64,000 bases of DNA from an uncultured Eubacteriales bacterium (GTDB taxonomy: Bacteria; Bacillota; Clostridia; Christensenellales; Aristaeellaceae). The position numbers and the translations under genes are program-made. The DNA lies in the NCBI GenBank assembly GCA_902774025.1, contig CACYGY010000009.1, positions 1 to 64,000 on the forward strand. The letters run 5' to 3'. The notes beneath the pieces are model-generated. The model worked only from the letters and a program-made list of their open reading frames with translations, did no database searches and was not told the DNA's origin. Of this stretch, positions 1-64,000 are shown in pieces. Within the stretch, counting starts at the first letter, position 1, and every line of letters starts with the position of its first letter.

Positions 1-3
1 GAG

Positions 4-1146
4 GTGGCCAGTGAGTTCCGACTGAATCGGAACATTGAGCGCTGCCGGATCAGTGACAACGATTCTGAGCTTTGCACCCGGCTGATCCTGAATGTTAACC
101 AGATGGTGGATGACACGGCGCTCGCGCAAAAGACCGGGAAGACGGTAAATCCTCCACCCGAAGAGAAACCCGACCGGAAGGCCACAAAAACAGGCAAAGA
201 AAGCAAGCCCAAGGAAAAGGCACCCGCAGGAGATACGCCTGAGGAGAAAACCCCAGAGGAGAAGAAGCCTGAAGGAAAGGAACCTGCAGAGCAGACATCC
301 GGGGGCAAGGCACCCGAGGGGAAGGAATCCGGAAAGAAGTCTTCTGCGAAGAAGCCGACCGCAAGGAAGCCAGCCGGAGAGCCCGGAAAGAAACCGGACA
401 GCGCTCCTGCCGAAGCCGAGGGAGACGAAAATGTCAAGCCCAAAGATTCGGGGAAGCCCCAGAAGGAGAAGACCGGAAGGATCGGACGGAAGGGCATCGT
501 CAATGAATGGCTTACCAATGAAGGCCTGACTGCCCTTGCCGGATTCGCCAGGCGGGGTTTGACCAACAAGCAGATCGCCGAGGACGCGATCGGGATCAGC
601 CAGGGCAGGCTGTACGAGTGGATCAAGCGATATCCTGAAATTGATGAGGCCTTAAAAAGAGGAAAAATCAACCCGGATGTTCAGGTGGAGAACGCTTTGT
701 ACCTGTCTGCCCTCGGACAGACAGTCAAAGTCAAGAAGCCCATGAAGATCAAGAAGCGCATCCTCAGAAACGACCGGACGGTTTCCGAAGAGGAAGAAAT
801 CGTCATCGTGGAGGAGGAGCAGTACATCAAGCCGGATGTCACCGCTCAGATCTTCTGGCTCAAGAATCGGCTTCCGGACCGGTGGAGGAACACCGAGAAG
901 CTGGACGCTGACAGGTTCGAGCACCAGAAAGCCATGGATAAGGAGAAGATGGAAATCCTCCGCTCCAAGGCCGGTGTGGTAAATGCTGAGGATGAGACGG
1001 AAGCCAACGACATCATGATGGGCTATGCAGAGCTGTTCACCGATCCCGTTTCGGATCGGACCATCACGGACATTGTCCAGGCGATTGATGACAACAGCAC
1101 GGCATCTGCACCTGCTTCCCAGGCGGATGGAAAGAAGGATCAGTAA
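4..1146 (+). CDS. Phage terminase small subunit with an unusual tail-protein-like N-terminus (5' end uncertain)
   Basis: This protein should recognise phage DNA and recruit the large terminase subunit for packaging. Residues ~165-215 hold a helix-turn-helix region (GLTNKQIAEDAIGISQGRLY), and residues ~280-305 hold the AQIFWLKNRLPDRW segment typical of Firmicute phage small terminases. Residues ~45-165 are an extreme Lys/Pro/Glu/Gly linker of low complexity. Residues 1-30 are odd: they align without gaps to about residue 198-228 of the tail tip protein at 17105-19846, sharing EFRL, the RN pair and LCTRL. The reading frame is open at base 1, so the gene may continue upstream. An ATG at 103 has no clear ribosome binding site. 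The stop codon overlaps the start of the large subunit gene. The terminase assignment is firm; the true start is not. Confidence 0.8.
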   Translation: MASEFRLNRNIERCRISDNDSELCTRLILNVNQMVDDTALAQKTGKTVNPPPEEKPDRKATKTGKESKPKEKAPAGDTPEEKTPEEKKPEGKEPAEQTSGGKAPEGKESGKKSSAKKPTARKPAGEPGKKPDSAPAEAEGDENVKPKDSGKPQKEKTGRIGRKGIVNEWLTNEGLTALAGFARRGLTNKQIAEDAIGISQGRLYEWIKRYPEIDEALKRGKINPDVQVENALYLSALGQTVKVKKPMKIKKRILRNDRTVSEEEEIVIVEEEQYIKPDVTAQIFWLKNRLPDRWRNTEKLDADRFEHQKAMDKEKMEILRSKAGVVNAEDETEANDIMMGYAELFTDPVSDRTITDIVQAIDDNSTASAPASQADGKKDQ

Positions 1147-2495
1147 TGGCCTACAAGATTCCATACGCCCCGTTTGAGCGGAAGCAGATCGAGTACATCC
1201 GCAGGTCCAGAGAGTCATGGCTGAACGTGGCGGAGGGCGGCAAGAGAGCCGGGAAGAACATTATCAATCTCCTCGCCTGGGCCGCCGCCCTGGAGAATCA
1301 TCCTGACAAGCTGCATCTGGCAGCGGGGGTATCTCTGGGAAGCGCCAAGATGAACATCCTGGACAGCAACGGCTTCGGCCTCCAGTACCTGTTCCATGGC
1401 CGGTGCAGACAGGGCCAGTACCTGAAGAAGGAAGCCCTGTACATCCACACCAAGGGCGGGAACAAGAACAAGATCGTCATCTTCGCCGGTGGCGACAACA
1501 TCCATTCCGCCGCCTACATCAAGGGCAACACCTACGGAACGGCCTACATCACCGAGGCGAATGAGTGCCACCAGACCTTCGTACAGGAAGTCATGGACAG
1601 GACAATCTCATCCACCCGGCGGCAGGTCTTCTTCGACCTGAACCCGAAGCCCCCGAGGCACTGGTTCTACGCAGACTTCCTGGACTATCAGGATGAGCTG
1701 AAGAAGAAGGGACAGAACCCCGGGTACAACTACGAGCACTTCACGATTGCGGACAATCTGTCCCTTTCCACGGAGATGCTGGCGGGGATCCTGTCCAAGT
1801 ACGACCGCTCCTCCGTCTGGTACAAGGCGGACATCCTCGGCCAGAGGACGGCGTCATCCGGTGCCATCTATACGGGATACAACCGGGAAATGATCGGGAT
1901 CACACCCGAGGAAATCCGGAACACTCACTACAACGAACTTGCCATCGGCATCGACGTGGGCGGCACGGATGCGACGGTGGCCACCCTGATCGGGTTCACG
2001 CCCGGTTTCCGGGAGGCTCATCTCATATCCGGCTATTACCGGAAGCAGGGCATGGATGACCGCATGAGCGAGTCCAGATACTGCGAGGAGATCATCCGGT
2101 GGCTCACGCCTCTGGCACGGCAGTACCCGCAGCTGGGCACCATCTATGTGGACAGTGCTGCGAAGCTCTTCCGCCGGGGCCTGGATGACGCTCTGAGACA
2201 GCACGGCATGTCCAGATTCCTCGTCCGGTCCTTTGACAAGTCGGACGGGATCAATCAGAGGATCGAGCTGAACATGCAGCTCATGGCTCAGAAGACGAAG
2301 GCGGGGAAGCCCCGCTTCCGCATCTCGACAGCCATGGACACATGGCATGAGGCCTATCAGATGGCCGTCTGGGATCAGAAAGCCTATGAGAAGGGCGAAT
2401 GGGTGCGTCTGGATGACGGATCCTATCCCATTGACTGCCTGGACAGCACCGAATACGGATTCTATTCCTACAAGAGATATCTGGAGAGGGAGTGA
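1146..2495 (+). CDS. Phage terminase large subunit
   Basis: This is the ATP-driven DNA packaging motor and headful or cos nuclease, which acts at the portal vertex. The ATPase domain shows a Walker A-like GGKRAGKN at residues 31-38 and a Walker B strand ending TAYITEANE at about 130-138. The C-terminal RNase H-like nuclease domain begins near residue 267 with GIDVGGTDA, whose aspartates fit the metal site. The length of 449 residues is usual for the PBSX-type family. The start overlaps the stop of the small subunit (TAATG), so the two are translationally coupled. No truncation is seen. Confidence 0.95.
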   Translation: MAYKIPYAPFERKQIEYIRRSRESWLNVAEGGKRAGKNIINLLAWAAALENHPDKLHLAAGVSLGSAKMNILDSNGFGLQYLFHGRCRQGQYLKKEALYIHTKGGNKNKIVIFAGGDNIHSAAYIKGNTYGTAYITEANECHQTFVQEVMDRTISSTRRQVFFDLNPKPPRHWFYADFLDYQDELKKKGQNPGYNYEHFTIADNLSLSTEMLAGILSKYDRSSVWYKADILGQRTASSGAIYTGYNREMIGITPEEIRNTHYNELAIGIDVGGTDATVATLIGFTPGFREAHLISGYYRKQGMDDRMSESRYCEEIIRWLTPLARQYPQLGTIYVDSAAKLFRRGLDDALRQHGMSRFLVRSFDKSDGINQRIELNMQLMAQKTKAGKPRFRISTAMDTWHEAYQMAVWDQKAYEKGEWVRLDDGSYPIDCLDSTEYGFYSYKRYLERE

Positions 2496-2499
2496 GGAT

Positions 2500-2814
2500 G
2501 TGCGGGATATCATCATCAAGTGCGATGTGTGCAGCCATCACCGCACACCCGAATACACCGAACCCAAGGGATACAGATCAGACTGCAATCTCGCGCAGCG
2601 GGAGGCGGACAAGCCCATCCGCCGGTGCTTCAATCACCGGTGCCCGGCGTATGAGCCGGACCCTGTTCTTTTGCGGGCAAAGGCGGAGGCATTGAGAAAG
2701 TTCGCGGCAACCCTCGACCGGGAGGCCGCACGGAAGGAAGGAGGCGAAGCCCATGAGCACCATAACCCCGATGGATCCGCAGGAAGTGTGGAACCGAATC
2801 CATTACTACAGTAA
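2500..2814 (+). CDS. Small cysteine-rich (zinc-ribbon-like) phage protein
   Basis: I do not recognise the family. The 104-residue product starts at a GTG behind the purine-rich GGAGAGGGAG. It has CDVC near the N-terminus, then a single cysteine, then CFNHRC, a pattern suited to one zinc site. The C-terminal half is a charged helix (LLRAKAEALRKFAATLDREA). It lies between the terminase and portal genes and overlaps the portal start by 62 bases. Similar small zinc-ribbon genes are common next to phage terminases. An upstream ATG in the same frame (2347) lies inside the terminase gene and is rejected. Confidence 0.6.
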   Translation: MRDIIIKCDVCSHHRTPEYTEPKGYRSDCNLAQREADKPIRRCFNHRCPAYEPDPVLLRAKAEALRKFAATLDREAARKEGGEAHEHHNPDGSAGSVEPNPLLQ

Positions 2815-4240
2815 CAGGTACTACGATGGGCTGAGTGCTCTGTACAGCGGGGATCATAAGGAACTGACAAGAACGGCCCGTACAGACACGTTCTGGAAGC
2901 GCCGCGGGAAATGCCGGATCCATGTTCCCCTGGGAAGCGACATCGCTGCCACGAGCGCCAACCTCCTCTTCGGAAACGCACCAACATTCAGCCTGCGCTC
3001 GGAGATGGAAGACCCGGACGGCATCCGCCAGAAGCGCCTGGAAGAGCTGATCGGCCTGTGCAACCTGGAATCCAAGCTGTCGGAGGCGGCGGAGAGCTGT
3101 TCCGCCCTGGGCGACATTTATATGAAATGCCGGTGGTCCCGGGATGTGGATCATCCGGCCCTTGACGTTGTTCAGCCGGACAATGCCTGGCCGGAATACA
3201 CCTTCGACGAGCTGAGTGCCGTGCATTTCTTCACGACGCTTGCCTCCGATCCGGAGCACGACCGGTACCGGCGGATCTATGAGTGCTACACCCGGGGACA
3301 CATCTCCATGGCCATCTTTGACGGCAACGGGGACATACTGGGACAGAGACAGCCGGACAAGATTCTGGAGGAACTGGGATACGCTGCGGAGATCGACACC
3401 CCCGTGGACGAGATTCTGGCCGTGCATATCACCAACATGCGGCCGAACCGGAACTTCCGCTCCTCCAATCTGGGACGCTCCGACCTGGACGGCCTGAGGG
3501 ACCTCTGTGACGCTCTGGACGAAGCCTACACCTCCTGGATGCGCGACATCCGCCTGGCGAAGGCAAGGATGGTCATTCCTGTGGACTACCTGAGACGCAA
3601 GCCTCAGGAGATGCTGGAGGGCTGCAGCACACAGGGCATGTGGGACTTTGACATGGATCAGGAAACCTTCGTGGCCATGGACATTGACACGGACAGGGTA
3701 CAGGGCAATCCCATCACACTGAGTCAGTTCAACATCCGGTCCGCGGAGCATCAGCAGATCTGCGACAACCTGATCACCAACATCATCCAGATGGCCGGAT
3801 ACAGTCCTCAGTCCTTCGGTATCGGCATCAACGGATCCGCAGAGAGCGGAACGGCCCTTTCCATCCGTGAGCGCCGGAGCGCCATCACGAAAAACAAGAA
3901 ACAGCTCTACTGGCAGGCGCCCATGGAAAAAATCCTCACCGCCATGGTGAGAATGGACGCAGCGCTCTATCCGGAGAAAAGCAGCCTGGCATCCGATGTG
4001 GTGGTCATGTCCTTCACGGACACCATGGGTGCGGACCTGTCCAATCTGGCTGCCACGGTGGCTCAGATGCGGGCGGCACAGGCGGCATCCGTGGAAACCT
4101 CCGTCCGGATCCTGCACCCGGACTGGGGCGAGGAAGAGATCAATGCGGAAGTGGAGCGGGTCACGAAGGAATACGGCCAGCCCATCACAGCACCTGAAAT
4201 GCTCCTGGGGGATTTCGAAAACCCTGAAGCCGGGGAGTGA
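2753..4240 (+). CDS. Phage portal protein (SPP1 gp6-like)
   Basis: This protein forms the dodecameric ring at the unique head vertex, through which DNA passes and to which the tail attaches. The 495-residue length, the position between terminase and minor head protein, and the N-terminal segment with IHYYSNRYYDGLSALY support the SPP1-type portal family. The central region includes DYLRRKPQEML and a Gly/Ser-rich loop near NGSAESGTALSIRERR, a feature often seen in portal proteins close to the crown. The ATG follows a strong AAGGAAGGAGG sequence. The gene is intact. Confidence 0.92.
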   Translation: MSTITPMDPQEVWNRIHYYSNRYYDGLSALYSGDHKELTRTARTDTFWKRRGKCRIHVPLGSDIAATSANLLFGNAPTFSLRSEMEDPDGIRQKRLEELIGLCNLESKLSEAAESCSALGDIYMKCRWSRDVDHPALDVVQPDNAWPEYTFDELSAVHFFTTLASDPEHDRYRRIYECYTRGHISMAIFDGNGDILGQRQPDKILEELGYAAEIDTPVDEILAVHITNMRPNRNFRSSNLGRSDLDGLRDLCDALDEAYTSWMRDIRLAKARMVIPVDYLRRKPQEMLEGCSTQGMWDFDMDQETFVAMDIDTDRVQGNPITLSQFNIRSAEHQQICDNLITNIIQMAGYSPQSFGIGINGSAESGTALSIRERRSAITKNKKQLYWQAPMEKILTAMVRMDAALYPEKSSLASDVVVMSFTDTMGADLSNLAATVAQMRAAQAASVETSVRILHPDWGEEEINAEVERVTKEYGQPITAPEMLLGDFENPEAGE

Positions 4241-4245
4241 TCTGA

Positions 4246-5331
4246 ATGCCCGTATCCATCCATGCGCATGACGAAATGGCACAGGATGTCATGCAGATCT
4301 ACGAGGAGGCGGAGCTGGACGTCCTCCGGGCTGTCGCAAGACAGTTGGAGAAGGGCGTGACCGATCCGTCCACCTGGGCGATCCGGAAGTCCATGGAGCT
4401 CCGGGGCATCAATGACCGCCTCACAAAGATCGTCGCCAACCTGTCCCGGAACCGGAAAAGGATCACGAATGAGCTTGTGAAAAAGGCCTACCAGGACGCC
4501 AGCGGAAGATGGGTCGTGGAGGCCAGGGAGTACCTTGACGTCATGGGCGCGGAGCCCATCAAGAACATGAACAAGGTGGCTCTCATCGTGGATGATCTGA
4601 ACCGGACCATGGACGCGGCGGACAGGACCATCCTCCGCCAGTGCAACGACGTCTATGCCGACATTGTGGGACACGTGACCGCCAAGGCGGCAACGGGTGC
4701 CATCACCTACAAGGAAGCCGTCAGGCAGGAGCTGGAGGACTTTGCCAACCGGGGTGTAACGTCCTTCGTGGACAGAGCCGGGCGGCGGTGGGAGATGTCC
4801 AGCTACGCTGAGATGGCCACCCTCACGGGGATCGAGAAGGCCACGCTGCAGGGGTACGTGGACACCATGCGGGAATACGGATACGATCTGGCGGTGATCT
4901 CCAGTCACGCCGGGGCCTGCCCCATCTGCACCGCATGGGAGGACGTGGTGGTCTCCGTCTCCGGAGAGGACCGGCACTATCCTTCCCTGGCGGAGGCACA
5001 GGGGGCGGGGGTCTTCCATCCCCGGTGCATGCATGACCTGAACACCTATTACCCGGGCATCAGCCATACACAGGCGCTGAAGCGTCCCGCCAAGGTGGAA
5101 AAACCCAGCGCCGAGTACACGGAGCGGTCCCAGCTCCGGAACTGCGAGAGAAACATCCGGAAGTGGAAGCGCCGCATGGCTGTGGCCTCAGACAGAGCCT
5201 CCGAGCAGTTCGCCTGGAGCAACGTGCGGAAGTGGCAGGGCGAGGCGAGAAACATCGTCCAGACCAACAAACACGGCATTCTCCGCCAGTACGGCAGAGA
5301 GGGCGGCCGCCAGAAGCTCCGGTTCAAGTGA
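4246..5331 (+). CDS. Phage minor head protein (MuF/minor capsid protein 2-like)
   Basis: This 361-residue protein follows the portal gene with a 5-base gap. Its C-terminal half has the conserved core of the minor capsid 2/MuF group: SHAGACPICTAWEDVV at about residues 219-234 and FHPRCMHDLNTYYPG at about 255-269. The paired cysteines and the HPRC motif suggest a metal-binding fold. Members are thought to sit inside the head near the portal, and some are ejected with the DNA. The N-terminal half is largely helical. No toxin domain is fused to the C-terminus, where only a basic tail is seen. Confidence 0.88.
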   Translation: MPVSIHAHDEMAQDVMQIYEEAELDVLRAVARQLEKGVTDPSTWAIRKSMELRGINDRLTKIVANLSRNRKRITNELVKKAYQDASGRWVVEAREYLDVMGAEPIKNMNKVALIVDDLNRTMDAADRTILRQCNDVYADIVGHVTAKAATGAITYKEAVRQELEDFANRGVTSFVDRAGRRWEMSSYAEMATLTGIEKATLQGYVDTMREYGYDLAVISSHAGACPICTAWEDVVVSVSGEDRHYPSLAEAQGAGVFHPRCMHDLNTYYPGISHTQALKRPAKVEKPSAEYTERSQLRNCERNIRKWKRRMAVASDRASEQFAWSNVRKWQGEARNIVQTNKHGILRQYGREGGRQKLRFK

Positions 5332-5336
5332 GAGAC

Positions 5337-5555
5337 ATGACAGTAAAAGAAGCATACAGGAAGGTCCACCAGATCGTACCTGGACTCCGGTTCCAGAGAC
5401 ATGCTCTGGATGACGGCCATTATTTCATTTTTACCGAAAGCTCCCGGGTGATCGCACCCACCACCATCGCGGTGAACAAGGAAACCGGAAACATCTGCGA
5501 TTACATGGTGGAAGCGCATCCGGAGTTTTACGGCGCGAAAAAGGTGAAAATATGA
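5337..5555 (+). CDS. Small phage protein, unknown function
   Basis: The 72-residue product begins at the ATG six bases after the minor head stop codon (MTVKEAYRKVHQIVPG). It has a mixed alpha/beta sequence with YFIFTESSRVIAPTTIAVNK in the middle and a basic C-terminus. No family is recognised. It is cotranscribed with the head genes and overlaps the next gene by four bases (ATGA). A structural or scaffold-associated role would be a guess. Confidence 0.55.
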   Translation: MTVKEAYRKVHQIVPGLRFQRHALDDGHYFIFTESSRVIAPTTIAVNKETGNICDYMVEAHPEFYGAKKVKI

Positions 5556-5800
5556 GCAGGAGGAAGAACATGCCTCAGGATGTGGTACAGAAGGCGCCGG
5601 AGGCCGAACCGGTCCCCGACACCGTAACCATCAGCAGAGAGGACGCAGAGAAGATCATGCGTCTCTTTGACGTCCTGGACTCCGCCGACACGCACTACAA
5701 GAGCTGCCAGTCAGCCGAGTACAGGTCATTCGTCACGAGCGCCTTCAGGGCACAGAAGATACAGGATGCCTACGAAGCGCTCAGGAAGAACATCAGATAA
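5552..5800 (+). CDS. Small phage protein, unknown function
   Basis: This is an 82-residue acidic helical protein with no recognised domain. Two starts are possible. The ATG at 5552 overlaps the upstream stop. The in-frame ATG at 5570 lies six bases after AGGAGG (5558-5563) and would give a 76-residue product with a better ribosome binding site. The gene closes the first block of head genes and is followed directly by a terminator. Confidence 0.5.
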   Translation: MSRRKNMPQDVVQKAPEAEPVPDTVTISREDAEKIMRLFDVLDSADTHYKSCQSAEYRSFVTSAFRAQKIQDAYEALRKNIR

Positions 5801-5802
5801 AA

Positions 5803-5826
5803 GCGTCCGGATTCCGGGCGTTTTTA
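5803..5826 (+). terminator. Rho-independent terminator after the portal block
   Basis: The stem GCGTCCGG pairs with CCGGGCG (one G-U pair) around a short ATT loop and is followed by TTTTTA. It lies just after the stop at 5800 and before the scaffold gene, so it would reduce readthrough from the terminase-portal block into the capsid block. Confidence 0.7.
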
Positions 5827-5920
5827 TATATCTGCCCACCATGCGGGCATCAGCATGGTATCGCCGCAGCCGGACGGCACCCGGCATAAATATCAGCCTG
5901 GCGGTAGCAAGGAGGAAAAC

Positions 5921-6505
5921 ATGGCCCACGACTTTCTGAAGGGAATTCTGGGAGAGGATCTGTACGGACAGGTTGACAGTGTCCTGAAAGAACACCCGGA
6001 AATCGACATCGTCAATGCACGGGACGGATCGTACATTCCCAAGGGCAAATTTGACGACGAGCGGAATAACGTCAAGAACCTTCGCACTCAGCTGGCGGAC
6101 GTGCAGACCAAGCTGAACGAAGCCCAGTCCAGTCTGACGGGTATGGATGCCCTGAAGACACAGCTTGCCCAGTTTACCCAGGATCTGGCCACCAAGGATG
6201 CGCAGATCAGGAAGATGGGCCTGGAGCACTCAATCTCCGACGCCATCCGGGAATCCAAGCCCCGGAACATCAAGGTGATCATGTCCATGCTGGACATGGA
6301 TAAGATCAAGCAGAGCGAAGACGGCAAACTGGAAGGCATTTCCGATCAGCTGGACGCTCTGAAGAAATCCGACCCGTACCTGTTTGACGAAGCGAAGCCG
6401 AGCAAAGGCGGTGCTGAGACCCGCAAGGATCCCGATCCGGCATCCCAGGGGAATCTGTACACCGAAGCCAATAACGCGCTCCGCTCCGCGGCGGGATACA
6501 TGTAA
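5921..6505 (+). CDS. Phage scaffold protein (GP20-like)
   Basis: The likely role is an internal scaffold during capsid assembly. The 194-residue product starts at the ATG behind CAAGGAGGAAAAC; upstream in-frame codons lack a ribosome binding site. The sequence fits minor structural protein GP20: an N-terminal segment (FLKGILGEDLYGQV), the phrase SYIPKGKFDDERNNVKNLRTQ, a long coiled coil at about residues 50-105, and a charged C-terminus. It sits immediately before the major capsid gene, the usual scaffold position. Confidence 0.85.
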   Translation: MAHDFLKGILGEDLYGQVDSVLKEHPEIDIVNARDGSYIPKGKFDDERNNVKNLRTQLADVQTKLNEAQSSLTGMDALKTQLAQFTQDLATKDAQIRKMGLEHSISDAIRESKPRNIKVIMSMLDMDKIKQSEDGKLEGISDQLDALKKSDPYLFDEAKPSKGGAETRKDPDPASQGNLYTEANNALRSAAGYM

Positions 6506-6530
6506 AGCATCATAAAAAGGAGTGAATACG

Positions 6531-7511
6531 ATGATCACGCGCACGAACGCTGCCCCTCTGATTCCCGATCAGATTTCCCGTGAAATCCTGCAGAATGTGC
6601 CCCAGCAGTCCGTTTTCCTGTCCCTGGCTCGCCGCATGGCCGACATGACCAGCAAGCAGACCAAGGTGCCCGTCATGACCGATACCCTCGAAGCCAATTT
6701 CGTGTCCGGGGACACCGGCAGGAAACTCACCTCCGGCATGAGCTGGGACAACGTCTTCATCACCGCCGAGGAACTGGCTGTGATCGTTCCCATCCCCGAA
6801 GCCGTTCTGGCCGACGCCAGCTATGACATCTGGGCCCAGGTGCGTCCGCGCATTGAGGAAGCCTTCGCCCGTGCCATTGACGCCGCGGCCTTCTTCGGCA
6901 TCAAGAAGCCCGCTACCTGGCCCGTAGGCATTGTGCCCGGCGCCATCGCCGCGGGCAACGAAGTCGTTCACAGCGAAGCGGCCAAGGACCTGTACAAGGA
7001 AATCCTGGGCGTGGGCGGCGTCTTCTCCATGGTGGAAGATTACGGTTTCGAAATCAGCGGCCTCGTGGGTGCTCTGAAGCTGAAGGCTCAGCTCCGCGGC
7101 GCCGTTGACGCCAACAAGCAGCCCATCTTCCGCACCGCCTACAGCAACGGCGCGGGCGGCCGTCACATCTTCGAGCTGGACGGCAATCCCCTGATCTTCC
7201 CCAAGAACGGCGCCTGGGATCAGGACACGCTCCTGCTCGCTGGTGATTTCGACATGGCCCGGTACGCGATCCGTCAGGACATCACCTACAAGATCTTCGA
7301 CCAGGGCACCATCACCGACGGCACCGGCAACGTCACCCTGTCCCTGATGGAGCAGGACTGCGTCGCCCTCCGCGCCACCATGCGTCTGGGCTGGCAGCTG
7401 CCCAAGCCCGTTCATCCAGTCGCTGGCAAGAACTACTACCCCTTCGCTGTCCTGAGCAATCCTGCCTCCAACAACGCCAACCCCGACAACGGCGAAGTCG
7501 GCGATCTGTAA
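6531..7511 (+). CDS. Phage major capsid protein (HK97 fold)
   Basis: This is the shell subunit. The 326-residue product starts at the ATG eight bases after AAGGAG; an upstream GTG at 6522 overlaps that site and is not used here. It has the HK97-family character: an N-terminal segment (LIPDQISREILQNVPQQSVFL), a TEELAVIVPIPEAVLAD stretch that resembles the E-loop/P-domain junction, and a C-terminal CVALRATMRLGWQL strand. Codon use is noticeably biased to C-ending codons, as expected for a highly expressed gene. A strong terminator follows. Confidence 0.92.
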   Translation: MITRTNAAPLIPDQISREILQNVPQQSVFLSLARRMADMTSKQTKVPVMTDTLEANFVSGDTGRKLTSGMSWDNVFITAEELAVIVPIPEAVLADASYDIWAQVRPRIEEAFARAIDAAAFFGIKKPATWPVGIVPGAIAAGNEVVHSEAAKDLYKEILGVGGVFSMVEDYGFEISGLVGALKLKAQLRGAVDANKQPIFRTAYSNGAGGRHIFELDGNPLIFPKNGAWDQDTLLLAGDFDMARYAIRQDITYKIFDQGTITDGTGNVTLSLMEQDCVALRATMRLGWQLPKPVHPVAGKNYYPFAVLSNPASNNANPDNGEVGDL

Positions 7512-7524
7512 TCCGGACCCCCAC

Positions 7525-7552
7525 GGGAGGGCGGGCAACCGCTCTCCCTTTT
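7525..7552 (+). terminator. Terminator after the major capsid gene
   Basis: A ten-base-pair stem (GGGAGGGCGG with CCGCTCTCCC, one G-U pair) with a GCAA loop is followed by TTTT. It lies 13 bases past the capsid stop. Partial termination here would give more capsid message than downstream connector message. Confidence 0.75.
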
Positions 7553-7569
7553 AAAAAGGTGGTGACAGT

Positions 7570-7938
7570 ATGCCGGACAAACACATGGACTTCCCGCCTC
7601 CTGGTGAGGAGGAGATGCGCATGTGCTGTGAAAGGATGGCTGAGTACATCATCCCGAACCGGATCAGCAGCATGGAGCAGAAAAAGCTCTTTGATCAGGC
7701 TGTGAGATATCAGATCGATCATGAGCGCACCCTGGCAGAACGCTCCAGGGAGATGGAGTCAATGCCTCAGGGCGTCAAATCCTTCACCATTGGCAAGTTT
7801 TCCATGACCTTCGACGAAAGCTACAGCGACAACGGCAGGATCACAGACAGGACAATCTGCCCCGCCGCCCGGTCCCTGCTGCGTCACGCAGGTCTCCTCT
7901 ACCGTGGACTGGAATGGGGGGCATCAACGTGGCATTAA
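7570..7938 (+). CDS. Putative head-tail connector/adaptor protein
   Basis: The 122-residue product starts behind AAAGGTGGTGACAGT. It is largely helical, with DFPPPGEEEMRMCCERMAEY at the N-terminus and TFDESYSDNGRITDRTICPAA toward the C-terminus. The position directly after the capsid gene is that of the first head-completion (adaptor) protein in siphophages. The call rests mainly on position, since I do not recognise specific residues. It overlaps the next gene by 25 bases. Confidence 0.6.
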   Translation: MPDKHMDFPPPGEEEMRMCCERMAEYIIPNRISSMEQKKLFDQAVRYQIDHERTLAERSREMESMPQGVKSFTIGKFSMTFDESYSDNGRITDRTICPAARSLLRHAGLLYRGLEWGASTWH

Positions 7939-8240
7939 TCGATGCATTTCTCCGACAGACTGTCACTGTCCGACCTTATGTGCGGGAGGGATCAGGCGGG
8001 CCGATCTACGGTCCGGAGGAGCACCGGAAATGCCGCATCGAACCCTGCCTGACCCTCACCCGGCAGTCCGGCGTGAGCGGTACCATGGATGATGACCCCG
8101 CAAGGGCCACGATGTTCTGCACGGGGCGAGAAATCCCCCGCCGCTCCATCGTCATCCATGAGGGAGAGGAGTACACCGTGACACGCTGCGACATCCTCAG
8201 AACCTTTACGGAGGATCATCTGGAGGTGACCCTGTCGTAA
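7914..8240 (+). CDS. Minor capsid protein/head closure protein
   Basis: The 108-residue product fits the minor capsid 1 or head-closure type found after the adaptor in Firmicute phages. It is mostly beta, with FLRQTVTVRPYV at the N-terminus and FTEDHLEVTL at the end. The ATG at 7914 lies inside the previous gene, and a GTG slightly downstream (7929) is an alternative start. It is the second of four small head-completion genes in the usual order. Confidence 0.7.
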   Translation: MGGINVALIDAFLRQTVTVRPYVREGSGGPIYGPEEHRKCRIEPCLTLTRQSGVSGTMDDDPARATMFCTGREIPRRSIVIHEGEEYTVTRCDILRTFTEDHLEVTLS

Positions 8241-8596
8241 TGGGCATGAAAATCAGCGTACACCTGGACACGGCACTCGTGGAGGAAGTCGCGAAGTATG
8301 CATCCAAACGGGGTCTGCATGCGGCCCTGGATCATCTTGCGGCAGTAAGCAAGGAACAGGTACCCCTGGACATGGGCCCTCTGAAGGCCTCATGCTCCGT
8401 GGACGTGAATGAGGACGGGACATCAGGGACGGTATCCTACGATACCCCCTATGCCTGTGTGCAGCATGAGCGAACCTGGTACCGGCACCAGCGGGGACGG
8501 AAGGCAAAATACCTGGAAGACCCCTGCAATGACAGCACGGTACAGCACGAGATGGCCGAACTGATCAAGTCAGAATTCATGAGCGGATTGGGGTGA
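8240..8596 (+). CDS. Minor capsid protein 2-like (tail-completion type)
   Basis: The 118-residue protein has the signature of the minor capsid 2/gp10-like group: the strand VSYDTPYACVQHERTWYRHQ followed by a basic KAKYLEDPC segment near residues 72-98 and a C-terminal amphipathic helix. Family members complete the head-tail joining interface. It overlaps the upstream stop by one base (TAATG) and is followed by the third minor capsid gene. Confidence 0.78.
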   Translation: MGMKISVHLDTALVEEVAKYASKRGLHAALDHLAAVSKEQVPLDMGPLKASCSVDVNEDGTSGTVSYDTPYACVQHERTWYRHQRGRKAKYLEDPCNDSTVQHEMAELIKSEFMSGLG

Positions 8597-8600
8597 GTCG

Positions 8601-8984
8601 ATGAATCTTCTGGAAGATATCGTCCTGCATCTTGCGGACGAAGGACTTGGCATCATCCCTGACGCTGAACAGGACGGAAACCTGTTTTACGGGCACATGC
8701 CCGATAAGCCCGATCTGTGCATCTGTGTGTTCTGCACGGACTCCGGCAAGCCCGGGAGCAGTACGGGAGCGCGGATCCAGATCGTCACGCGGGCCAAGGA
8801 CACCCGCACCGCCTTCGAGTTATCCGAATCCATCCGGGACGCTCTGGATGAGTTTTCCGGATTCCTCCATGGCGACGGCCCTCAGGTGAGCATCGAAGTG
8901 ATCAACGCGTCTGCGGGCCTGGGACCGGATGAAAGCAAGCGGGAAATCTACTCAAGCAACTACGTATTCCGCTACTGCGGATAA
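8601..8984 (+). CDS. Minor capsid protein 3/tail terminator-like
   Basis: The 127-residue protein shows the features of the minor capsid 3/tail terminator group: an N-terminal helix (LLEDIVLHLADEGLGI), a central beta strand ending RIQIVTRAKDTRTAFE, and a C-terminal SSNYVFRYCG. Such proteins cap the tail tube and dock it to the head. It sits directly before the tail tube gene, as expected. Confidence 0.75.
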   Translation: MNLLEDIVLHLADEGLGIIPDAEQDGNLFYGHMPDKPDLCICVFCTDSGKPGSSTGARIQIVTRAKDTRTAFELSESIRDALDEFSGFLHGDGPQVSIEVINASAGLGPDESKREIYSSNYVFRYCG

Positions 8985-9002
8985 AAGAAAGAGGGGAAAG
9001 CT

Positions 9003-9731
9003 ATGAAGGGTCGTAAACGCGGATGCCCTACCAACATCCGTGACTGGAAGGTCGAGATCCTGGACCCGGCTGATGACAGCTGGAAGCGCATCAACGGACT
9101 TGACACCATGACCTACACCATCGACAGCAACACCGAGGACGGAAGCGCTGCGACGGACGAGTGGGCCGAGCCTTACGTCACCAAGCGGAATGGTTCCATG
9201 ACGCTGGAAGGCAAGCCCCGTTTTGACGCCGTGACCGGCGATCAGGATGACGGCCAGGCACTCCTGGACAGCTACAAGACCGGAGTCGGCTGCACCGGCG
9301 ATGCCACCCTGCGTTTCACTGACGCCTACGGCCACAGGACCGTGGCGGATTACATCGTCACCAGCACCGAACTGAGCAGCAATGAGACCGAGGACAGCGT
9401 CTCCTGGGATCTGGAGCAGGTCGGCGAGGCGGAGGTGGAAGCTTACATCTCCGTCACCGGCGTGAAGCTCTATCAGGGCCAGGAAGAGGTTTCCACCCTG
9501 TCTCTGGCTGTGGGTGACGCGCCCGCCCTGATCAAGGTCAAGGTGGAGCCCACCACCGCCAGCAACGGCAGGTACCGCTACACCAGCACCGGCCGGAAGT
9601 ACTTCAACATCGGCAACGTGACCGAGGAAGGCTTCACCATCACGGCTCTGCGTCCCGGCTCCGGGAAGATCACCGTCACCACCGTGAACGGCTCCAAGAC
9701 CGCTGAGATCAACGTCACCGTCACCCAGTAA
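9003..9731 (+). CDS. Phage major tail (tube) protein with C-terminal Ig-like domain
   Basis: This protein polymerises to form the tail tube. Residues ~1-150 have the tube-protein pattern (KVEILDPADDSWKRINGLDT, then FDAVTGDQDDGQALLDSY). Residues ~152-242 form an added bacterial Ig-like group 2 domain (VTGVKLYQGQEEVSTLSLAV through GSGKITVTTVNGSKTAEINV). Such domains usually decorate the outside of tails and may bind surface glycans weakly; that role is inferred. The gene ends before a strong terminator, consistent with its need for high copy number. Confidence 0.88.
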   Translation: MKGRKRGCPTNIRDWKVEILDPADDSWKRINGLDTMTYTIDSNTEDGSAATDEWAEPYVTKRNGSMTLEGKPRFDAVTGDQDDGQALLDSYKTGVGCTGDATLRFTDAYGHRTVADYIVTSTELSSNETEDSVSWDLEQVGEAEVEAYISVTGVKLYQGQEEVSTLSLAVGDAPALIKVKVEPTTASNGRYRYTSTGRKYFNIGNVTEEGFTITALRPGSGKITVTTVNGSKTAEINVTVTQ

Positions 9732-9738
9732 AGACCTG

Positions 9739-9775
9739 ACAGGGGATCGGATTTGTCCGGTCCCCTGTGCTTTTT
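9739..9775 (+). terminator. Terminator after the tail tube gene
   Basis: A 13-base-pair stem (ACAGGGGATCGGA with TCCGGTCCCCTGT, one G-U pair) with a TTTG loop is followed by GCTTTTT. It separates the tail tube gene from the chaperone genes and would lower downstream expression. Confidence 0.85.
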
Positions 9776-9793
9776 GTGAAAGGACAAGGACAA

Positions 9794-10165
9794 ATGAAGA
9801 AGTTTACACTTGATTTCGACCAGTTCTACTCTGAACAGGAAGAAGACGTTATTGAAGTCACCTGGATGGGCGTCAGGCTCACCGTGAAGAAGGCGGTTCC
9901 CGCGTCCCTCCCCATCATGATGGCCAGGTCCGAGCTGGCGGAGGGGGAGAACGCCACCGCCTACATCTACCGCGCCGCGGACGAGATGTTGGGCAAGGAA
10001 AACGTGGATGCCCTGTGCAGGAAGGGCGCCACCGCCAAGGGCCTTGCCACCCTCATCAGCCGACTGTTTGAGATGATCAACGGCTCAGACGATGAGGAGG
10101 AGGATATCCAGGAAGGCTCGGATGACGGCACCGTGGCCAAGGCACCGAAAGAGTCAAAAAAATAA
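9794..10165 (+). CDS. Tail assembly chaperone, short form (gpG-like)
   Basis: The 123-residue zero-frame product starts with MKKFTLDFDQFYSEQ behind AAAGGACAAGGACAA. It is acidic near the C-terminus (NGSDDEEEDIQEGSDDG) and ends in SKK just before a TAA stop. Position between the tube and tape measure genes identifies it as the first tail assembly chaperone, which keeps the tape measure protein soluble and loads tube subunits. The last codons form a slippery heptamer, so a fraction of ribosomes should continue in the -1 frame. Confidence 0.85.
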   Translation: MKKFTLDFDQFYSEQEEDVIEVTWMGVRLTVKKAVPASLPIMMARSELAEGENATAYIYRAADEMLGKENVDALCRKGATAKGLATLISRLFEMINGSDDEEEDIQEGSDDGTVAKAPKESKK

Positions 10166-10425
10166 ATCTGCTCCACATATGGAGCGCCGTGGAAGCAGAT
10201 TTTCAGAGGGATTACGGCATTGATCTGGTGACGGAACTGCCCAGACTGACATGGCGGAAATTCCTCGTCCTGTACCGGAACCTGAACCCATTCGGGGCGG
10301 TATCCAACCGGGTACAGGCGGAAATGGCCGAAGCGAAGCAGAAGGAAAGTGAGGAAAGCGCGGAGGAACAGGCGAACGCCTTCTTCTCCCAGATCCTTTC
10401 CGTGAATACGCCAATGAGAGGGTGA
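9794..10425 (+). CDS. Tail assembly chaperone, frameshifted long form (gpGT-like)
   Basis: This is the predicted -1 frameshift product. It reads the zero frame to 10162, then slips and continues as INLLHIWSAVEADFQRDYG to the stop at 10423-10425, about 210 residues in all. The added domain contains VTELPRLTWRKFLVLYRNL, which resembles the Gp15-type chaperone domain that contacts the tape measure protein. A separate GTG start at 10189 has no ribosome binding site, so frameshifting is the better explanation for its expression. The ratio of the two forms is normally critical for tail assembly. Confidence 0.8.
10156..10184 (+). promoter_or_regulatory. Programmed -1 ribosomal frameshift signal
   Basis: A run of seven A at 10156-10162 sits in the phase A AAA AAA relative to the chaperone frame, with the TAA stop immediately after it. 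Eight bases downstream, CTCCA (10171-10175) pairs with TGGAG (10180-10184) around CATA as a stimulatory hairpin; outer CTG/CAG pairing may extend it. Slippage gives a continuous -1 frame to 10425. This is the classic arrangement for siphophage tail chaperones. Confidence 0.85.
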
Positions 10426-10432
10426 AACACGC

Positions 10433-13400
10433 ATGGCACTGAAAGTCGGTGAACTCTTCGCGTCCTTTAATGTCGATACGAGCGGCATCGACAAGGCCAT
10501 GAAGCAAGCCAAATCCACCACAGAAAGCCAGATGCACGGCATCGGGACATCGGCGGATCAGGCGTTCAGCAACATCTCCCAGGGCGCGGAAAGGGCATCC
10601 AGATCCATGTCCTCCTCCATCAGCACGGCCTGCTCCAGCGCGAAACAGTCTCTCGAGGATCTGGGGAAATCCATGATGAAGACCGGGGCCATGCTCTCCC
10701 TGACGGTCACCACGCCCATTGTGGCGGCAGCCAAGTCCGTGGTGAGCACCGGCATGGACTTCCAGGCGGCCATGTCGCAGGTGTACGCCACCGGCGGCAA
10801 GGACCTGCAGAACAACGCTGCTGCCATGGATGCCCTGAAGAAGAAAGCCCTCGAGATGGGTGCCACCACCCAGTACACAGCCACCCAGGCGGCGGAGGGC
10901 CTCAACGTCCTGCTCATGGCGGGTTATGACGCCGTGGAAGGGTTTGATGAGGTTGCCTCCATGCTGGACACGGTGCTGAACATGGCGGCCGCCGGAGGCA
11001 TCGATATCGAGCAGAGCGCCAGCATCATCACCAACGTCATGGCTACCCTGGGAGACGCCGCGGGCGGACCCGAGCAGGTGGCCGACTCTCTGGCTGTCAT
11101 GGCCACCAAGGCCAAGGGCTCCGTCGCTGAGTTCGGCGAAGCGCTCTCCACCGTGGGCGGACAGCTGGGCGTGACGGGACAGAGCATGCAGGCAGGCCTT
11201 GCGGCACTGGGTGCCCTCGGAAACGCCGGATACAGCGGCGCGGAGGCCGGTACTCAGCTCAGGAACGTCCTCAAGAACATCTATCAGCCCACCACCAAGG
11301 CCCAGAAGGCCATGGACGAGTTTGGATACAGCGCCTATGACTCGCAGGGCAACGTCAAGCCCTTGGGCGAGGCGCTCAAGGAACTGCAGGGCATCTATGA
11401 TTCCTTCTCCACCGACGTGGAGCGGAACCAGTTCATGGACGCCATCTTCGACACCCGCACACTGGCTGCGGGCAAGAAGCTCATGGATTCCGCCGTGGCG
11501 GGCGAGTTCGACCAGCTCCTGGGATACATGAGCGAAGTGAACGGCGCTGCGGAGAACATGCGTCTCGTCCAGCAGGACAACCTGCGGGGCGATATCGAGA
11601 TCATGAAATCCGCCATCGACGGATTCAAACAGTCCCTGTTCGAGCTGAATCAGGGTCCCCTCCGGGACGTGGTGCAGAACATCACCCACCTCTTCGACAA
11701 GCTCAACGGCATGGATGACGATACCAAGATGGGCCTCACCCGCCTCCTTGGCCTCGCCGCATCCATGGGTCCAGCCCTCGTGATCGGCGGCAAGCTCGCC
11801 ACCACCCTGGCAGGGCTTCCCGCTCTGATCTGGGCACTCTCTTCTCCTCTGGGCTTTGCCAGCATCGGCATGATCGCCTTCGGGGCGGCCGTCATGGACA
11901 CGAACAACTCCATCGGGGAGACGTTCGAAAAAGCCTGTCATCTGGTGAGTGAGAAGTCCGCAGAACTGAAGAACTACCTGGTGGAAAACGGCCAGGCTAT
12001 CCGGGATCGGATGGGTGAAGCTCTGGGCTCCATGGCTTCCGGCGTTGAGGAGGCCATGACGGGAGTTTCCGACGCGGGTGCCTACCTCCTGACCTTCCTG
12101 ATGGATTCCATCTCCCAGAACATGGACGGCATCGTCGGTGTGGGCAAGGGCTTTGTGGAGGGCATCGGCAAGGGCCTGAAGGACAACATTCCTTCCCTTG
12201 TGGGATCCGCCCATCAGCTGGCAACGAACTTTATCATCGGCACCCTGAACATGATCCCCACCCTCGTCAAGACGGGCGGGGAACTGGCTCTGGCTGTCGT
12301 GGAAGGCCTGAAGGAAGTGGACTGGGGCGAGAGCGCCACCAAGCTTTCCGAGGCCTTCAAGGGTTCCATGTCGGAGATTGAGACCACCCTTTCCGGATTC
12401 GGAAGCAAACTGGCGGAGCTCATCAACCCGGAGGAAGGCTTTGAGTTCGACTTCTCCACCTTCGAATCGGTGGGACAGAACATCATTGACGGCATCATCT
12501 CCGGCATCAGGGGCGTGACGGACTTCTCCACAAAGGTCATTGACGCCGTCACGGAGAAGCTCAGCAACACCGACTGGCCGCAGCTCACCGAGAAGGCCAA
12601 GTCCATGGGCCAGAGCATCTTCCGGGGCGTCAAGCAGGGCATCACGTCCATCGGGGACGCAGGTGTCCAGATCGTGACGGCCATCGGCGACCTGATCACC
12701 AGTGAAGGTTTTGCGGATGCCTTCACCTCCGCCGGGGATATCGCCGGAGACATCATCAACGGGATCATCGACTCAATTGTGGACATTGCGGATGCCGGAA
12801 CCCGGATCATGGAAGCCATCGGAGGCTTCCTCACACCGGATAACATCGGCAACGCCTTTGACGCCATCGGAAGCGTCGCGGAGAGCATCGTCAGCGCCAT
12901 CTCCTCCGGGATCTCGGACAACAAGGACACCGTCGTGGACATCATGCGGCGGATCGGTGACGTGATCTTCGGCAGCGAGGGCGAATCCGGACTGCTGGAG
13001 AACGCCCTCAGCGGAGGCGCGAACCTGGCCACCCAGATCCTGTCCGCCATTACGGACGGGATTTCCGGGATCAGCACCTTTGCCGCCGACATCTTCGACG
13101 CCATTGCAAGCTCCTTCACCTCCGAGAACGCGGAGGGCATCGCGGGTGCCGCTGAGAATCTCCTGTCCAGTATCATCACCGGCATTACGGACGTACTGGA
13201 TGCCGCCGCCAACGGAGATGCCACGGATCACTTTGTCAGCTTCATGAATCAGCTGGGCACGGCCCTCATGGACGGCATCGCCTCCATCGACTGGTCCGGC
13301 CTGGGCGACAAGTTCGGCAATCTGGTGACCACCCTGGTACAGGGCCTGATCAAGGCCATCCCGGGCGTTATGGCCGCTGTGGAAAACGGCATGTCGGTAG

Positions 13401-16291
13401 GCATGAAGCTGGCCTCCGGGCTGATTGAAGGCATCCGGAGCGCCATAGACACGATCGGCACGGAAGGCATCGGCTCAAGCATCGGGCAGATGCTTCAGTC
13501 CGTTGTGGAGAGCATGGTACGCCTGGCACCTCAGGTGATTGACGTCGTGAAGGACGGCCTTTCCCTGGGTGCACAGCTGGCGGAATCCCTGTTCTCGGGC
13601 ATTACGAGCGCCATTCAGTCCATGGCCGACAGCGGTGTGGGGTCTTCCATCGGAACGCTCCTGAACACCCTGATCACCGGCCTTATCAGCACGCTTCCCA
13701 GCATACTGGACGCTGCCGACAGCGCTCTGAGTCTGGGCATGCAGCTGGCCAATTCCCTCATCGACGGGATCGGGGATGCCATCACGCAGATCAGCGCTCA
13801 GGATATCGGCGGCTCCATCGGGGACGTTCTCAACAAGCTCATCTCCGGGCTCATCGAAAAGCTGCCGGATGCCATGAACATGATCCAGGGAGGCCTTTCC
13901 CTGGGTACGAAGATGGTGAGTGCCCTCCTGGAAGGCATCGGATCCGCTCTGGGAAGCGCCACAGCTGACGGGAACACCCTCGGAACCAATATCGGAAAGC
14001 TGGCCACCGATCTGGTCAGAAACATCCTGGACGGGATCAAGAACATCCCCGAAAGCGATGCATACAAGTCTTTCGTCACAAACCTCGGCGAAGGCATCCG
14101 CGGAGCTCTCGGAGAGCTTGGCAAGCTGGCCGGGGAAATCGTGTCCTATATCTTCTCTCCTGAAGGCATACAGGCCATCTGGAACGCCGGACTGAGCCTG
14201 GGAAAGATGCTGATCGACGGCATCAAGTCAGCCGTGGAGGGCATCGGAAGCTTCTTCAGCAACCTGGTGAACACCATGCTGATCAACTACGGTGTGATCA
14301 GCTCCGAACAGGCCAAGGAAGCCTCCAGCAACGCCGCCAATGTCCTGAAAGCCAGTCTGGAATCCGGGCTGCAGGAAGGCACCGCCGGATACGACATGGC
14401 CGCCATCATGAGCGCCCTCCTGAAGAGCAACCCGAACGTGGACATTGATGAATCCACCTTCGACGCGCCCATGCAGGCGTATGTGGAAGCCCTTCAGGGA
14501 GCCATCAACAAGTACCTGAATGACGGCCCGAACAATGGTGGGGACCTGAGAGATACGATTCGGAAAGTGCTCACGGATTCCTGGAATGACACTCAGTGGG
14601 ACTTCGACTTCTCCCTTGGCATGGGCGAAGAAGCGTCAGAGGCCTTCTGGGCGAGCCTGGAAGAGGCCCTTGGAAAGCCCCCGGCCGAGCGCCAGCAGGC
14701 GGTCTATGACCTCCTTTCCCAGCAGATGAACGACCTCATGGGCAATGCCATGGATGCGGCTCAGGATGCTGCGGAGAATGCCGGGGAAACCATTGATCTC
14801 AGCGCCGCTGTGACGGGCAAGTTTGCCGGTCTCAGCGGGGAAACCCAGAGCCAGATTCAGGCGGCGTGCGAGGAACTGGGCATCAAGGCATCCGAGCTCA
14901 TGAGCCAGGAGATCAGCTCCGGAATCATGGATGCCATCAAGAACGCCAGCGGGCAGGAAGAAATCAAAACCCTCATCTCCGACCTGTTTAACGGCTCCGA
15001 GACGGAAGCCCGTCAGGAAGGCGAGGGCATCGGACAGGCCGCCACGGACGGGGCCAAGGATAAGATTGCCAGTCTCTCGGACGCACCTACCGAAGCCATC
15101 AATGGCATGCAGACAACCCTGGACAACGCCCAGGGCACCATCGGACAGGCCGGAGAGAACCTGGCGAACAGCGCGGTTCAGAAGGTCATCGAGAAGATGA
15201 ACGCCGAGGCCGGTGGGAGGATCGCCACAGAGTACGTCAACGGCATCAAGAACACACTGAATGACGGGTCCGCCGCTCAGGCTGCATCCGCCATGGCGAA
15301 CTCCGCCGTGGCTGCGGCAAAGGGCGTGATGACCTACACCGCGGGCCTGACGCTCGGACAGCAGTTCGGCAAGGGCATTGCGGACGGCATCCGCTCCATG
15401 GCGGATACCATAAGCCAGGCGGCCAGGAGCGCCACACAGGGCGCCCTGAACACCGTCAAGTCCACACAGGACTCCGGTTCCCCGTCACGGATCACCACCG
15501 GTTTCGGTGAGGATTTCGGGCAGGGATACGCCAACGGCATCCTGGGCATGATGGGCACTATCACAAAGGCCTCCAGATCCGTCACCGACTCTGCCATCAA
15601 TACCCTCCGTGAAACCCAGAAGTCCCACAGCCCCTCTGCCGTCACCACCAATGAGGGCATCAACTGGGGCCAGGGGTACACCAACGGCATTGCCGCCACG
15701 GAAAAGAGCGTGGCAAAGGCCGCCCTGAAGATCACCAAGGTCGCCAACAACACGCTGAAGGAGAACTCCGGCGGCCAGAACGCCTATCTGAACAGGAACT
15801 ATGCGGAGATCAACACGAGCACCGGCACCACCGGAGGCGGAAGCATCTGGAGCGGTCTGGAAAAGGCCGTCACAGGCGCCGCCAACGACTCCAAACAGAC
15901 GATCTCCAAATTCACCGAAGAAACGGAAAAGCAGGTCCAGGAAGCCACCAAATACATCCGGAAAGAGACCACAAAGAGCACGTCCATCCCGGTATCGGGA
16001 GGCAGCGGAGGCGGAGGCGGCGGGGGCGGAAGCGCGTCCGATTACATGTCCTCCATGGGCCCCGCGGCATCGGTCATGTCCTCCGGCTCTTCCATGGCAG
16101 CCGCATCCTCCGGGATTTCCCAGGGGGCTGTGGACGCGGCATCCTATGAGCAGTACGCCCGGATTGTGGCGGCGGCCATTAACGGATGTCATGTGGAACT
16201 GGACGGGCAGGAGGTGGGTGTCCTGGTAGCCTCCACCGTATCCGAGACCATCGCGGAATCCGCCAGCGCAAGGAGGAATGGTACGATATGA
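10433..16291 (+). CDS. Phage tail tape measure protein (TP901 type)
   Basis: This 1952-residue protein sets tail length and is threaded through the tube. The TP901 core lies at about residues 100-300, including TQYTATQAAEGLNVLLMAG and SVAEFGEALSTVGGQLGVTG. A hydrophobic stretch at about 430-490 (ALVIGGKLATTLAGLPALIW) could insert into the host membrane during DNA entry. Residues ~500-1250 are repetitive helical units rich in II(D/S)GI and GSSIG motifs. A Gly/Ser-rich segment at about 1855-1870 precedes the C-terminus. No peptidase or lysozyme domain was recognised. At about 0.15 nm per residue, the family rule suggests a tail near 290 nm. Confidence 0.95.
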   Translation: MALKVGELFASFNVDTSGIDKAMKQAKSTTESQMHGIGTSADQAFSNISQGAERASRSMSSSISTACSSAKQSLEDLGKSMMKTGAMLSLTVTTPIVAAAKSVVSTGMDFQAAMSQVYATGGKDLQNNAAAMDALKKKALEMGATTQYTATQAAEGLNVLLMAGYDAVEGFDEVASMLDTVLNMAAAGGIDIEQSASIITNVMATLGDAAGGPEQVADSLAVMATKAKGSVAEFGEALSTVGGQLGVTGQSMQAGLAALGALGNAGYSGAEAGTQLRNVLKNIYQPTTKAQKAMDEFGYSAYDSQGNVKPLGEALKELQGIYDSFSTDVERNQFMDAIFDTRTLAAGKKLMDSAVAGEFDQLLGYMSEVNGAAENMRLVQQDNLRGDIEIMKSAIDGFKQSLFELNQGPLRDVVQNITHLFDKLNGMDDDTKMGLTRLLGLAASMGPALVIGGKLATTLAGLPALIWALSSPLGFASIGMIAFGAAVMDTNNSIGETFEKACHLVSEKSAELKNYLVENGQAIRDRMGEALGSMASGVEEAMTGVSDAGAYLLTFLMDSISQNMDGIVGVGKGFVEGIGKGLKDNIPSLVGSAHQLATNFIIGTLNMIPTLVKTGGELALAVVEGLKEVDWGESATKLSEAFKGSMSEIETTLSGFGSKLAELINPEEGFEFDFSTFESVGQNIIDGIISGIRGVTDFSTKVIDAVTEKLSNTDWPQLTEKAKSMGQSIFRGVKQGITSIGDAGVQIVTAIGDLITSEGFADAFTSAGDIAGDIINGIIDSIVDIADAGTRIMEAIGGFLTPDNIGNAFDAIGSVAESIVSAISSGISDNKDTVVDIMRRIGDVIFGSEGESGLLENALSGGANLATQILSAITDGISGISTFAADIFDAIASSFTSENAEGIAGAAENLLSSIITGITDVLDAAANGDATDHFVSFMNQLGTALMDGIASIDWSGLGDKFGNLVTTLVQGLIKAIPGVMAAVENGMSVGMKLASGLIEGIRSAIDTIGTEGIGSSIGQMLQSVVESMVRLAPQVIDVVKDGLSLGAQLAESLFSGITSAIQSMADSGVGSSIGTLLNTLITGLISTLPSILDAADSALSLGMQLANSLIDGIGDAITQISAQDIGGSIGDVLNKLISGLIEKLPDAMNMIQGGLSLGTKMVSALLEGIGSALGSATADGNTLGTNIGKLATDLVRNILDGIKNIPESDAYKSFVTNLGEGIRGALGELGKLAGEIVSYIFSPEGIQAIWNAGLSLGKMLIDGIKSAVEGIGSFFSNLVNTMLINYGVISSEQAKEASSNAANVLKASLESGLQEGTAGYDMAAIMSALLKSNPNVDIDESTFDAPMQAYVEALQGAINKYLNDGPNNGGDLRDTIRKVLTDSWNDTQWDFDFSLGMGEEASEAFWASLEEALGKPPAERQQAVYDLLSQQMNDLMGNAMDAAQDAAENAGETIDLSAAVTGKFAGLSGETQSQIQAACEELGIKASELMSQEISSGIMDAIKNASGQEEIKTLISDLFNGSETEARQEGEGIGQAATDGAKDKIASLSDAPTEAINGMQTTLDNAQGTIGQAGENLANSAVQKVIEKMNAEAGGRIATEYVNGIKNTLNDGSAAQAASAMANSAVAAAKGVMTYTAGLTLGQQFGKGIADGIRSMADTISQAARSATQGALNTVKSTQDSGSPSRITTGFGEDFGQGYANGILGMMGTITKASRSVTDSAINTLRETQKSHSPSAVTTNEGINWGQGYTNGIAATEKSVAKAALKITKVANNTLKENSGGQNAYLNRNYAEINTSTGTTGGGSIWSGLEKAVTGAANDSKQTISKFTEETEKQVQEATKYIRKETTKSTSIPVSGGSGGGGGGGGSASDYMSSMGPAASVMSSGSSMAAASSGISQGAVDAASYEQYARIVAAAINGCHVELDGQEVGVLVASTVSETIAESASARRNGTI

Positions 16292-17088
16292 TCGAAAGCA
16301 GAACTCCTCCGCGCAGGAGACGGAATGAACCCCTCTGGGCCGCCCTGAACAGCCAGAGCCTCATGGCACTGGATGAGCGGATCTACCTGGTGGATATCGA
16401 AGAGAAGTTCAAAACGACCCTGGACACGCAGACAAGGGCCGGATACGGACGGATGATCTCCTCCAATTACGGCCCGGACAACGTCAGCATCACGCTCATC
16501 ATCATGGTCAAGGAATCCGACCGGAATGAGCGGGGAAGACTCATCAGCATCATCAACGGGTGGGCTACCTTCGGGTGGCTCACCCTTTCTACGCGCACGG
16601 GACAGCGGATCTATGCACACTGCACCAAAAAGGCGGACTATGCCGCCTTCGAGTGGTCCGAGACCGTGGAGCTGACCTTTACGGCCTATAACGTGGCCTT
16701 CTGGCAGGACATCGTCCCGCAGCAGGTCATATCCGCATCCGTCACGGACGGATCGGCGGAAATCTGGCCCATGGGACAGATGCCCTGCTACCTGGAGGCG
16801 GATGTCCTCAACAGCGGCAGCGGAACGGTGAACCTCGTCCAGATCGCCGCCAATGGGAAGATGCTCCGGTTTGAGAACCTGGGCCTTGCTCCCGGGAAGA
16901 CCCTGAAAATCTACTACGATGACATGCATTTCCTCCGGGCGGAGATTGACGGAGTCGGGAAGCTGTCCTGCCGGGTGGCGAACAGCGACGATGACGTCCG
17001 TCTGAAGCCCAGGGAAAGAAATCAGGTGAACCTGTACGCCAACAGCGCCATCAAGGCGACGATCTACGCCAGGGGCCTGTATAACTGA
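16288..17088 (+). CDS. Distal tail protein (Dit-like)
   Basis: The 266-residue product starts at the ATG overlapping the tape measure stop (ATGA) behind AAGGAGG. Its N-terminal part (ALDERIYLVDIEEKFKTTLD) and the central WSETVELTFTAYNVAFWQD fit the phage tail/distal tail family. That protein forms the hexameric hub linking the tube to the tip and baseplate. A C-terminal galectin-like beta domain is suggested by the later half. Position between tape measure and tip protein supports the call. Confidence 0.85.
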   Translation: MIESRTPPRRRRNEPLWAALNSQSLMALDERIYLVDIEEKFKTTLDTQTRAGYGRMISSNYGPDNVSITLIIMVKESDRNERGRLISIINGWATFGWLTLSTRTGQRIYAHCTKKADYAAFEWSETVELTFTAYNVAFWQDIVPQQVISASVTDGSAEIWPMGQMPCYLEADVLNSGSGTVNLVQIAANGKMLRFENLGLAPGKTLKIYYDDMHFLRAEIDGVGKLSCRVANSDDDVRLKPRERNQVNLYANSAIKATIYARGLYN

Positions 17089-17104
17089 CAAGGGAGGATG
17101 ATCC

Positions 17105-19846
17105 ATGGATGTGAATGAACCGGTCCGCCTCCCGAGACTCCTGAGCAAGGCGCTGCAGAACGACCACAGCCACCTCCTGGAACGGTCCCGCCTGCATCCC
17201 GCCACCCTGTCGGCAGAGCTGAACATCACACCCCTCTCAAGGGTGACCATGAAGCTCCTTCCGGGGCAGGATGAGATCGTCCCCGGCATCCATGATCTGG
17301 TTGAGGTGTTCGGGCACAACGGGTCCCTGGGCATTTACCGGGTGGCCTCCGTCAACACCGGATACCGGAAGGACATCACGATCCAGCTGAATCACGGCCT
17401 GGACGTTCTGTCCGATGCCATGATCGCGGAGGACACCACCATCTCCGGGACCGTGCAGAGCTGCATCCAGCAGTTCCTGGCAGCCCAGACAGCCAACATC
17501 GGCGGGGAGCCCTACTGGCGCCTCGGCACCTGCGAAGACACGAACCAGTACATCGCACAGGTGCGGTACACCAACGTCATGCAGCTCCTTACGGATCTGG
17601 CAAAGAAGGAAGACGAGTACTACTTCAGCTTTGACCAGACCGTCTTCCCCTGGCGGCTGGATTTCCTCCGCAGGCCCACGGCGGTGGGTGCGGAATTCAG
17701 ACTGTCCAGGAACCTGCAGAACTGCGCAGTGACCTACAACGACAACGATCTGTGCACCCGCCTGTACCTCTCCGTCACCACCGAAACGGAAACCGAGAAC
17801 GGGAAAACGAACACCACCGTCCATGAGCTGCACGATGATCCGGAAGGACAGGCCCGATGGGGCATCATTGCTCAGACGGCGGGCATCAACCTGTCCCAGG
17901 TGCCGGACAAGACGGCCTACATCAACGCCTACTTCCGCAAGCGCCGGGACCCGGCTCTGCAGATCCAGATCAGCGGGCAGGAGATCAACCGGCTCACCGG
18001 GGAAACCTGGGACGAGATGGATATCGGAAGACGGGTGCGGGTAGCGATCCCGGAGAGCAATGCATGGTTTGAGGAGACGCTCGTCAGTGTCAAGTACACG
18101 GACATTCTCCGCCGCCCCAGGGACATCACGGTAAGCCTTTCCAACAAAAAAGAGACGTCGGACGGGACATTCTCCAGCCTGTCCTCCAGAACGTCTTCCC
18201 TTTCTTCCCAGGCGGAAGCCACATCCAACGATGTGCAGAACGCCCAGACGAAGATCGTCAAGCAGGGTGTTGACCTCGTGAAAACGGAGGGCGCTCTGCG
18301 GGGCGAGATTGAGTTTACCGCCGAGCATCTGACGGCCACCTTTACGGATGCGGACAGGCAGCTTGCCGGACAGCTGGAGCTGACGGCAGAGCACCTGCAG
18401 ACAACCTTTACCGACGGCATCAACGGCCTGAGGGGCGAGGTGGAAGTCACCGCCGCGGGCATCCGGGCGGATTATACGGCAGCCGTTGGGGACCTCTCCT
18501 CCCACCTGGAACTGACAGCATCCCAGCTCCGGCTGGACTTTGAGGCCGGGGATGCACAGCTCTCCTCCAACCTGGAGCTGACAGCGGAGCACCTGGAGAC
18601 AACCTTTGAAAACCGGGCCAAGGGACTGGAGAGCACCATCGAGGCCACCGCTCAGAGCCTTACGGTGGATTACGTCGACAGGGTGAACAACGTCCAGAGT
18701 AATCTGACAATCACGGCCAACTCTCTGCAGAACACCATCTCTGACCTGGACGGGAACATCAAGAGCCAGATCAAGCAGCTTGACGATGAGATCGAGCTGA
18801 AGGCCACCAAGACCACCGTGGACGGCCAGTTTGAGGTAGTCAACGGAAACATCACAGCGGTGAACGGGCGCGTCACGGCGCTTTCCGGTAAGTTTGACAC
18901 TCTGGAATCCAGCTTCAACAGCACCACCCGGGGCTATGCCGCAAGCTTCTACACCGCCTCCCTTGTGGCGGATCTGGCGGCCATTCCGTCCCTGTCCTGC
19001 ACCACCTTCCTGGTGGGCGGGTCCCAGTACACGGCCCATGCCATCAAGATGGGCTCCGCCGTCAACGCCACCGGGAACCTGGCCCAGAACGATGTGGACA
19101 TCAACCACTATCACTCCATCACCATCACGGAAAGCTCCGGCACCGTAACGGTGAAGATCGGCCAGGCCTCCGCCACTGAGGGAAGCGCGACTTTTAACAT
19201 TGCCGACACTAAGTTTTACAAGGACGCAATAGCGTCGGCCAAAGCGTCCATGGGCGTCCTGATTGACGGGGAATACATCAAGGTGGGGACAAGCGCCACC
19301 AAGGCGATCCAGATCGGCTGCGGCATCGGACAGCTGTCGTACAATTCCAGCACCCACAAGTATTCCACCTATTACTACGCCACGGCCGGATCCACCATCG
19401 TCAAGAAGGTGGAAGGGCACGTCTTCGACAACACCCAGGCATACGACGCGGGGAAGGCGGACGGCGCGGCCGACGTCACCCTTGCCAAGGACAATATGAC
19501 GGCGGTTACCACCTACAATCCGTCATCCGGCAATTACACCGTCACCGTGTCCTGCACACTCTCCAACGGCAGCACCCAGTCGAAGGGCTTTGTGGTTACG
19601 CCCACGGAGGCTCTGCATCAAGGCTGGGAGGATTATTACAACAGCGGCTCCTGGGCAAAACCGAGCTACGGCAACAGCGGATATGCCCGGATTCCCAGTT
19701 CCTCCTACAAACAGGGATACGAGAACTGGTTCAGGGTTACGGCAGCTGTCGGCGGAAACTGGCAGGGCGGCGGAGCCTTCCAGGCTGTCGGCGAAGCTCT
19801 GGTTGACGGCACCAGTGTGGCCAGCCAGACCAAGACGTTTACATAA
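17105..19846 (+). CDS. Tail tip/prophage endopeptidase-tail-like protein
   Basis: This 913-residue protein follows Dit and should form the tail tip. Residues 1-370 match the phage minor structural/prophage tail type: the early SRVTMKLLPGQDEIVPGIHD and the NDNDLCTRLYLSV element near residue 210. Residues ~403-556 consist of seven 22-residue repeats. The C-terminal 350 residues are beta-rich with a Ser/Thr/Tyr-rich composition and a WEDYYNSGSW motif, and may bind a receptor or carry a fibre trimer. I see no clear peptidase catalytic motif. The ATG follows AAGGGAGG with eight-base spacing. Confidence 0.85.
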   Translation: MDVNEPVRLPRLLSKALQNDHSHLLERSRLHPATLSAELNITPLSRVTMKLLPGQDEIVPGIHDLVEVFGHNGSLGIYRVASVNTGYRKDITIQLNHGLDVLSDAMIAEDTTISGTVQSCIQQFLAAQTANIGGEPYWRLGTCEDTNQYIAQVRYTNVMQLLTDLAKKEDEYYFSFDQTVFPWRLDFLRRPTAVGAEFRLSRNLQNCAVTYNDNDLCTRLYLSVTTETETENGKTNTTVHELHDDPEGQARWGIIAQTAGINLSQVPDKTAYINAYFRKRRDPALQIQISGQEINRLTGETWDEMDIGRRVRVAIPESNAWFEETLVSVKYTDILRRPRDITVSLSNKKETSDGTFSSLSSRTSSLSSQAEATSNDVQNAQTKIVKQGVDLVKTEGALRGEIEFTAEHLTATFTDADRQLAGQLELTAEHLQTTFTDGINGLRGEVEVTAAGIRADYTAAVGDLSSHLELTASQLRLDFEAGDAQLSSNLELTAEHLETTFENRAKGLESTIEATAQSLTVDYVDRVNNVQSNLTITANSLQNTISDLDGNIKSQIKQLDDEIELKATKTTVDGQFEVVNGNITAVNGRVTALSGKFDTLESSFNSTTRGYAASFYTASLVADLAAIPSLSCTTFLVGGSQYTAHAIKMGSAVNATGNLAQNDVDINHYHSITITESSGTVTVKIGQASATEGSATFNIADTKFYKDAIASAKASMGVLIDGEYIKVGTSATKAIQIGCGIGQLSYNSSTHKYSTYYYATAGSTIVKKVEGHVFDNTQAYDAGKADGAADVTLAKDNMTAVTTYNPSSGNYTVTVSCTLSNGSTQSKGFVVTPTEALHQGWEDYYNSGSWAKPSYGNSGYARIPSSSYKQGYENWFRVTAAVGGNWQGGGAFQAVGEALVDGTSVASQTKTFT
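18311..18772 (+). repeat. Seven tandem 22-codon repeats in the tail tip gene
   Basis: Each unit begins with a variant of ELTAEHL and has a hydrophobic pattern of two 11-residue turns, for example ELTAEHLETTFENRAKGLES and its neighbours. The 22-residue period equals two hendecads, which suggests a right-handed or straight trimeric coiled-coil stalk between the tip hub and the C-terminal beta domain. Confidence 0.75.
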
Positions 19847-19869
19847 AATAGACGAGGAGATGAAGAACC

Positions 19870-20127
19870 ATGACAGTCAAACTCAGCGAAGACAGGTTCT
19901 ATGCCTGCTCCAACGCGACCTTTTCCCCGGAAGGTCTGATGCTCACCATCGAGAGCGATCAGGAAATGTGGGAAGTCGCCCAGGTGTTCGGCGAAGTGAA
20001 TGCGCTTGACCTGAAGGTGGAAAGCCAGGATGTCATCCATGTGCATTACGCCAAGGTGGACAGCCTGAACGCCTTCGGCATCGGGAACTACATCGTCCGG
20101 GTAGCCTTCCCCCGTCTGGGAGCGTAA
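19870..20127 (+). CDS. Small tail-region protein, unknown function
   Basis: The 85-residue product starts with MTVKLSEDRFYACSN behind GACGAGGAGATGAAGAACC. It appears to be a compact alpha/beta protein without cysteines forming an obvious motif. It sits between the tip protein and baseplate genes in the same transcription unit. No family is recognised, and a baseplate role is inferred only from position. Confidence 0.5.
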   Translation: MTVKLSEDRFYACSNATFSPEGLMLTIESDQEMWEVAQVFGEVNALDLKVESQDVIHVHYAKVDSLNAFGIGNYIVRVAFPRLGA

Positions 20128-20151
20128 CGGACGACAGAAAGGACGAAAATC

Positions 20152-20433
20152 ATGAACGAGCAGATCCATCAGCAGCTCAACCAGATTACGCTTCTACTCA
20201 ACGAGGTTCAGGTCACTGGCATCGAGAACATGAGCCGGATCCTCACCGTGATCAACATCGTCTCCAAGCTCCGTCAGGACATCGGGGAGATCATGAAGAC
20301 CGATGAGGACCTGAACAGGCAGATTGAATCCCTCAAGGAAGACCTGAAGCGGGCGGGAGAGCGGCACACAAACGTGCCCGATGTCATTCCCATGGTCCCG
20401 CCGGAGGAAACGGACGATCCGTCAGAAGCGTAA
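20152..20433 (+). CDS. Small coiled-coil tail-region protein
   Basis: The 93-residue protein is predominantly helical: an N-terminal QQLNQITLLLNEVQVTG helix, an internal RILTVINIVSKLRQDIGEIM helix and a charged coiled coil (LNRQIESLKEDLKRA). The C-terminus is Pro/Glu/Asp-rich. It may be an oligomerising connector or assembly factor for the following baseplate protein. The function is unknown. Confidence 0.5.
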   Translation: MNEQIHQQLNQITLLLNEVQVTGIENMSRILTVINIVSKLRQDIGEIMKTDEDLNRQIESLKEDLKRAGERHTNVPDVIPMVPPEETDDPSEA

Positions 20434-20466
20434 CACTCACGTCACCATCAGAAGGCAGGTGAAAGC

Positions 20467-22137
20467 ATGGTCATTGAAAGACGATACAAGATCGACATCA
20501 TCAGGGATAAAGGTGTTCACAAGGTGGCACTGGATACCATCCATGTCCTGGCGAACCAGAATGCTAACGCCTACCGGATCGATGTGTACAGTGACGGAAA
20601 CCCCGTAGACCTGACAGGTCACTCTGTGACGGCTCACTTCGTCAGGCCGGACGGCATGGATGTTGTCTTCGCCGGATCCGTTTCCGGGAATTCGGTGTCT
20701 GTCACGCTGCCACCGGCATGCTACGTCAAGCAGGGCAGGTTCCTCCTGGACGTGAGGGTTTGCGTGGGCTTTGTCTACACCACCGTCCTGTACGGTGAGG
20801 CGGACATGCTTCTCTCCGGCGGTACGCCTGTGGAGGATCCCAGCAAGCCCATCGTGTCCGTGGAAACCGTCATTGCCCGGGCGGACGAGGCTGTGGCAAG
20901 CGCCGCTGCCGCAAAGCTGAGTGAGAACGCCGCCGCGGCATCCGCAGCGTCCGCCTCCTCCAGCGCAAGCGCCGCCTCGGCGAGCAAGGATTCTGCCGCC
21001 TCGAGTGCCAGCTCCGCTCTGTCCAGCAAGAACGACGCCGCCTCCAGTGCCAGTGCCGCCGCACAGTCGGCCAGTGAAGCCCTTGCGAGCAAGAACGCTG
21101 CGAAATCGTCGGAAACTGCCGCAAAAGCCTCCGAAAACGCAGCAAAAGCGTCGGAAACTGCCTCGAAGGCATCCGAGAATGCCGCCAAGGCCAGTGAACA
21201 GGCGGCCAAGGCATCGGAGAACGCGGCGAAGACATCCGAACAGAATGCCGCCGCCTCTGAGACTGCCGCGGCAGGCTCTGCCTCCAGCGCGCACACAGAT
21301 GCCCAAAACGCGGCCAACAGCGCCAGTTCAGCCGCGGACAGCGAGTCCAATGCGTCTGCGAGTGAAAACGCCGCCAAGGCCTCAGAAAACGCCGCTAAAA
21401 CGAGTGAGACCAATGCCGCCGCATCGGAGGCCGCCGCCGCGTCCAGCGAGAGCAACGCTGCGGATTCGGCATCTGCGGCATCGGCATCCGAGTCTGCCGC
21501 CGCGGCGTCTGAGACAGCGGCAAAGGCCAGTGAGGACGCTGCCAAGGCAAGCGAAAACGCCGCAAAGGCATCCGAACAGGCCGCCGCTCAGAGTGAGGCA
21601 AACGCCGCCACAAGCGAAGCCAATGCTGCTCAGAGCGAGAGCAATGCATCCACCAGTGAAACCAACGCCGCCGCCTCCGAACAGGCTGCTGCCTCCTCCG
21701 AGAGTGCCGCTGCCGCGTCGGAGACGAACGCGGCAAACAGCGCAAGCGCAGCGGCCTCGTCCGAGACGAACGCCGCGGCAAGCGCATCGGCAGCGGCTCA
21801 GAGTGCCACCGCCGCCGCCACCAGTGCCACCAATGCCGCAACTTCGGAAACGAACGCGGCATCATCCGAAACCAGTGCAGCAAGCTCCGCCGCCACTGCC
21901 TCAGAGGCCGAGGACAGGGCGGAGGTGCTGTTGGAAGAGATCCGGTACATCTTTGATCATCTTCCGGGCGATTATCAGGAAATCGCACAGCGCCTCCTGG
22001 AGCTCCAGCATCAGCTTGATGACCTGGCCGAGAACCACATCCTGGTATTCACAGAAACGGAGTTTGAACATGTGACAAAATCAGAGCTCGTGGAAGCCTA
22101 CCAAAAAGGCGCCCGCGCTCTGTTTTTGAATTCATAG
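20467..22137 (+). CDS. Baseplate upper/side tail fibre protein with long Ala-Ser-Glu repeat stalk
   Basis: Residues ~1-140 form a beta domain resembling the BppU N-terminal domain that docks fibres on the baseplate (DTIHVLANQNANAYRIDVY, VTLPPACYVKQGRFLLDVRV). Residues ~140-480 are a near-continuous Ala/Ser/Glu/Lys/Asn repeat (for example AKASENAAKASE), like the stalk of lambda-type side tail fibres, which form long trimers. The last 75 residues (about 480-556) hold a coiled coil (YQEIAQRLLELQHQLDDL) and a final EFEHVTKSELVEAYQKGA. The protein should extend away from the baseplate and carry or contact the downstream fibre modules. Confidence 0.75.
   Translation: MVIERRYKIDIIRDKGVHKVALDTIHVLANQNANAYRIDVYSDGNPVDLTGHSVTAHFVRPDGMDVVFAGSVSGNSVSVTLPPACYVKQGRFLLDVRVCVGFVYTTVLYGEADMLLSGGTPVEDPSKPIVSVETVIARADEAVASAAAAKLSENAAAASAASASSSASAASASKDSAASSASSALSSKNDAASSASAAAQSASEALASKNAAKSSETAAKASENAAKASETASKASENAAKASEQAAKASENAAKTSEQNAAASETAAAGSASSAHTDAQNAANSASSAADSESNASASENAAKASENAAKTSETNAAASEAAAASSESNAADSASAASASESAAAASETAAKASEDAAKASENAAKASEQAAAQSEANAATSEANAAQSESNASTSETNAAASEQAAASSESAAAASETNAANSASAAASSETNAAASASAAAQSATAAATSATNAATSETNAASSETSAASSAATASEAEDRAEVLLEEIRYIFDHLPGDYQEIAQRLLELQHQLDDLAENHILVFTETEFEHVTKSELVEAYQKGARALFLNS
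20890..21910 (+). repeat. Low-complexity Ala/Ser heptad-like repeats in the fibre stalk
   Basis: About 340 codons repeat short units of the form A-S-E-N/T-A-A-K. The DNA is correspondingly repetitive (GCC, TCC/TCG, GAA/GAG, AAC). The opposite strand is open over long stretches only because of this composition. Such arrays can shorten or lengthen by recombination. Confidence 0.85.
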
Positions 22138-22155
22138 AGGGAAGGAGGGCTGTGA

Positions 22156-22497
22156 ATGGTTCAAGTACTGCCGGATCTTTCCATTGTCGTACCTGCAGGC
22201 GACACGGGGGATGTCACTTTCTTCCTCAATCACTTGTATGAGCCTGAGGATGAGCCGGTGGAAGTCGTAATGACTCTGAAGTCCAGCACCGATATCAGCG
22301 AGGCCGCCATCTGGGTCAAGACAGAGACGGCTGAAGATGAGTCAGTGACCTTTCATCTTGACAGCAAGGACACGGTCGGTTTGCCGGATGGACGGTATGT
22401 TTACGATCTGAAGCTGGTGAGTGCGGCAGGGGCGAACATCAACACGCTTTTCGTCCCAAGATCCTTTTTCGTGAGTGAGGTGGTCGGACGTGTTTAG
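22156..22497 (+). CDS. Small beta-rich baseplate/fibre protein
   Basis: The 113-residue product resembles a short BppU-like beta sandwich: VVPAGDTGDVTFFLNHLY at the N-terminus, LPDGRYVYDLKLVSAAGAN in the middle and LFVPRSFFVSEVVG at the end. It follows the side fibre and overlaps the next gene by eight bases. A structural role in the baseplate is inferred from fold and context. Confidence 0.6.
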   Translation: MVQVLPDLSIVVPAGDTGDVTFFLNHLYEPEDEPVEVVMTLKSSTDISEAAIWVKTETAEDESVTFHLDSKDTVGLPDGRYVYDLKLVSAAGANINTLFVPRSFFVSEVVGRV

Positions 22498-22732
22498 CCC
22501 CGCGATGGGACCAATCTATCCAATGCCGCCACCTGAACCGGGCGGACGAGCCAGCGTGGTGGGTGTCCCAGGAGGGGCTGTCGCCAAGCGGCTGAAAACG
22601 GCCAGGGCTATCACAATTACCGGTGCCATGAATGGGTCTGAAAAGTTTGACGGAAGCAAGGACATTGAGATCAATGTGACAGCCAACGTCATCACCCATG
22701 AGGACATCGATTCCATGTTTATGGGAGAGTGA
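22490..22732 (+). CDS. Small fibre-module protein with C-terminal DIDxMF motif
   Basis: The 80-residue product starts at a GTG six bases after AGGTGG, overlapping the upstream stop. The N-terminus is Pro/Gly-rich (MGPIYPMPPPEPGGRASVV). The middle (ARAITITGAMNGSEKFDGSK) resembles the short repeats of phage fibre tips. The C-terminus VITHEDIDSMF recurs in the next genes. An alternative GTG at 22475 would add five residues. Confidence 0.55.
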   Translation: MFSPAMGPIYPMPPPEPGGRASVVGVPGGAVAKRLKTARAITITGAMNGSEKFDGSKDIEINVTANVITHEDIDSMFMGE

Positions 22733-22737
22733 GAACC

Positions 22738-23355
22738 ATGGCGACAAACAACAACTACCTCGTAGACAAGGAAGGGCTTGAGTATTTCCTATCCAAGCTC
22801 CGCATCCATGATCTTGCGGGGAAGGTGGACAAGGTCGAAGGGAAAGGCCTGTCCGAGAACGACTACACGGATGCCGACAAGCTCAAGCTTGCGGACATCG
22901 ATCCCCAGGCCAACTATTACGTCCATCCACAGTACACCCCCAGGGCGATCGGCTTATACCGGATCCAGGTGGACGCCAGCGGCCACGTTGCGGCGGTATC
23001 ACCCGTCACAAAAGCGGACATTGTGGCGCTTGGCATTCCCGGGCAGGACACGACATACCAGAGAGCCACACAGGCCTCTGACGGTCTTATGTCCTCGCTG
23101 GATAAGACCAAACTGGACGGTTTCGACGCGGCGGACAAGTACGCCAAGAAGAGCGAAATCGGAACGGTGATGCGGTACAAGGGCAGTGTTGCCACTTTCG
23201 CAGACCTTCCCCAGGACGCCGAGGTGGGCGACTTTTATGACGTCCGTGAGGACGGATCCAACTACGCCTGGGATGGACAGGCGTGGGACCCGGTGGGCTC
23301 TTCGCTCACCATCGAGGTTGTCACGACTCAGGACATCGATGAGATGTTTGCCTGA
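22738..23355 (+). CDS. Tail fibre module protein (paralogue 1)
   Basis: The 205-residue product starts MATNNNYLVDKEGLEYFLSK. It contains the module KVDKVEGKGLSENDYTDADK, which is shared with the next two genes, then a repeat block ending GIPGQDTTY. A beta segment with MRYKGSVATFADLPQDAEVG follows, then the C-terminal TTQDIDEMFA. This looks like a fibre or adhesin module. The gene overlaps nothing and lies five bases after its neighbour. The exact partner is unknown. Confidence 0.65.
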   Translation: MATNNNYLVDKEGLEYFLSKLRIHDLAGKVDKVEGKGLSENDYTDADKLKLADIDPQANYYVHPQYTPRAIGLYRIQVDASGHVAAVSPVTKADIVALGIPGQDTTYQRATQASDGLMSSLDKTKLDGFDAADKYAKKSEIGTVMRYKGSVATFADLPQDAEVGDFYDVREDGSNYAWDGQAWDPVGSSLTIEVVTTQDIDEMFA

Positions 23356-23415
23356 GAGTGAATAGAACATGGATGGCTGTATAGCCTTCCGTACAACGAT
23401 TTGGAGGTAAAAACT

Positions 23416-24249
23416 ATGGCAAATTCCGGAACCAAGTTCGTCAGCAAAGAGAGACTTCAGTACTTCAAGAGCAAGCTCGACGTCCTGTTTGCCGCCAAGG
23501 TGGACAAGGTAGAAGGCAAGGGCCTCTCCGCCAACGACTACACCGATGCCGAGAAGACCAAGCTGGCTGGCATCGAGGCCAATGCGAATAACTACACCCA
23601 TCCGGCTCACACCGCGGCTGCCTCCGGCCTGTACAAGGTCACCGTTGACGCTCTGGGCCATGTGACCGATGCCACCGCGGTGGCCAAGTCCGACATCACC
23701 GCCCTGGGCATTCCCGCGGAAGACACCAACACCACGTACACCTTCTCCGGTGCGCTGAGCTCCGGTTCTTACGTGATCACCATCACGCCCAACTCCGGCT
23801 CTGCTCAGACTGTGACCGTTCCCGCCATGGTGGGTGCCGGTGCTGAGGCTGCCGGTGCGGCCGGTCTTGTGCCCGCTCCCGCGGCTGGCGACAACCTCAA
23901 GTTCCTGCGTGCGGACGGCACCTGGGTGGTTCCCACCGACACCACCTACGAGGATGCCACTCAGTCCGTGCACGGCCTGATGTCCACCGCCGACAAGATC
24001 AAGCTGGACGGCTTCAGCGCCGCTTCCAACTACGCGCTCAAGTCCGACTTGACCAACGTCTACAAGTACAAGGGCTCCGTGGCGACCTACGCCGACCTGC
24101 CCTCCTCCGGACTCACCGCCGGTGACGTGTACGACGTCCAGGCCGACGGCATGAACTATGCCTGGAACGGCACTGCCTGGGATCAGCTGGGCGGCAACTT
24201 CACCATCGACGAAATCACCACGGCTGAAATCGATGCCATGTTCGCCTAA
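23416..24249 (+). CDS. Tail fibre module protein (paralogue 2)
   Basis: The 277-residue product starts MANSGTKFVSKERLQYFKSK behind TTGGAGGTAAAAACT. It repeats the architecture of its upstream paralogue: KVDKVEGKGLSANDYTDAEK, YKVTVDALGHVTDATAV and YKYKGSVATYADLP. It also carries an extra AAGAAGLVPAPAAGD-type linker before the distal half, and ends TTAEIDAMFA. Codon bias is strongly toward C-ending codons, unlike its neighbours, which suggests high expression. A hairpin terminator follows. Confidence 0.65.
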   Translation: MANSGTKFVSKERLQYFKSKLDVLFAAKVDKVEGKGLSANDYTDAEKTKLAGIEANANNYTHPAHTAAASGLYKVTVDALGHVTDATAVAKSDITALGIPAEDTNTTYTFSGALSSGSYVITITPNSGSAQTVTVPAMVGAGAEAAGAAGLVPAPAAGDNLKFLRADGTWVVPTDTTYEDATQSVHGLMSTADKIKLDGFSAASNYALKSDLTNVYKYKGSVATYADLPSSGLTAGDVYDVQADGMNYAWNGTAWDQLGGNFTIDEITTAEIDAMFA

Positions 24250-24268
24250 TCCTGCCTGACCGACAAAA

Positions 24269-24297
24269 AGGGCGCGGGAATGTTCCTCCCGCGCCCT
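24269..24297 (+). terminator. Hairpin between fibre module genes
   Basis: AGGGCGCGGGA pairs perfectly with TCCCGCGCCCT around a short loop. The tail after it is GTATTATTT, not a clean T-run, so termination may be partial. It lies between fibre paralogues 2 and 3. Confidence 0.6.
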
Positions 24298-24323
24298 GTA
24301 TTATTTGAAAAGGGGTGACTTGC

Positions 24324-24782
24324 GTGTCGTGGGTATCTGCATCCAGACTGCAGTATTTTCTTTCCAAGATCTATGGGATTTTCGACACCAAGGTAGACAA
24401 AGTCACAGGTAAGGACCTGTCTACGAATGACTATACGGATGCCGAGAAAACGAAACTTTCGGGTATCGAATCCGGTGCCAACAATTACTCGCATCCTGCA
24501 CACACGGCTCAGTCTTCGGGCCTGTATAAGGTTACGGTGGACGCGCTCGGGCATGTGTCTGATGCCGCCGCTGTCCAGAAAAGCGACATCACGGCTCTCG
24601 GGATCCCGGGGCAGGACACCACGTATTCCGACATGACGGGAGCCACATCGAGTTCCGCCGGAGCCCATGGACTGGTTCCCGCACCCGCCTCCGGAGCAAC
24701 AGATTATCTGCTCAAGGGAGACGGCACCTGGGGCGATTTCTCTGAGATGACTGCCGCACAGGTTGCGCAGATCTGTGTTTGA
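24324..24782 (+). CDS. Tail fibre module protein (paralogue 3, short)
   Basis: The 152-residue product starts at a GTG (SWVSASRLQYFLSKIYGIFD) after GGGGTGACTTGC. It has the shared module VDKVTGKDLSTNDYTDAEK, then YKVTVDALGHVSDAAAV, GIPGQDTTYSD and a GLVPAPASGATDYLLKGDG linker. It ends EMTAAQVAQICV. It lacks the distal beta domain present in the two upstream paralogues. Function is inferred from shared modules. Confidence 0.6.
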   Translation: MSWVSASRLQYFLSKIYGIFDTKVDKVTGKDLSTNDYTDAEKTKLSGIESGANNYSHPAHTAQSSGLYKVTVDALGHVSDAAAVQKSDITALGIPGQDTTYSDMTGATSSSAGAHGLVPAPASGATDYLLKGDGTWGDFSEMTAAQVAQICV

Positions 24783-24798
24783 GGGAGGGTGATCCGCA

Positions 24799-25014
24799 AT
24801 GGCAGCCCGATTCTTTGAACTGGATGCGAACGGCGACATTCAGGAGATTGGCCACCAGCTGACATCCGAGACTGTCGGAACGTCTGCGTCCGAGACACCG
24901 GCGACGCCGGACAAAATCTTCCAGGTCCGGAAGGACTCCAGCGGAAAGCTGTCTGTCCCGATGGAGTACCAGGCGGAGATGACTGCCGCCCAGGTGGAAA
25001 GCATTTGTGTGTAA
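24799..25014 (+). CDS. Small fibre-region protein with shared C-terminal motif
   Basis: The 71-residue product starts MAARFFELDANGDIQE behind GGAGGGTGATCCGCA and ends EMTAAQVESICV. That ending is nearly the same as the end of the preceding gene. The middle (TPATPDKIFQVRKDSSGKLS) has no recognised fold. It may be a small adaptor between fibre modules. Confidence 0.5.
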   Translation: MAARFFELDANGDIQEIGHQLTSETVGTSASETPATPDKIFQVRKDSSGKLSVPMEYQAEMTAAQVESICV

Positions 25015-25026
25015 GGAGGAGAGTAT

Positions 25027-26148
25027 ATGCCCAACTATAACCCTTTGGGACCGGTAGGCCTCGCGAAGCTCTGGGAGCTGATCAAGGGGCGGGACGATAA
25101 CATCAAGCTGTGGTTCGCCGAATCCAGCACCGCGGGGAGCACCGCCTCCAAGACGGCAACCCTGGCGAATTACACGCTTGTCAGCGACCGCATTGTCTGC
25201 GTCAAATTTGCCAATGACAACACGGCGGCCAGCCCGACCCTGAACATCAACAGCACGGGCGACATCCCGCTCTATTATCTCGGATCGGCTGTGGCTGCTG
25301 ACGTCATCAAGGCGAATGTGATGTACGTCATGCGCTATAACGGCACACAGTACGATCTGATCGGCATTGCTCCGCCCTCCGTCATGGACGGTGCTACTTC
25401 CCAGGCGGCCGGTGCGGCTGGACTCGTTCCTGCTCCTGCTGCGGGAGACGATGTAAAATACCTCAAGGGCGATGCCACCTGGGGTACGCCCACGGACACG
25501 CAGAACACCGCCGGTGCCACGGACACCTCCAACCAGATCTACCTGATCGGTGCCGCCTCCCAGGGACAGGCTGAGCAGACCTATTCCCAGGACACGGCCT
25601 ATATCGGATCTGACGGGGAAGTGTACTCCGGAAGCAAGAAGGTGGCTCACCAGGAGGATCTGGACAAGACGAACGGTGCCATGGCGATCGTGGCCACCGG
25701 GAACACCGCACCCAAGGCAATCTCCGCCGGGCAGTTCGTCCTCTGGGGCGGAAACCTGTACACCGCCAACTCTGCGATTGCCTCCGGAGCCACCCTTTCC
25801 ACCAGCAATCTGACCGCTGTTCCCAACGGCGGTTTGAACAAACTGAACGATGGCCTTACTTCGTTAAACAGTAATTTATCGACACTTTCCGGTATAGTTG
25901 GCGGTAAAGTTGACATGATAGACTTAGGGAATCCTGCCACCATCGCGGAAATTTGGGACGCAATAAACGTATATGACCGTCCTGTTATATGCAAATGGAA
26001 TAAATCAGGGAAATTTTGGGGGCTGTTTTATAAATACACTGGTGGGCAGTTTGGTATGGGTATTTATCAGGTGTACTACAGCACAAACTTGACAATCGTT
26101 TCCGTTTCGGGTGGTACAATAACGCAGAAAAATATTGTAGGAACTTGA
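25027..26148 (+). CDS. Phase-variable tail fibre protein (currently expressed version)
   Basis: The 373-residue protein starts MPNYNPLGPVGLAKLWELIK behind AAGGAGGAGAGTAT. Residues 1-277 are constant: an N-terminal attachment domain, the AAGAAGLVPAPAAGD linker also found in paralogue 2, and a domain with GQFVLWGGNLYTANSAIASG. From residue 278 (TSLNSNL) the DNA crosses an inverted repeat and becomes AT-rich. The last ~96 residues, rich in Tyr, Trp and Ile, form one of two alternative C-terminal domains. The other lies on the opposite strand at 26351-26635. The C-terminal domain is the likely receptor-binding tip. Confidence 0.8.
   Translation: MPNYNPLGPVGLAKLWELIKGRDDNIKLWFAESSTAGSTASKTATLANYTLVSDRIVCVKFANDNTAASPTLNINSTGDIPLYYLGSAVAADVIKANVMYVMRYNGTQYDLIGIAPPSVMDGATSQAAGAAGLVPAPAAGDDVKYLKGDATWGTPTDTQNTAGATDTSNQIYLIGAASQGQAEQTYSQDTAYIGSDGEVYSGSKKVAHQEDLDKTNGAMAIVATGNTAPKAISAGQFVLWGGNLYTANSAIASGATLSTSNLTAVPNGGLNKLNDGLTSLNSNLSTLSGIVGGKVDMIDLGNPATIAEIWDAINVYDRPVICKWNKSGKFWGLFYKYTGGQFGMGIYQVYYSTNLTIVSVSGGTITQKNIVGT
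25857..25878 (+). repeat. Left inverted repeat of the fibre switch
   Basis: The 22-base sequence contains TTCGTTAAACAGTAATTTA and codes for the TSLNSNL element of the fibre gene. It matches the reverse complement of 26609-26630 at 21 of 22 positions, the single difference being T versus C at 25864. Confidence 0.92.
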
Positions 26149-26159
26149 TTGCGCGTAAT

Positions 26160-26315
26160 TTAACGAGACGATTCATATTTAATGTACAAGTCATTTAGTT
26201 GTGCGAGGAAGATTCCAATCATCGAAAGCATTGTGCTCGTTTCCTCGTCATTTGTTGTTTTACGATATTCGCCTATCCATTTTATCATTTCATCAATGCT
26301 TATCTGACGATTCAT
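26160..26315 (-). CDS. 51-residue ORF inside the invertible cassette
   Basis: On the minus strand an ATG at 26315 opens a 51-codon frame (MNRQISIDEMIKWIGEYRKT to IKYESSR). AAGGTGG lies about ten bases upstream of it. It follows the stop of the alternative fibre C-terminus by 35 bases and has the same orientation, so it would be transcribed only when the cassette is inverted. The sequence is helical and charged. No family is recognised; a small fibre assembly factor is one possibility. Confidence 0.6.
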   Translation of the reverse strand: MNRQISIDEMIKWIGEYRKTTNDEETSTMLSMIGIFLAQLNDLYIKYESSR

Positions 26316-26350
26316 AATTCTTCAACCACCTTTTTGGCTATGTTGTGCCT

Positions 26351-26635
26351 TTAGCCCTTGTAAAATCCTCTTACTTTACAGCGTCCGTTTTCTGAATCGC
26401 TATCAAGCAACACAAGTAATATAGTTTGCCCATCAATCATAGGGATGGCGAATGTTGTACCCCAGTAGACATTTACGACATCAATTATGTCAGTGCGTCC
26501 AAAAACTGTCTGGAATGGTATTTGTGCATATTTCCATCCGCCTCTGGTAGTCCAAGTCAGCGTGTTGTAATAAATGAAATCAGAGTCGACATATTTATAG
26601 TAGTTTGTTAAATTACTGTTTAGCGAAGTAGTCAC
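26351..26635 (-). CDS. Silent alternative C-terminal domain of the tail fibre
   Basis: This minus-strand frame reads TSLNSNLTNYYKYVDSDFIY and continues 92 residues from that threonine to the stop. The first seven residues are identical to the fibre at its inverted repeat, and the reading phase is the same. No ribosome binding site precedes the GTG at 26635, as expected for a silent cassette that depends on fusion. The sequence (WTTRGGWKYAQIPFQTVFG, then AIPMIDGQTILLVLL) is beta-rich and unrelated to the expressed C-terminus. It is the likely second receptor-binding tip. Confidence 0.85.
   Translation of the reverse strand: MTTSLNSNLTNYYKYVDSDFIYYNTLTWTTRGGWKYAQIPFQTVFGRTDIIDVVNVYWGTTFAIPMIDGQTILLVLLDSDSENGRCKVRGFYKG
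26609..26630 (-). repeat. Right inverted repeat of the fibre switch
   Basis: This is the partner of 25857-25878; its reverse complement contains TTCGCTAAACAGTAATTTA. Sequences on either side diverge at once, which places the crossover within these 22 bases. Confidence 0.92.
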
Positions 26636-26667
26636 CCATGTATAACGCTATGTATTCATAAGTAAAT

Positions 26668-26691
26668 GCCAGGGACATTATTGTCCCCGGC
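26668..26691. terminator. Bidirectional hairpin terminator between recombinase and fibre switch
   Basis: GCCAGGGACA pairs with TGTCCCCGGC (one wobble) around TTAT. AAAATCTTTT follows on the plus strand and ATTT on the minus strand. It would end recombinase transcription before the switch and fibre transcription before the recombinase. Confidence 0.65.
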
Positions 26692-26699
26692 AAAATCTT

Positions 26700-27716
26700 T
26701 TATGCGGTATACATGGTGTGGCTGCGTTGAACGTCTGAATCATCCGTCTCTGCATAGATCAGGGTCGTGGCGATGTGCTCATGGCCCAGGAACTTCTGTA
26801 CCTGATTCACAGGCATCCCGTTGTGCAGGGCGACCGTCGCTACCGTGTGGCGGAAGACGTGAGGCGTGACCTTTACGGTGTATTGGTGCCCTGATTTCCG
26901 GACGATCCTGTTCACGGAGTCCTGGAGCGCCTTTGGCGACAGGGGCTTATCCATCAGCTTCTTTGACACCCTTTCCCGGGTGAAAATGTACGGGGAATCA
27001 TCGGTCCGGCTGTTGATATACGCCTTGAGAGATACCTCGCAAACCGGATTGATGTAGGTGGTCCTCGTCTTGTTTCCCTTCCCGTGACGGATGATCAGCG
27101 TCTTCTTCTCCCAGTTGATGTCCGACAGCTTCGCATTACAGGCCTCTGACACACGCGCCCCGGTCGAGTAGAGGAAGTCCACCAGGGCCTTGTCACGGAC
27201 ACATGTGCAGCTGCTCCGGAGGACCTCCAGCTCAACTCTCTGCATGGCATGCACAGGAGAGGGCTCCGCCTTGATGGCCGCCACCCTCTTGATCGGATTG
27301 GCTCCGATGATGCCTTCCTGTGAGCACCACTCGCAGAAGCTGCTGAGGACCCGGCGGGTGTTGCCGATCGTCACGGTTTTATGATGCTTTTCAGCCTTGC
27401 AGTAAGCGAGGTACTCACGGACATCCTGCGGGCTGATTGCGGTGACGGGCTTGCTCACATGGCTCAGAAACCCTCTGAGGACGCACCGATACATATCCAG
27501 TGTGTTCGGTGACTTTTCCTCAACGCCCTTGGCGGCCAGGAAGTCTTCCATGATCTTCATGGCCTCCTCCGCCTTCTGCCCGGATTCTCCATCCTTCAGA
27601 TCGATGTCGTACTCCCGCGCAACCAGATCAACGGCGTCCATGATCCGCTTCGTGTCCTCTGGCATGATGGACCGGATGACCCCTGTCAGCTGGGCCTTGA
27701 AGCTGTCATAACTCAT
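26700..27716 (-). CDS. Tyrosine recombinase, probable DNA invertase of the fibre switch
   Basis: The 338-residue product starts MSYDSFKAQLTGVIRSIMPE behind AGGAGGAGCAT; longer upstream in-frame codons lack a ribosome binding site. The N-terminal SAM-like core-binding domain spans about 45-145. The catalytic set is complete: Arg188 in TGARVSEA, Lys213 in HGKGN, His286 and Arg289 in PHVFRH, His312 in LGHEH and Tyr321 in LIYAE. It resembles XerC/D and shufflon-type enzymes more than long phage integrases with an arm-binding domain. Its place inside the late region, convergent with the fibre gene, argues for inversion of 25857-26630. A role as prophage integrase cannot be excluded. Confidence 0.85.
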   Translation of the reverse strand: MSYDSFKAQLTGVIRSIMPEDTKRIMDAVDLVAREYDIDLKDGESGQKAEEAMKIMEDFLAAKGVEEKSPNTLDMYRCVLRGFLSHVSKPVTAISPQDVREYLAYCKAEKHHKTVTIGNTRRVLSSFCEWCSQEGIIGANPIKRVAAIKAEPSPVHAMQRVELEVLRSSCTCVRDKALVDFLYSTGARVSEACNAKLSDINWEKKTLIIRHGKGNKTRTTYINPVCEVSLKAYINSRTDDSPYIFTRERVSKKLMDKPLSPKALQDSVNRIVRKSGHQYTVKVTPHVFRHTVATVALHNGMPVNQVQKFLGHEHIATTLIYAETDDSDVQRSHTMYTA

Positions 27717-27819
27717 ATGCTCCTCCTGAATCTTCGAGGGACGCCGGTTTAAATCTCCCGGGTCCGCCCGGTTGATATAGATAGTCAAACCACATAAACG
27801 ATGAAAGAGAGGGATTCCT

Positions 27820-28077
27820 ATGTTCCTGATGGTCGTTCGCGTATACGAAAAAGACGGGTGGAAGAACTCCATCCAGTATTTCCATCTGGCTGGTTACCAG
27901 AGTGCCGATGATATGGTGAGGGAAGCCAAGGCGAGATTCCATAACATCCTCGCAGCGGACCTGGCTGATCAGGCTGTCACCTACAACATGGCCTACATCA
28001 TGGACAACGCCGGAAATATCATCCAGGCGCCTGAAATCTTCGACAGACGTCCTCAGCCAGAACCCGAGGGAGAGTGA
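27820..28077 (+). CDS. Small phage protein, unknown function
   Basis: The 85-residue product starts MFLMVVRVYEKDGWKNSIQY behind GAGAGGGATTCCT. It looks like a small alpha/beta protein with a Pro/Glu-rich end. It precedes the endolysin by five bases and is divergent from the recombinase. No function is recognised. It is probably the first gene of the lysis block. Confidence 0.5.
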   Translation: MFLMVVRVYEKDGWKNSIQYFHLAGYQSADDMVREAKARFHNILAADLADQAVTYNMAYIMDNAGNIIQAPEIFDRRPQPEPEGE

Positions 28078-28082
28078 ACTGA

Positions 28083-28922
28083 ATGCCCAACGGCAGAGAG
28101 TATGCCCGGGCATCGTATGACTACCTGAAGGCTCATCCAGGGATTCCATACGTGACGAACGGAGTCCCGCCCAAAGGGGCAGATTGCCAGTCATGGGTGG
28201 AATTCTGCTTGTCGCTCCTGGGCATCAAGAGAAACTGGCGCGGATCCAACGACATGTGGCGGCATGCCCTGTCATGGAAGGGAACGCCGGAAGAGTGCAG
28301 GGCAAAGTTCGGAAAAGTCCCGGACGGAGCCCTTGTTTTTATCCTTAAGTTTGACGGCGGGGAAAAACAGCGCGGGTACGATGACAACGAAGGCAACGCC
28401 TCCCATGTGGGTGTCGTGACCAACATCGGGGATGGCGCCACACACGCCTCCTCGTCCCGTAACTGCGTCTGTGAATCCAAGTTCGCCGGAAAGACCATAC
28501 CCAACGGCGGATGGAACCGGGTGGGACTCCTGAAGGACCTGAGCTATGACGGATCCGGCGGAGATGACCCGGGACCAGACGAGAAAGGCGATGATTTCGT
28601 GAAAGCTTTCGTCAACACGGATGCGACGGGCGGAGGCACATTGAATCTGCGTGACCGCCCGCACGAAACCGGTAACCGAATCACGAAGATTCCCAACGGC
28701 TCCGAAGTCGATGCTGCGGAGTACAACACATCATGGGCGGAAGTCAGATGGAACGGATACAGCGGATACGCCATGAAGAAGTTCATCTCTTCCGTCCCAG
28801 GCGGAGGCTCATACGACCCCGCACCCGGAGGCGACACGCCCGATCCCGGCTCGCTGGATGACATTAAACGCGCGGTGAAGGATCTGGTGGAGGCCTGCAG
28901 GAATGCGGGGTGGGATGTATGA
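28083..28922 (+). CDS. Endolysin: NlpC/P60-like amidase/peptidase with SH3 domain
   Basis: This enzyme should cut peptidoglycan at the end of infection. Residues ~1-165 form an NlpC/P60/CHAP-like papain fold with Cys35 in GADCQSW, His108 in NASHVGVV and a third polar residue near His121. Residues ~185-240 form a bacterial SH3 domain (GGTLNLRDRPHETGNRITKI, then YSGYAMKKFI) that would bind the wall. The C-terminal 40 residues are a Pro/Gly linker and a helix. No signal peptide is seen, so export depends on the holin genes that follow. Confidence 0.85.
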   Translation: MPNGREYARASYDYLKAHPGIPYVTNGVPPKGADCQSWVEFCLSLLGIKRNWRGSNDMWRHALSWKGTPEECRAKFGKVPDGALVFILKFDGGEKQRGYDDNEGNASHVGVVTNIGDGATHASSSRNCVCESKFAGKTIPNGGWNRVGLLKDLSYDGSGGDDPGPDEKGDDFVKAFVNTDATGGGTLNLRDRPHETGNRITKIPNGSEVDAAEYNTSWAEVRWNGYSGYAMKKFISSVPGGGSYDPAPGGDTPDPGSLDDIKRAVKDLVEACRNAGWDV

Positions 28923-29503
28923 TCGAACCTTCGCACGTAGAGTTCATGAACTCCGCCTGGGGGATTTTCACCCAGGTGATGGCCGTCATCGCAGCACTGT
29001 ATGCCGCATTCAAGACGTACGATGCCATCAAGCAGGGGATCCGCAAACGGGCATTAAAAGCCCAGGCGATGGAAAACCTCCGCGCAGACATCGAAAACGA
29101 ATTGTCTGACATCAGCAAAAAGCAGACGGATCGTGATGACGCCCAGTCGAAGAAGATCGACCAGATCATCGTCAGCGTAAAGCAGTTCCGGGAAGACCAT
29201 GACCGGCACATGAGGACGCTCACTGAGGAGCTGCAGGAGATCGGCGCTCAGACGGCCACCCTGCAGAACGAGAAGATGCAGTGGGCGTATTCGTATTACG
29301 GCAAAATGCACAAGCCCATTCCCATGGTCACCCGGAACGCCCTTGAGCAGATGTATGAGCAGTACACAAGGAACAATAAACGTAACCATATACCAAACGA
29401 CTTCCTGGACGTCATCCACAGCGCACCCATCCTGGACGTCATAGAGAAAGACGGTGGAGCCCATGAGCACGACCACGGAGATGGAGAAAGCAAAGGACCT
29501 TAA
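28919..29503 (+). CDS. Membrane-anchored coiled-coil lysis-region protein
   Basis: The 194-residue product starts at an ATG that overlaps the endolysin stop (ATGA). It has one N-terminal hydrophobic helix (AWGIFTQVMAVIAALYAAFK) followed by a long coiled coil (about 35-115) and a His-rich tail. The layout resembles spanin-like or accessory holin proteins of Firmicute phages, but no family is certain. It overlaps the next gene by about 40 bases. Confidence 0.55.
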   Translation: MIEPSHVEFMNSAWGIFTQVMAVIAALYAAFKTYDAIKQGIRKRALKAQAMENLRADIENELSDISKKQTDRDDAQSKKIDQIIVSVKQFREDHDRHMRTLTEELQEIGAQTATLQNEKMQWAYSYYGKMHKPIPMVTRNALEQMYEQYTRNNKRNHIPNDFLDVIHSAPILDVIEKDGGAHEHDHGDGESKGP

Positions 29504-29777
29504 GAAGATACGGTACGTGCAGTTTTCCAAGCGCATGGTGGTTTTCACCTGCATTTCCGCGATGGCCATCAGCGTCTTCGCCTGTATCCTCTGCTATCTG
29601 GCGGAGAATGTGGGCGCGGTGCAGGGCATCGTCCAGACCTACATTGGCTTTGCCACCATCTGCTTTGCGGCCTACTCCGGCAATTCCATGGTGGAAAAAT
29701 GGCTGCTGCGCAAGTATGGCGGAGGCCAGATCCACACTGTGGATGAAACCTCTGAAGAACCCTCCCAGAACGGATAG
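29463..29777 (+). CDS. Holin-like membrane protein with two transmembrane helices
   Basis: The 104-residue product (MSTTTEMEKAKDLKKIRYVQ) has two hydrophobic helices, MVVFTCISAMAISVFACILC and IVQTYIGFATICFAAYSGNS, with charged ends. That is the topology of class II holins. It lies between the endolysin and a second holin-type gene and starts inside the upstream gene. Confidence 0.6.
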   Translation: MSTTTEMEKAKDLKKIRYVQFSKRMVVFTCISAMAISVFACILCYLAENVGAVQGIVQTYIGFATICFAAYSGNSMVEKWLLRKYGGGQIHTVDETSEEPSQNG

Positions 29778-29792
29778 AAAGGATGAAACCGG

Positions 29793-30176
29793 ATGAATTC
29801 GGACCTTGCTAAGATTCTTGGTATCGTCGGTGCCGTGGTTGTTGCCGCGGGCCTGATCTACCTGTACCACAAAGGAAACATTACAAAGAACACCCTGGAG
29901 CATCTCAGAGGTGTGGTGGAGAGCCTTCCGGCTCCGGCTCCCGGATCTGTGTCTGAAGCACTGATGCGCTATGCAAAAATGGCCGTGCTGGCCGTTGAAC
30001 AGCTTGCGAAAACGGGAGTCATTGATGACACTCCGGAAAACAAGAAGGCGAAATCCCTGGAGTATGTGCAGACGTTTGCGGCTTCCGACGGGATCACTCT
30101 GAGTCTGAAGGACGTGCAGAGCGCCGACCTCATGGTGGAAGCCAATGTAGCGGAGCTGCCGAAAAGCCACGAGTAA
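29793..30176 (+). CDS. Phage holin (LLH-type)
   Basis: The 127-residue product has one N-terminal transmembrane helix (ILGIVGAVVVAAGLIYLYHK) followed by a helical cytoplasmic domain. Its pattern (ALMRYAKMAVLAVEQL, then NKKAKSLEYVQTF) fits the LL-H holin superfamily. It should form the membrane lesion that releases or activates the endolysin. It is the last gene of the lysis block. Confidence 0.7.
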   Translation: MNSDLAKILGIVGAVVVAAGLIYLYHKGNITKNTLEHLRGVVESLPAPAPGSVSEALMRYAKMAVLAVEQLAKTGVIDDTPENKKAKSLEYVQTFAASDGITLSLKDVQSADLMVEANVAELPKSHE

Positions 30177-30199
30177 TGGCAAAAGCCTCCGGAGTGGCG

Positions 30200-30205
30200 T
30201 ATAAT
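30200..30205 (+). promoter_or_regulatory. Possible -10 element of a cargo gene promoter
   Basis: A perfect TATAAT lies 21 bases before the ATG at 30226. The -35 position 17 bases upstream (TGGCAA) is poor. It could give the following gene its own expression in the lysogen. Confidence 0.35.
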
Positions 30206-30225
30206 GCCCCCGAGGAGGTGTCGCC

Positions 30226-30540
30226 ATGAAGGAAGAGGAAATCCGCCAGCGCGTAGCCGAGGCGGCCGCACGCATACACAGTAAACCGGCGTGTCCGGAC
30301 AATATCCCGGAAGACTTGAAGCCATACGGAGTCTATGTCTCAGATGGAGGTTACTGTGTCATGTCTATCATACCTGCTTTTGTTGACAGAGTACCGATTG
30401 AGGACTACCTGATCCCTGTGCCTGTCCGGTATCTCATGTACAAGGGTTACAGCTTTGCACATGATTATCCGGTCGTTGAGGCGGAATACGACGGGGAAAC
30501 GGGTCTGGTCATACCCGATGGATTCGAGGATTTCCGATAG
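30226..30540 (+). CDS. Small cargo (moron-like) protein, unknown function
   Basis: The 104-residue product starts behind GAGGAGGTGTCGCC. It has an N-terminal helix (EEEIRQRVAEAAARIHSK) and a beta-rich C-terminal half (YGVYVSDGGYCVMSIIPAFV, then PVPVRYLMYKGYSF). It lies after the lysis genes with its own TATAAT and a strong terminator, a layout typical of prophage cargo genes. No family is recognised. Confidence 0.5.
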   Translation: MKEEEIRQRVAEAAARIHSKPACPDNIPEDLKPYGVYVSDGGYCVMSIIPAFVDRVPIEDYLIPVPVRYLMYKGYSFAHDYPVVEAEYDGETGLVIPDGFEDFR

Positions 30541-30548
30541 TCATAAAT

Positions 30549-30585
30549 GCCGCAGCGGATCACTTCCGCTGCGGCGCTTTTTTTA
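30549..30585. terminator. Strong terminator between convergent transcription units
   Basis: GCCGCAGCGGA pairs perfectly with TCCGCTGCGGC and is followed by GCTTTTTTTA on the plus strand. It ends the plus-strand late region and overlaps the last codons of the minus-strand operon. Confidence 0.88.
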
Positions 30586-31008
30586 TTTGAAGGAGAACCC
30601 GGGTCCGGTGTATGTGGTGAATTGTGCGTCATCCACATCAATATCGATATACATTCCGTCACTCAACGTGCATGTGTAACTTTCTCCCAGTTTGATCGTA
30701 TTAAAATTGAATGGATATTCGAATTTATTCAGAGAATCCAGGTTGTACCCGTAGGTGATTATTGTTGCGTAATTTCCTGCGCATGAGACTTCCCACTTGC
30801 CTGCGGGGATCTCTTTTCCTACCTGATAAAGCCCCTTCGGGACGGTGACCGTCTGCCACTGATCCCTTCCCATCATCTCTACGGTGAGCTTCTCACTGAG
30901 CGTGACCAGCTCATCCCATGTCAGATCCGACAGGCTGATCTCTGCCGCCTGGGCGATTCCTGCCATCATCATGATGGATACCAGCAGTACAGCAATGATT
31001 CTTTTCAT
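30583..31008 (-). CDS. Secreted protein of the minus-strand prophage operon
   Basis: The 141-residue product has a clear signal peptide (MKRIIAVLLVSIMMMAGIAQ, with cleavage likely at AQAA). A beta-rich domain follows, with VPKGLYQVGKEIPAGKWEVS and KLGESYTCTLSDGMYIDIDV, a pattern seen in small extracellular proteins of Firmicutes. The ATG overlaps the upstream stop (ATGA). As the last gene of the operon it may alter the host surface or act outside the cell; this is inferred. Confidence 0.6.
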   Translation of the reverse strand: MKRIIAVLLVSIMMMAGIAQAAEISLSDLTWDELVTLSEKLTVEMMGRDQWQTVTVPKGLYQVGKEIPAGKWEVSCAGNYATIITYGYNLDSLNKFEYPFNFNTIKLGESYTCTLSDGMYIDIDVDDAQFTTYTGPGFSFK

Positions 31009-31229
31009 GATTGTTCCTCCTCTTCTGCGACTTCGTCTGTGATGCCCTTCTTGATGTATTTCCCTGACTTTATTCGGTGGTCTACGGGCTCTTCGTCCTC
31101 ATCTATGACATAGATACCACCGATCTTGCGGACAGTCTTAAAACCCCCTTCCCGGGCCTTCTGGCGCGTGCTGCGCTGATTCAGGCCCCTCCGCCTCGCA
31201 TACTCAGCAATGCCGATCAGCTCACCCAT
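31005..31229 (-). CDS. Small helix-turn-helix (excisionase/MerR-like) protein
   Basis: The 74-residue product starts MGELIGIAEYARRRGLNQRS behind GGGGGTGACTCCG. The sequence IAEYARRRG, ARQKAREGGFKTVRKIG-like spacing, then YVIDEDEEP and HRIKSGKYIKK fit the small winged-helix proteins often found in Clostridial phages. These bind DNA or assist recombination. An upstream in-frame ATG at 31280 would add 17 residues but lies inside the preceding gene. Confidence 0.65.
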   Translation of the reverse strand: MGELIGIAEYARRRGLNQRSTRQKAREGGFKTVRKIGGIYVIDEDEEPVDHRIKSGKYIKKGITDEVAEEEEQS

Positions 31230-31749
31230 CGGAGTCACCCCCGACGAGGCATCTGACCTTTGCTCTGGTGTAAAGCTCACCGGTATCCATGGAGTAGATG
31301 TATCTGAGAGCGTCTTCGTAGAGGATCAGCTTTCCATTGATCCTCTGCAGGATGTCATGGATGGCCATGGACAGCTCATGCCCCAGGCCTACCATGCGCA
31401 GCTTCTTCACCTCACCGGTTGCCCCGTCCGCCAGGATCACGAGCATGGCATAGCCCTGCGCGTCGTTTTCCAGTGGAGGGAGAGACACCATCTTGTCCGG
31501 CAGCAGCATGGTGGAAAAGGTGCAGTCCATGCGGGGAAGATTCCCGCATTTCACTGTCCATACCATGATCCACTGTATCTCCTCGACGGAGATCTCCATC
31601 AGGACCCCGGCGCTGAAGCTGGCCTTTTCTTCATCTGAGGGATCCTCCATCCGGCAGGTGAGTGTAATCCCCCCGCTGTCGATGCTCAGGAACAGTCCGT
31701 CCGGCCCCCGCAGAGCCGGAACGACTTCCCCTACCTTGTACATTGTCAT
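31222..31749 (-). CDS. Unknown protein of the prophage operon
   Basis: The 175-residue product starts MTMYKVGEVVPALRGPDGLF behind AAGGAGGATCAGCG. It is an alpha/beta protein with no membrane segment and no recognised motif. LENDAQGYAMLVILADGATG and MAIHDILQRINGKLI are its most ordered parts. It lies 12 bases after the methyltransferase and overlaps the helix-turn-helix gene. The function is unknown. Confidence 0.5.
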   Translation of the reverse strand: MTMYKVGEVVPALRGPDGLFLSIDSGGITLTCRMEDPSDEEKASFSAGVLMEISVEEIQWIMVWTVKCGNLPRMDCTFSTMLLPDKMVSLPPLENDAQGYAMLVILADGATGEVKKLRMVGLGHELSMAIHDILQRINGKLILYEDALRYIYSMDTGELYTRAKVRCLVGGDSDG

Positions 31750-31761
31750 CGCTGATCCTCC

Positions 31762-32412
31762 TTACGTTTCTACTCTGTATGAGGCGCCCAATCCAGAAAG
31801 GCGCTTCAGACACACACTCAGGCGCTTGTGGTTCAGCTCGGTCCCCACAAACTTTTTCCCCGCGGAGTATGCTGCGCATGGCACCAGCCCGCGTCCTGTG
31901 CAGAGATCACCGGCAATCTCGTACTCCTCCTCCTTGCATACGGCAGAGATGATGTCTTCCTCGTCCATTCCGTCATACTTCCTGCCGCGATAGGCCTTCC
32001 GGGCTCCCCGGACGATATAGCAGAGCTTCTGAGGATCATGATAGTAGGTGGAATTGAAGAACGTGACGTACTTGAACAGCTTCTTCATCTGGAAGAGCCA
32101 GACGTCCAGATTCTCCTTCCCGATCTCCAGATAGCACACCCGGGGATCAATCTCCCAGATGCAGTCAAAGAGGCGATCCCCGAAGCGGAGGAAGTCGTAT
32201 CCGTAATCCGGAGCAATCTCCGCCTTGGTGTAGAAGGACCGGAGGTTTCCCTGATTCCAGGGGGAATCCGTGAAGATCATGTCTGCCTTTTTCATAAAGG
32301 CCGGAAGAGGATCCATGATGGAACGGGTCATCAGCATGGACCCGTCATCGAAGACGGCGATCCCGTTTTCGATGGGATAATCCTTATAGGCGTCCTCGTA
32401 ATTATATTCCAT
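31762..32412 (-). CDS. DNA methyltransferase (N6-adenine or N4-cytosine type)
   Basis: The 216-residue product carries a catalytic motif IV, TDSPWNQ, at about residues 48-54. A SAM-binding motif I-like DLCTGRGLVPCAAYSAGKKF comes after it, at about 169-188. This order (catalytic before SAM motif) is that of the beta-type amino-methyltransferases. No target recognition domain of usual size is present, so the enzyme is minimal and may use a partner. No restriction endonuclease was recognised nearby. It overlaps the ParB-like gene by 11 bases. Methylation to protect phage DNA or to regulate genes is inferred. Confidence 0.8.
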   Translation of the reverse strand: MEYNYEDAYKDYPIENGIAVFDDGSMLMTRSIMDPLPAFMKKADMIFTDSPWNQGNLRSFYTKAEIAPDYGYDFLRFGDRLFDCIWEIDPRVCYLEIGKENLDVWLFQMKKLFKYVTFFNSTYYHDPQKLCYIVRGARKAYRGRKYDGMDEEDIISAVCKEEEYEIAGDLCTGRGLVPCAAYSAGKKFVGTELNHKRLSVCLKRLSGLGASYRVET

Positions 32413-32938
32413 CCGGCACCTCCTGCATTCCCCAGGAACGGGAATAGGTCTGATTTTTGAACAGGGCTGCGATGCCTGTCACCTGCTTCAGCCGGAAGAC
32501 CTCCTCCGGATCCATGCCCAGGTGCTTGGCGATATCCTCATCGCTGGCACCCTGCTCCACCAGAGCCTGGACGAGATCACCCATCAGCTCAACCTGGTGG
32601 ACGCCGCGGGCCCGGTTGAACTGCACCGTAGCGGCCATCCTCTGCCTCATATCGTGATGCAGGACGATGATGGGAAGCTCCTTCGCCTCCAGGAAGTCTT
32701 TGAAGATCTGGTAGCGGTGGAATCCGTCGATGATGACGTACTTGTCCAGCACATCATCGTAGATGGTTACGACCGCGAAGCAGAACCCATTGTCCCGGAT
32801 GGACGTCAGGAGAAGCTCCATATTTTGGTCGGATACGTTATTGGGATTGTAGTTGTTTGCCTGGACCTTTTCGATGGGCACGATGATGGGTTCCATGCAG
32901 GGGAGCTTGATCTCCCCGTATTTCGTGTTGATGGTCAT
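32402..32938 (-). CDS. ParB/sulfiredoxin-like protein (IbrB-like)
   Basis: The 178-residue product has ParB-type motifs: PIEKVQANNYNPNNVSDQN at about 21-39 and VIIDGFHRYQIFKDF at about 68-82. A helical region with a helix-turn-helix character (SDEDIAKHLGMDPEEVFRLK) follows. Together with the adjacent PAPS-reductase-like gene it matches the IbrB/IbrA pair described in E. coli as regulators. Current knowledge of the fold suggests CTP or nucleotide binding, but activity here is unknown. Confidence 0.78.
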   Translation of the reverse strand: MTINTKYGEIKLPCMEPIIVPIEKVQANNYNPNNVSDQNMELLLTSIRDNGFCFAVVTIYDDVLDKYVIIDGFHRYQIFKDFLEAKELPIIVLHHDMRQRMAATVQFNRARGVHQVELMGDLVQALVEQGASDEDIAKHLGMDPEEVFRLKQVTGIAALFKNQTYSRSWGMQEVPDGI

Positions 32939-32948
32939 ATTCTACACC

Positions 32949-34133
32949 TCACAGCAAGCTCTTCCACTTGGCAATGGTCTTCTCCCGGGGATCCTCGGCG
33001 TTGTCCACGGGGAGATTGTTCTCATAATCGTTCAGGATCAGCTGGCGGCACTCCTGCCTGGCCACGTAGTTGTTATCCAGATGCCTGGCGAAACGCTTCT
33101 CGAAGATCCACTTCTTCGACTCGTCCGGATATGTTTCCAGGAGGAAATCACGGTATTCCCTCCATGATTTGAAGTTCTTCGGAAGAGACTGGCACTTCAG
33201 AAGCTTCCGGTCCTTCCCGTAGAGATTGCCAACTTGAATGCCCTTGATCCGCTTGCACAGCTTGTCGTATGTCTTCGGCTCGAATTCAGGCAGCTCCACC
33301 AATGACTTGAATGCCTTCTCATGGATCAGGGATGACACCCGGATTTCCTGAATGCTCATGCCCTTCTTGTACTGGTAATCGTAGATCCGGCTATAGCGGA
33401 TGTTGTTGTCGTAGATGTACTTCCAGATATCGGAGAAGTTCCAATCATACAGCGGATAGAAGGAAGCTGAACCCTCTCCGCCGCACTTCGTGCACCAATA
33501 CACGTCTTTGTATCCCGGATTCTTCGATACGGCCCGGAACCGGTTCATGGATTCCGTCGCACGGAGGCCCACAAGGAAGGCCGTGTGCTCCCGGCTTCTC
33601 TGGAAGTTCTCAATGGCATCGTAGAATCCGAAGCCCTTGTTCCGGTCCCGGATCGTCTCCGTAGCCGGGTCCCAGGGCTTGTGCTGGATGGAGTATGGGA
33701 CCTTCGGCCGCATCCAGATCTTATGCTTGCCTTCCTCCCAGCAGATGAGCTGGCCTTCCTCGAAAGACGTCGCGTTCGTCAGGCGGAATGAAAGCTGCAG
33801 CCAGAGGCGGATCGTGTTCTCCGGGTAGAGGTTCATAAGCCAGTCGATCTGCTCGATGGTGGACTGGTACACGACTTCCTCATCCAGGAAAAAGATGCCG
33901 ATCTTCCGGTTTCTCCGCCTGGCCTCCTGCAGCGTCATCCATGCCAGGACGGTGCTGTCCTTCCCGCCGGAGACGGAGACGATGATATTTTCGAACTCGT
34001 CGAAGATGTAGCTGATTCGCTCCTGGGCGGCCTCCACCACATTCTTACCCGGGTTGTATACCTGTGAGAGCAAAGATTTCACCTGCCTTCTGATTCCATT
34101 CTTCGAGCTGATTCCAGTAGTAGGTATCGACAC
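32949..34133 (-). CDS. PAPS-reductase-family protein (IbrA-like, PP-loop)
   Basis: The 394-residue product has the PP-loop SVSGGKDSTVLAW near residues 53-65, which binds ATP or an adenylated substrate. WCTKCGGEG lies at about residue 215, in a possible metal or Fe-S region. The family (DUF3440/IbrA) is paired with ParB-like IbrB, exactly as here, with a 10-base gap. The start is uncertain: the GTG at 34133 lies inside the upstream gene, and later GTG codons (34082) are possible because homology begins near residue 30. Proposed roles range from transcription control to sulfur-dependent nucleic acid modification. Confidence 0.8.
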   Translation of the reverse strand: MSIPTTGISSKNGIRRQVKSLLSQVYNPGKNVVEAAQERISYIFDEFENIIVSVSGGKDSTVLAWMTLQEARRRNRKIGIFFLDEEVVYQSTIEQIDWLMNLYPENTIRLWLQLSFRLTNATSFEEGQLICWEEGKHKIWMRPKVPYSIQHKPWDPATETIRDRNKGFGFYDAIENFQRSREHTAFLVGLRATESMNRFRAVSKNPGYKDVYWCTKCGGEGSASFYPLYDWNFSDIWKYIYDNNIRYSRIYDYQYKKGMSIQEIRVSSLIHEKAFKSLVELPEFEPKTYDKLCKRIKGIQVGNLYGKDRKLLKCQSLPKNFKSWREYRDFLLETYPDESKKWIFEKRFARHLDNNYVARQECRQLILNDYENNLPVDNAEDPREKTIAKWKSLL

Positions 34134-34911
34134 CCAGATCGGTCCCGAGGAATGTCAGCTCCTTCTGCTGAGTCGTTTTCAGGAAGTCGTTCAGCTCCAG
34201 ACGCCGGTGCGGAATGTCGATGGCGATCCGGTCCTCCGCTTCCTTTCCTTCCTTATAAGTGATGATGTCCAGACCGGATTTGTTCAGGCGTTTGTTCCTG
34301 GCCACATACCGGACACCCGGTTCCAGGGGCTTGTACTTCCCGCACCAGACATGGAGATTCCTGGGGACGGTATCCGGGTCCTTGCTTCCGAGACTGTCGA
34401 AGAGATCATCCCGGTGCTTTTCGTACTTCTCCCGGATCTCCGGCGACACTTCGATGAGCGTCCTCCGGATCACCGGCCTTCTGTCGCAGCCGGAGATATC
34501 CAGGCCGTTCAGCATGGCCGGATCCAGACCCCGACCCTTGAATTTGTTCGGGTGATCCATGTCCATGAGGATCATGAAGTCTGAGTGATCGTCGATAACG
34601 GGAAACCACTCAAAGACGATCCGGTGCGGTGTCTGATTGAGATAGTGATGCATGCAGTTATAGGTCAGATCGGATCGGTTCTTACTCCGCATGAATTCGT
34701 TGACTACCATCAGAGTCGTGTCCCGGACACGCTCCAGGAGGGGATAGAAGACCCTGTACATGATGGCATCCGGCCAGTTAAACTCGTCGTACTCCATCCC
34801 CAGGCGGAACGGATCATGGGAAAAGATCACAACATCCTTGATATCATGCTCCAGGATGTAATTCCTGATTACCTCCAGTTTCTGGTCCTTTGTCAGCCCC
34901 AGGCGTATCAC
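34045..34911 (-). CDS. Unknown conserved protein next to the IbrA-like gene
   Basis: The 288-residue product starts at a GTG (IRLGLTKDQKLEVIRNYILE). It is an alpha/beta protein with several acidic and histidine-rich stretches (SHDPFRLGMEYDEFNWPD, DHSDFMILMDMDHPNKFKG). These might bind metal or nucleotide, but no family is recognised. It overlaps the helicase by 68 bases and the PAPS-reductase-like gene by 89 bases. Such tight packing suggests obligate co-expression with both. The function is unknown. Confidence 0.6.
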   Translation of the reverse strand: MIRLGLTKDQKLEVIRNYILEHDIKDVVIFSHDPFRLGMEYDEFNWPDAIMYRVFYPLLERVRDTTLMVVNEFMRSKNRSDLTYNCMHHYLNQTPHRIVFEWFPVIDDHSDFMILMDMDHPNKFKGRGLDPAMLNGLDISGCDRRPVIRRTLIEVSPEIREKYEKHRDDLFDSLGSKDPDTVPRNLHVWCGKYKPLEPGVRYVARNKRLNKSGLDIITYKEGKEAEDRIAIDIPHRRLELNDFLKTTQQKELTFLGTDLGVDTYYWNQLEEWNQKAGEIFALTGIQPG

Positions 34912-36289
34912 TCACATCCACGTCCCTTCCACTGAGCCACTGGGCCCGGTTTTTTGATTTAAGCATTCCCTTGAAGGATTCCACCATGTTCTCTTTCCGG
35001 GAAAGACATCTCAGGATACGGCTGTCAATGGACTCGTATCCGGCGATGTCCACGATCCTGACGGTTTCTGCCTGGCCGATCCGGTGGATCCTGTCCTCCG
35101 ACTGAGCTCTGGTGGCCAGGTCCCAGTCATTGTTGTAGTACACCGCCACATGGCAGAATTGGAGATTTAACCCGTATCCGGCACAGGTCTTGTTGGCGAC
35201 GAAGAACCGGGCATTATCCATGAACAGCTTCAGGCTCCGGTTCCTCTCCTTCGGGGTGAGCGTGCCACAGAAGATGCACACGGCATCGTCTCCGTACTTC
35301 TCCCGGAGGATGTAGGAGATGTCATCGATCTCGTGCTGGAATTTGCACCAGATGACCACCTTCTCGTCCTCGAACTGTCCGAGCACCCGCTTGAGTGCCT
35401 GGATCCTCGGATTGAGGTGCGGATCATCATAAAACGGCACATGCATGATCGGCTCCGATGCGTCCGAGACGATCCTCCGCCCGCTGGCGATCTCCTGCAG
35501 AGCAGTGAACGTCCTGTAGATGGCTGCGGAGTCATCCTCGCTGACGAGTGTCGAGAGGAAGGCACTCATCTCCTCCTCATAATGGACGAACTGCGCATAA
35601 TCCATGTGGAAATGCTCAACGTCATAGGTCTTCTTCGGCAGCTGGACTGCCTCCGACTTTTTGACCATGTACGTATACGGACTGATCTTGTCCGTCAGGT
35701 ATCTGACATTCAGCACCCGCCGGACGCGGTGCTTATACTTGTCATCGTACTCCAGATGATTGGCTGCGAAGCTGTAATAGCTCTGATAGCCCAGGATACG
35801 CCAGTCCAGGATATACCACTGGGCGAACAGATCTGCTTCGTTCCGGCTGATGGGTGTGCCGTTAAGGATGATCCGGTAGGGGCATGCCTCGGCGATGGAC
35901 GTGATCTTCTGGGTGCGGATTGCCCTGGAGTTCTTGACGAGGTTGCTTTCATCCACCACCAGCATGGCCCGGCCGCCGGACACGTACTTGTACAGAATTC
36001 CATACAGCTTCTTCGAGCCTGACAGACTCTCGATGCCGTAGATCTGGATCACGTCCTCCGCTCCGGTGCTGTGCTTGTTGATGTCGGTGCGGATGGATTC
36101 GATGATGGAACAGGGACAGAGCCACAGCACTCTGTCGATCTTCCCGACGTCCAGGCGCCGCTTGATCATCTCAAGGGCGGCCCTGGTCTTCCCTGTTCCC
36201 ATCTCCATGTAGAGCGCTCCCACACGGAGCTTGATGAGCTTCTCCACGGCCTTTTCCTGCCATGGGAACATCGCTGTCTTTAACTCCAT
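34844..36289 (-). CDS. SNF2-type DEAD/DEAH-box helicase
   Basis: The 481-residue protein has helicase motif I MEMGTGKTRAA at about 28-38, motif II VVDESN near 113, motif III-like RIILNGTPISR, and a C-terminal RecA domain with motif VI SEDRIHRIGQAETV near 396-409. This is the SWI2/SNF2 group, common in phage early regions. It should translocate on double-stranded DNA. A role in phage replication, recombination or against host DNA-binding proteins is possible. The ATG follows TTGGAGGATAA. It is the second gene of the operon. Confidence 0.88.
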   Translation of the reverse strand: MELKTAMFPWQEKAVEKLIKLRVGALYMEMGTGKTRAALEMIKRRLDVGKIDRVLWLCPCSIIESIRTDINKHSTGAEDVIQIYGIESLSGSKKLYGILYKYVSGGRAMLVVDESNLVKNSRAIRTQKITSIAEACPYRIILNGTPISRNEADLFAQWYILDWRILGYQSYYSFAANHLEYDDKYKHRVRRVLNVRYLTDKISPYTYMVKKSEAVQLPKKTYDVEHFHMDYAQFVHYEEEMSAFLSTLVSEDDSAAIYRTFTALQEIASGRRIVSDASEPIMHVPFYDDPHLNPRIQALKRVLGQFEDEKVVIWCKFQHEIDDISYILREKYGDDAVCIFCGTLTPKERNRSLKLFMDNARFFVANKTCAGYGLNLQFCHVAVYYNNDWDLATRAQSEDRIHRIGQAETVRIVDIAGYESIDSRILRCLSRKENMVESFKGMLKSKNRAQWLSGRDVDVSDTPGADKGPETGGNQELHPGA

Positions 36290-36343
36290 TTATCCTCCAA
36301 TCGAGTGGGGAGGACTCTGTCTGGAGCCCTCCCCCTGAAGCCT

Positions 36344-37552
36344 TCAGGAATCCTTCAGATCATCCAGCACCTCGGTGGAGCTGTTCAGCAGGTCCTTCAG
36401 TGTGTCCTTCTCGGTGCGCTTATCGGGTGCCTTGACCTTGACGGTACCGACCGCCATGCGCTGATGCTCCTCCTCCTTGGCGCGTTCCATGCTGGCTTCG
36501 GCCTTGTCGGAAATCTTGTAGTTGTTAAACCGGGCGAAGTCAGCCACCTCACGCCAGGACGTGAGCGGGACCCGGAAGCACCCGCCATCATACTCGGCTC
36601 CCTTGAGCTTCTTGGCGGAATAGTACAGATCGTCGTTGCCGTCCAGCCAGACAATCAGGCTGTCGCCTCTGGCCGTCACCCATCTGGGCGTGTAGGGCTC
36701 ATACTTTCCGGCGATGGCGTCGGCGATCAGCTCACGATCCGCCTTGACAGGGATGCCGCGGGACAGCAGGGTAGCGATGACTTCCCGTGCGCGTTCCATC
36801 ATGTCCCCGGTGCGCACCGTCTTGCTCAGGCCCCAGTAGCTCTTGAGCCACTGCATCCGGAGCTTCCGGGCGGCTTCGATAATCGTGTCATCCTTCGGGG
36901 AGTAGAGGCGGACGCACTCCTCCGTCACAACGATTTCGGCAACGGATGTGGTCTTGGGGTCATCCGGCTCGGCGGTGATGATCGGATCCTCCACAGGGGT
37001 GCCGTCGCCGCTTTCGGCGGCCTTGATCATCTGATCGATGAGGGACTTGTTCTCGCTATAATAATCGGAAAGGAGACGGGTGAAGTCGATCATGTCCTGC
37101 TCCACCACCATCAGGCTGTTCCAGTAGGACGCGCTGGTGATCCGGAGCATGGCTTCCTTGATGGCCTTCGCCATCTGGACGTTCTTCTTTGCGTAGTAGG
37201 CACGCTGCTCATCATTGGAGCCGAAGGGCTTGAGCTCACGGCAGACCGCCATGCGACCGCCCTCGGTGCCTGCGCACATGGCGATGAAATTCTCCATGGC
37301 CGCCAGGAACGTCTTCCTGTGGACATAGCCGCCCTTGCGGACGTAGACCTTGTCGGAACCGGTGAGCTCCGGCAGGCCCAGGGCTTCCTGTTCGGTTTTC
37401 AGCTCTTCGATGCGAGCCAGATCCTGCTTCAGCTGGCATTCTTCGCAGATGCCCTCGGATGCGCGACGGATCATCCATTCACGCTTGCTCCGCTCACCGT
37501 AGACTTCGATTTCTCCCACATGGCCGCAGGAGTAGGTGACATCAACCTTCAT
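36344..37552 (-). CDS. Unknown protein with N-terminal zinc-binding motif
   Basis: The 402-residue product is the first gene of the operon. The N-terminus has Cys9-Gly-His11, then Cys36 and Cys39 in GICEECQLKQDL, a plausible zinc finger. The middle is helical with a coiled-coil region. The C-terminal 130 residues include VIWLDGNDDLYYSAKKLKGA-like beta strands and a charged helix. The start is supported by CGGAGGACAGAAA and the nearby promoter. Zinc-finger proteins of this type often precede SNF2 helicases in Clostridial phages. The function is unknown. Confidence 0.6.
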   Translation of the reverse strand: MKVDVTYSCGHVGEIEVYGERSKREWMIRRASEGICEECQLKQDLARIEELKTEQEALGLPELTGSDKVYVRKGGYVHRKTFLAAMENFIAMCAGTEGGRMAVCRELKPFGSNDEQRAYYAKKNVQMAKAIKEAMLRITSASYWNSLMVVEQDMIDFTRLLSDYYSENKSLIDQMIKAAESGDGTPVEDPIITAEPDDPKTTSVAEIVVTEECVRLYSPKDDTIIEAARKLRMQWLKSYWGLSKTVRTGDMMERAREVIATLLSRGIPVKADRELIADAIAGKYEPYTPRWVTARGDSLIVWLDGNDDLYYSAKKLKGAEYDGGCFRVPLTSWREVADFARFNNYKISDKAEASMERAKEEEHQRMAVGTVKVKAPDKRTEKDTLKDLLNSSTEVLDDLKDS

Positions 37553-37614
37553 TTTCTGTCCTCCGTTCTGTGATTATGATGACTTCTTCAGAGCCAGTTT
37601 CCGGGCTCGATATG

Positions 37615-37643
37615 ATAATACTCCTTTAAAGGCACAATGTCAA
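37615..37643 (-). promoter_or_regulatory. Consensus promoter of the minus-strand prophage operon
   Basis: On the minus strand a perfect TTGACA (37638-37643) and TATTAT (37615-37620) are 17 bases apart. The spacer contains the palindrome CCTTTAAAGG (37623-37632), a good candidate operator. The first gene starts 63 bases downstream. Confidence 0.85.
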
Positions 37644-37661
37644 CACTTTACATGGACAAAC

Positions 37662-37697
37662 AAAAAAATCCAGATACCGCCCGTCGGCGGCACCTGG
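37662..37697 (-). terminator. Minus-strand terminator upstream of the operon promoter
   Basis: On the minus strand CCAGGTGCCGCC pairs with GGCGGTATCTGG (10 of 12 pairs) around GACG, and is followed by ATTTTTTTG. It would stop transcription coming from the ABC exporter side before it enters the prophage operon. Confidence 0.75.
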
Positions 37698-37810
37698 AGA
37701 TGAAGAAGTCACCACCCAGCCAGTGAACCGGCTGAATTGGAAGACATACAGATTATAAACGCAATTTCTGTGTGAATCAATATGAGATTTATATTTTTGC
37801 CTGGCATCCC

Positions 37811-37839
37811 TTGATCATATGCATGAAAATGGATAGAAT
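37811..37839 (+). promoter_or_regulatory. Promoter of the tandem secreted-protein genes
   Basis: TTGATC (37811-37816) and TAGAAT (37834-37839) are 17 bases apart, 43 bases before the ATG at 37882. Each box differs from consensus at one or two positions. Confidence 0.65.
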
Positions 37840-37881
37840 CAGAATGGATCGCGCCACAATAAAATAATGGGAGGTATCTGT

Positions 37882-38571
37882 ATGAAGCGCTTTTTGACCG
37901 TCCTTGTTGCCCTGGTACTCATGGCTGCCATGGCGTCCACTGCTGTGGCGGAGTACAGTGAACCCATCCTGTTCCGGAACATCCCCTGGGGATCCACAAA
38001 GGCACACGTATTGAGCCAACTTCCGACTCCGTGGCTGGATCTTGGCCCTTACACGTATGAAAACCTTATGGACCTTAATAATTTCAGGTACGGGGAAGCC
38101 CAAAAATACCAGAAGGGCAACGTATACTTTTTGGAATCTCTGTCTTATAAAGACTTGAACGTCGCAGGGTATGAAACCAAAACAGTTCATCTTTATTATG
38201 CGTATTCCGTAACCAGTGACGGGCTCCCGGATGAAAACATTGACAACGGAAGGCTCTTTGCAGCTGAATATGTCATAGAGCCTACCGACAGACATGCAGT
38301 CTATGATGATCTTGTGGGAAAACTGTCTGGTCTCTACGGAGCTCCTGATTTCAAGTTTGAATCTCATAAAGTCATAGATTACACTTACAACACATGGAAG
38401 GGAAAAGACGAAACGTCCGTCACGCTGATGATGGAAGAGTACTCATCAGGAACATGCAAAATCCATATCCGGTATACGACCCAGGCAGGTGTCGATATGC
38501 AGAATGAGGTTCTGGAGGCCACGATCAAGAAGGAAAACCAGTCAGCCGCAAATAATACCAGTGGACTGTAA
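37882..38571 (+). CDS. Secreted protein, tandem paralogue A
   Basis: The 229-residue product has a signal peptide (MKRFLTVLVALVLMAAMAST, with cleavage after AVA). The mature part begins EYSEPILFRNIPWGSTKAHV and continues as an alpha/beta domain (HLYYAYSVTSDGLPDEN, then YNTWKGKDETSVTLMMEEYS). The ATG follows GGGAGGTATCTGT. The SEPILFR-IPWG motif is shared with the next gene. It is probably a small extracellular protein made by the lysogen. No enzyme motif is seen. It could instead be an ancestral host gene. Confidence 0.65.
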   Translation: MKRFLTVLVALVLMAAMASTAVAEYSEPILFRNIPWGSTKAHVLSQLPTPWLDLGPYTYENLMDLNNFRYGEAQKYQKGNVYFLESLSYKDLNVAGYETKTVHLYYAYSVTSDGLPDENIDNGRLFAAEYVIEPTDRHAVYDDLVGKLSGLYGAPDFKFESHKVIDYTYNTWKGKDETSVTLMMEEYSSGTCKIHIRYTTQAGVDMQNEVLEATIKKENQSAANNTSGL

Positions 38572-38593
38572 TACAAGCATGGGAGGCACCCGC

Positions 38594-39292
38594 ATGAAGC
38601 GATTATTGACCGCACTGATTGCTATGGCCATCCTGGTGACTATAGCACCTGTCGCCATGGCGGAGCATAGCGAGCCCATCCTTTTCAGGGGTATCCCGTG
38701 GGGATCTTTGAGATCAGATGTGGTGGGCAAACTCCCTGAACCGAAAGACGCACGGGGACCAACCAATCAGAAATACGTTCTGAACATTGAAAAATTCATA
38801 TATGGAACATCCAAGAATCAACTGAGCGGGGATGGTGATGCTCATTTTTATGAACATCTGAGTTATTATAAGGATAAGATCACATATGTAGCTGGGTATG
38901 AGGTTTCGTCTATTAGCTTGTTCTATGCATATTCCGTAGACAGTGATGGACATCCGGATACAAATTTCGACAACGGGAAACTCTTTGCAACTGAATATTG
39001 CATATATCCGACAAACAAGGAAGCCGTCCACGAAGACCTTGTTAACAAGCTGACTAAACTCTACGGTGATCCAGATTATAAGTCTGATCCTCTCAGGACA
39101 AAAAAGAACACATACACCGTCTGGAAGGGAAAAGACGGAACTTATGTTTCCTTGAATCTGTATGAATCCGAAAAATTCAGCGCCATAAACATCAGGTACG
39201 CGACGCAGGAAGGCTTCGCTATGCAGAACGAAGTCCTGAAAGCCATCAAGAAAATGGAGACATCGGACGCTGATGACACCAGCGGACTGTGA
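38594..39292 (+). CDS. Secreted protein, tandem paralogue B
   Basis: The 232-residue product starts MKRLLTALIAMAILVTIAPV with a signal peptide. It matches paralogue A along its whole length, including SEPILFRGIPWGS, SLFYAYSVDSDGHPD and YTVWKGKDGTYVSLNLYES. The start is the ATG behind GGGAGGCACCCGC; longer upstream in-frame codons overlap paralogue A. The pair seems to have arisen by tandem duplication and then diverged. The DNA is somewhat AT-richer than the structural genes. Confidence 0.65.
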   Translation: MKRLLTALIAMAILVTIAPVAMAEHSEPILFRGIPWGSLRSDVVGKLPEPKDARGPTNQKYVLNIEKFIYGTSKNQLSGDGDAHFYEHLSYYKDKITYVAGYEVSSISLFYAYSVDSDGHPDTNFDNGKLFATEYCIYPTNKEAVHEDLVNKLTKLYGDPDYKSDPLRTKKNTYTVWKGKDGTYVSLNLYESEKFSAINIRYATQEGFAMQNEVLKAIKKMETSDADDTSGL

Positions 39293-41025
39293 CGCACAAA
39301 GGGCCACCCTGAACTGGGTGGCCCTGTTCTGATTTGTCTGCTTTTTATAAAACCCTTATTCCATAAGGCATCTTTCAGCGTTGCTTTAAGCACTGTATGG
39401 GGCACCGTGCCGATGCGCTGCGCCACCAGGATGACGGTGGTATCCCGGAGCTCATCCTTCAGGGCCTGGCGCACAAGCATGTCCGTCCGGTAATCCAGGG
39501 CGGAAAAGGAATCATCAAAGAGGACCACCGGCGTTTTCCGGAAAACGGCTCTGGCAATGGACAGACGCTGTTTCTGGCCGCCGGAGAAATTACTGCCGCC
39601 CTGGGCTACGGGGGAGTGCAGGCCTTCCGGAAGATCCATGACAAAATCCGCCTGAGCGATGCGGAGAGCCCGGAGAAGAGACGGATCGTCATCCGCCACG
39701 GGCTCCTTTGTGCCATAGGTGACGTTGGATTTGACATCCCCCCGGAACAGCAGCGCCTTCTGTGGCGCCAGACTGAACATCCGTGTCAGGTCTTCCTGGG
39801 CATAGGACTGAATCTCCCGGCCATTGAGAAGGATCTGCCCGGAGGTGACGTCATACAGACGCGGAATAAGATTGATGAGGGTGGTTTTCCCGCTTCCGAT
39901 GCCCCCGATGATGGCGAAGGTCTTCCCGGCCTGAATGGTGAAGGACAGATCCCGGAGGCAGGCGTCGTCCGCATCCTGATAGGCAAAGGACACATTTCTG
40001 AATTCGATGGTCACTTTCCCGGGCACACCGGAGGAGGCACCGGGGAAGGTGATGGAGGGGGAGGTGTTCAGCACCTCCATGATCCGGCTGCCGCTGACCA
40101 TGACCCGGGGGAAAATGATGAAAATGGCCACCAGCATGATGAAGGCCATCACCACCTGGATGGCATACTGTGTAAAGGCTGCCATGCTTCCGATAAGCCC
40201 GGCTCTGGCCAGAAGGGGCGTCTGATTGAGAAGGTATGCCCCGATCCAGTAGATGGCCAGGGTCAGGCCGCTCATCACCAGGGTCAGAAGCGGCATCAGC
40301 AGGCCTGTGGTTCTGGCTGTAAACAGATGGTTCCGGGTGATCCGGGTGTTGACATCTTCGAACTGAACGCTCCGGTACCGGTCTGCGTTGAAGGCGCGGA
40401 TGACCCGCACGCCGGAAAGGTTTTCCTCCGTAACGGCGTTCAGGTTGTCTGTCAGTTTCTGGATAGCCTTGAAACGGGGATAGCAGAGGATGATGATCAC
40501 ACCCACACAGACCACGATGATGCCCACGGCAACCATAGTGGCCTGCGTCCACTCCGTGGAAGCGGAGGAAATCTTCATAATGGCCCAGATGGCGGTCATG
40601 GGCGCCTTGATGAGCAGCTGAAGGCCGGCGGCGACAAACATCTGCATCTGCATGACATCGTTGGTGGTGCGCGTAATGAGACTGGCGACGGAGAAGGAAT
40701 GAATGTCTCCGTCGGTGAAATCCGTGATCCGGTCAAAAAGCTGTTCCCGAAGAGTCATGGAAAAGCGGGCGGCGATCCGGGCTGTGAAGAATCCGCAGGC
40801 TATGGAGGCGGCCATGGAACCCATGGCGCACAGAAGCATCATGCCTCCGTTGCGCAGTACATCCTCCATGCGGGGTGCGCCGGATGAGACGGAAGCAGTA
40901 AGGTTTTGCGTGTAATCGGGAACGGTGAGGTCGAGAAAGACCTGAAGGGCGATCAGACCGAAGCACACAAGAATGCCAAGACGGTCTCTTCGCCGCAGGA
41001 ACCGGATGAGACGGAACATAGGCAT
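39142..41025 (-). CDS. ABC exporter (heterodimer subunit type) with replaced C-terminus
   Basis: Residues 1-~540 form a normal half-exporter. There are six transmembrane helices (about 15-300), Walker A GGIGSGKTTLIN, signature FSGGQKQRLS, and Walker B ending LFDDSFSALD, in which Asp replaces the catalytic Glu. That last feature is typical of the degenerate site in heterodimeric exporters. The H-loop region reads VILVAQRIGTV. After about 39403 the usual C-terminus is missing and is replaced by unrelated sequence that runs antisense through the secreted paralogue B terminator and coding region. The protein is therefore probably truncated or non-functional. No partner subunit is present in the window. 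Confidence 0.75.
   Translation of the reverse strand: MPMFRLIRFLRRRDRLGILVCFGLIALQVFLDLTVPDYTQNLTASVSSGAPRMEDVLRNGGMMLLCAMGSMAASIACGFFTARIAARFSMTLREQLFDRITDFTDGDIHSFSVASLITRTTNDVMQMQMFVAAGLQLLIKAPMTAIWAIMKISSASTEWTQATMVAVGIIVVCVGVIIILCYPRFKAIQKLTDNLNAVTEENLSGVRVIRAFNADRYRSVQFEDVNTRITRNHLFTARTTGLLMPLLTLVMSGLTLAIYWIGAYLLNQTPLLARAGLIGSMAAFTQYAIQVVMAFIMLVAIFIIFPRVMVSGSRIMEVLNTSPSITFPGASSGVPGKVTIEFRNVSFAYQDADDACLRDLSFTIQAGKTFAIIGGIGSGKTTLINLIPRLYDVTSGQILLNGREIQSYAQEDLTRMFSLAPQKALLFRGDVKSNVTYGTKEPVADDDPSLLRALRIAQADFVMDLPEGLHSPVAQGGSNFSGGQKQRLSIARAVFRKTPVVLFDDSFSALDYRTDMLVRQALKDELRDTTVILVAQRIGTVPHTVLKATLKDALWNKGFIKSRQIRTGPPSSGWPFVRHSPLVSSASDVSIFLMAFRTSFCIAKPSCVAYLMFMALNFSDSYRFKET
39300..39325 (+). 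terminator. Hairpin after the secreted paralogues
   Basis: AGGGCCACCC pairs perfectly with GGGTGGCCCT around TGAACT. The downstream sequence is only moderately T-rich (GTTCTGATTTGTCTGCTTTTT). Confidence 0.65.
39354..39403. other. Candidate prophage/host junction (attR-like region)
   Basis: Homology of the ABC exporter ends at 39403, immediately beside the prophage-side sequence. CCTTAT-TCC-ATAAGG at 39354-39368 is a short perfect inverted repeat that could be a recombinase core. The matching left junction is outside the window, so this is inferred. Confidence 0.4.
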
Positions 41026-41109
41026 GCCTCCTCATGAGAATAAGGAAAAGGAATTCCGCCCTCACCTGTTTCCGGGAAGGGGGCGGGATGCTCATGGGCG
41101 AATGGAAAA

Positions 41110-41137
41110 ATTATAGCCGTGAGCATGCGGGTGTCAA
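41110..41137 (-). promoter_or_regulatory. Promoter of the ABC exporter
   Basis: On the minus strand TTGACA (41132-41137) and TATAAT (41110-41115), both perfect, are separated by 16 bases. The gene starts about 85 bases downstream behind GAGGAGG. Confidence 0.8.
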
Positions 41138-41189
41138 GAATACCCTCGGGCTCCCCTGGGACCTGATCCACCGGAGAAGTTATAAAATA

Positions 41190-41292
41190 GGAAAGAACAA
41201 CCTTCGGGCTCCGGCAGGAATCCGGAAGGCGGGGTCGAAAAGAATCAGGGGGAGTATCTGAAAGAGAAGGAACGCCGTATATGGCGTTTTTC
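41190..41292 (+). promoter_or_regulatory. Possible attenuating leader of the metallopeptidase gene
   Basis: Two hairpins lie upstream of the ATG at 41322: CCTTCGG with CCGGAAGG around 41203-41230, and a terminator-like AACGCC/GGCGTT followed by TTTT at 41271-41292. A terminator in a 5' leader suggests attenuation or a small RNA. No known riboswitch class was recognised. Confidence 0.4.
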
Positions 41293-41321
41293 TGTTGGCC
41301 CGGAAAGGACGGGAGATCAGT

Positions 41322-41861
41322 ATGGGAAGGTACAGGATGGTGCGGATGGACGGGGAATCCTTCCGCTGCCTCTGGCTGGAAAACATCGGGGCTGTCAGCC
41401 TGGTTACGGGAAGGAACGGAAAAAAGATTCTCCGCCTTCCCGAGGGTGCGCCGGAGGACAGCGCGGAAATGTTTCTGGAAGGATGGAAGCAGGGAAGACA
41501 CTGCCGGGAGTGGGAGACAGGAGATGAATTACGGTGGCAGGGGATGATCCGGGAGGCCTTCCTGGAAGCCGGGGAGGAGCCGGTTCAGGTGACCATGGAC
41601 GCAGGGCCGGGTGTCTGGGGCAGCTGTGAAGCCCGCAGACAGGGCATTCATCTGAATGCCGGCCTGTCCGGTTTTCCCCTTGCCTCAGGCCGAAGTGTCC
41701 TGATGCATGAAATCTGCCATCTGCGGGACTGGGAACACACAGCGTCATTCTGGCAGCATCTGACTTCTCTCATGCCGGAATGGCCTTACTGGGACGGCAT
41801 GCTGAGAGGAATGGCGGCGGTGAAAAGAAGGAATCAGAACAGGAGCGGGATGCGGGGATGA
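41322..41861 (+). CDS. YgjP-like zinc metallopeptidase
   Basis: The 179-residue product has the zinc motif HEICHLRDWEHTASFW near its C-terminus (about 127-142). There HExxH, followed by H after the Trp-Glu pair, fits the YgjP/M48-like group with the usual W-H-x3-FW ending. The N-terminal domain is beta-rich (RYRMVRMDGESFRCLWLENI). The substrate is unknown. The ATG follows GGGAGATCAGT. The stop overlaps the start of the next gene (ATGA), so the two are coupled. Confidence 0.75.
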   Translation: MGRYRMVRMDGESFRCLWLENIGAVSLVTGRNGKKILRLPEGAPEDSAEMFLEGWKQGRHCREWETGDELRWQGMIREAFLEAGEEPVQVTMDAGPGVWGSCEARRQGIHLNAGLSGFPLASGRSVLMHEICHLRDWEHTASFWQHLTSLMPEWPYWDGMLRGMAAVKRRNQNRSGMRG

Positions 41862-42724
41862 AGAAACTGACCGTGAAAATTACACCTGAAATGTGGAGAG
41901 CCTACGCGCAGATCCTTGCCGGCTGTGTCCTTGGCGGCGTGGCCTATCCGCTGTTCATGACACCCAGTGCCATTGCTCCCGGAGGTGTGACCGGGGTGGC
42001 AACGATTCTCAACCATGTATTCGGCATGCCCGTGGGCGTGACAAGCCTGGTGCTGAATGTCCCGATTTTTGCCCTTGCCTACCGGAACATGGGACGGGTC
42101 TTTGCCTTCCGGAGCGTACTGGCCATGGCTCTGTTTTCTCTGTGCATTGATATTCTGCCCCTTCAGCCCATGACAGATGATCCGCTTCTGGCCACTCTTT
42201 TCGGAGGCGTGCTGCTGGGCATCGGACTGGGGCTGATCATGCGGGGAGGCGCTACCACGGGAGGAACGGACATGCTGGCCAACATCATCCACAGAAAGGC
42301 TTCCTTCATGCAGGTGGGCACCATTCTGTTTGCTCTGGATTTTGTGGTGATCCTGGGAGCCGGGGTTCTGATTGGTGCCAATGAGGCGCTCTACGCTCTG
42401 ATCAACATCTTTGTGTCCTCCAAGGTGATTGATGCGGTTCTCATGGGGTTCACGGCAAACAAGGCCTGTTATGTCATTACGGAGAAATGGGAGAGGGTGA
42501 CGGAGCGGATTCTGAGTGAACTGAAACGGGGCGCGACCCATCTGCAGGCCTGCGGCGCCTACAGCCGGCGGGACCGGCCGGTGATCATGTGCGTGATCGA
42601 CAGAACCCAGCTGGGCAAACTGAAAACAATTGTGCGGGAAGAGGACGCCTCAGCCTTTCTGATTGTGACGGAGGCCTTTGAAGCCATGGGTGAGGGTTTT
42701 GCGGATCTGAACAGAGATCACTGA
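41858..42724 (+). CDS. YitT-family membrane protein (DUF2179)
   Basis: The 288-residue protein has about five transmembrane helices, starting with AQILAGCVLGGVAYPLFMTP. It carries the family hallmarks APGGVTGVATIL and RGGATTGGTDMLANII. The C-terminal soluble DUF2179 domain (about 205-288) contains VIMCVIDRTQLGKLKTIV and is thought to bind a small ligand. The transported or sensed substrate is unknown. It is coupled to the upstream metallopeptidase gene. Confidence 0.85.
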   Translation: MKKLTVKITPEMWRAYAQILAGCVLGGVAYPLFMTPSAIAPGGVTGVATILNHVFGMPVGVTSLVLNVPIFALAYRNMGRVFAFRSVLAMALFSLCIDILPLQPMTDDPLLATLFGGVLLGIGLGLIMRGGATTGGTDMLANIIHRKASFMQVGTILFALDFVVILGAGVLIGANEALYALINIFVSSKVIDAVLMGFTANKACYVITEKWERVTERILSELKRGATHLQACGAYSRRDRPVIMCVIDRTQLGKLKTIVREEDASAFLIVTEAFEAMGEGFADLNRDH

Positions 42725-42842
42725 AAACGGAGCATGCGGGACGGCAGACGGAAAAACCGATCCGGGACGATGCCTGGAAATGAACAAAATGTTATGAAAA
42801 CATTTCAGGAACATAAAGTATTTGTGGTGTGGTCAGCAGCTC

Positions 42843-42871
42843 TTCCGTTTATCGGAAATTCCGGTTATAAT
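42843..42871 (+). promoter_or_regulatory. Putative promoter of the nucleoside transporter operon
   Basis: A perfect TATAAT (42866-42871) lies 47 bases before the ATG at 42919. The -35 position is poor. It is overlapped by TTCCG-N5-CGGAA (42843-42857) and GGAAATTCC, which may be a regulator site. An upstream ATGTT/AACAT repeat lies near 42790-42805. Confidence 0.5.
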
Positions 42872-42918
42872 ATCGACATCATCGGCGAAGGCCGGAAATT
42901 GAAAGGGGATCAGCCAGA

Positions 42919-44022
42919 ATGAAAAAGGTACTTGCATGGTTGCTGGCGTCGGTTATGTTGCTGGGCGTGTGTGCCGTCTCTTTTGCCGACACATTTGATT
43001 ACGACGCCATCAGTGACGAAAGTGAATCAGCGAACGGGAAATATCCCATTGCTTTCGTCACGGACGTAGGTCAGCTCAAGGACAAGTCCTTCAATGAAGG
43101 CATCTACAACGGTGTCAAGCGCTATGCCGCCGAACACTCCATCCCTTACAAGTATTATATGCCCGCAAACGGCAACGAAGCCACGGACGATGACCGCTAT
43201 GATGCCATGAAGGCCGCTGTGGACAACGGGGCCGAAATCGTGGTGTGTGCCGGGTTCATGGCAGGCGCTGCCATTCAGAAGGCTTCCACCGAGTTTCCGG
43301 ATGTGAAGTGGGTCTATGTGGACGGTTCTGCCTTCGGCACGAACACCGTGGGTGTCATTTTCAAGGAAGAGCAGTGCGGTTACTTCGGAGGCTATGCCTG
43401 CGTGAAGGAAGGCTACACCAAGCTGGGCTTTGCCGGCGGCGGCGGCGGTGACAATCCTGCCTGCTGCAGATACGGCTATGGCTTTGTGCAGGGCGCTCAG
43501 GACGCAGCGGCTGAACTGGGTGTGCAGGTGGAAATGATGTATTCCTGGCTGTATGGCGCTTCCTTCAGCCCTTCTCCCGAACTGGAAGCCATGCTGAACA
43601 GCTGGTATGAGAACGGCACGGAAGTGATCTTCCCCTGCGGCGGCGGTATGTACATCAGCGCTTTCTCCGCTGCGGCGGCGAATGACGCCTGGGCCCTGGG
43701 TGTGGACAACGATTACGCCTCTGTGTCGGATGTGGTTCTGACCTCTCCCCTCAAGGGATGCGCGGCAGCCACCTATCAGACCCTGGAGAAGTATTTTGAC
43801 GGCAAGTGGGACGAGATCGGCGGAACTAGCCTGGTCTACGGAACCGCTGACGGCGCCATCGGTCTGCCCACGGCTGAGTCTTCCTGGCGTTTTGAGAAGT
43901 TCACTCTGGAAGAGTATGAGAAGCTGGTGAGCGACGTGGTTTCCGGCGTGCTGACCATTGATGACGACTACAGCAATCTGAAGCTTGAATATCCCAACGT
44001 GAAGATCACCATGGTTGAATGA
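42919..44022 (+). CDS. BMP-family substrate-binding protein of a nucleoside ABC transporter
   Basis: The 367-residue product has a signal peptide (MKKVLAWLLASVMLLGVCAV). A perfect lipobox is not present, although Cys18 lies in LLGVC, so it may be a lipoprotein or a cleaved secreted protein. The BMP fold is clear from VTDVGQLKDKSFNEGIYNG and the ligand region near FAGGGGGDNPACCRYGYGF. BMP proteins bind purine nucleosides in characterised cases. It is followed by ATPase and two permease genes, and the pur genes lie downstream, so a purine nucleoside is likely. Confidence 0.85.
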   Translation: MKKVLAWLLASVMLLGVCAVSFADTFDYDAISDESESANGKYPIAFVTDVGQLKDKSFNEGIYNGVKRYAAEHSIPYKYYMPANGNEATDDDRYDAMKAAVDNGAEIVVCAGFMAGAAIQKASTEFPDVKWVYVDGSAFGTNTVGVIFKEEQCGYFGGYACVKEGYTKLGFAGGGGGDNPACCRYGYGFVQGAQDAAAELGVQVEMMYSWLYGASFSPSPELEAMLNSWYENGTEVIFPCGGGMYISAFSAAAANDAWALGVDNDYASVSDVVLTSPLKGCAAATYQTLEKYFDGKWDEIGGTSLVYGTADGAIGLPTAESSWRFEKFTLEEYEKLVSDVVSGVLTIDDDYSNLKLEYPNVKITMVE

Positions 44023-44040
44023 TTTCCGGTCATGTTTGAA

Positions 44041-44080
44041 ATGGAAGGGCGGCTGCCCTTCCATTTTCTGTTTTTCTCCG
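44041..44080 (+). terminator. Terminator/attenuator between binding protein and ATPase genes
   Basis: ATGGAAGGGC pairs perfectly with GCCCTTCCAT around GGCT and is followed by TTTTCTGTTTTT. Partial readthrough would give excess binding protein over transporter. TATACT near 44092 could be a secondary -10. Confidence 0.8.
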
Positions 44081-44125
44081 TTATACTTGTACCAGAAGAC
44101 AGAGTAATCAAGGAGGTCATCAGGT

Positions 44126-45688
44126 ATGGACGATCCTTCGCAGGGAAATTCGGATTATGTCATTGAAATGAACCATATCAGAAAAGAGTTCGCGGGCATC
44201 GTGGCAAATGACGATATCACGCTGCAGCTCCGCAGGGGTGAGATTCATGCTCTTCTGGGGGAAAACGGCGCGGGTAAGTCGACGCTGATGAGCGTTCTCT
44301 TTGGCCTGTACAAACCCGACGGGGGTGAGATCCGCAAGAACGGACAGGTTGTGAAAATCAACAGCCCCAACGATGCCACGGCTCTGCATATCGGCATGGT
44401 GCATCAGCATTTCAAGCTCATTGAGGTTTTCACGGTTCTGGATAACATTATCCTGGGGGCTGAGGACACCAAATTCGGGTTCCTCTCCAGGAAGGAAGCC
44501 CGTGCCAGGATTACGGAGCTGAGTGAAAAGTACGGTCTGAGAGTGGATCTGGACGCGAAGATTGAGGATACTACGGTGGGCATGCAGCAGAGGGTGGAAA
44601 TCCTGAAAATGCTGTACAGGGACAATGAGATTCTCATATTCGATGAACCCACTGCGGTACTGACGCCGTCTGAGATTGATGAGCTGATGAAGATCATGAA
44701 GAACCTGGCAGCCGAAGGCAAGAGTCTTCTGTTCATCAGCCACAAGCTGAACGAGATCATGGAAGTCTCCGACCGTGTAACGGTTCTTCGAAAAGGGAAG
44801 TATGTGGGGACAGTGAACACAAAGGACACCAACAAGCAGGAACTGTCCAACATGATGGTGGGCCGGCCTGTTCAGCTGGTGGTGGAAAAGGGAGAAGCGG
44901 TACCGGGGGATGTCATTCTGGATGTCAGTCATTTCAGCGTGCCCAGCAGGATCCATTCCCGCAATGCGGTCAGCGATGTATCCTTCCAGGTTCGGGAAGG
45001 GGAGATTCTCTGCATCGCGGGGATCGACGGAAACGGACAGACGGATCTGGTGTACGGCCTGACGGGGATTGAGAAAAGCAATGGCGGAACCGTTTCTCTC
45101 TGCGGCCGGGATATCACCCGTCTTTCCGTGAAAAAACGCGGGGAAGACATGAGTCATATCCCGGAGGACCGTCACAAGCACGGACTGATTCTTGACTTCA
45201 CCCTGGAGCAGAACATGGTCCTGCAGCGCTTCCTGGAGGCCGAATTCCAGAACAGACAGTTCATCCGTTTCAACGCGGTCAGGGAGTATACGCAGGAACT
45301 GATTGAACGCTTTGACGTCCGTTCGGCCCTCGGCCCCCTCACCCGGGCGCGTTCCATGTCCGGCGGCAACCAGCAGAAAGCTGTGATCGCCCGGGAACTG
45401 GACAGGAATAAAAAACTCATCGTGGCCGTGCAGCCAACCCGGGGTCTGGATGTGGGTGCCATTGAGTTTGTGCACAGTGAGCTTGTGAAGGAGAGAGACG
45501 CCGGAAAGGCGATCCTGCTGGTGAGTCTGGAACTGGATGAGGTGATGAGCCTGTCCGACCGGATTCTTGTGATGTATGAGGGCGAGATTGTGGGTGAATT
45601 TGATCCGAAGAAAGTCACTGTACAGGAACTGGGCTTGTATATGACAGGTGCCAGACGGCAGGATGGGAAAGGAGGGGCGACGGCATAA
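44126..45688 (+). CDS. ABC transporter ATP-binding protein, nucleoside (NupA/BmpA-like) type
   Basis: This 520-residue protein has two fused ATPase domains. The first has Walker A GENGAGKST (about 47-55), signature VGMQQR and Walker B ILIFDEPTA. The second has a degenerate Walker A GIDGNGQTD, signature SMSGGNQQK and a changed Walker B LIVAVQPTRGLD. This tandem arrangement is standard in the sugar/nucleoside uptake class. The start follows AAGGAGGTCATCAGGT, and the stop overlaps the next ATG (TAATG). Confidence 0.9.
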   Translation: MDDPSQGNSDYVIEMNHIRKEFAGIVANDDITLQLRRGEIHALLGENGAGKSTLMSVLFGLYKPDGGEIRKNGQVVKINSPNDATALHIGMVHQHFKLIEVFTVLDNIILGAEDTKFGFLSRKEARARITELSEKYGLRVDLDAKIEDTTVGMQQRVEILKMLYRDNEILIFDEPTAVLTPSEIDELMKIMKNLAAEGKSLLFISHKLNEIMEVSDRVTVLRKGKYVGTVNTKDTNKQELSNMMVGRPVQLVVEKGEAVPGDVILDVSHFSVPSRIHSRNAVSDVSFQVREGEILCIAGIDGNGQTDLVYGLTGIEKSNGGTVSLCGRDITRLSVKKRGEDMSHIPEDRHKHGLILDFTLEQNMVLQRFLEAEFQNRQFIRFNAVREYTQELIERFDVRSALGPLTRARSMSGGNQQKAVIARELDRNKKLIVAVQPTRGLDVGAIEFVHSELVKERDAGKAILLVSLELDEVMSLSDRILVMYEGEIVGEFDPKKVTVQELGLYMTGARRQDGKGGATA

Positions 45689-46959
45689 TGAAGGAATCAT
45701 TTTTTCAGCGCAAGGGCGTCAAAACCTTCCTGGCTTCCCTGATTTCCATCATGATCGGCATGGTGGCCGGGATTATCGTGATTATTGTCGTTGGCCTGAC
45801 AAACAGCACCATTGCTGATTCAACCATATGGGATGGCATACGCCTGGTCGTAATGGGCGTGTTCAGCAAGGGAAGGGACGCTGTCGGAAACCTGACCTTT
45901 GGTTTTAATCCGGCCTTTTTCGGAAACATGCTTTTCCGGGCCATGCCCCTGATCCTCACGGGTCTTTCCGTCGCTGTTGCCTACAAGACGGGCCTGTTCA
46001 ACATCGGTGCTCCCGGACAGTACCTCGCGGGGATCTGTGCGACCCTTTTCGTAGCCCTGAGCATTCCCACCTCCTCGGTCGCCCCCTGGATTGTCTGGAC
46101 ACTTGCCTTCCTTGCGGGCATGCTGGCAGGAGCGCTGTGGGGATGTATTCCCGGTCTTCTGAAATCACTTCTGAACATTAATGAAGTGATTGCGTGCATC
46201 ATGACCAACTGGCTGGCCGCGTGTCTTGTCACCTGGGCATTTGATGTCAGCAGTCTGAAGAACGTGATTGAGGGTACCAAGACTGGGTATATTTATAAAA
46301 CAGCCATGATCATCAACGATTATGAGCTGGGCGGTGTTGTGGGCGTGGCCGGACCGGAACTGCCGGAGGGAGCAACCCTGCTGGCTACCCGGGGGAACGT
46401 TGCCACGGCCAAGATGGGACTGGACAGACTCTTCGCCGGCAGTCAGGTGAATGGCGGCATTCTGATTGCCATCGTGTTTGCCATTCTCCTTTACGTCATT
46501 ATGGAGAAGACAACTCTTGGCTATCAGCTGAAGGCCTGCGGCTCCAACCGGCATGCGGCCAAGTATGCGGGGATCCATGACAAGCGGAACATTGTCCTTT
46601 CCATGGGGATTGCCGGTGCCATGGCCGGCGCAGCCGGATCTCTGTACGGGCTGAGCGGCAATACGGAGTTTTTCTGGGCAACCTATCAGAGCCTGCCGGC
46701 GGTGGGATTCACAGGCATTGCCGTATCGCTCCTGGCGGTGAATAATCCCATCGGTGTCATTTTCTCCGGGGTTTTCATGTCCTTTCTGAATGTAAACGGC
46801 CTGCAGCTGACCAATCAGACGGCCTACAACGAGAACATCACGGATGTTATTATTTCAGTCATTGTGTACCTCAGCGCCTTCAGCATGCTGATCCGGTCAC
46901 TGATGGAAAAGAAAAAGGAGAAACCGAAAACTGCTTCTTCCGGGGAGGTGAAGGCATAA
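45688..46959 (+). CDS. ABC transporter permease, nucleoside type (first)
   Basis: The 423-residue protein has about ten transmembrane helices, including the N-terminal LISIMIGMVAGIIVIIVVGL. The family motif is seen around YQLKACGSNRHAAKYAGIHD and IAGAMAGAAGSLYGLSG, typical of BPD_transp_2 permeases. It pairs with the second permease to form the membrane channel. Overlap with its neighbours (TAATG at both ends) suggests translational coupling. Confidence 0.88.
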   Translation: MKESFFQRKGVKTFLASLISIMIGMVAGIIVIIVVGLTNSTIADSTIWDGIRLVVMGVFSKGRDAVGNLTFGFNPAFFGNMLFRAMPLILTGLSVAVAYKTGLFNIGAPGQYLAGICATLFVALSIPTSSVAPWIVWTLAFLAGMLAGALWGCIPGLLKSLLNINEVIACIMTNWLAACLVTWAFDVSSLKNVIEGTKTGYIYKTAMIINDYELGGVVGVAGPELPEGATLLATRGNVATAKMGLDRLFAGSQVNGGILIAIVFAILLYVIMEKTTLGYQLKACGSNRHAAKYAGIHDKRNIVLSMGIAGAMAGAAGSLYGLSGNTEFFWATYQSLPAVGFTGIAVSLLAVNNPIGVIFSGVFMSFLNVNGLQLTNQTAYNENITDVIISVIVYLSAFSMLIRSLMEKKKEKPKTASSGEVKA

Positions 46960-47990
46960 TGGCATTCCTGATTCGTCAGACTCTGCTCTACGCGGTTCCC
47001 CTGATGATCGTGGCGCTGGCGGGTGTTTTTGCGGAGCGCAGCGGCGTGATCAACCTGGCACTGGAAGGCATGATGATCTTTGGCGCCTACATCGGCGTGG
47101 TCTGCATGAATGTCATGGTGAGTCTGGGGTGGTTTGACGCGGTCAAAGCCTCCGGAAACATGTGGAGCATGCAGTGGTATGTACTGGCGGCCATGGCGGT
47201 TTCCGCAATGGCCGGGTGTCTGTTTTCCATGCTGCTGGCTTTCGCGGCCATCAGCCTGAAAGCGGATCAGACCATAGGCGGAACGGCACTGAACATGATG
47301 GCACCCGCTCTCGTGCTGTTCCTGGTCAGAGTTACGGCCAAGCAGAATATTCTGCAGCTTTCCTCCGGGGACTCCGCCACATGGTTCATGGTCAAGAAGG
47401 CCATGTGGGGCTTTGAGAAGAGCTATAAACTGAGTGTCATGGGAGAGGCATTCCTGAACAAGGTCTACCTTACCACATATTTCTGCATTCTGCTGTTCGT
47501 CGTCATGGCGGTGATTCTCTACAAGACCCGGTTCGGGCTGCGGCTGAGAAGCTGCGGTGAAAACCCGCAGGCTTCAGCGTCTCTTGGCATTGATGTCATC
47601 CGGATGCGATACATCGGCGTCATGATCTCGGGCGCGCTGGCGGGCCTGGGCGGGTGTGTGTTTGCCATCTCCACCGCCAACTGCTCCGCGAACGGTGAAG
47701 TTTCAGGCTTCGGTTTCCTGGCCCTGGCAGTTATGATCTTCGGCAACTGGAAGCCCCTTCCCATCGCCCTGGGTGCCATCCTCTTCGGCCTGTTCAAATG
47801 CATTGCGGCCTCTTATTCCACTCTTGACGTCAATGGAGACGGGTATTTCGCCCTGGCCAACCTGGGCCTCAACGCGAATTTCTACAGGATGCTGCCCTAC
47901 CTCATCACCCTGATCGTCCTTGCCTTCACATCCAGGAGCTCCAGAGCACCCAAGGCGGAAGGCATTCCCTATGATCCATCCATGCGATAG
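46959..47990 (+). CDS. ABC transporter permease, nucleoside type (second)
   Basis: The 343-residue protein has about eight to ten transmembrane helices. It carries AERSGVINLALEGMMIFGAY near the N-terminus, the well-known start of this permease family, and LRLRSCGENPQASASLGIDV in the conserved coupling region. It ends the operon, 20 bases before a terminator. Confidence 0.9.
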   Translation: MAFLIRQTLLYAVPLMIVALAGVFAERSGVINLALEGMMIFGAYIGVVCMNVMVSLGWFDAVKASGNMWSMQWYVLAAMAVSAMAGCLFSMLLAFAAISLKADQTIGGTALNMMAPALVLFLVRVTAKQNILQLSSGDSATWFMVKKAMWGFEKSYKLSVMGEAFLNKVYLTTYFCILLFVVMAVILYKTRFGLRLRSCGENPQASASLGIDVIRMRYIGVMISGALAGLGGCVFAISTANCSANGEVSGFGFLALAVMIFGNWKPLPIALGAILFGLFKCIAASYSTLDVNGDGYFALANLGLNANFYRMLPYLITLIVLAFTSRSSRAPKAEGIPYDPSMR

Positions 47991-48011
47991 GCGTTCCCAT
48001 GCTTTCGCAGA

Positions 48012-48041
48012 AAGGAAATCCCTGAGCGGATTTCCTTTTTT
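48012..48041 (+). terminator. Terminator of the nucleoside transporter operon
   Basis: AAAGGAAATCC pairs with GGATTTCCTTT around CTGAGC and is followed by a T-run. It separates the transporter operon from the pur operon. Confidence 0.88.
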
Positions 48042-48120
48042 CAGGCTTTTCAGGGCCGGACCGTGTCATGGACGTTTCCGCTGAAAGCAAACATTCAGCT
48101 CATGAGACTTTTCAAACCCC

Positions 48121-48182
48121 TTGACAAACACATATATTCGATACTAGAATGCACTGTAATGTTCGGAAAAATGGACATTACA
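48121..48182 (+). promoter_or_regulatory. pur operon promoter with PurR-type box and inverted repeat
   Basis: TTGACA (48121-48126) and TAGAAT (48145-48150) are 18 bases apart. Just downstream, AATGTTCGGAAAAAT (48158-48172) is the reverse complement of a PurBox of the Firmicute PurR type (core CCGAACATT). Around it, TGTAATGT (48155-48162) and ACATTACA (48175-48182) form a perfect 8-bp inverted repeat. Repression by PurR when purines are plentiful is inferred. Confidence 0.75.
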
Positions 48183-48198
48183 AAGGAAGGATACGGCG

Positions 48199-48684
48199 AT
48201 GAAAAAAGTCGCGATTGTAATGGGAAGTGACAGTGACCTTCCCGTCCTGAAGGACGCTATGGAAACGCTGGAGCAGCTGGGCATTGCCTTTGAGAAGCAT
48301 GTCTATTCAGCGCACAGAACGCCCATGGAGGCGATGCAGTTTGCCTCCTCTGCCCGGGAAAACGGATTTGGCGTGCTGATTGCCGCTGCCGGGAAGGCTG
48401 CACATCTGGCAGGTGCTCTGGCTGCGCAGACGACCCTCCCGGTGATCGGTATTCCCGTAAAGTCCTCGACGCTGGATGGTCTGGACGCGCTGCTGTCCAC
48501 GGTGCAGATGCCCTCCGGCATTCCCGTGGCCACAGTGGCCATTGACGGAGCGAAGAATGCCGCGCTGCTTGCGGCGCAGATCCTGTCCGTGGAGGATGAG
48601 GAGATGGCTGGCAGACTGGATCAGATGCGCAGGGACATGCATGACGCGGTCCTGAAGAAGGACCGGAAATTGAATCAGGACTGA
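48199..48684 (+). CDS. purE: N5-carboxyaminoimidazole ribonucleotide mutase PurE
   Basis: The 161-residue enzyme makes CAIR from N5-CAIR in purine synthesis. It starts with [20 protein letters not shown] and has the conserved [20 protein letters not shown], including the catalytic His of [24 protein letters not shown] and a C-terminal helix follow. Length and motifs are usual for class I PurE. It is the first gene behind the PurBox promoter. Confidence 0.93.
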
Positions 48685-48704
48685 GAAAGGCGGAGTGTTT
48701 GCAT

Positions 48705-49415
48705 ATGAAAAAGCTGAATCAGATGTATGAAGGAAAAGCCAAGAAAGTCTTTGAGACCGACGATCCCTCGGTTGTTCTTGTGGAATATAAGGATGACGCC
48801 ACCGCACTGAACGGCAAGAAAAAGGGGACGATTCAGGGAAAAGGTGCCATCAATAACCGGATGACGAACCATCTGATGAAGATGCTGGAGAAAAACGGAA
48901 TTCCCACCCACTATGTGGAGGAGATCAACGACCGGGAGACCCTTGTGAAAAAGGTTTCCATTGTACCCCTGGAAGTGATCGTCCGCAATGTGGCGGCCGG
49001 AAGTCTTTCCAAGCGACTGGGGATTCCCGAGGGAACGCCCATGCGCAGACCCGTCATTGAATACTGCTACAAATGCGATGAACTGGACGACCCCATGGTG
49101 AATGAGTATCACATTGCGGCCATGGGCTGGGCGGATGACCGCACAATGGCGGACATCGCGGGTTATGCCCTGAAGATCAACAGCATTCTGACCCGTTACT
49201 TCCACGAGGTCGGTGTGGACCTGATTGACTTCAAACTGGAGTTTGGCGTGACCACCGATGGAAAGCTTGTCCTGGCGGATGAGATCAGCCCGGACACCTG
49301 CAGATTCTGGGACAGCAGAACCCACGAGAAGCTGGACAAGGATCGTTTCCGCAGGGATATGGGCGGTGTGGAAGCGGCCTATGAGGAAATGGCTGCCAGA
49401 ATTCTGGGTGACTGA
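48705..49415 (+). CDS. purC: SAICAR synthase PurC
   Basis: The 236-residue enzyme joins CAIR and aspartate. It has the N-terminal [20 protein letters not shown] with the nucleotide-binding lysine-rich loop, then [20 protein letters not shown] and [20 protein letters not shown], a PurC signature. It starts at the ATG 20 bases after purE. Confidence 0.94.
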
Positions 49416-49430
49416 GGAAGGCGGAAACAG

Positions 49431-50132
49431 ATGAAGATTCAGGAACTGCTCGGGCAGAATCCGTATCCAGGCAGAGGTATTCTGCTTGGAAAGAACCTGG
49501 AGGGCAGGATTCTGCTTTCCTATTTCATCATGGGCAGGAGCGAGAACAGCCGCAACCGTGTTTTTGTCAGGACGGACGCGGATACTGTGGAAACCCGTGC
49601 ATTTGACGAAAGCCGGATGATCGATCCCAGCCTGATCATCTACGCGCCCCTCCGTCATCTCCAGGGCGGGACTTTCATCATCTCCAACGGTGATCAGACG
49701 GACACCATCTGGGATTACCTGGAGGGAGGAAGAAGCTTTGCGGACGCTCTGCGCACCCGTACCTTCGAACCGGATGCGCCGAACTACACCCCGAGAATTT
49801 CCGGTCTGATTGGGAATCAGGTGCGCTTCCGTCTGTCCATGATCAAGAGCGGAGATCCTGAAGGACGGGAAGTCCGCAGGATGTTCTATGAGTATGAGAA
49901 TGTGCAGAATGGTGTGGGTAAACTGATTCACACCTACGAAGGGGACGGGAATCCTCTGCCCTCCTTTATGGGTGAACCCCGGAATGTGGAGGTGACGGGC
50001 GGTCTGGAAGACTGGCACGGGGCTGTCTGGTCCTGTCTCAACAGGGACAACCGGATTTCCCTGATGACGGTTCAGATTGAACCGGATGACGGCAGCTGGG
50101 ACATCCGGCTGACCAACCAGAATGGCGAATAA
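49431..50132 (+). CDS. IMP cyclohydrolase, PurO/IMP_cyclohyd type
   Basis: The 233-residue product matches the archaeal-type IMP cyclohydrolase family rather than the bifunctional PurH. Matching segments are IMGRSENSRNRVF, DPSLIIYAPLRH, ISNGDQTDTIWDYLEG, FEPDAPNYTPRISGLIG and HTYEGDGNPLPSFMGEPRN. It should close FAICAR to IMP, the last step of the pathway. It sits within purE-purC-purB, 15 bases after purC. Whether it replaces or supplements PurH in this organism cannot be seen here. Confidence 0.85.
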   Translation: MKIQELLGQNPYPGRGILLGKNLEGRILLSYFIMGRSENSRNRVFVRTDADTVETRAFDESRMIDPSLIIYAPLRHLQGGTFIISNGDQTDTIWDYLEGGRSFADALRTRTFEPDAPNYTPRISGLIGNQVRFRLSMIKSGDPEGREVRRMFYEYENVQNGVGKLIHTYEGDGNPLPSFMGEPRNVEVTGGLEDWHGAVWSCLNRDNRISLMTVQIEPDDGSWDIRLTNQNGE

Positions 50133-50137
50133 ATCAG

Positions 50138-50163
50138 AAACGGCTGCGGGATGCAGCCGTTTT
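50138..50163 (+). terminator. Hairpin before purB
   Basis: AAACGGCTGC pairs perfectly with GCAGCCGTTT around GGGAT. The T-run is only three to four bases, so it may be an attenuator or mRNA-stability element within the pur operon. Confidence 0.65.
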
Positions 50164-50182
50164 GAGTGATGGGAGGATCGAT

Positions 50183-51613
50183 ATGCACGATCAGTATGTG
50201 AGCCCGTTTTCCACGCGTTATGCCAGCCGGGAGATGCAGTTCCTGTTTTCCGATGACAAGAAGTTTCAGACCTGGCGGGCGCTCTGGATTGCCCTGGCCC
50301 GGGCCGAACAGCATCAGGGGCTGGAGATCACCGATGAGCAGATTCAGGAGCTGGAAGCCCACCGGGAGGATGTGAACTATGAGGAAGCCAGGAAACGGGA
50401 GAGAGAAGTCCGTCACGATGTGATGAGCCACGTGTATGCCTATGGACTTCAGTGTCCCAAGGCTGCTCCCATCATCCATCTGGGAGCGACCTCCTGCTAT
50501 GTGGGAGACAATACGGACATTCTCATCATGCGGGACGCTCTGGAACTCGTGCGGCAGAAGCTTCTCCGGGTGATCCGGCTCCTTTCGGACTTCGCTGAAA
50601 AGTACAGAAACCTTCCATGCCTTGCCTATACCCATCTGCAGCCGGCTCAGCTGACCACGGTGGGGAAGCGCGCCTGTCTGTGGATGAACGAACTGGTGAT
50701 GGATGTGGAGGAAGTGACATTCCGTCTTGAGCACCTCGCCATGCTGGGATCCAAGGGAACCACCGGAACGCAGGCCAGTTTCATGGAACTGTTCGACGGA
50801 GACAGCCGGAAGGTCCTGGCGGTTGAAAAAGAGATCGCGGAGCAGTTCGGCATGAACCGGGTGGTACCGGTCAGCGGACAGACCTATTCCAGAAAAGTGG
50901 ATTATCAGGTTCTGTCCGCTCTGTCGGGAATTGCCCAGAGCGCTTCCAAGTTTGCCTATGATATCCGCCTGCTGGCCAGCTTCCGGGAGATGGAGGAACC
51001 CTTTGAGAAGAATCAGATCGGTTCCTCGGCGATGCCCTACAAGCGTAATCCCATGCGGTGCGAACGGATCGATGCGCTGGCCAGATATGTGATGACCGAT
51101 GCCATGAACGGTGCGCTGACCACATCCTGTCAGTTTTTCGAGAGAACGCTGGACGATTCGGCGAACCGCCGGATTTCCGTGGCGGAAGGTTTCCTGGCGG
51201 TGGATGCCATCCTCAACATCATGATCAATGTGTGTGACGGGCTGGTGGTCTATCCGAGGGTGATCCGTGCCAGAGTGATGAAGGAACTGCCCTTTATGGC
51301 GACGGAAAACATCATGATGGACGCCGTGCGCAGAGGCGGTAATCGTCAGGAACTGCATGAACGTCTGCGGGTTCATGCCCAGGCGGCGGGACAGAAAATC
51401 AAGGAGGAAGGGCAGGAGAATGACCTGGTGGACCGGATTGCCGCGGACCCCGTGTTTCATCTGTCCCGGGAAGATGTGGAGTCCGTCCTTGAACCGGAGC
51501 GGTATACCGGCCGTGCGCCTGAGCAGGTGGAACAGTACCTGACGGAAGTGGTGCGACCTCTTCTGGAGCAGTACCCGGACCTTTCCCTGGACGCTGTTGA
51601 ACTGAATGTATGA
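50183..51613 (+). CDS. purB: Adenylosuccinate lyase PurB
   Basis: The 476-residue enzyme splits SAICAR and adenylosuccinate. It has HDVMSHVYAY and the HLGATS motif near the N-terminus. The superfamily signature GSSAMPYKRNPMRCER lies near residues 281-296. It starts at the ATG behind GGGAGGATCGAT; the longer frame upstream overlaps that site. The C-terminal extension places it closer to the class including human ADSL and clostridial forms. A strong terminator follows. Confidence 0.93.
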   Translation: MHDQYVSPFSTRYASREMQFLFSDDKKFQTWRALWIALARAEQHQGLEITDEQIQELEAHREDVNYEEARKREREVRHDVMSHVYAYGLQCPKAAPIIHLGATSCYVGDNTDILIMRDALELVRQKLLRVIRLLSDFAEKYRNLPCLAYTHLQPAQLTTVGKRACLWMNELVMDVEEVTFRLEHLAMLGSKGTTGTQASFMELFDGDSRKVLAVEKEIAEQFGMNRVVPVSGQTYSRKVDYQVLSALSGIAQSASKFAYDIRLLASFREMEEPFEKNQIGSSAMPYKRNPMRCERIDALARYVMTDAMNGALTTSCQFFERTLDDSANRRISVAEGFLAVDAILNIMINVCDGLVVYPRVIRARVMKELPFMATENIMMDAVRRGGNRQELHERLRVHAQAAGQKIKEEGQENDLVDRIAADPVFHLSREDVESVLEPERYTGRAPEQVEQYLTEVVRPLLEQYPDLSLDAVELNV

Positions 51614-51622
51614 CATAAACCC

Positions 51623-51658
51623 GGCCGGAGAAGGCATTTCCCCTTCTCCGGCCTTTTC
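51623..51658 (+). terminator. Terminator of the pur operon
   Basis: GGCCGGAGAAGG pairs perfectly with CCTTCTCCGGCC around CATTTCC and is followed by TTTTCTG. Confidence 0.9.
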
Positions 51659-51704
51659 TGCGGGGAAAAGAAGAACAATGGTGAAGAAAAAACAGTCACG
51701 GGAA

Positions 51705-51734
51705 TTGTTATTTGCCATATGCCTGTTGTATAAT
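51705..51734 (+). promoter_or_regulatory. Promoter of the cdaA operon
   Basis: TTGTTA (51705-51710) and a perfect TATAAT (51729-51734) are 18 bases apart, 50 bases before the cdaA ATG. Confidence 0.7.
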
Positions 51735-51783
51735 CAGACAGTTAACTGCACTGATACAGCTTTGAGCGCGGGAAGGTGATCGG

Positions 51784-52650
51784 ATGACGCTCAACTGGCA
51801 AATCATTCAGAATGCAATATGGAATCTGACGCACCGCGTGGGTGTGGTGGAGATTCTTGACATACTGCTTGTTACCGCGATTATCTATGAGGTTCTGATC
51901 CTGATCCGTCATTCCAGAGGAATATCCGTGCTCAAAGGCCTGGCGCTGCTTGTGATCGCCACCTTTGTCAGCAATATTTTCGGAATGACGGCTCTCACAT
52001 GGATGCTGAACAGTATTGTGAACAATGGTACCGTTGTTCTGGTCATTCTCTTTCAGCCTGAATTGCGCCAGGCCCTGGAGTCCATAGGGCGGGGGACTGT
52101 GCTGGAAGGCAACCAGAAGGCTCATCATATGAAGAGCAACGAAAAGATTGTCATGGAAATCACTCAGTGCTGCCTGGACCTGAGCCGGCGCAGAGTGGGC
52201 GCCCTGATTGTCTTTGAACAGAAAACAGGACTCAACGAATACATCATGACCGGTACGGCGATTGACGGCCGGATCTCAGCTCCGCTGTTGGAAAACATTT
52301 TCGAACCGAATACACCTCTGCATGACGGTGCTGTGATTGTCCGGGGAGACCGGGTGGTTGCGGGTGCCTGCATTCTCAATCTGACAGAGAACAGGGATGT
52401 GGCCCGTGAACTGGGGACCAGACACAGGGCGGCCCTGGGTGTCAGTGAAACCACGGATGCCATCGCACTGATTGTCTCGGAGGAGAACGGTGTGATTTCC
52501 ATCGCCCAGGGGGGTGAACTGACCCGGAATCTGGATGAGAAGGCGCTGATGAAACGACTGGGCGAACTGTATCAGAATAAGTCCAGGTTCTCCGTCAGGG
52601 ATATCCTGAAAGGTCCGGCCTTCGGCAGAAAGGGGGACAGCCATGAGTGA
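51784..52650 (+). CDS. cdaA: Diadenylate cyclase CdaA
   Basis: The 288-residue membrane enzyme makes c-di-AMP from two ATP. Three transmembrane helices occupy about residues 15-90 (EILDILLVTAIIYEVLILIR, LKGLALLVIATFVSNIFG). The DAC domain follows with the DGA motif in LHDGAVIVRG near 179-187 and the RHR motif in GTRHRAALG near 211-219; both are intact. It overlaps the YbbR-domain gene by eight bases, the conserved cdaA-cdaR order of Firmicutes. Confidence 0.95.
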   Translation: MTLNWQIIQNAIWNLTHRVGVVEILDILLVTAIIYEVLILIRHSRGISVLKGLALLVIATFVSNIFGMTALTWMLNSIVNNGTVVLVILFQPELRQALESIGRGTVLEGNQKAHHMKSNEKIVMEITQCCLDLSRRRVGALIVFEQKTGLNEYIMTGTAIDGRISAPLLENIFEPNTPLHDGAVIVRGDRVVAGACILNLTENRDVARELGTRHRAALGVSETTDAIALIVSEENGVISIAQGGELTRNLDEKALMKRLGELYQNKSRFSVRDILKGPAFGRKGDSHE

Positions 52651-53995
52651 AACGCCTTCTTTCATCCCGCGGGAACCGCGGGAACCGAGAGAACCTTTTG
52701 ACTGGAGAAAGCTCCCGGTCTATCTCTGGAAACTGATCCGGAAGAACCTGGGATATAAGATCGTAGCGCTCATGATCGCCATGGTCCTCTGGTCAGGCCT
52801 GATTTCCCAGGATGCGACACTGATGCGTGAAAAAATTATGACGGACGTTACGGCCAATATCACCGGTTCCGATTCGGTCAAGCGCAACGGCTTCATTGTC
52901 ACTTCCTCCATGGACGAACTTGTTTCCGGGCTCACCGTGAGGGCCAGCGTGCCGCAGACACAGTATCAGACGGCCACAGCGGCCAATTACAATCTCCGGC
53001 TGGACCTGAGCAGGATCCGTTCGGCGGGCAAACAGGTTGCCAACATCATCTGGACCAACTCCTCCACCTATGGGAATATCATTGATGTGACGCCGTCCGC
53101 CGTGGAACTGACGGTGGATGAATATATCACGCGTTTCAGAATCCCTGTTGTCCTGGAAACCACAGGTGCCCTTCCTTCCGGATGGTGGGCATCCACAGCG
53201 ACGCTGGACCCGCCCCTTGTGGCCATCAGCGGCCCGAGGGAACTCCTGGAAACCATTGTACGGGCGGGAGCCGTGCTGGATCTGTCCCGGACGCCTCAGG
53301 AGGAAGGCACGATTCTCACCACGGTTCCCTTCTCCCTTGTGAACAATCGGGGAGAAACCGTGAAAAGCGATCTGATTACCGTTTCCAGTGAGTCCGTTCT
53401 TCTGGATACGATTATCGCCGAACAGACTGTTTACCCTGAAAAGGTTCTGAATTTCTCTGGTGTGGGACTGGTGACGGGGACACCCAAGGATGGCTATGAG
53501 GTCAAGGCGGTCACCGTATCTCCCGAAAGTCTGGTGGCTGCGGGACCTCAGGACACACTCTCGGAAATCAACAGCATCTTTACGGAAAGACACGTGGATG
53601 TCAGCGGAAAATCGGAGAGTTTTACTCAGGTTCTGAGACTGAACAAACCCTCCGAACTGGCTTATCTGAGCCAGGATACCGTGACGGTTGCCGTGACGAT
53701 CGGAGAGATTATCTCAACCCGTACTTTCAAGGATCTGCGCATTACCACGGCATCCACCCTGACAGACCGGAACGTGACCTTTGCCAACCGGACAGCCAGT
53801 GTGGAGGTCATCGGACCCAAGAACTGGCTGGATAGCCTGAGGGCCGGCCAGATCCAGCTGACGGTGGACCCGGTAGGACTGGACAGCGGCGTCTATGACC
53901 TTCCGATCCGGGTGACCATTCAGAACAGCGATACGGTGGAATATGATGTCATGGTGGTTCCTGAAACGGTATCCACCACCGTCAGGTTGAAATAA
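52643..53995 (+). CDS. cdaR: YbbR-domain regulator of diadenylate cyclase CdaR
   Basis: The 450-residue protein has a short cytoplasmic N-terminus and one transmembrane helix (KNLGYKIVALMIAMVLWSGL). About four extracytoplasmic YbbR beta domains follow, with typical segments such as YGNIIDVTPSAVELTVDEYI and VKAVTVSPESLVAAGPQD. It contacts CdaA and adjusts its activity. The start is the ATG within the end of cdaA. Confidence 0.92.
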   Translation: MSETPSFIPREPREPREPFDWRKLPVYLWKLIRKNLGYKIVALMIAMVLWSGLISQDATLMREKIMTDVTANITGSDSVKRNGFIVTSSMDELVSGLTVRASVPQTQYQTATAANYNLRLDLSRIRSAGKQVANIIWTNSSTYGNIIDVTPSAVELTVDEYITRFRIPVVLETTGALPSGWWASTATLDPPLVAISGPRELLETIVRAGAVLDLSRTPQEEGTILTTVPFSLVNNRGETVKSDLITVSSESVLLDTIIAEQTVYPEKVLNFSGVGLVTGTPKDGYEVKAVTVSPESLVAAGPQDTLSEINSIFTERHVDVSGKSESFTQVLRLNKPSELAYLSQDTVTVAVTIGEIISTRTFKDLRITTASTLTDRNVTFANRTASVEVIGPKNWLDSLRAGQIQLTVDPVGLDSGVYDLPIRVTIQNSDTVEYDVMVVPETVSTTVRLK

Positions 53996-54034
53996 ACGGG
54001 CAGATGCGGATGATCCCGCGAAGGAAGATACAGT

Positions 54035-54715
54035 ATGAACAGCCTGATTTATTCGGTCGTCAAACTGATCCTGTTCTGGGCGCGTTATGCCGCCTCGGCG
54101 CTCTATTCCTTTATACAGAGTCCCACCGCTTCAGGGGCTTTCCGTTTTGTGACCTCCAACTGGAAACTTCTCTGCCTGATTCTCTGCGGCGTTGGTCTGG
54201 TGGCAGATCTGGCGGTATACATTTTCCGCTGGCAGCCCCACAAAGTCTGGATCAGTTTTTTCCGCCGCATCCGGGACAGAAGACATGGGATCATTCCCGT
54301 GCCCTATCCCGGGGCGGGGCAGGAAGAGATACGCATGACTTATGATCCGCCGGAAGACGATGTGTATGAGGTGCCGGAAGGGGCTGAGCCCGTTGACGTG
54401 GAATCACTCCAGTACATGGACAGTGAGACGGAAACGATCAGCATCATCCCTGAAAGTCCCATGAAAGTGGAGGAAAAGCCTGAGAGGACCTTTGAAAAAA
54501 AGCAACGGCACAGATGGGGAACCATGCGGAGAACGCTTTCGTCCCTTCTGAGCGATAAGGACGAGGATACCGGCCGCGTCAGACCGGCGGCTGTACCGCC
54601 CGCCAGAGACCGGAGAGAAGCCTATCACGCGCCGTATATTCCTCCTCAGTGGAGGAGGCCGGGGCAGGTCGGCACCTCCGGGGGGCGGAAAGATCAACAT
54701 CAGGAGGAACCATGA
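54035..54715 (+). CDS. Membrane protein, unknown function
   Basis: The 226-residue product has two hydrophobic helices in the first 80 residues (VVKLILFWARYAASALYSFI and NWKLLCLILCGVGLVADLAV). A long acidic and then basic cytoplasmic tail of low complexity follows. No family is recognised. It is 39 bases after cdaR and overlaps the next gene start, so it belongs to the same transcript. The tail may be a protein-interaction region. Confidence 0.6.
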   Translation: MNSLIYSVVKLILFWARYAASALYSFIQSPTASGAFRFVTSNWKLLCLILCGVGLVADLAVYIFRWQPHKVWISFFRRIRDRRHGIIPVPYPGAGQEEIRMTYDPPEDDVYEVPEGAEPVDVESLQYMDSETETISIIPESPMKVEEKPERTFEKKQRHRWGTMRRTLSSLLSDKDEDTGRVRPAAVPPARDRREAYHAPYIPPQWRRPGQVGTSGGRKDQHQEEP

Positions 54716-56028
54716 GCATTCCGCTGCCGGAAGCCTTCTGCCGGGTGATGCGTGAGCAGCTGGGCAGTGAGGCGGAGGCTCTCTTTGAAGCCCTGGAAGG
54801 TGTCCATATCCGCGCTCTGCGCTTTGGAGACAAGAAGGCGGACACGGAAGTGCCGGGCCTGCTTTCTCCCGTTCCGTATGCACTGAACGCCTATGAACTG
54901 GAGAAGGATTCACCGGCGGGCAGGAGCTGGCTTCATGATGGGGGACTGTATTATCTGCAGGAACCGGCGGCCATGGTGCCCGCATCCGTACTGAACCCGG
55001 CGCCCGGGGAAAGTGTGCTGGATCTGTGCGCCGCGCCCGGAGGGAAATCCACGCAGCTCTCGTCTCTGATGCGGAGTCGGGGGCTGCTTGTGTGTAACGA
55101 AGTGGTTCCCCGGCGCGCTCAGGTCCTTTCCGGGAATCTGGAACGGATGGGCGTGGGGCACGCGCTGGTCACTCAGGAGCGTCCGGAAAAGCTGGCCCAG
55201 CGTTTTCCCGGCTTTTTTGACGCGGTCCTGGTGGACGCACCCTGTTCCGGAGAGGGCATGTTCCGGCGCCAGGCTGAAAGCCGCCTGGAATGGTCCTGGG
55301 ACGGTGTGAGGGGATGTCAGAGCCGGCAGCGGGAGATCCTGTCTTGTGCGGTAAAAATGGTGCGCCTCGGGGGCAGACTGGTGTACTCCACCTGTACGCT
55401 GAACCATCTGGAAAATGAGGATAATGTCCTCTGGCTGGAGGAGAACTTCCCGGATTTTCACAGGGAGTCTTTTCGTCTCGCAGGGGAGGAATATCCTGGA
55501 ATTCTGACCTGCTATCCTCACCGGTTCCGTGGAGAAGGGCAGTTCGCAGCCCTTCTGCGGCGTGGGGGAGAGACGGAAGCGCGTGTCCCCGCTCCACTTC
55601 CGCCTCCTGTATCCCGGGAACAGAAGCAGGCGCTGTTTTCCTTTTCACCCTTTGAGGGCGAGGTGATGACCTTTGGCCAGATACTGGTGTCTCTGCCGGA
55701 ATGTCCGCCGCTTCAGGGATTACGGGTTCTCCGGTGCGGACTGCATCTGGGCCAGGTCCGGAATCACGGATTCGAGCCGGATCATGCATGGGCCATGTCT
55801 CTGACTCCGCCGTGCCTGCCGTGCGTTGACATGTGTGAGGAGGAGGCTGCAGCCTATCTGAGGGGAGATGTTCTGCGGGAGCGCCCGGAGCGGGGATGGG
55901 TCCTCGCCCGATGGAAGGGATTGCCACTGGGGCTGGGCAAGTGCTCTTCCGGTGTGATGAAAAACCACTATCCCAAAGGTTTACGGAGGACCTCCGGACA
56001 GATGGATGAGACCGGACTCTTGTCCTGA
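54712..56028 (+). CDS. rRNA cytosine-C5 methyltransferase (RsmF/NOP2-Sun type)
   Basis: The 438-residue product starts MSIPLPEAFCRVMREQLGSE behind CAGGAGGAACC, overlapping the previous stop. Motif I LDLCAAPGGKSTQLSSLM lies near 102-119. The catalytic cysteines are in VDAPCSGEGMFRR (about 173-185) and YSTCTLNHLENE (about 224-235). The C-terminal region resembles the RsmF-like RNA-binding domains. It should make m5C in 16S rRNA; exact position not determined. Confidence 0.88.
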   Translation: MSIPLPEAFCRVMREQLGSEAEALFEALEGVHIRALRFGDKKADTEVPGLLSPVPYALNAYELEKDSPAGRSWLHDGGLYYLQEPAAMVPASVLNPAPGESVLDLCAAPGGKSTQLSSLMRSRGLLVCNEVVPRRAQVLSGNLERMGVGHALVTQERPEKLAQRFPGFFDAVLVDAPCSGEGMFRRQAESRLEWSWDGVRGCQSRQREILSCAVKMVRLGGRLVYSTCTLNHLENEDNVLWLEENFPDFHRESFRLAGEEYPGILTCYPHRFRGEGQFAALLRRGGETEARVPAPLPPPVSREQKQALFSFSPFEGEVMTFGQILVSLPECPPLQGLRVLRCGLHLGQVRNHGFEPDHAWAMSLTPPCLPCVDMCEEEAAAYLRGDVLRERPERGWVLARWKGLPLGLGKCSSGVMKNHYPKGLRRTSGQMDETGLLS

Positions 56029-56038
56029 GGAGACTGAA

Positions 56039-56872
56039 ATGGCGAGGAAAGATGAAGCGTTTGAGGTCCTGGAACGGCTGAGCGTTCTCCGCTGCCCAAG
56101 ATGCGCGGGGGAACTTCAGCGGTTCGGTGACAGCCTGATCTGCGCACAGGGCCATACATGGAACATGAACCGGAGAGGGTATCTGAATCTCCTGAGCAGA
56201 CCCGTGGAAGGGTGTTATGACCGGAAACTCTTTGAGGCCCGACGGAAAGTGATGGACCGGGGAATCTATGTGTCGGTTCTTCAGGCCGTTCAGTCCTGCC
56301 TGACAGGAAGAGAAACGCGGATCCTGGACTGCGGATGCGGGGACGGCTGGTATCTCCAGAAGCTTCTGAAGGATCAGATTGCCTGTGTGGGGGTCGGACT
56401 GGATATCTCCGCGGATGCCATCCGCTGTGCAGTTCAGCGGGGCGGTCCCTGCTTTTATATTGTGGGAGATCTGAAGCATCTGCCCTTTCGGAGTCACGCC
56501 TTTGACGCGGTGCTGGATATTCTGACACCTGCGGATTACGCGTCCTTCGCGCAGGTTCTGCATCCGGAAGGCCGGCTGATCAAGGTCATCCCCGGCAGAC
56601 AGTATATGCGGGAAATCCGCCAGGCCCGGTGCCTTGAACTGTATGACGACGGTCCTGTGACGGCCTATCTCCGGGAGAAATGCGATGTGCTGCGTGAGAT
56701 TCACGTGCTGAATTCCGTGAAGATCAGCGGGGAGACCTGGCGGGATCTGGTCTACATGACCCCTCTGAATCAGGACCTGTCCGATGCGGAGAAGGACGAA
56801 ATGGCCTCCCGTCCCGCAGAGGTGATCACGCTGGATCTCCGGATTCTTGCGTGCCGGATCCGATCCGACTGA
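56039..56872 (+). CDS. 23S rRNA guanine-N1 methyltransferase (RlmA family)
   Basis: The 277-residue product has an N-terminal zinc ribbon (Cys19, Cys22, Cys35, His39 in LRCPRCAGELQRFGDSLICA). A Rossmann SAM domain follows, with ILDCGCGDGWYLQKLL near 96-111 and DILTPADYASFAQVLHPEGR. The sequence HTWNMNRRGYLNLL matches RlmA/TlrB proteins, which methylate G745 or G748 of 23S rRNA and can affect macrolide binding. The start follows GAGGAGACTGAA. Confidence 0.87.
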   Translation: MARKDEAFEVLERLSVLRCPRCAGELQRFGDSLICAQGHTWNMNRRGYLNLLSRPVEGCYDRKLFEARRKVMDRGIYVSVLQAVQSCLTGRETRILDCGCGDGWYLQKLLKDQIACVGVGLDISADAIRCAVQRGGPCFYIVGDLKHLPFRSHAFDAVLDILTPADYASFAQVLHPEGRLIKVIPGRQYMREIRQARCLELYDDGPVTAYLREKCDVLREIHVLNSVKISGETWRDLVYMTPLNQDLSDAEKDEMASRPAEVITLDLRILACRIRSD

Positions 56873-56903
56873 AAAAACGGCACATCGTGCCGTTTTTTCA
56901 GTC
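56867..56903. terminator. Bidirectional terminator
   Basis: GACTGAAAAAACGGCAC pairs perfectly with GTGCCGTTTTTTCAGTC around ATC, a 17-bp stem with an A-run on one side and T-run on the other. It serves both the plus-strand methyltransferase operon and the minus-strand fucosidase. Confidence 0.9.
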
Positions 56904-56912
56904 GGGGCAGGA

Positions 56913-58373
56913 TCACTCAAAGGTAATCCGGAGCGCGTTGGCCGCGAAGAGCGGTAGCTGATCCGGCAGCTGAACCGTGAGCACGCCGAAGGCCTGCTGG
57001 AAGGGGACGGGTCCGCAACCCAGCAGTTCCACACTCCTGACCTGCTGGTCCTTAAAGGAATAGAGGACCGCGGGCACACCGGCGCGGGCACCCATCATAA
57101 AGGCATAAACTTTGCCGTCCCTGGTGGTGAAGCGATAATCGTGTTCGCCCCAGCTTGTCTTGAATTCAGAGAAGCCTTCAAGCCGGACTCTGGTTTCGCC
57201 CTCGCTGAACACGCGCCAGGGACGTGTGTCATAGACAGCCTCACCGGCGACGGCAAACCACTTTTCCAGCTGATCCAGGATCCACAGGGCTTCCTCGTCC
57301 AGTGTCCCATCCGGCTTCTGCAGCACATTCAGGAGCATGACACCGTTCTTGCTGATGATGTCCACCAGCATTTCCACGATCTGCTCGGGAGATTTGTAGG
57401 GGCTGTGCACATCATAGAACCAGTTTCCGATGCAGGTGTCCGTGTGCCAGGGTTCTTCAAACACACCGGGAAGCTGGCTCTTTTCCACGTCCAGAGTGCC
57501 CACCTTCCAGATTTCCGGACGATTGTCCTTCTGCAGGTATACCGAATGGTTTTCTCCGTGATCGGCGATGGATGTATTGTACAGATGCGCTACAGCCTTG
57601 AGTCCCTGTACATATTCTTGGGGCACCATTGGCTTGACCACATCTTCCCAGCACTCACCGAAGGGCAGGGCGCCGTCGGAATAGAGAAGGTCAGGATGGA
57701 AACGGTCGATCATTTCCGTCACGGCCCTGAGCCAGTAAGCCTGGAAGCGGGGGTTGGCGGTATGCCAGGGCCTGGCGAGCTGGGGATGATCCGTGCCATG
57801 TTCGTAATTGTCATGATAGAAGTCACGCCAGGCGGGATCATTTCCGTCATAGGGAACGCCGGCATAAGGGCCGGTCTGATCACAGCCCTTGTTCACCCGC
57901 CACCAGGAGAAGGAGGCGGCCAGGTGCTCCGTCACGCCGAAGGGAAGACCGTGGAGACGGGCTTCCGCCTGCCATTCGCTGACAATATCCCTGTGAGGTC
58001 CGACCTTCATGCTGTTCATGGGATTGACCTGAGAGTCATAATTGAAAAAATGATCATGATGGACGGCCTGGGTGACAAAATACCGGGCACCGGAGCGCAC
58101 GAAGCGCTCCATCAGGGCATGGGGATCAAATTTTTCAGCGTGCCAGAGGGCACAGATATCCTTGTAGCCGAACCTGGAAGGATGGCCATAGTGACGGACA
58201 TGATACTCGTATTGCTGTGTGCCCTGAATATACATGTTCCGGGCATACCAGTCTCCGAACATGGGTACACTCTGGGGGCCCCAGTGGCACCAGATGCCAA
58301 ACTTGGCATTCCGGAACCATTCCGGGGCGGAATACTGATACAGTGATTCAAAGGTCGGTTCAAAGGTTTTCAA
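56913..58373 (-). CDS. GH29 alpha-L-fucosidase
   Basis: The 486-residue product starts at a TTG (KTFEPTFESLYQYSAPEWFR) behind GAGGAGGGGTCTGA; no ATG lies near. The catalytic barrel shows FRNAKFGIWCHWGPQSVPMF, the substrate region RYFVTQAVHHDHFFNYDSQV and the nucleophile-bearing strand DLLYSDGALPFGE near 228-240. It hydrolyses alpha-fucose from glycans. No signal peptide is present, so it is likely intracellular. The C-terminal beta domain (about 370-486) is complete. Confidence 0.88.
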   Translation of the reverse strand: MKTFEPTFESLYQYSAPEWFRNAKFGIWCHWGPQSVPMFGDWYARNMYIQGTQQYEYHVRHYGHPSRFGYKDICALWHAEKFDPHALMERFVRSGARYFVTQAVHHDHFFNYDSQVNPMNSMKVGPHRDIVSEWQAEARLHGLPFGVTEHLAASFSWWRVNKGCDQTGPYAGVPYDGNDPAWRDFYHDNYEHGTDHPQLARPWHTANPRFQAYWLRAVTEMIDRFHPDLLYSDGALPFGECWEDVVKPMVPQEYVQGLKAVAHLYNTSIADHGENHSVYLQKDNRPEIWKVGTLDVEKSQLPGVFEEPWHTDTCIGNWFYDVHSPYKSPEQIVEMLVDIISKNGVMLLNVLQKPDGTLDEEALWILDQLEKWFAVAGEAVYDTRPWRVFSEGETRVRLEGFSEFKTSWGEHDYRFTTRDGKVYAFMMGARAGVPAVLYSFKDQQVRSVELLGCGPVPFQQAFGVLTVQLPDQLPLFAANALRITFE

Positions 58374-58390
58374 TCAGACCCCTCCTCAGG

Positions 58391-58418
58391 TTGTATTTCT
58401 GTGGAGGAATGGTATCAT
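58391..58418 (+). promoter_or_regulatory. Promoter of the PHP phosphatase gene
   Basis: TTGTAT (58391-58396) and TATCAT (58413-58418) are 16 bases apart, with TGG before the -10 as a possible extended element. The ATG at 58463 is 44 bases downstream. Confidence 0.5.
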
Positions 58419-58462
58419 GGACAGGTCTTTCATGCAAGACGGACAAACAGGAGGTATCCGGG

Positions 58463-59281
58463 ATGATTCGGGCAAACTATCATACGCATACAGTCTTCTG
58501 TGATGGAAAGAACACAGCGGAAGAAATGGCGGAAGCGGCCGCCTCACTGGGAATGACACATCTTGGTTTTTCAGGTCATATGGATCGGGATATCCATATG
58601 GACTGGAATCAGTATACAGGGGAGATTCAGCGCCTGAGGAAACTCTATGAAGGCCGGATGGAAATCCTCATGGGCGTGGAACTGGACACACTGTATGACC
58701 CCGCCATGTGTCCGGGGGCAGAGTACCGGATCGGATCCACCCACTATATGGATCTGGACATAACGGATTCCACAGAGATAGACCTGTCCCCGGAGGTGAC
58801 ACGAAACCTTCTGATGAAATACTATGACGGGGATTTCCGGAAAATGGCCAGGGCATATTATGAGCTGGAAGCCACCACCGGAGAACGTACACAGTGTACC
58901 TTTGTGGGGCATTTTGATCTGATTGTCCGCTTCAATGACGTGGATCCGCTCTTTGACGAATCGGACAGTCTGTACAGAAGATATGCACTGGAAGCGATGG
59001 AACATCTGGTCTGGCAGGGACTTCCCTTTGAGGTTAACTGCGGAGCCTATAACAGGGGCAGGAAGAAAGAACTGTATCCTGCCATGCCGCTTCTGCAGGC
59101 GCTCCATGACATGGGCGGCCGGATCCTGATCAACTCAGACGCCCATGACCGGGATCATCTGCTGGGCGGGTTTGAGGAGGCAGAAAAAAGAGCCTTGTCC
59201 TGCGGATTCCGGGAAGCTCTGATTCTGGTGCGCAGGGAAGGGAAGGTTCAGTTCCGGGAAGTTCCCCTCTGCGGCACATGA
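58463..59281 (+). CDS. PHP-domain histidinol-phosphatase (HisJ/HisK-type)
   Basis: The 272-residue product starts MIRANYHTHTVFCDGKNTAE with the HTH metal motif at residues 7-9. It continues with LGFSGHMD, VELDTLYDP, FVGHFDLIVRF and a C-terminal INSDAHDRDHL, all characteristic metal ligands of the PHP family. It should dephosphorylate histidinol phosphate. A related phosphoesterase role is possible because no other his genes are near. The start follows CAGGAGGTATCCGGG. Confidence 0.82.
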   Translation: MIRANYHTHTVFCDGKNTAEEMAEAAASLGMTHLGFSGHMDRDIHMDWNQYTGEIQRLRKLYEGRMEILMGVELDTLYDPAMCPGAEYRIGSTHYMDLDITDSTEIDLSPEVTRNLLMKYYDGDFRKMARAYYELEATTGERTQCTFVGHFDLIVRFNDVDPLFDESDSLYRRYALEAMEHLVWQGLPFEVNCGAYNRGRKKELYPAMPLLQALHDMGGRILINSDAHDRDHLLGGFEEAEKRALSCGFREALILVRREGKVQFREVPLCGT

Positions 59282-59338
59282 AAGCAGCAGCGCAAAAAAA
59301 AGGACCGCGACCACGTCACAGTCCACAGCAAATGAGGC

Positions 59339-60358
59339 TCAGATCATTCTGTCCGCCCGGAGGAGGAAATGTGCCATTCTGGAGAGAAACGCGGGATCCC
59401 GTTTCATAGCCATGGCTTCCGCTTTGGAGACGATGTCCCGCAGGGCACAGTTTTCCAATGCCTGTTCCATGAGCCGGACGGTTTCGTCCCATTCTTCCGG
59501 TGCTTTTTCTCTTCCGCCGATGTGTGCGATCCGGCCAAGAACGTTGCTGCCCAGAGGCAGAAGGGTGTCATTGGCAAGTCCCACAAACTCCGGATAATGC
59601 TGCTCCATATAGCGTACTGTCTCCTGTCGGGCATAGATGCCGTCCATTTGTCTGCGGATATTGACATGGGTGGAGGTGGAGTTCTTTCTGACCTGATACC
59701 GGTATACGCATTTGTTGAACATGGCACCGCTGCCCGCATTTTCCAGAAGCTGCGGCATGATATAGATGTCCTCATAGATCATGCCCACAGGGAAACGGAC
59801 ATTCTCAAAAACACTGCGATGGAAGATCTTGGTCCACATATGATTGAGATTCGCGCCATAGGTCAGAAAATATTTCTGAAGGTCCCTGGCATTGTTGCAT
59901 ACCATGGGATGCACGGGAATCGGGCGGACGAGTCTGGGCGGGGTCATGTGGCATTCCTTATAGGAGCCCATGGCCATCTTGGTATCATGCTTCATCACGG
60001 CCAGGAACAGATGCTCGATGGCCTTGGGAGGCAGGACATCGTCACTGTCAGCCCAGCAGATCCAGGTCCCGCGGGCGGCCTGAACACCGGCGTTCCGGGC
60101 GGCTGATACACCGCGGCTCGTCAGTGCATGAATGGTTCTGCATCGGTCGTCCGCACGGGAATAGGAATCCACCAGCTCTGTGCTTTCATCACGGCTGCCG
60201 TCGTCCACCAGCAGAATTTCCAGATTGGTATAGGTCTGGGTGGCGATGGTGCGAAAGGTTTCATCCAGAAAATGCGCCGAATTGAAAACCGGCACGATGA
60301 CGGATATGCATGGCAGCTCAGAGGGTGAAAAATCCTGCAGGGTCAGTTTTGTTGACAT
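59339..60358 (-). CDS. GT-A family 2 glycosyltransferase
   Basis: The 339-residue product starts MSTKLTLQDFSPSELPCISV; a longer upstream frame lacks a ribosome binding site. The GT2 signature is ISVIVPVFNSAHFLDETFRT, then LEILLVDDGSRDES, SAARNAGVQAARGTWICWAD and the DSDD metal motif. It would transfer a sugar to a polysaccharide or lipid acceptor; neither donor nor acceptor is evident. It lies alone on the minus strand after rpsI. Confidence 0.85.
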   Translation of the reverse strand: MSTKLTLQDFSPSELPCISVIVPVFNSAHFLDETFRTIATQTYTNLEILLVDDGSRDESTELVDSYSRADDRCRTIHALTSRGVSAARNAGVQAARGTWICWADSDDVLPPKAIEHLFLAVMKHDTKMAMGSYKECHMTPPRLVRPIPVHPMVCNNARDLQKYFLTYGANLNHMWTKIFHRSVFENVRFPVGMIYEDIYIMPQLLENAGSGAMFNKCVYRYQVRKNSTSTHVNIRRQMDGIYARQETVRYMEQHYPEFVGLANDTLLPLGSNVLGRIAHIGGREKAPEEWDETVRLMEQALENCALRDIVSKAEAMAMKRDPAFLSRMAHFLLRADRMI

Positions 60359-60520
60359 GATATCGCACACCTCGGTAAAGGGATCGGTGAAGACATGAAA
60401 CAGTGGGTTCAGAATGTGTCCCGCACTCAACAGGCCAAACATACACTTTCGATGCAAAACCGGGAATTCCTGCTGAGGCAGGAAAAGTGAGGGAAGACAG
60501 TCCGGGTGAACGTGGAATGA

Positions 60521-60549
60521 GAAAACCCCTGTACAAAACAGTACAGGGG
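60521..60549 (-). terminator. Terminator of the rplM-rpsI operon
   Basis: On the minus strand CCCCTGTAC pairs perfectly with GTACAGGGG around TGTTTT and is followed by TTTTCTC. Confidence 0.9.
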
Positions 60550-60570
60550 CGGGAACCACTCGACGAATCC

Positions 60571-60960
60571 TCAGCGCTTGGAGAACTGAGGCGCGCGACG
60601 GGCAGCCTTCAGACCATACTTCTTGCGTTCCTTCATACGGGGATCGCGGGTCAGCAGACCGCTCTTCTTCAGTGTGCTGCGCAGGTCCGCGTCGGCCTTG
60701 CACAGGGCACGGGAAATACCATGACGGATGGCACCGGCCTGGCCGGAAATACCGCCGCCATGCACATTGACCAGCACGTCAAAATTGCCGGTGTTGGTAA
60801 TGTTCAGGGGCTGACGGATGATCATCTTCAGCGTATCCAGTCCGAAGTAATCATCGATGTCACGCTTATTCACAACAATTTTTCCATCGCCCGGAACCAG
60901 ACGCACACGGGCAATGGCTTCCTTGCGGCGACCTACAGCACTGTATTCAACCTTAGCCAT
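60571..60960 (-). CDS. rpsI: 30S ribosomal protein S9
   Basis: The 129-residue protein has [20 protein letters not shown] at the start. It ends in the universal basic tail [14 protein letters not shown], whose last residues reach the P-site tRNA. It lies six bases after rplM, the conserved order. Length is usual. Confidence 0.97.
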
Positions 60961-60966
60961 GGTCCA

Positions 60967-61422
60967 TTACTCCTTTCCGCCGCGGGCAGTTCTGTCAAGC
61001 TGGATCAGTTCGGGTTGCTGAGCCACTTCCACATACTCAGAACCGGCATAAACACGCAGCTTTTTGGCCATCTTGCGCCCCAGAGGTCCCTTGGGCAGCA
61101 TGCCTTCCACAGCACGGCGCAGGGCAAACTCAGGCTTGTCGGCAAGCAGCTTCCGGAAACTGGTCTGCTTGAGACCGCCGGCATAGCCGCTGTGATGATA
61201 GTAGAACTTCTGGTCCAGCTTCTTGCCGGTCAGAACGATCTTGTCGGCGTTGATGATCACCACAAAATCGCCGGTGTCCGTATTGGGGGTATAGATCGGC
61301 TTATTCTTGCCGCGCAGAATGCTCGCCACCTGGCTGGCAACACGGCCGAAGACCTGGCCTTCGGCGTCCACCAGGTACCATTTGCGCTGGATATCCGCAG
61401 GCTTCGGTACGAACGTCTTCAA
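60967..61422 (-). CDS. rplM: 50S ribosomal protein L13
   Basis: The 151-residue protein starts at a TTG ([20 protein letters not shown]) eight bases after a perfect AAGGAGG. Longer upstream frames are not conserved in character. [38 protein letters not shown] and the basic [20 protein letters not shown] are standard L13 segments. The TTG start may limit synthesis. Confidence 0.95.
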
Positions 61423-61562
61423 AGGAAATTCCTCCTTAGAACTTGGTTGATCGGTTTGGTGAGCGCATGATGGTCGCATGCTCTCATGATGTATCAATAC
61501 TACCGGGGCTAGCGGAGATCAATACCGCCGACCATTTTAATTGTTTCTCACAGACATGTCAA
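61423..61562 (-). promoter_or_regulatory. rplM-rpsI promoter and leader
   Basis: On the minus strand a perfect TTGACA (61557-61562) and TAAAAT (61534-61539) are 17 bases apart. The leader of about 105 bases contains the hairpin GAGAGCATG/CATGCGCTC near 61461-61485, a candidate for autoregulation by L13 or its partner. Confidence 0.75.
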
Positions 61563-61633
61563 GGAAAAGTGCATGGATTTGAAAAATAGTTTCAGCCGTG
61601 TCTGCCGGGAAAACGAAGACTGAGCGATGGGAT

Positions 61634-61662
61634 TTGCCAGTTCCGGAGATGGGCCGTATAAT
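61634..61662 (+). promoter_or_regulatory. Promoter of the SUV3-like helicase gene
   Basis: TTGCCA (61634-61639) and a perfect TATAAT (61657-61662) are 17 bases apart, 34 bases before the ATG at 61697. Confidence 0.75.
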
Positions 61663-61696
61663 CACATGCGTAGCGTCAAGATGTTGGAGGGTTTGC

Positions 61697-64000
61697 ATGG
61701 AAGGGGAAAGATATCCGCTTCTGAAGTGTTATACCGAGGAAAGGATCAGGCAGGAGCGCTTTCTTCTGCGGGAGGAGATTCTGTGGCGGGAGTTCGGGAC
61801 CGGGCTGACAGCCTCAAGGGGCAAAAGGAAAAAGGTTCTGGCATCCGCGGACTATCAGGTGCGGTACAGAGAAAGCGCCGGGAACAGCCGGGTCCTGCGC
61901 ATTCTGGAAAAAGGCACGCTTCTGCAGTCAGCGACGCTGAGAGGAGATTATCTGGAGGCTGAACGCAGGGTACTGGAACACACGAATACCCTGGAAGATG
62001 CAGAGAAGCGAATGGAGGAGATGCTGAGGAAACAGTTTCAGGAGAAAGCGAGGTCGCTCCAGTCGTGTTCCGGGGAGGGGAAAAAGCCGGCGGGTACCCA
62101 CAAATCCCTGGACGCCATGGCGGCGGAACACATCAGCGCCTGGGCGGATGACCTGTCGGAAATCATCCATCGCAGACTGCGGGAAGAGCAGCTTGAAAGG
62201 GTGGACAGGGCACTGGCCAGAAATCCGCATGTGTCGGACGCACTGGATTTTCTCAGACGGATGCAGAAAAAGAAAAACATCCGAGCGTTTTGCCAGCGAT
62301 GCCTTCAGCTGTCTCAGTCGGATTTCCTGTCCGGAAAGATCCGGTCTCTGGTTCCCGGTGGAAAAATCTCCAAGGGCAGAATGAAGCAGATGAAGGCGGA
62401 GTGGAGCGAAGAACTCCTGGACCGCCTTGTGAAAGGCCTGACCCCGGAAACCATGCTGGAGGACCTGCAGCAGAACCGTTTCTATCGCGCCGCCATGAAT
62501 GAAGCCGCGCGCATCTGGCAGTACGAGTATGTGATCCGGGAGCATATCGGACAGGTGATCCCCAGACACTACAGAGACCTGTATCCGGAAGCACGGAAGA
62601 TGCACAGACATTTTATTCTGCATCTGGGTCCCACCAATTCGGGCAAAACGCATGACGCCATGGAATCTCTGCGCAGATGTACCGGGACGGGCGGGGAGGC
62701 TGTTTATCTGGCCCCCCTGAGACTGCTGGCCTACGAGCAGTTTGATGTGCTGAACAAGGACGGTTATCCCTGTACACTGATCACAGGCGAGGAGGAAATC
62801 CAGGTGCCCTTCTCCCGGATTCAGAGCTCCACCATGGAAATGGCGAGCCTCAGCAGGCACTATGACTGTGCGGTGCTGGATGAGTGTCAGATGGTTTCCG
62901 ATCTTGAACGGGGAGGCGCATGGACTGCCGCCATCCTGGGCCTGTGCGCAGAGGAAATCCATCTGTGTGCGGCCCCGGAGGCAGAAAACATCCTGAAAAA
63001 AATGGTTGAGGGATGCGGAGATGAGCTGGAGGTGGTCCGCCATGAACGGCTTACCCCGCTCAGGGTGGAAAACCAGCCTTTCCACTTCCCGGAGGACGTG
63101 CAGCAGGGAGACGCCCTTGTGGTATTCTCAAGACGGGACGTGTATGCCGTGGCCGCTGAGATCCAGCGGTATTTCAGGAACCGGATACGCCACAGTGTGG
63201 TTTACGGGGCTTTGCCCCATGATGTCCGGCATGAGGAAGCACGCCGGTTTGCTCAGGGTGAGACGCAGGTGGTGGTGGCCACCGACGCCATCGGTATGGG
63301 CATGAATCTGCCCATACGCCGCATCATTCTCATGCGCATTGAGAAGTATGACGGGGTCTCAACCCGCCCCCTTCTTCAGAGCGAAATCAGGCAGATCTGC
63401 GGGCGGGCCGGACGGTTCGGACTGTATGAAACGGGCCTGGTGAACGCCGAGGCCGGGAAAAAGTACATCCGTCAGTGCCTGGAAGATCCGTCTGAGCCTC
63501 TGGAGAAGGCTGTGATCTGTTTCCCTTCCTCCCTTCTTGATGTGGAGACCAGCCTGTCGGACCTTCTGCGCAGGTGGATTGAAATGGAACCGGAAGAGGG
63601 ATGGGACAAAAGCCGTGAGGTCCATGCCCTCTCTCTCGCGGAGGAACTGGAGCGGAGACCGATTGACAAGCAGCTGGAATACAAACTGGTTTCCATGGCC
63701 TTTGACGAGAAAGATCTGAACCTGCTGGAACTCTGGAGGCGTTTTTCCGGTACGGAACGCAGAGGAAAACGATATGATATCCTTCAGGAACTGCCCCCCG
63801 CGGTCACGGATCCGCAGGCATACCAGGCGGACGATCTGGGCACGCTGGAAGCATGCTACCGTGTCTGTGATCTCTGTTTCGCCTATGCCCGGGGATTTCT
63901 GGAAGGAGAAGAACGGGATTATGCCATGACGCTGATCATGGAGCGGAAAAACAACATCAGCCAGGCCATCATAGCCATTCTGGCAAGGGCCAGGCTGAAG
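61697..64000 (+). CDS. SUV3-like RNA/DNA helicase (cut by the window end)
   Basis: The frame is open from the ATG at 61697 (behind GTTGGAGGGTTTGC) to the end of the window, at least 768 residues. The N-terminal 310 residues are helical and charged. The helicase core then follows: motif I LHLGPTNSGKTHDAM near 313-327, VYLAPLRLLAYEQF, motif II VLDECQM near 394-400, TQVVVATDAIGMGMNLPI, and motif VI ICGRAGRFGLYETG near 570-583. This order and the GPTNSGKT and GRAGRFG forms match the mitochondrial degradosome helicase SUV3 and its bacterial relatives. RNA unwinding in decay is likely. The C-terminus is outside the window. Confidence 0.85.
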   Translation, partial: MEGERYPLLKCYTEERIRQERFLLREEILWREFGTGLTASRGKRKKVLASADYQVRYRESAGNSRVLRILEKGTLLQSATLRGDYLEAERRVLEHTNTLEDAEKRMEEMLRKQFQEKARSLQSCSGEGKKPAGTHKSLDAMAAEHISAWADDLSEIIHRRLREEQLERVDRALARNPHVSDALDFLRRMQKKKNIRAFCQRCLQLSQSDFLSGKIRSLVPGGKISKGRMKQMKAEWSEELLDRLVKGLTPETMLEDLQQNRFYRAAMNEAARIWQYEYVIREHIGQVIPRHYRDLYPEARKMHRHFILHLGPTNSGKTHDAMESLRRCTGTGGEAVYLAPLRLLAYEQFDVLNKDGYPCTLITGEEEIQVPFSRIQSSTMEMASLSRHYDCAVLDECQMVSDLERGGAWTAAILGLCAEEIHLCAAPEAENILKKMVEGCGDELEVVRHERLTPLRVENQPFHFPEDVQQGDALVVFSRRDVYAVAAEIQRYFRNRIRHSVVYGALPHDVRHEEARRFAQGETQVVVATDAIGMGMNLPIRRIILMRIEKYDGVSTRPLLQSEIRQICGRAGRFGLYETGLVNAEAGKKYIRQCLEDPSEPLEKAVICFPSSLLDVETSLSDLLRRWIEMEPEEGWDKSREVHALSLAEELERRPIDKQLEYKLVSMAFDEKDLNLLELWRRFSGTERRGKRYDILQELPPAVTDPQAYQADDLGTLEACYRVCDLCFAYARGFLEGEERDYAMTLIMERKNNISQAIIAILARARLK

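Follow-up and report, generated by a model that had tools for sequence, protein, structure and literature searches.

A tail-fibre gene in a prophage of an uncultured member of the Clostridia reaches its end between two inverted repeats, next to a gene for a tyrosine recombinase. The question raised by this locus is whether the end of the fibre can be exchanged by inversion of the DNA between the repeats. The left half of the window (the whole 64,000-nucleotide stretch of DNA analysed here) is a siphophage-type prophage with terminase, SPP1-like portal, head, tape-measure, tail and fibre genes; the contig starts within this prophage, and the fibre gene lies downstream of the tape-measure and tail genes (Table 1). 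Three successive tail genes further upstream (22729-24782) have common repeated modules that are about 62-76% identical, which suggests, from their sequences, duplicated fibre or adaptor genes. The right part of the prophage (32402-36289) contains a ParB-like gene, a PAPS-reductase-like gene and a gene for an SNF2-type helicase.

Table 1. Features of the fibre locus, in window coordinates.
Feature	Position	Strand	Remarks
Tail-fibre gene, 373 aa	25027-26148	+	ORF; constant part to residue ~277, then expressed tip
Conserved stalk module (..AIASGATLSTSNLTAV..GGLN..)	25672-25863	+	Directly 5′ of putative crossover site
Putative left crossover site	25857-25878	+	Core CGTTAAACAGTAA at 25862-25874
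Active tip cassette, GC 41.5%	25879-26148	+	Expressed fibre end
Small ORF between tips, about 51 codons	26160-26315	-	Read from sequence
Silent tip cassette, GC 39.5%	26351-26608	-	In fibre phase once segment inverted
Putative right crossover site	26609-26630	-	Core CGCTAAACAGTAA at 26613-26625
Tyrosine recombinase, 338 aa, presumed invertase	26700-27716	-	Pfam PF00589, E 5.8e-35

Repeats, fibre tips and the adjacent recombinase

The two 22-base arms are, as an earlier note made from the letters of this DNA had read them, inverted relative to each other and complementary at 21 of 22 positions; 730 bases separate them. Their inverted-repeat score of 19 was equalled by no shuffled control: 500 dinucleotide shuffles of 25027-27716 reached 15 at most, and 1000 shuffled controls of 25701-26700 reached 14. 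Genome-wide (3.95 Mb), the 13-base core CGYTAWACAGYAA is confined to the two arms and its reversed-pattern control has zero matches, and the 14-base core TAAACAGTAATTTA, with one mismatch tolerated, occurs at two sites only in the assembly. The note had also remarked that the segment is richer in AT than its surroundings, and its GC content is indeed 38.6%, against 60.2% and 55.8% in the flanks. The best-formed copies of the site read CGTTAAA-CAGTAA-TTTAACG, with perfect 7-base arms and a 6-base spacer. Core sites of tyrosine recombinases usually consist of arms around a short spacer, and the symmetry of the sequence would place the spacer at CAGTAA.

In the fibre frame, both arms encode TSLNSNL, followed by 89 residues in the active orientation and by 85 in the silent one; counted from TSLNSNL, the two tips are 96 and 92 residues long and are unrelated to each other. 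The open frame 5′ of the active arm (281 codons) is in phase with both tips, and the minus-strand ORF that ends at 26351 reads ..TTSLNSNLTNYYKY.. in translation. The claims that both copies encode this heptapeptide in equal phase, and that a 96-residue end could be swapped for a 92-residue one with neither stop nor frameshift, were thus confirmed by translation, both frames being open. Inversion would also place the small ORF between the tips co-directional with, and behind, the newly active tip. Single-sequence structure models of both tips were uninformative (mean pLDDT 51.9 and 44.8), that of the active tip consisting mostly of beta strands at low confidence.

The gene beside the segment encodes a tyrosine recombinase, as had been noted, although its scores fall below the cut-offs for XerC and XerD. 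Its assignment to XerC was rejected at an NCBIfam score of 155.9 against an equivalog cut-off of 335, and that to XerD at 142.2 against 329.6; a Gin/Cin-type serine invertase was likewise rejected, since PF00589 denotes a tyrosine recombinase. The Pfam domains of the protein are a SAM-like core-binding domain and the catalytic domain only, with the arm-binding domain absent, and all six residues of the catalytic set (R188, K213, H286, R289, H312 and Y321) are invariant in two alignments of relatives. By homology, translation starts at the ATG at 27716 and not at 27872. The best-scoring matches in cultured or deposited phage records reach about 38% identity or lower.

These features suggest a scheme in which the segment 25857-26630 would be an invertible cassette for the fibre tip, with two states. 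The recombinase, presumably the enzyme that acts on this site, would bind the two inverted copies, pair them head to head and exchange strands in the asymmetric spacer CAGTAA. An asymmetric spacer in an inverted pair of sites leads to inversion, and because the sites face each other the outcome would be inversion and not deletion. Because the site coincides with the LNS(N/K) codons of the stalk just before the tip, the frame would be kept and a complete fibre made in either orientation. The tips probably bind receptors, and the progeny of a lysogen would then presumably bear different receptor-binding tips.

The site layout in other phages

Relatives of the recombinase were found by alignment-based scans; close-relative scans with a single recombinase or fibre query gave no matches, and a stalk query matched L066 alone among viral contigs and nothing among cultured phages. 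The closest recombinase relatives, in L066 (54% identity) and L067 (52%), are adjoined by inverted sites that are in frame and have the core found in the window, L066 having one site pair and L067 four sites around the enzyme in a multi-cassette form. Several tip cassettes are found in the relatives L067 and L029, and one alternative tip in the window. A matching stalk module precedes the site in L066, G453/L153 and L334, and over the 64 residues immediately before the site the stalks of L066 and of the window share 69% identity. The tips compared across phages are mutually dissimilar, except for one cassette common to L242 and L244. tRNA genes, suspected next to the segment in both L066 and L242, were not found there by ARAGORN.

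The identical 22-mer bounds a two-headed fibre end, with both tips in frame, in L040, an AT-rich phage that is otherwise different, and a recombinase fragment of 31% identity lies next to that segment. More in-phase site pairs occur in L254, L316, L354, L369 and L334, the silent frame being short in L334 and both upstream frames short in L316. In whole-contig scans the motif was nearly confined to inward pairs and the reversed-pattern control gave 0 matches; since the scanned contigs had been pre-selected for carrying the site, its exclusivity is informative and its presence is not. Most 17-mer site matches in viral contigs were single LNSNL coding coincidences with no recombinase, and were excluded from the count. 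The recombinase is accompanied by a single site in L153, L240 and L018, and many clade members have no such site at all; thus, not all of these loci are working switches of this kind. Site pairs with no detected recombinase occur in the fragments L052, L354 and L369.

Several loci depart from this layout in other ways. L079 contains a perfect 19-base inverted pair (5865-5883 and 6794-6812) by a related recombinase, in frame and reading TQLNGK both ways, which may represent another site specificity (LNGK) inside the same clade; repeats near related recombinases in L078 and L080 were out of frame and were set aside. The 90-kb phage contig of L316 (G627:C1) has inward pairs at 14929-15551 and 44899-45643, 30 kb apart, with one detected recombinase of the family found in the window, so that a single enzyme may act at both fibre loci. 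Full-length homologues in L085/L258 (the L085 recombinase at 7001-8008) and L070/L237 are interrupted by stop codons under table 11, and may belong to phages with a reassigned stop codon. The contigs of L151 (G590:C47) and L152 (G432:C46), from two further genomes, end in or just past a homologous stalk, which would fit assemblies that break at a variable tip.

Exchange of tips and the competing readings

L242 and L244, which come from separate metagenomes, are 94.6-96.6% identical on either side of the segment. A tip cassette common to both, with 114 of 114 residues shared, forms the fused fibre end in L242 but lies silent, inverted and by the recombinase in L244. GCGTTAAACAGCAA stands at all four junctions; the outer flanks are fixed and the inner sequences swap sides, an arrangement that is what inversion at the site would predict. 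The phages do not have their second tip in common, so that the partner tip must have been replaced too and the difference is not a pure flip. In two further pairs, L052/L055 (98% identical) and L018/L090 (up to 99% identical), the tips are unrelated and the change falls exactly at the LNS codons, which, as judged by comparison of the sequences, shows modular tip exchange at LNS.

Such exchanges might mean that the site serves mainly in the capture of tips, with recombination between phages at LNS replacing them and inversion being secondary. This reading draws support from the near-identical phages whose unrelated tips meet their fibres exactly at the site, from the replaced tip of L242/L244 and from the cassettes in the window, which are AT-rich relative to their own phage. 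However, capture alone needs no inward, in-phase pair of sites and no silent tip, and this combination recurs; capture as the main role is therefore regarded as unlikely, though not negligible. It is also conceivable, but improbable, that the segment was once inverted and is now a locked relic, with the switch dead in the window prophage and one tip in use. The single site kept by certain relatives and the single orientation shown by the assembly would fit such a history, as would the mismatch between the arms; yet this mismatch is a T/C difference that also distinguishes one site of L040 from the other, each tip has an open frame in phase with the fibre, and the recombinase ORF and its catalytic residues are intact.

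A recombinase that is the sole Phage_integrase-family gene of the contig might instead be the lysogeny integrase, the repeats being served by another factor or by nothing. The contig starts inside the phage, so that the phage's own integrase may merely be missing, and a related Terrisporobacter phage has both a fibre-side recombinase and a separate integrase of 527 aa. With the recombinase also adjoining the fibre gene in the window and accompanying fibre sites in relatives, an integrase role seems very unlikely. Hardly credible is the reading of the minus-strand ORF as an independent small gene and of the repeat as a coding coincidence: a possible GTG start lies at 26635, but the ORF starts with the repeat itself, with no obvious ribosome-binding site, and the layout recurs in other phages with different tips.

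Two-state inversion of the fibre tip by the adjacent recombinase can thus be put forward with high confidence as the best explanation of the locus. The unique paired sites, the frame, the recombinase, the relatives and the L242/L244 pair together point to a site-specific fibre-tip inversion system of the tyrosine-recombinase type. The earlier note had proposed inversion of the tip by the neighbouring recombinase, and this proposal gains support from the sites in other phages and from L242/L244; for the window prophage we infer it, and switching presumably continues there.

Relation to hsdS invertases and other known systems

Bacterial relatives of the recombinase, from the same genus and order, are 32-38% identical to it, and those with readable neighbours lie mostly within type I restriction loci. 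hsdS loci were found in L019, L021, L028, L030 and L036, and in several such loci 2 to 4 inverted copies of TAAAYGATAATTTA are arranged around the recombinase and encode xNDNL, in the same codon phase as in the window. The window site matches this hsdS core at 12 of 14 positions, a level reached by 639 of 200,000 shuffled 22-mers. In L036 (G341:C20), hsdS and the recombinase appear to be tandemly duplicated at about 6743-12393, with two identical recombinase copies. In a tree of 119 rows (quick method, single support value, midpoint-rooted), the window is placed in a group of 46 rows from phages (support 95) that includes 0 hsd loci, and the clade with almost all hsd loci is separate from this group. 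No Hsd match was found near the window recombinase, whose neighbours are fibre and tail-type genes; the window was therefore rejected as an hsdS invertase system, there being no hsdS or hsdM at the locus and the recombinase standing outside the hsd clade.

Identity and tree together link the fibre and hsdS enzymes by common ancestry, and common ancestry of their sites is possible; the likeness of the sites might also have arisen by convergence of AT-rich palindromes. The chances appear about even that the window is part of a lineage of phage fibre-tip invertases that is widespread and undescribed and that shares both ancestry and crossover-site design with the hsdS invertases. If so, one enzyme family would diversify the receptor specificity of phages and the restriction specificity of bacteria, tying phage receptor switching to phase-variable restriction, and the coding phase of the DNA site would be kept in both, as LNS-N/K in fibres and as xNDNL in HsdS. 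Two inward-facing copies of CGYTAWACAGYAA within LNS codons, next to a recombinase of a specific clade, would provide a recognisable signature by which to find tip switching among the phages of gut-type Clostridia, few of which are cultured, and pairs of alternative tips would make receptors directly comparable. No description of this recombinase lineage or of its crossover site was found in the open-licence literature.

Two classical systems resemble the window in part. The G- and C-segments of phages Mu and P1, inverted by Gin and Cin, are two-headed invertible fibre ends with alternative C-termini in frame. However, Gin and Cin are serine recombinases acting on gix and cix sites, whereas the window has a tyrosine recombinase and unrelated sites. 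In the R64 shufflon, Rci, a tyrosine recombinase, swaps the C-termini of an adhesin; its target is a plasmid pilus gene with several segments, in contrast to the single segment in a phage fibre gene seen here.

Among hsdS systems, the pneumococcal PsrA acts on short repeats to invert halves of hsdS, both in vivo and in vitro (PMC4948785, PMC7096588). The inversions by PsrA/CreX are similar to that proposed for the window in that a tyrosine recombinase lies by its target, short inverted repeats lie within coding sequence and the C-terminal half of a specificity protein is swapped in frame; the target is hsdS there and a fibre here, and the likeness to PsrA is drawn by description.

The earlier note had drawn its parallels from systems with serine invertases or Rci only, a list that was incomplete in that it overlooked the tyrosine-type Rin (PMC6109161, PMC8778435). 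The Rin shufflon of receptor-binding proteins, which uses a tyrosine recombinase, was described in Bifidobacterium prophages in 2018 (PMC6109161), and a Rin-like locus is known from clade 1 prophages of Eggerthella lenta (PMC8778435); the bifidophage system is the nearest published analogue of the window. Both have a phage-encoded tyrosine recombinase (XerD-like in Rin) with no arm-binding domain, located by a receptor-binding protein (a presumed one in the window), and both combine a constant N-terminus with exchangeable C-termini and with short repeats as crossover sites, presumptive ones in the window. By contrast, the rix site of Rin systems is TTCCCTAACCC or ttccgtat and the window site is CGYTAWACAGYAA, and Rin systems contain several tandem variable (Rv) genes, whereas the window has one two-headed segment. 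The hosts of Rin systems are actinobacterial and that of the window belongs to the Clostridia, the comparison with Rin being one by description.
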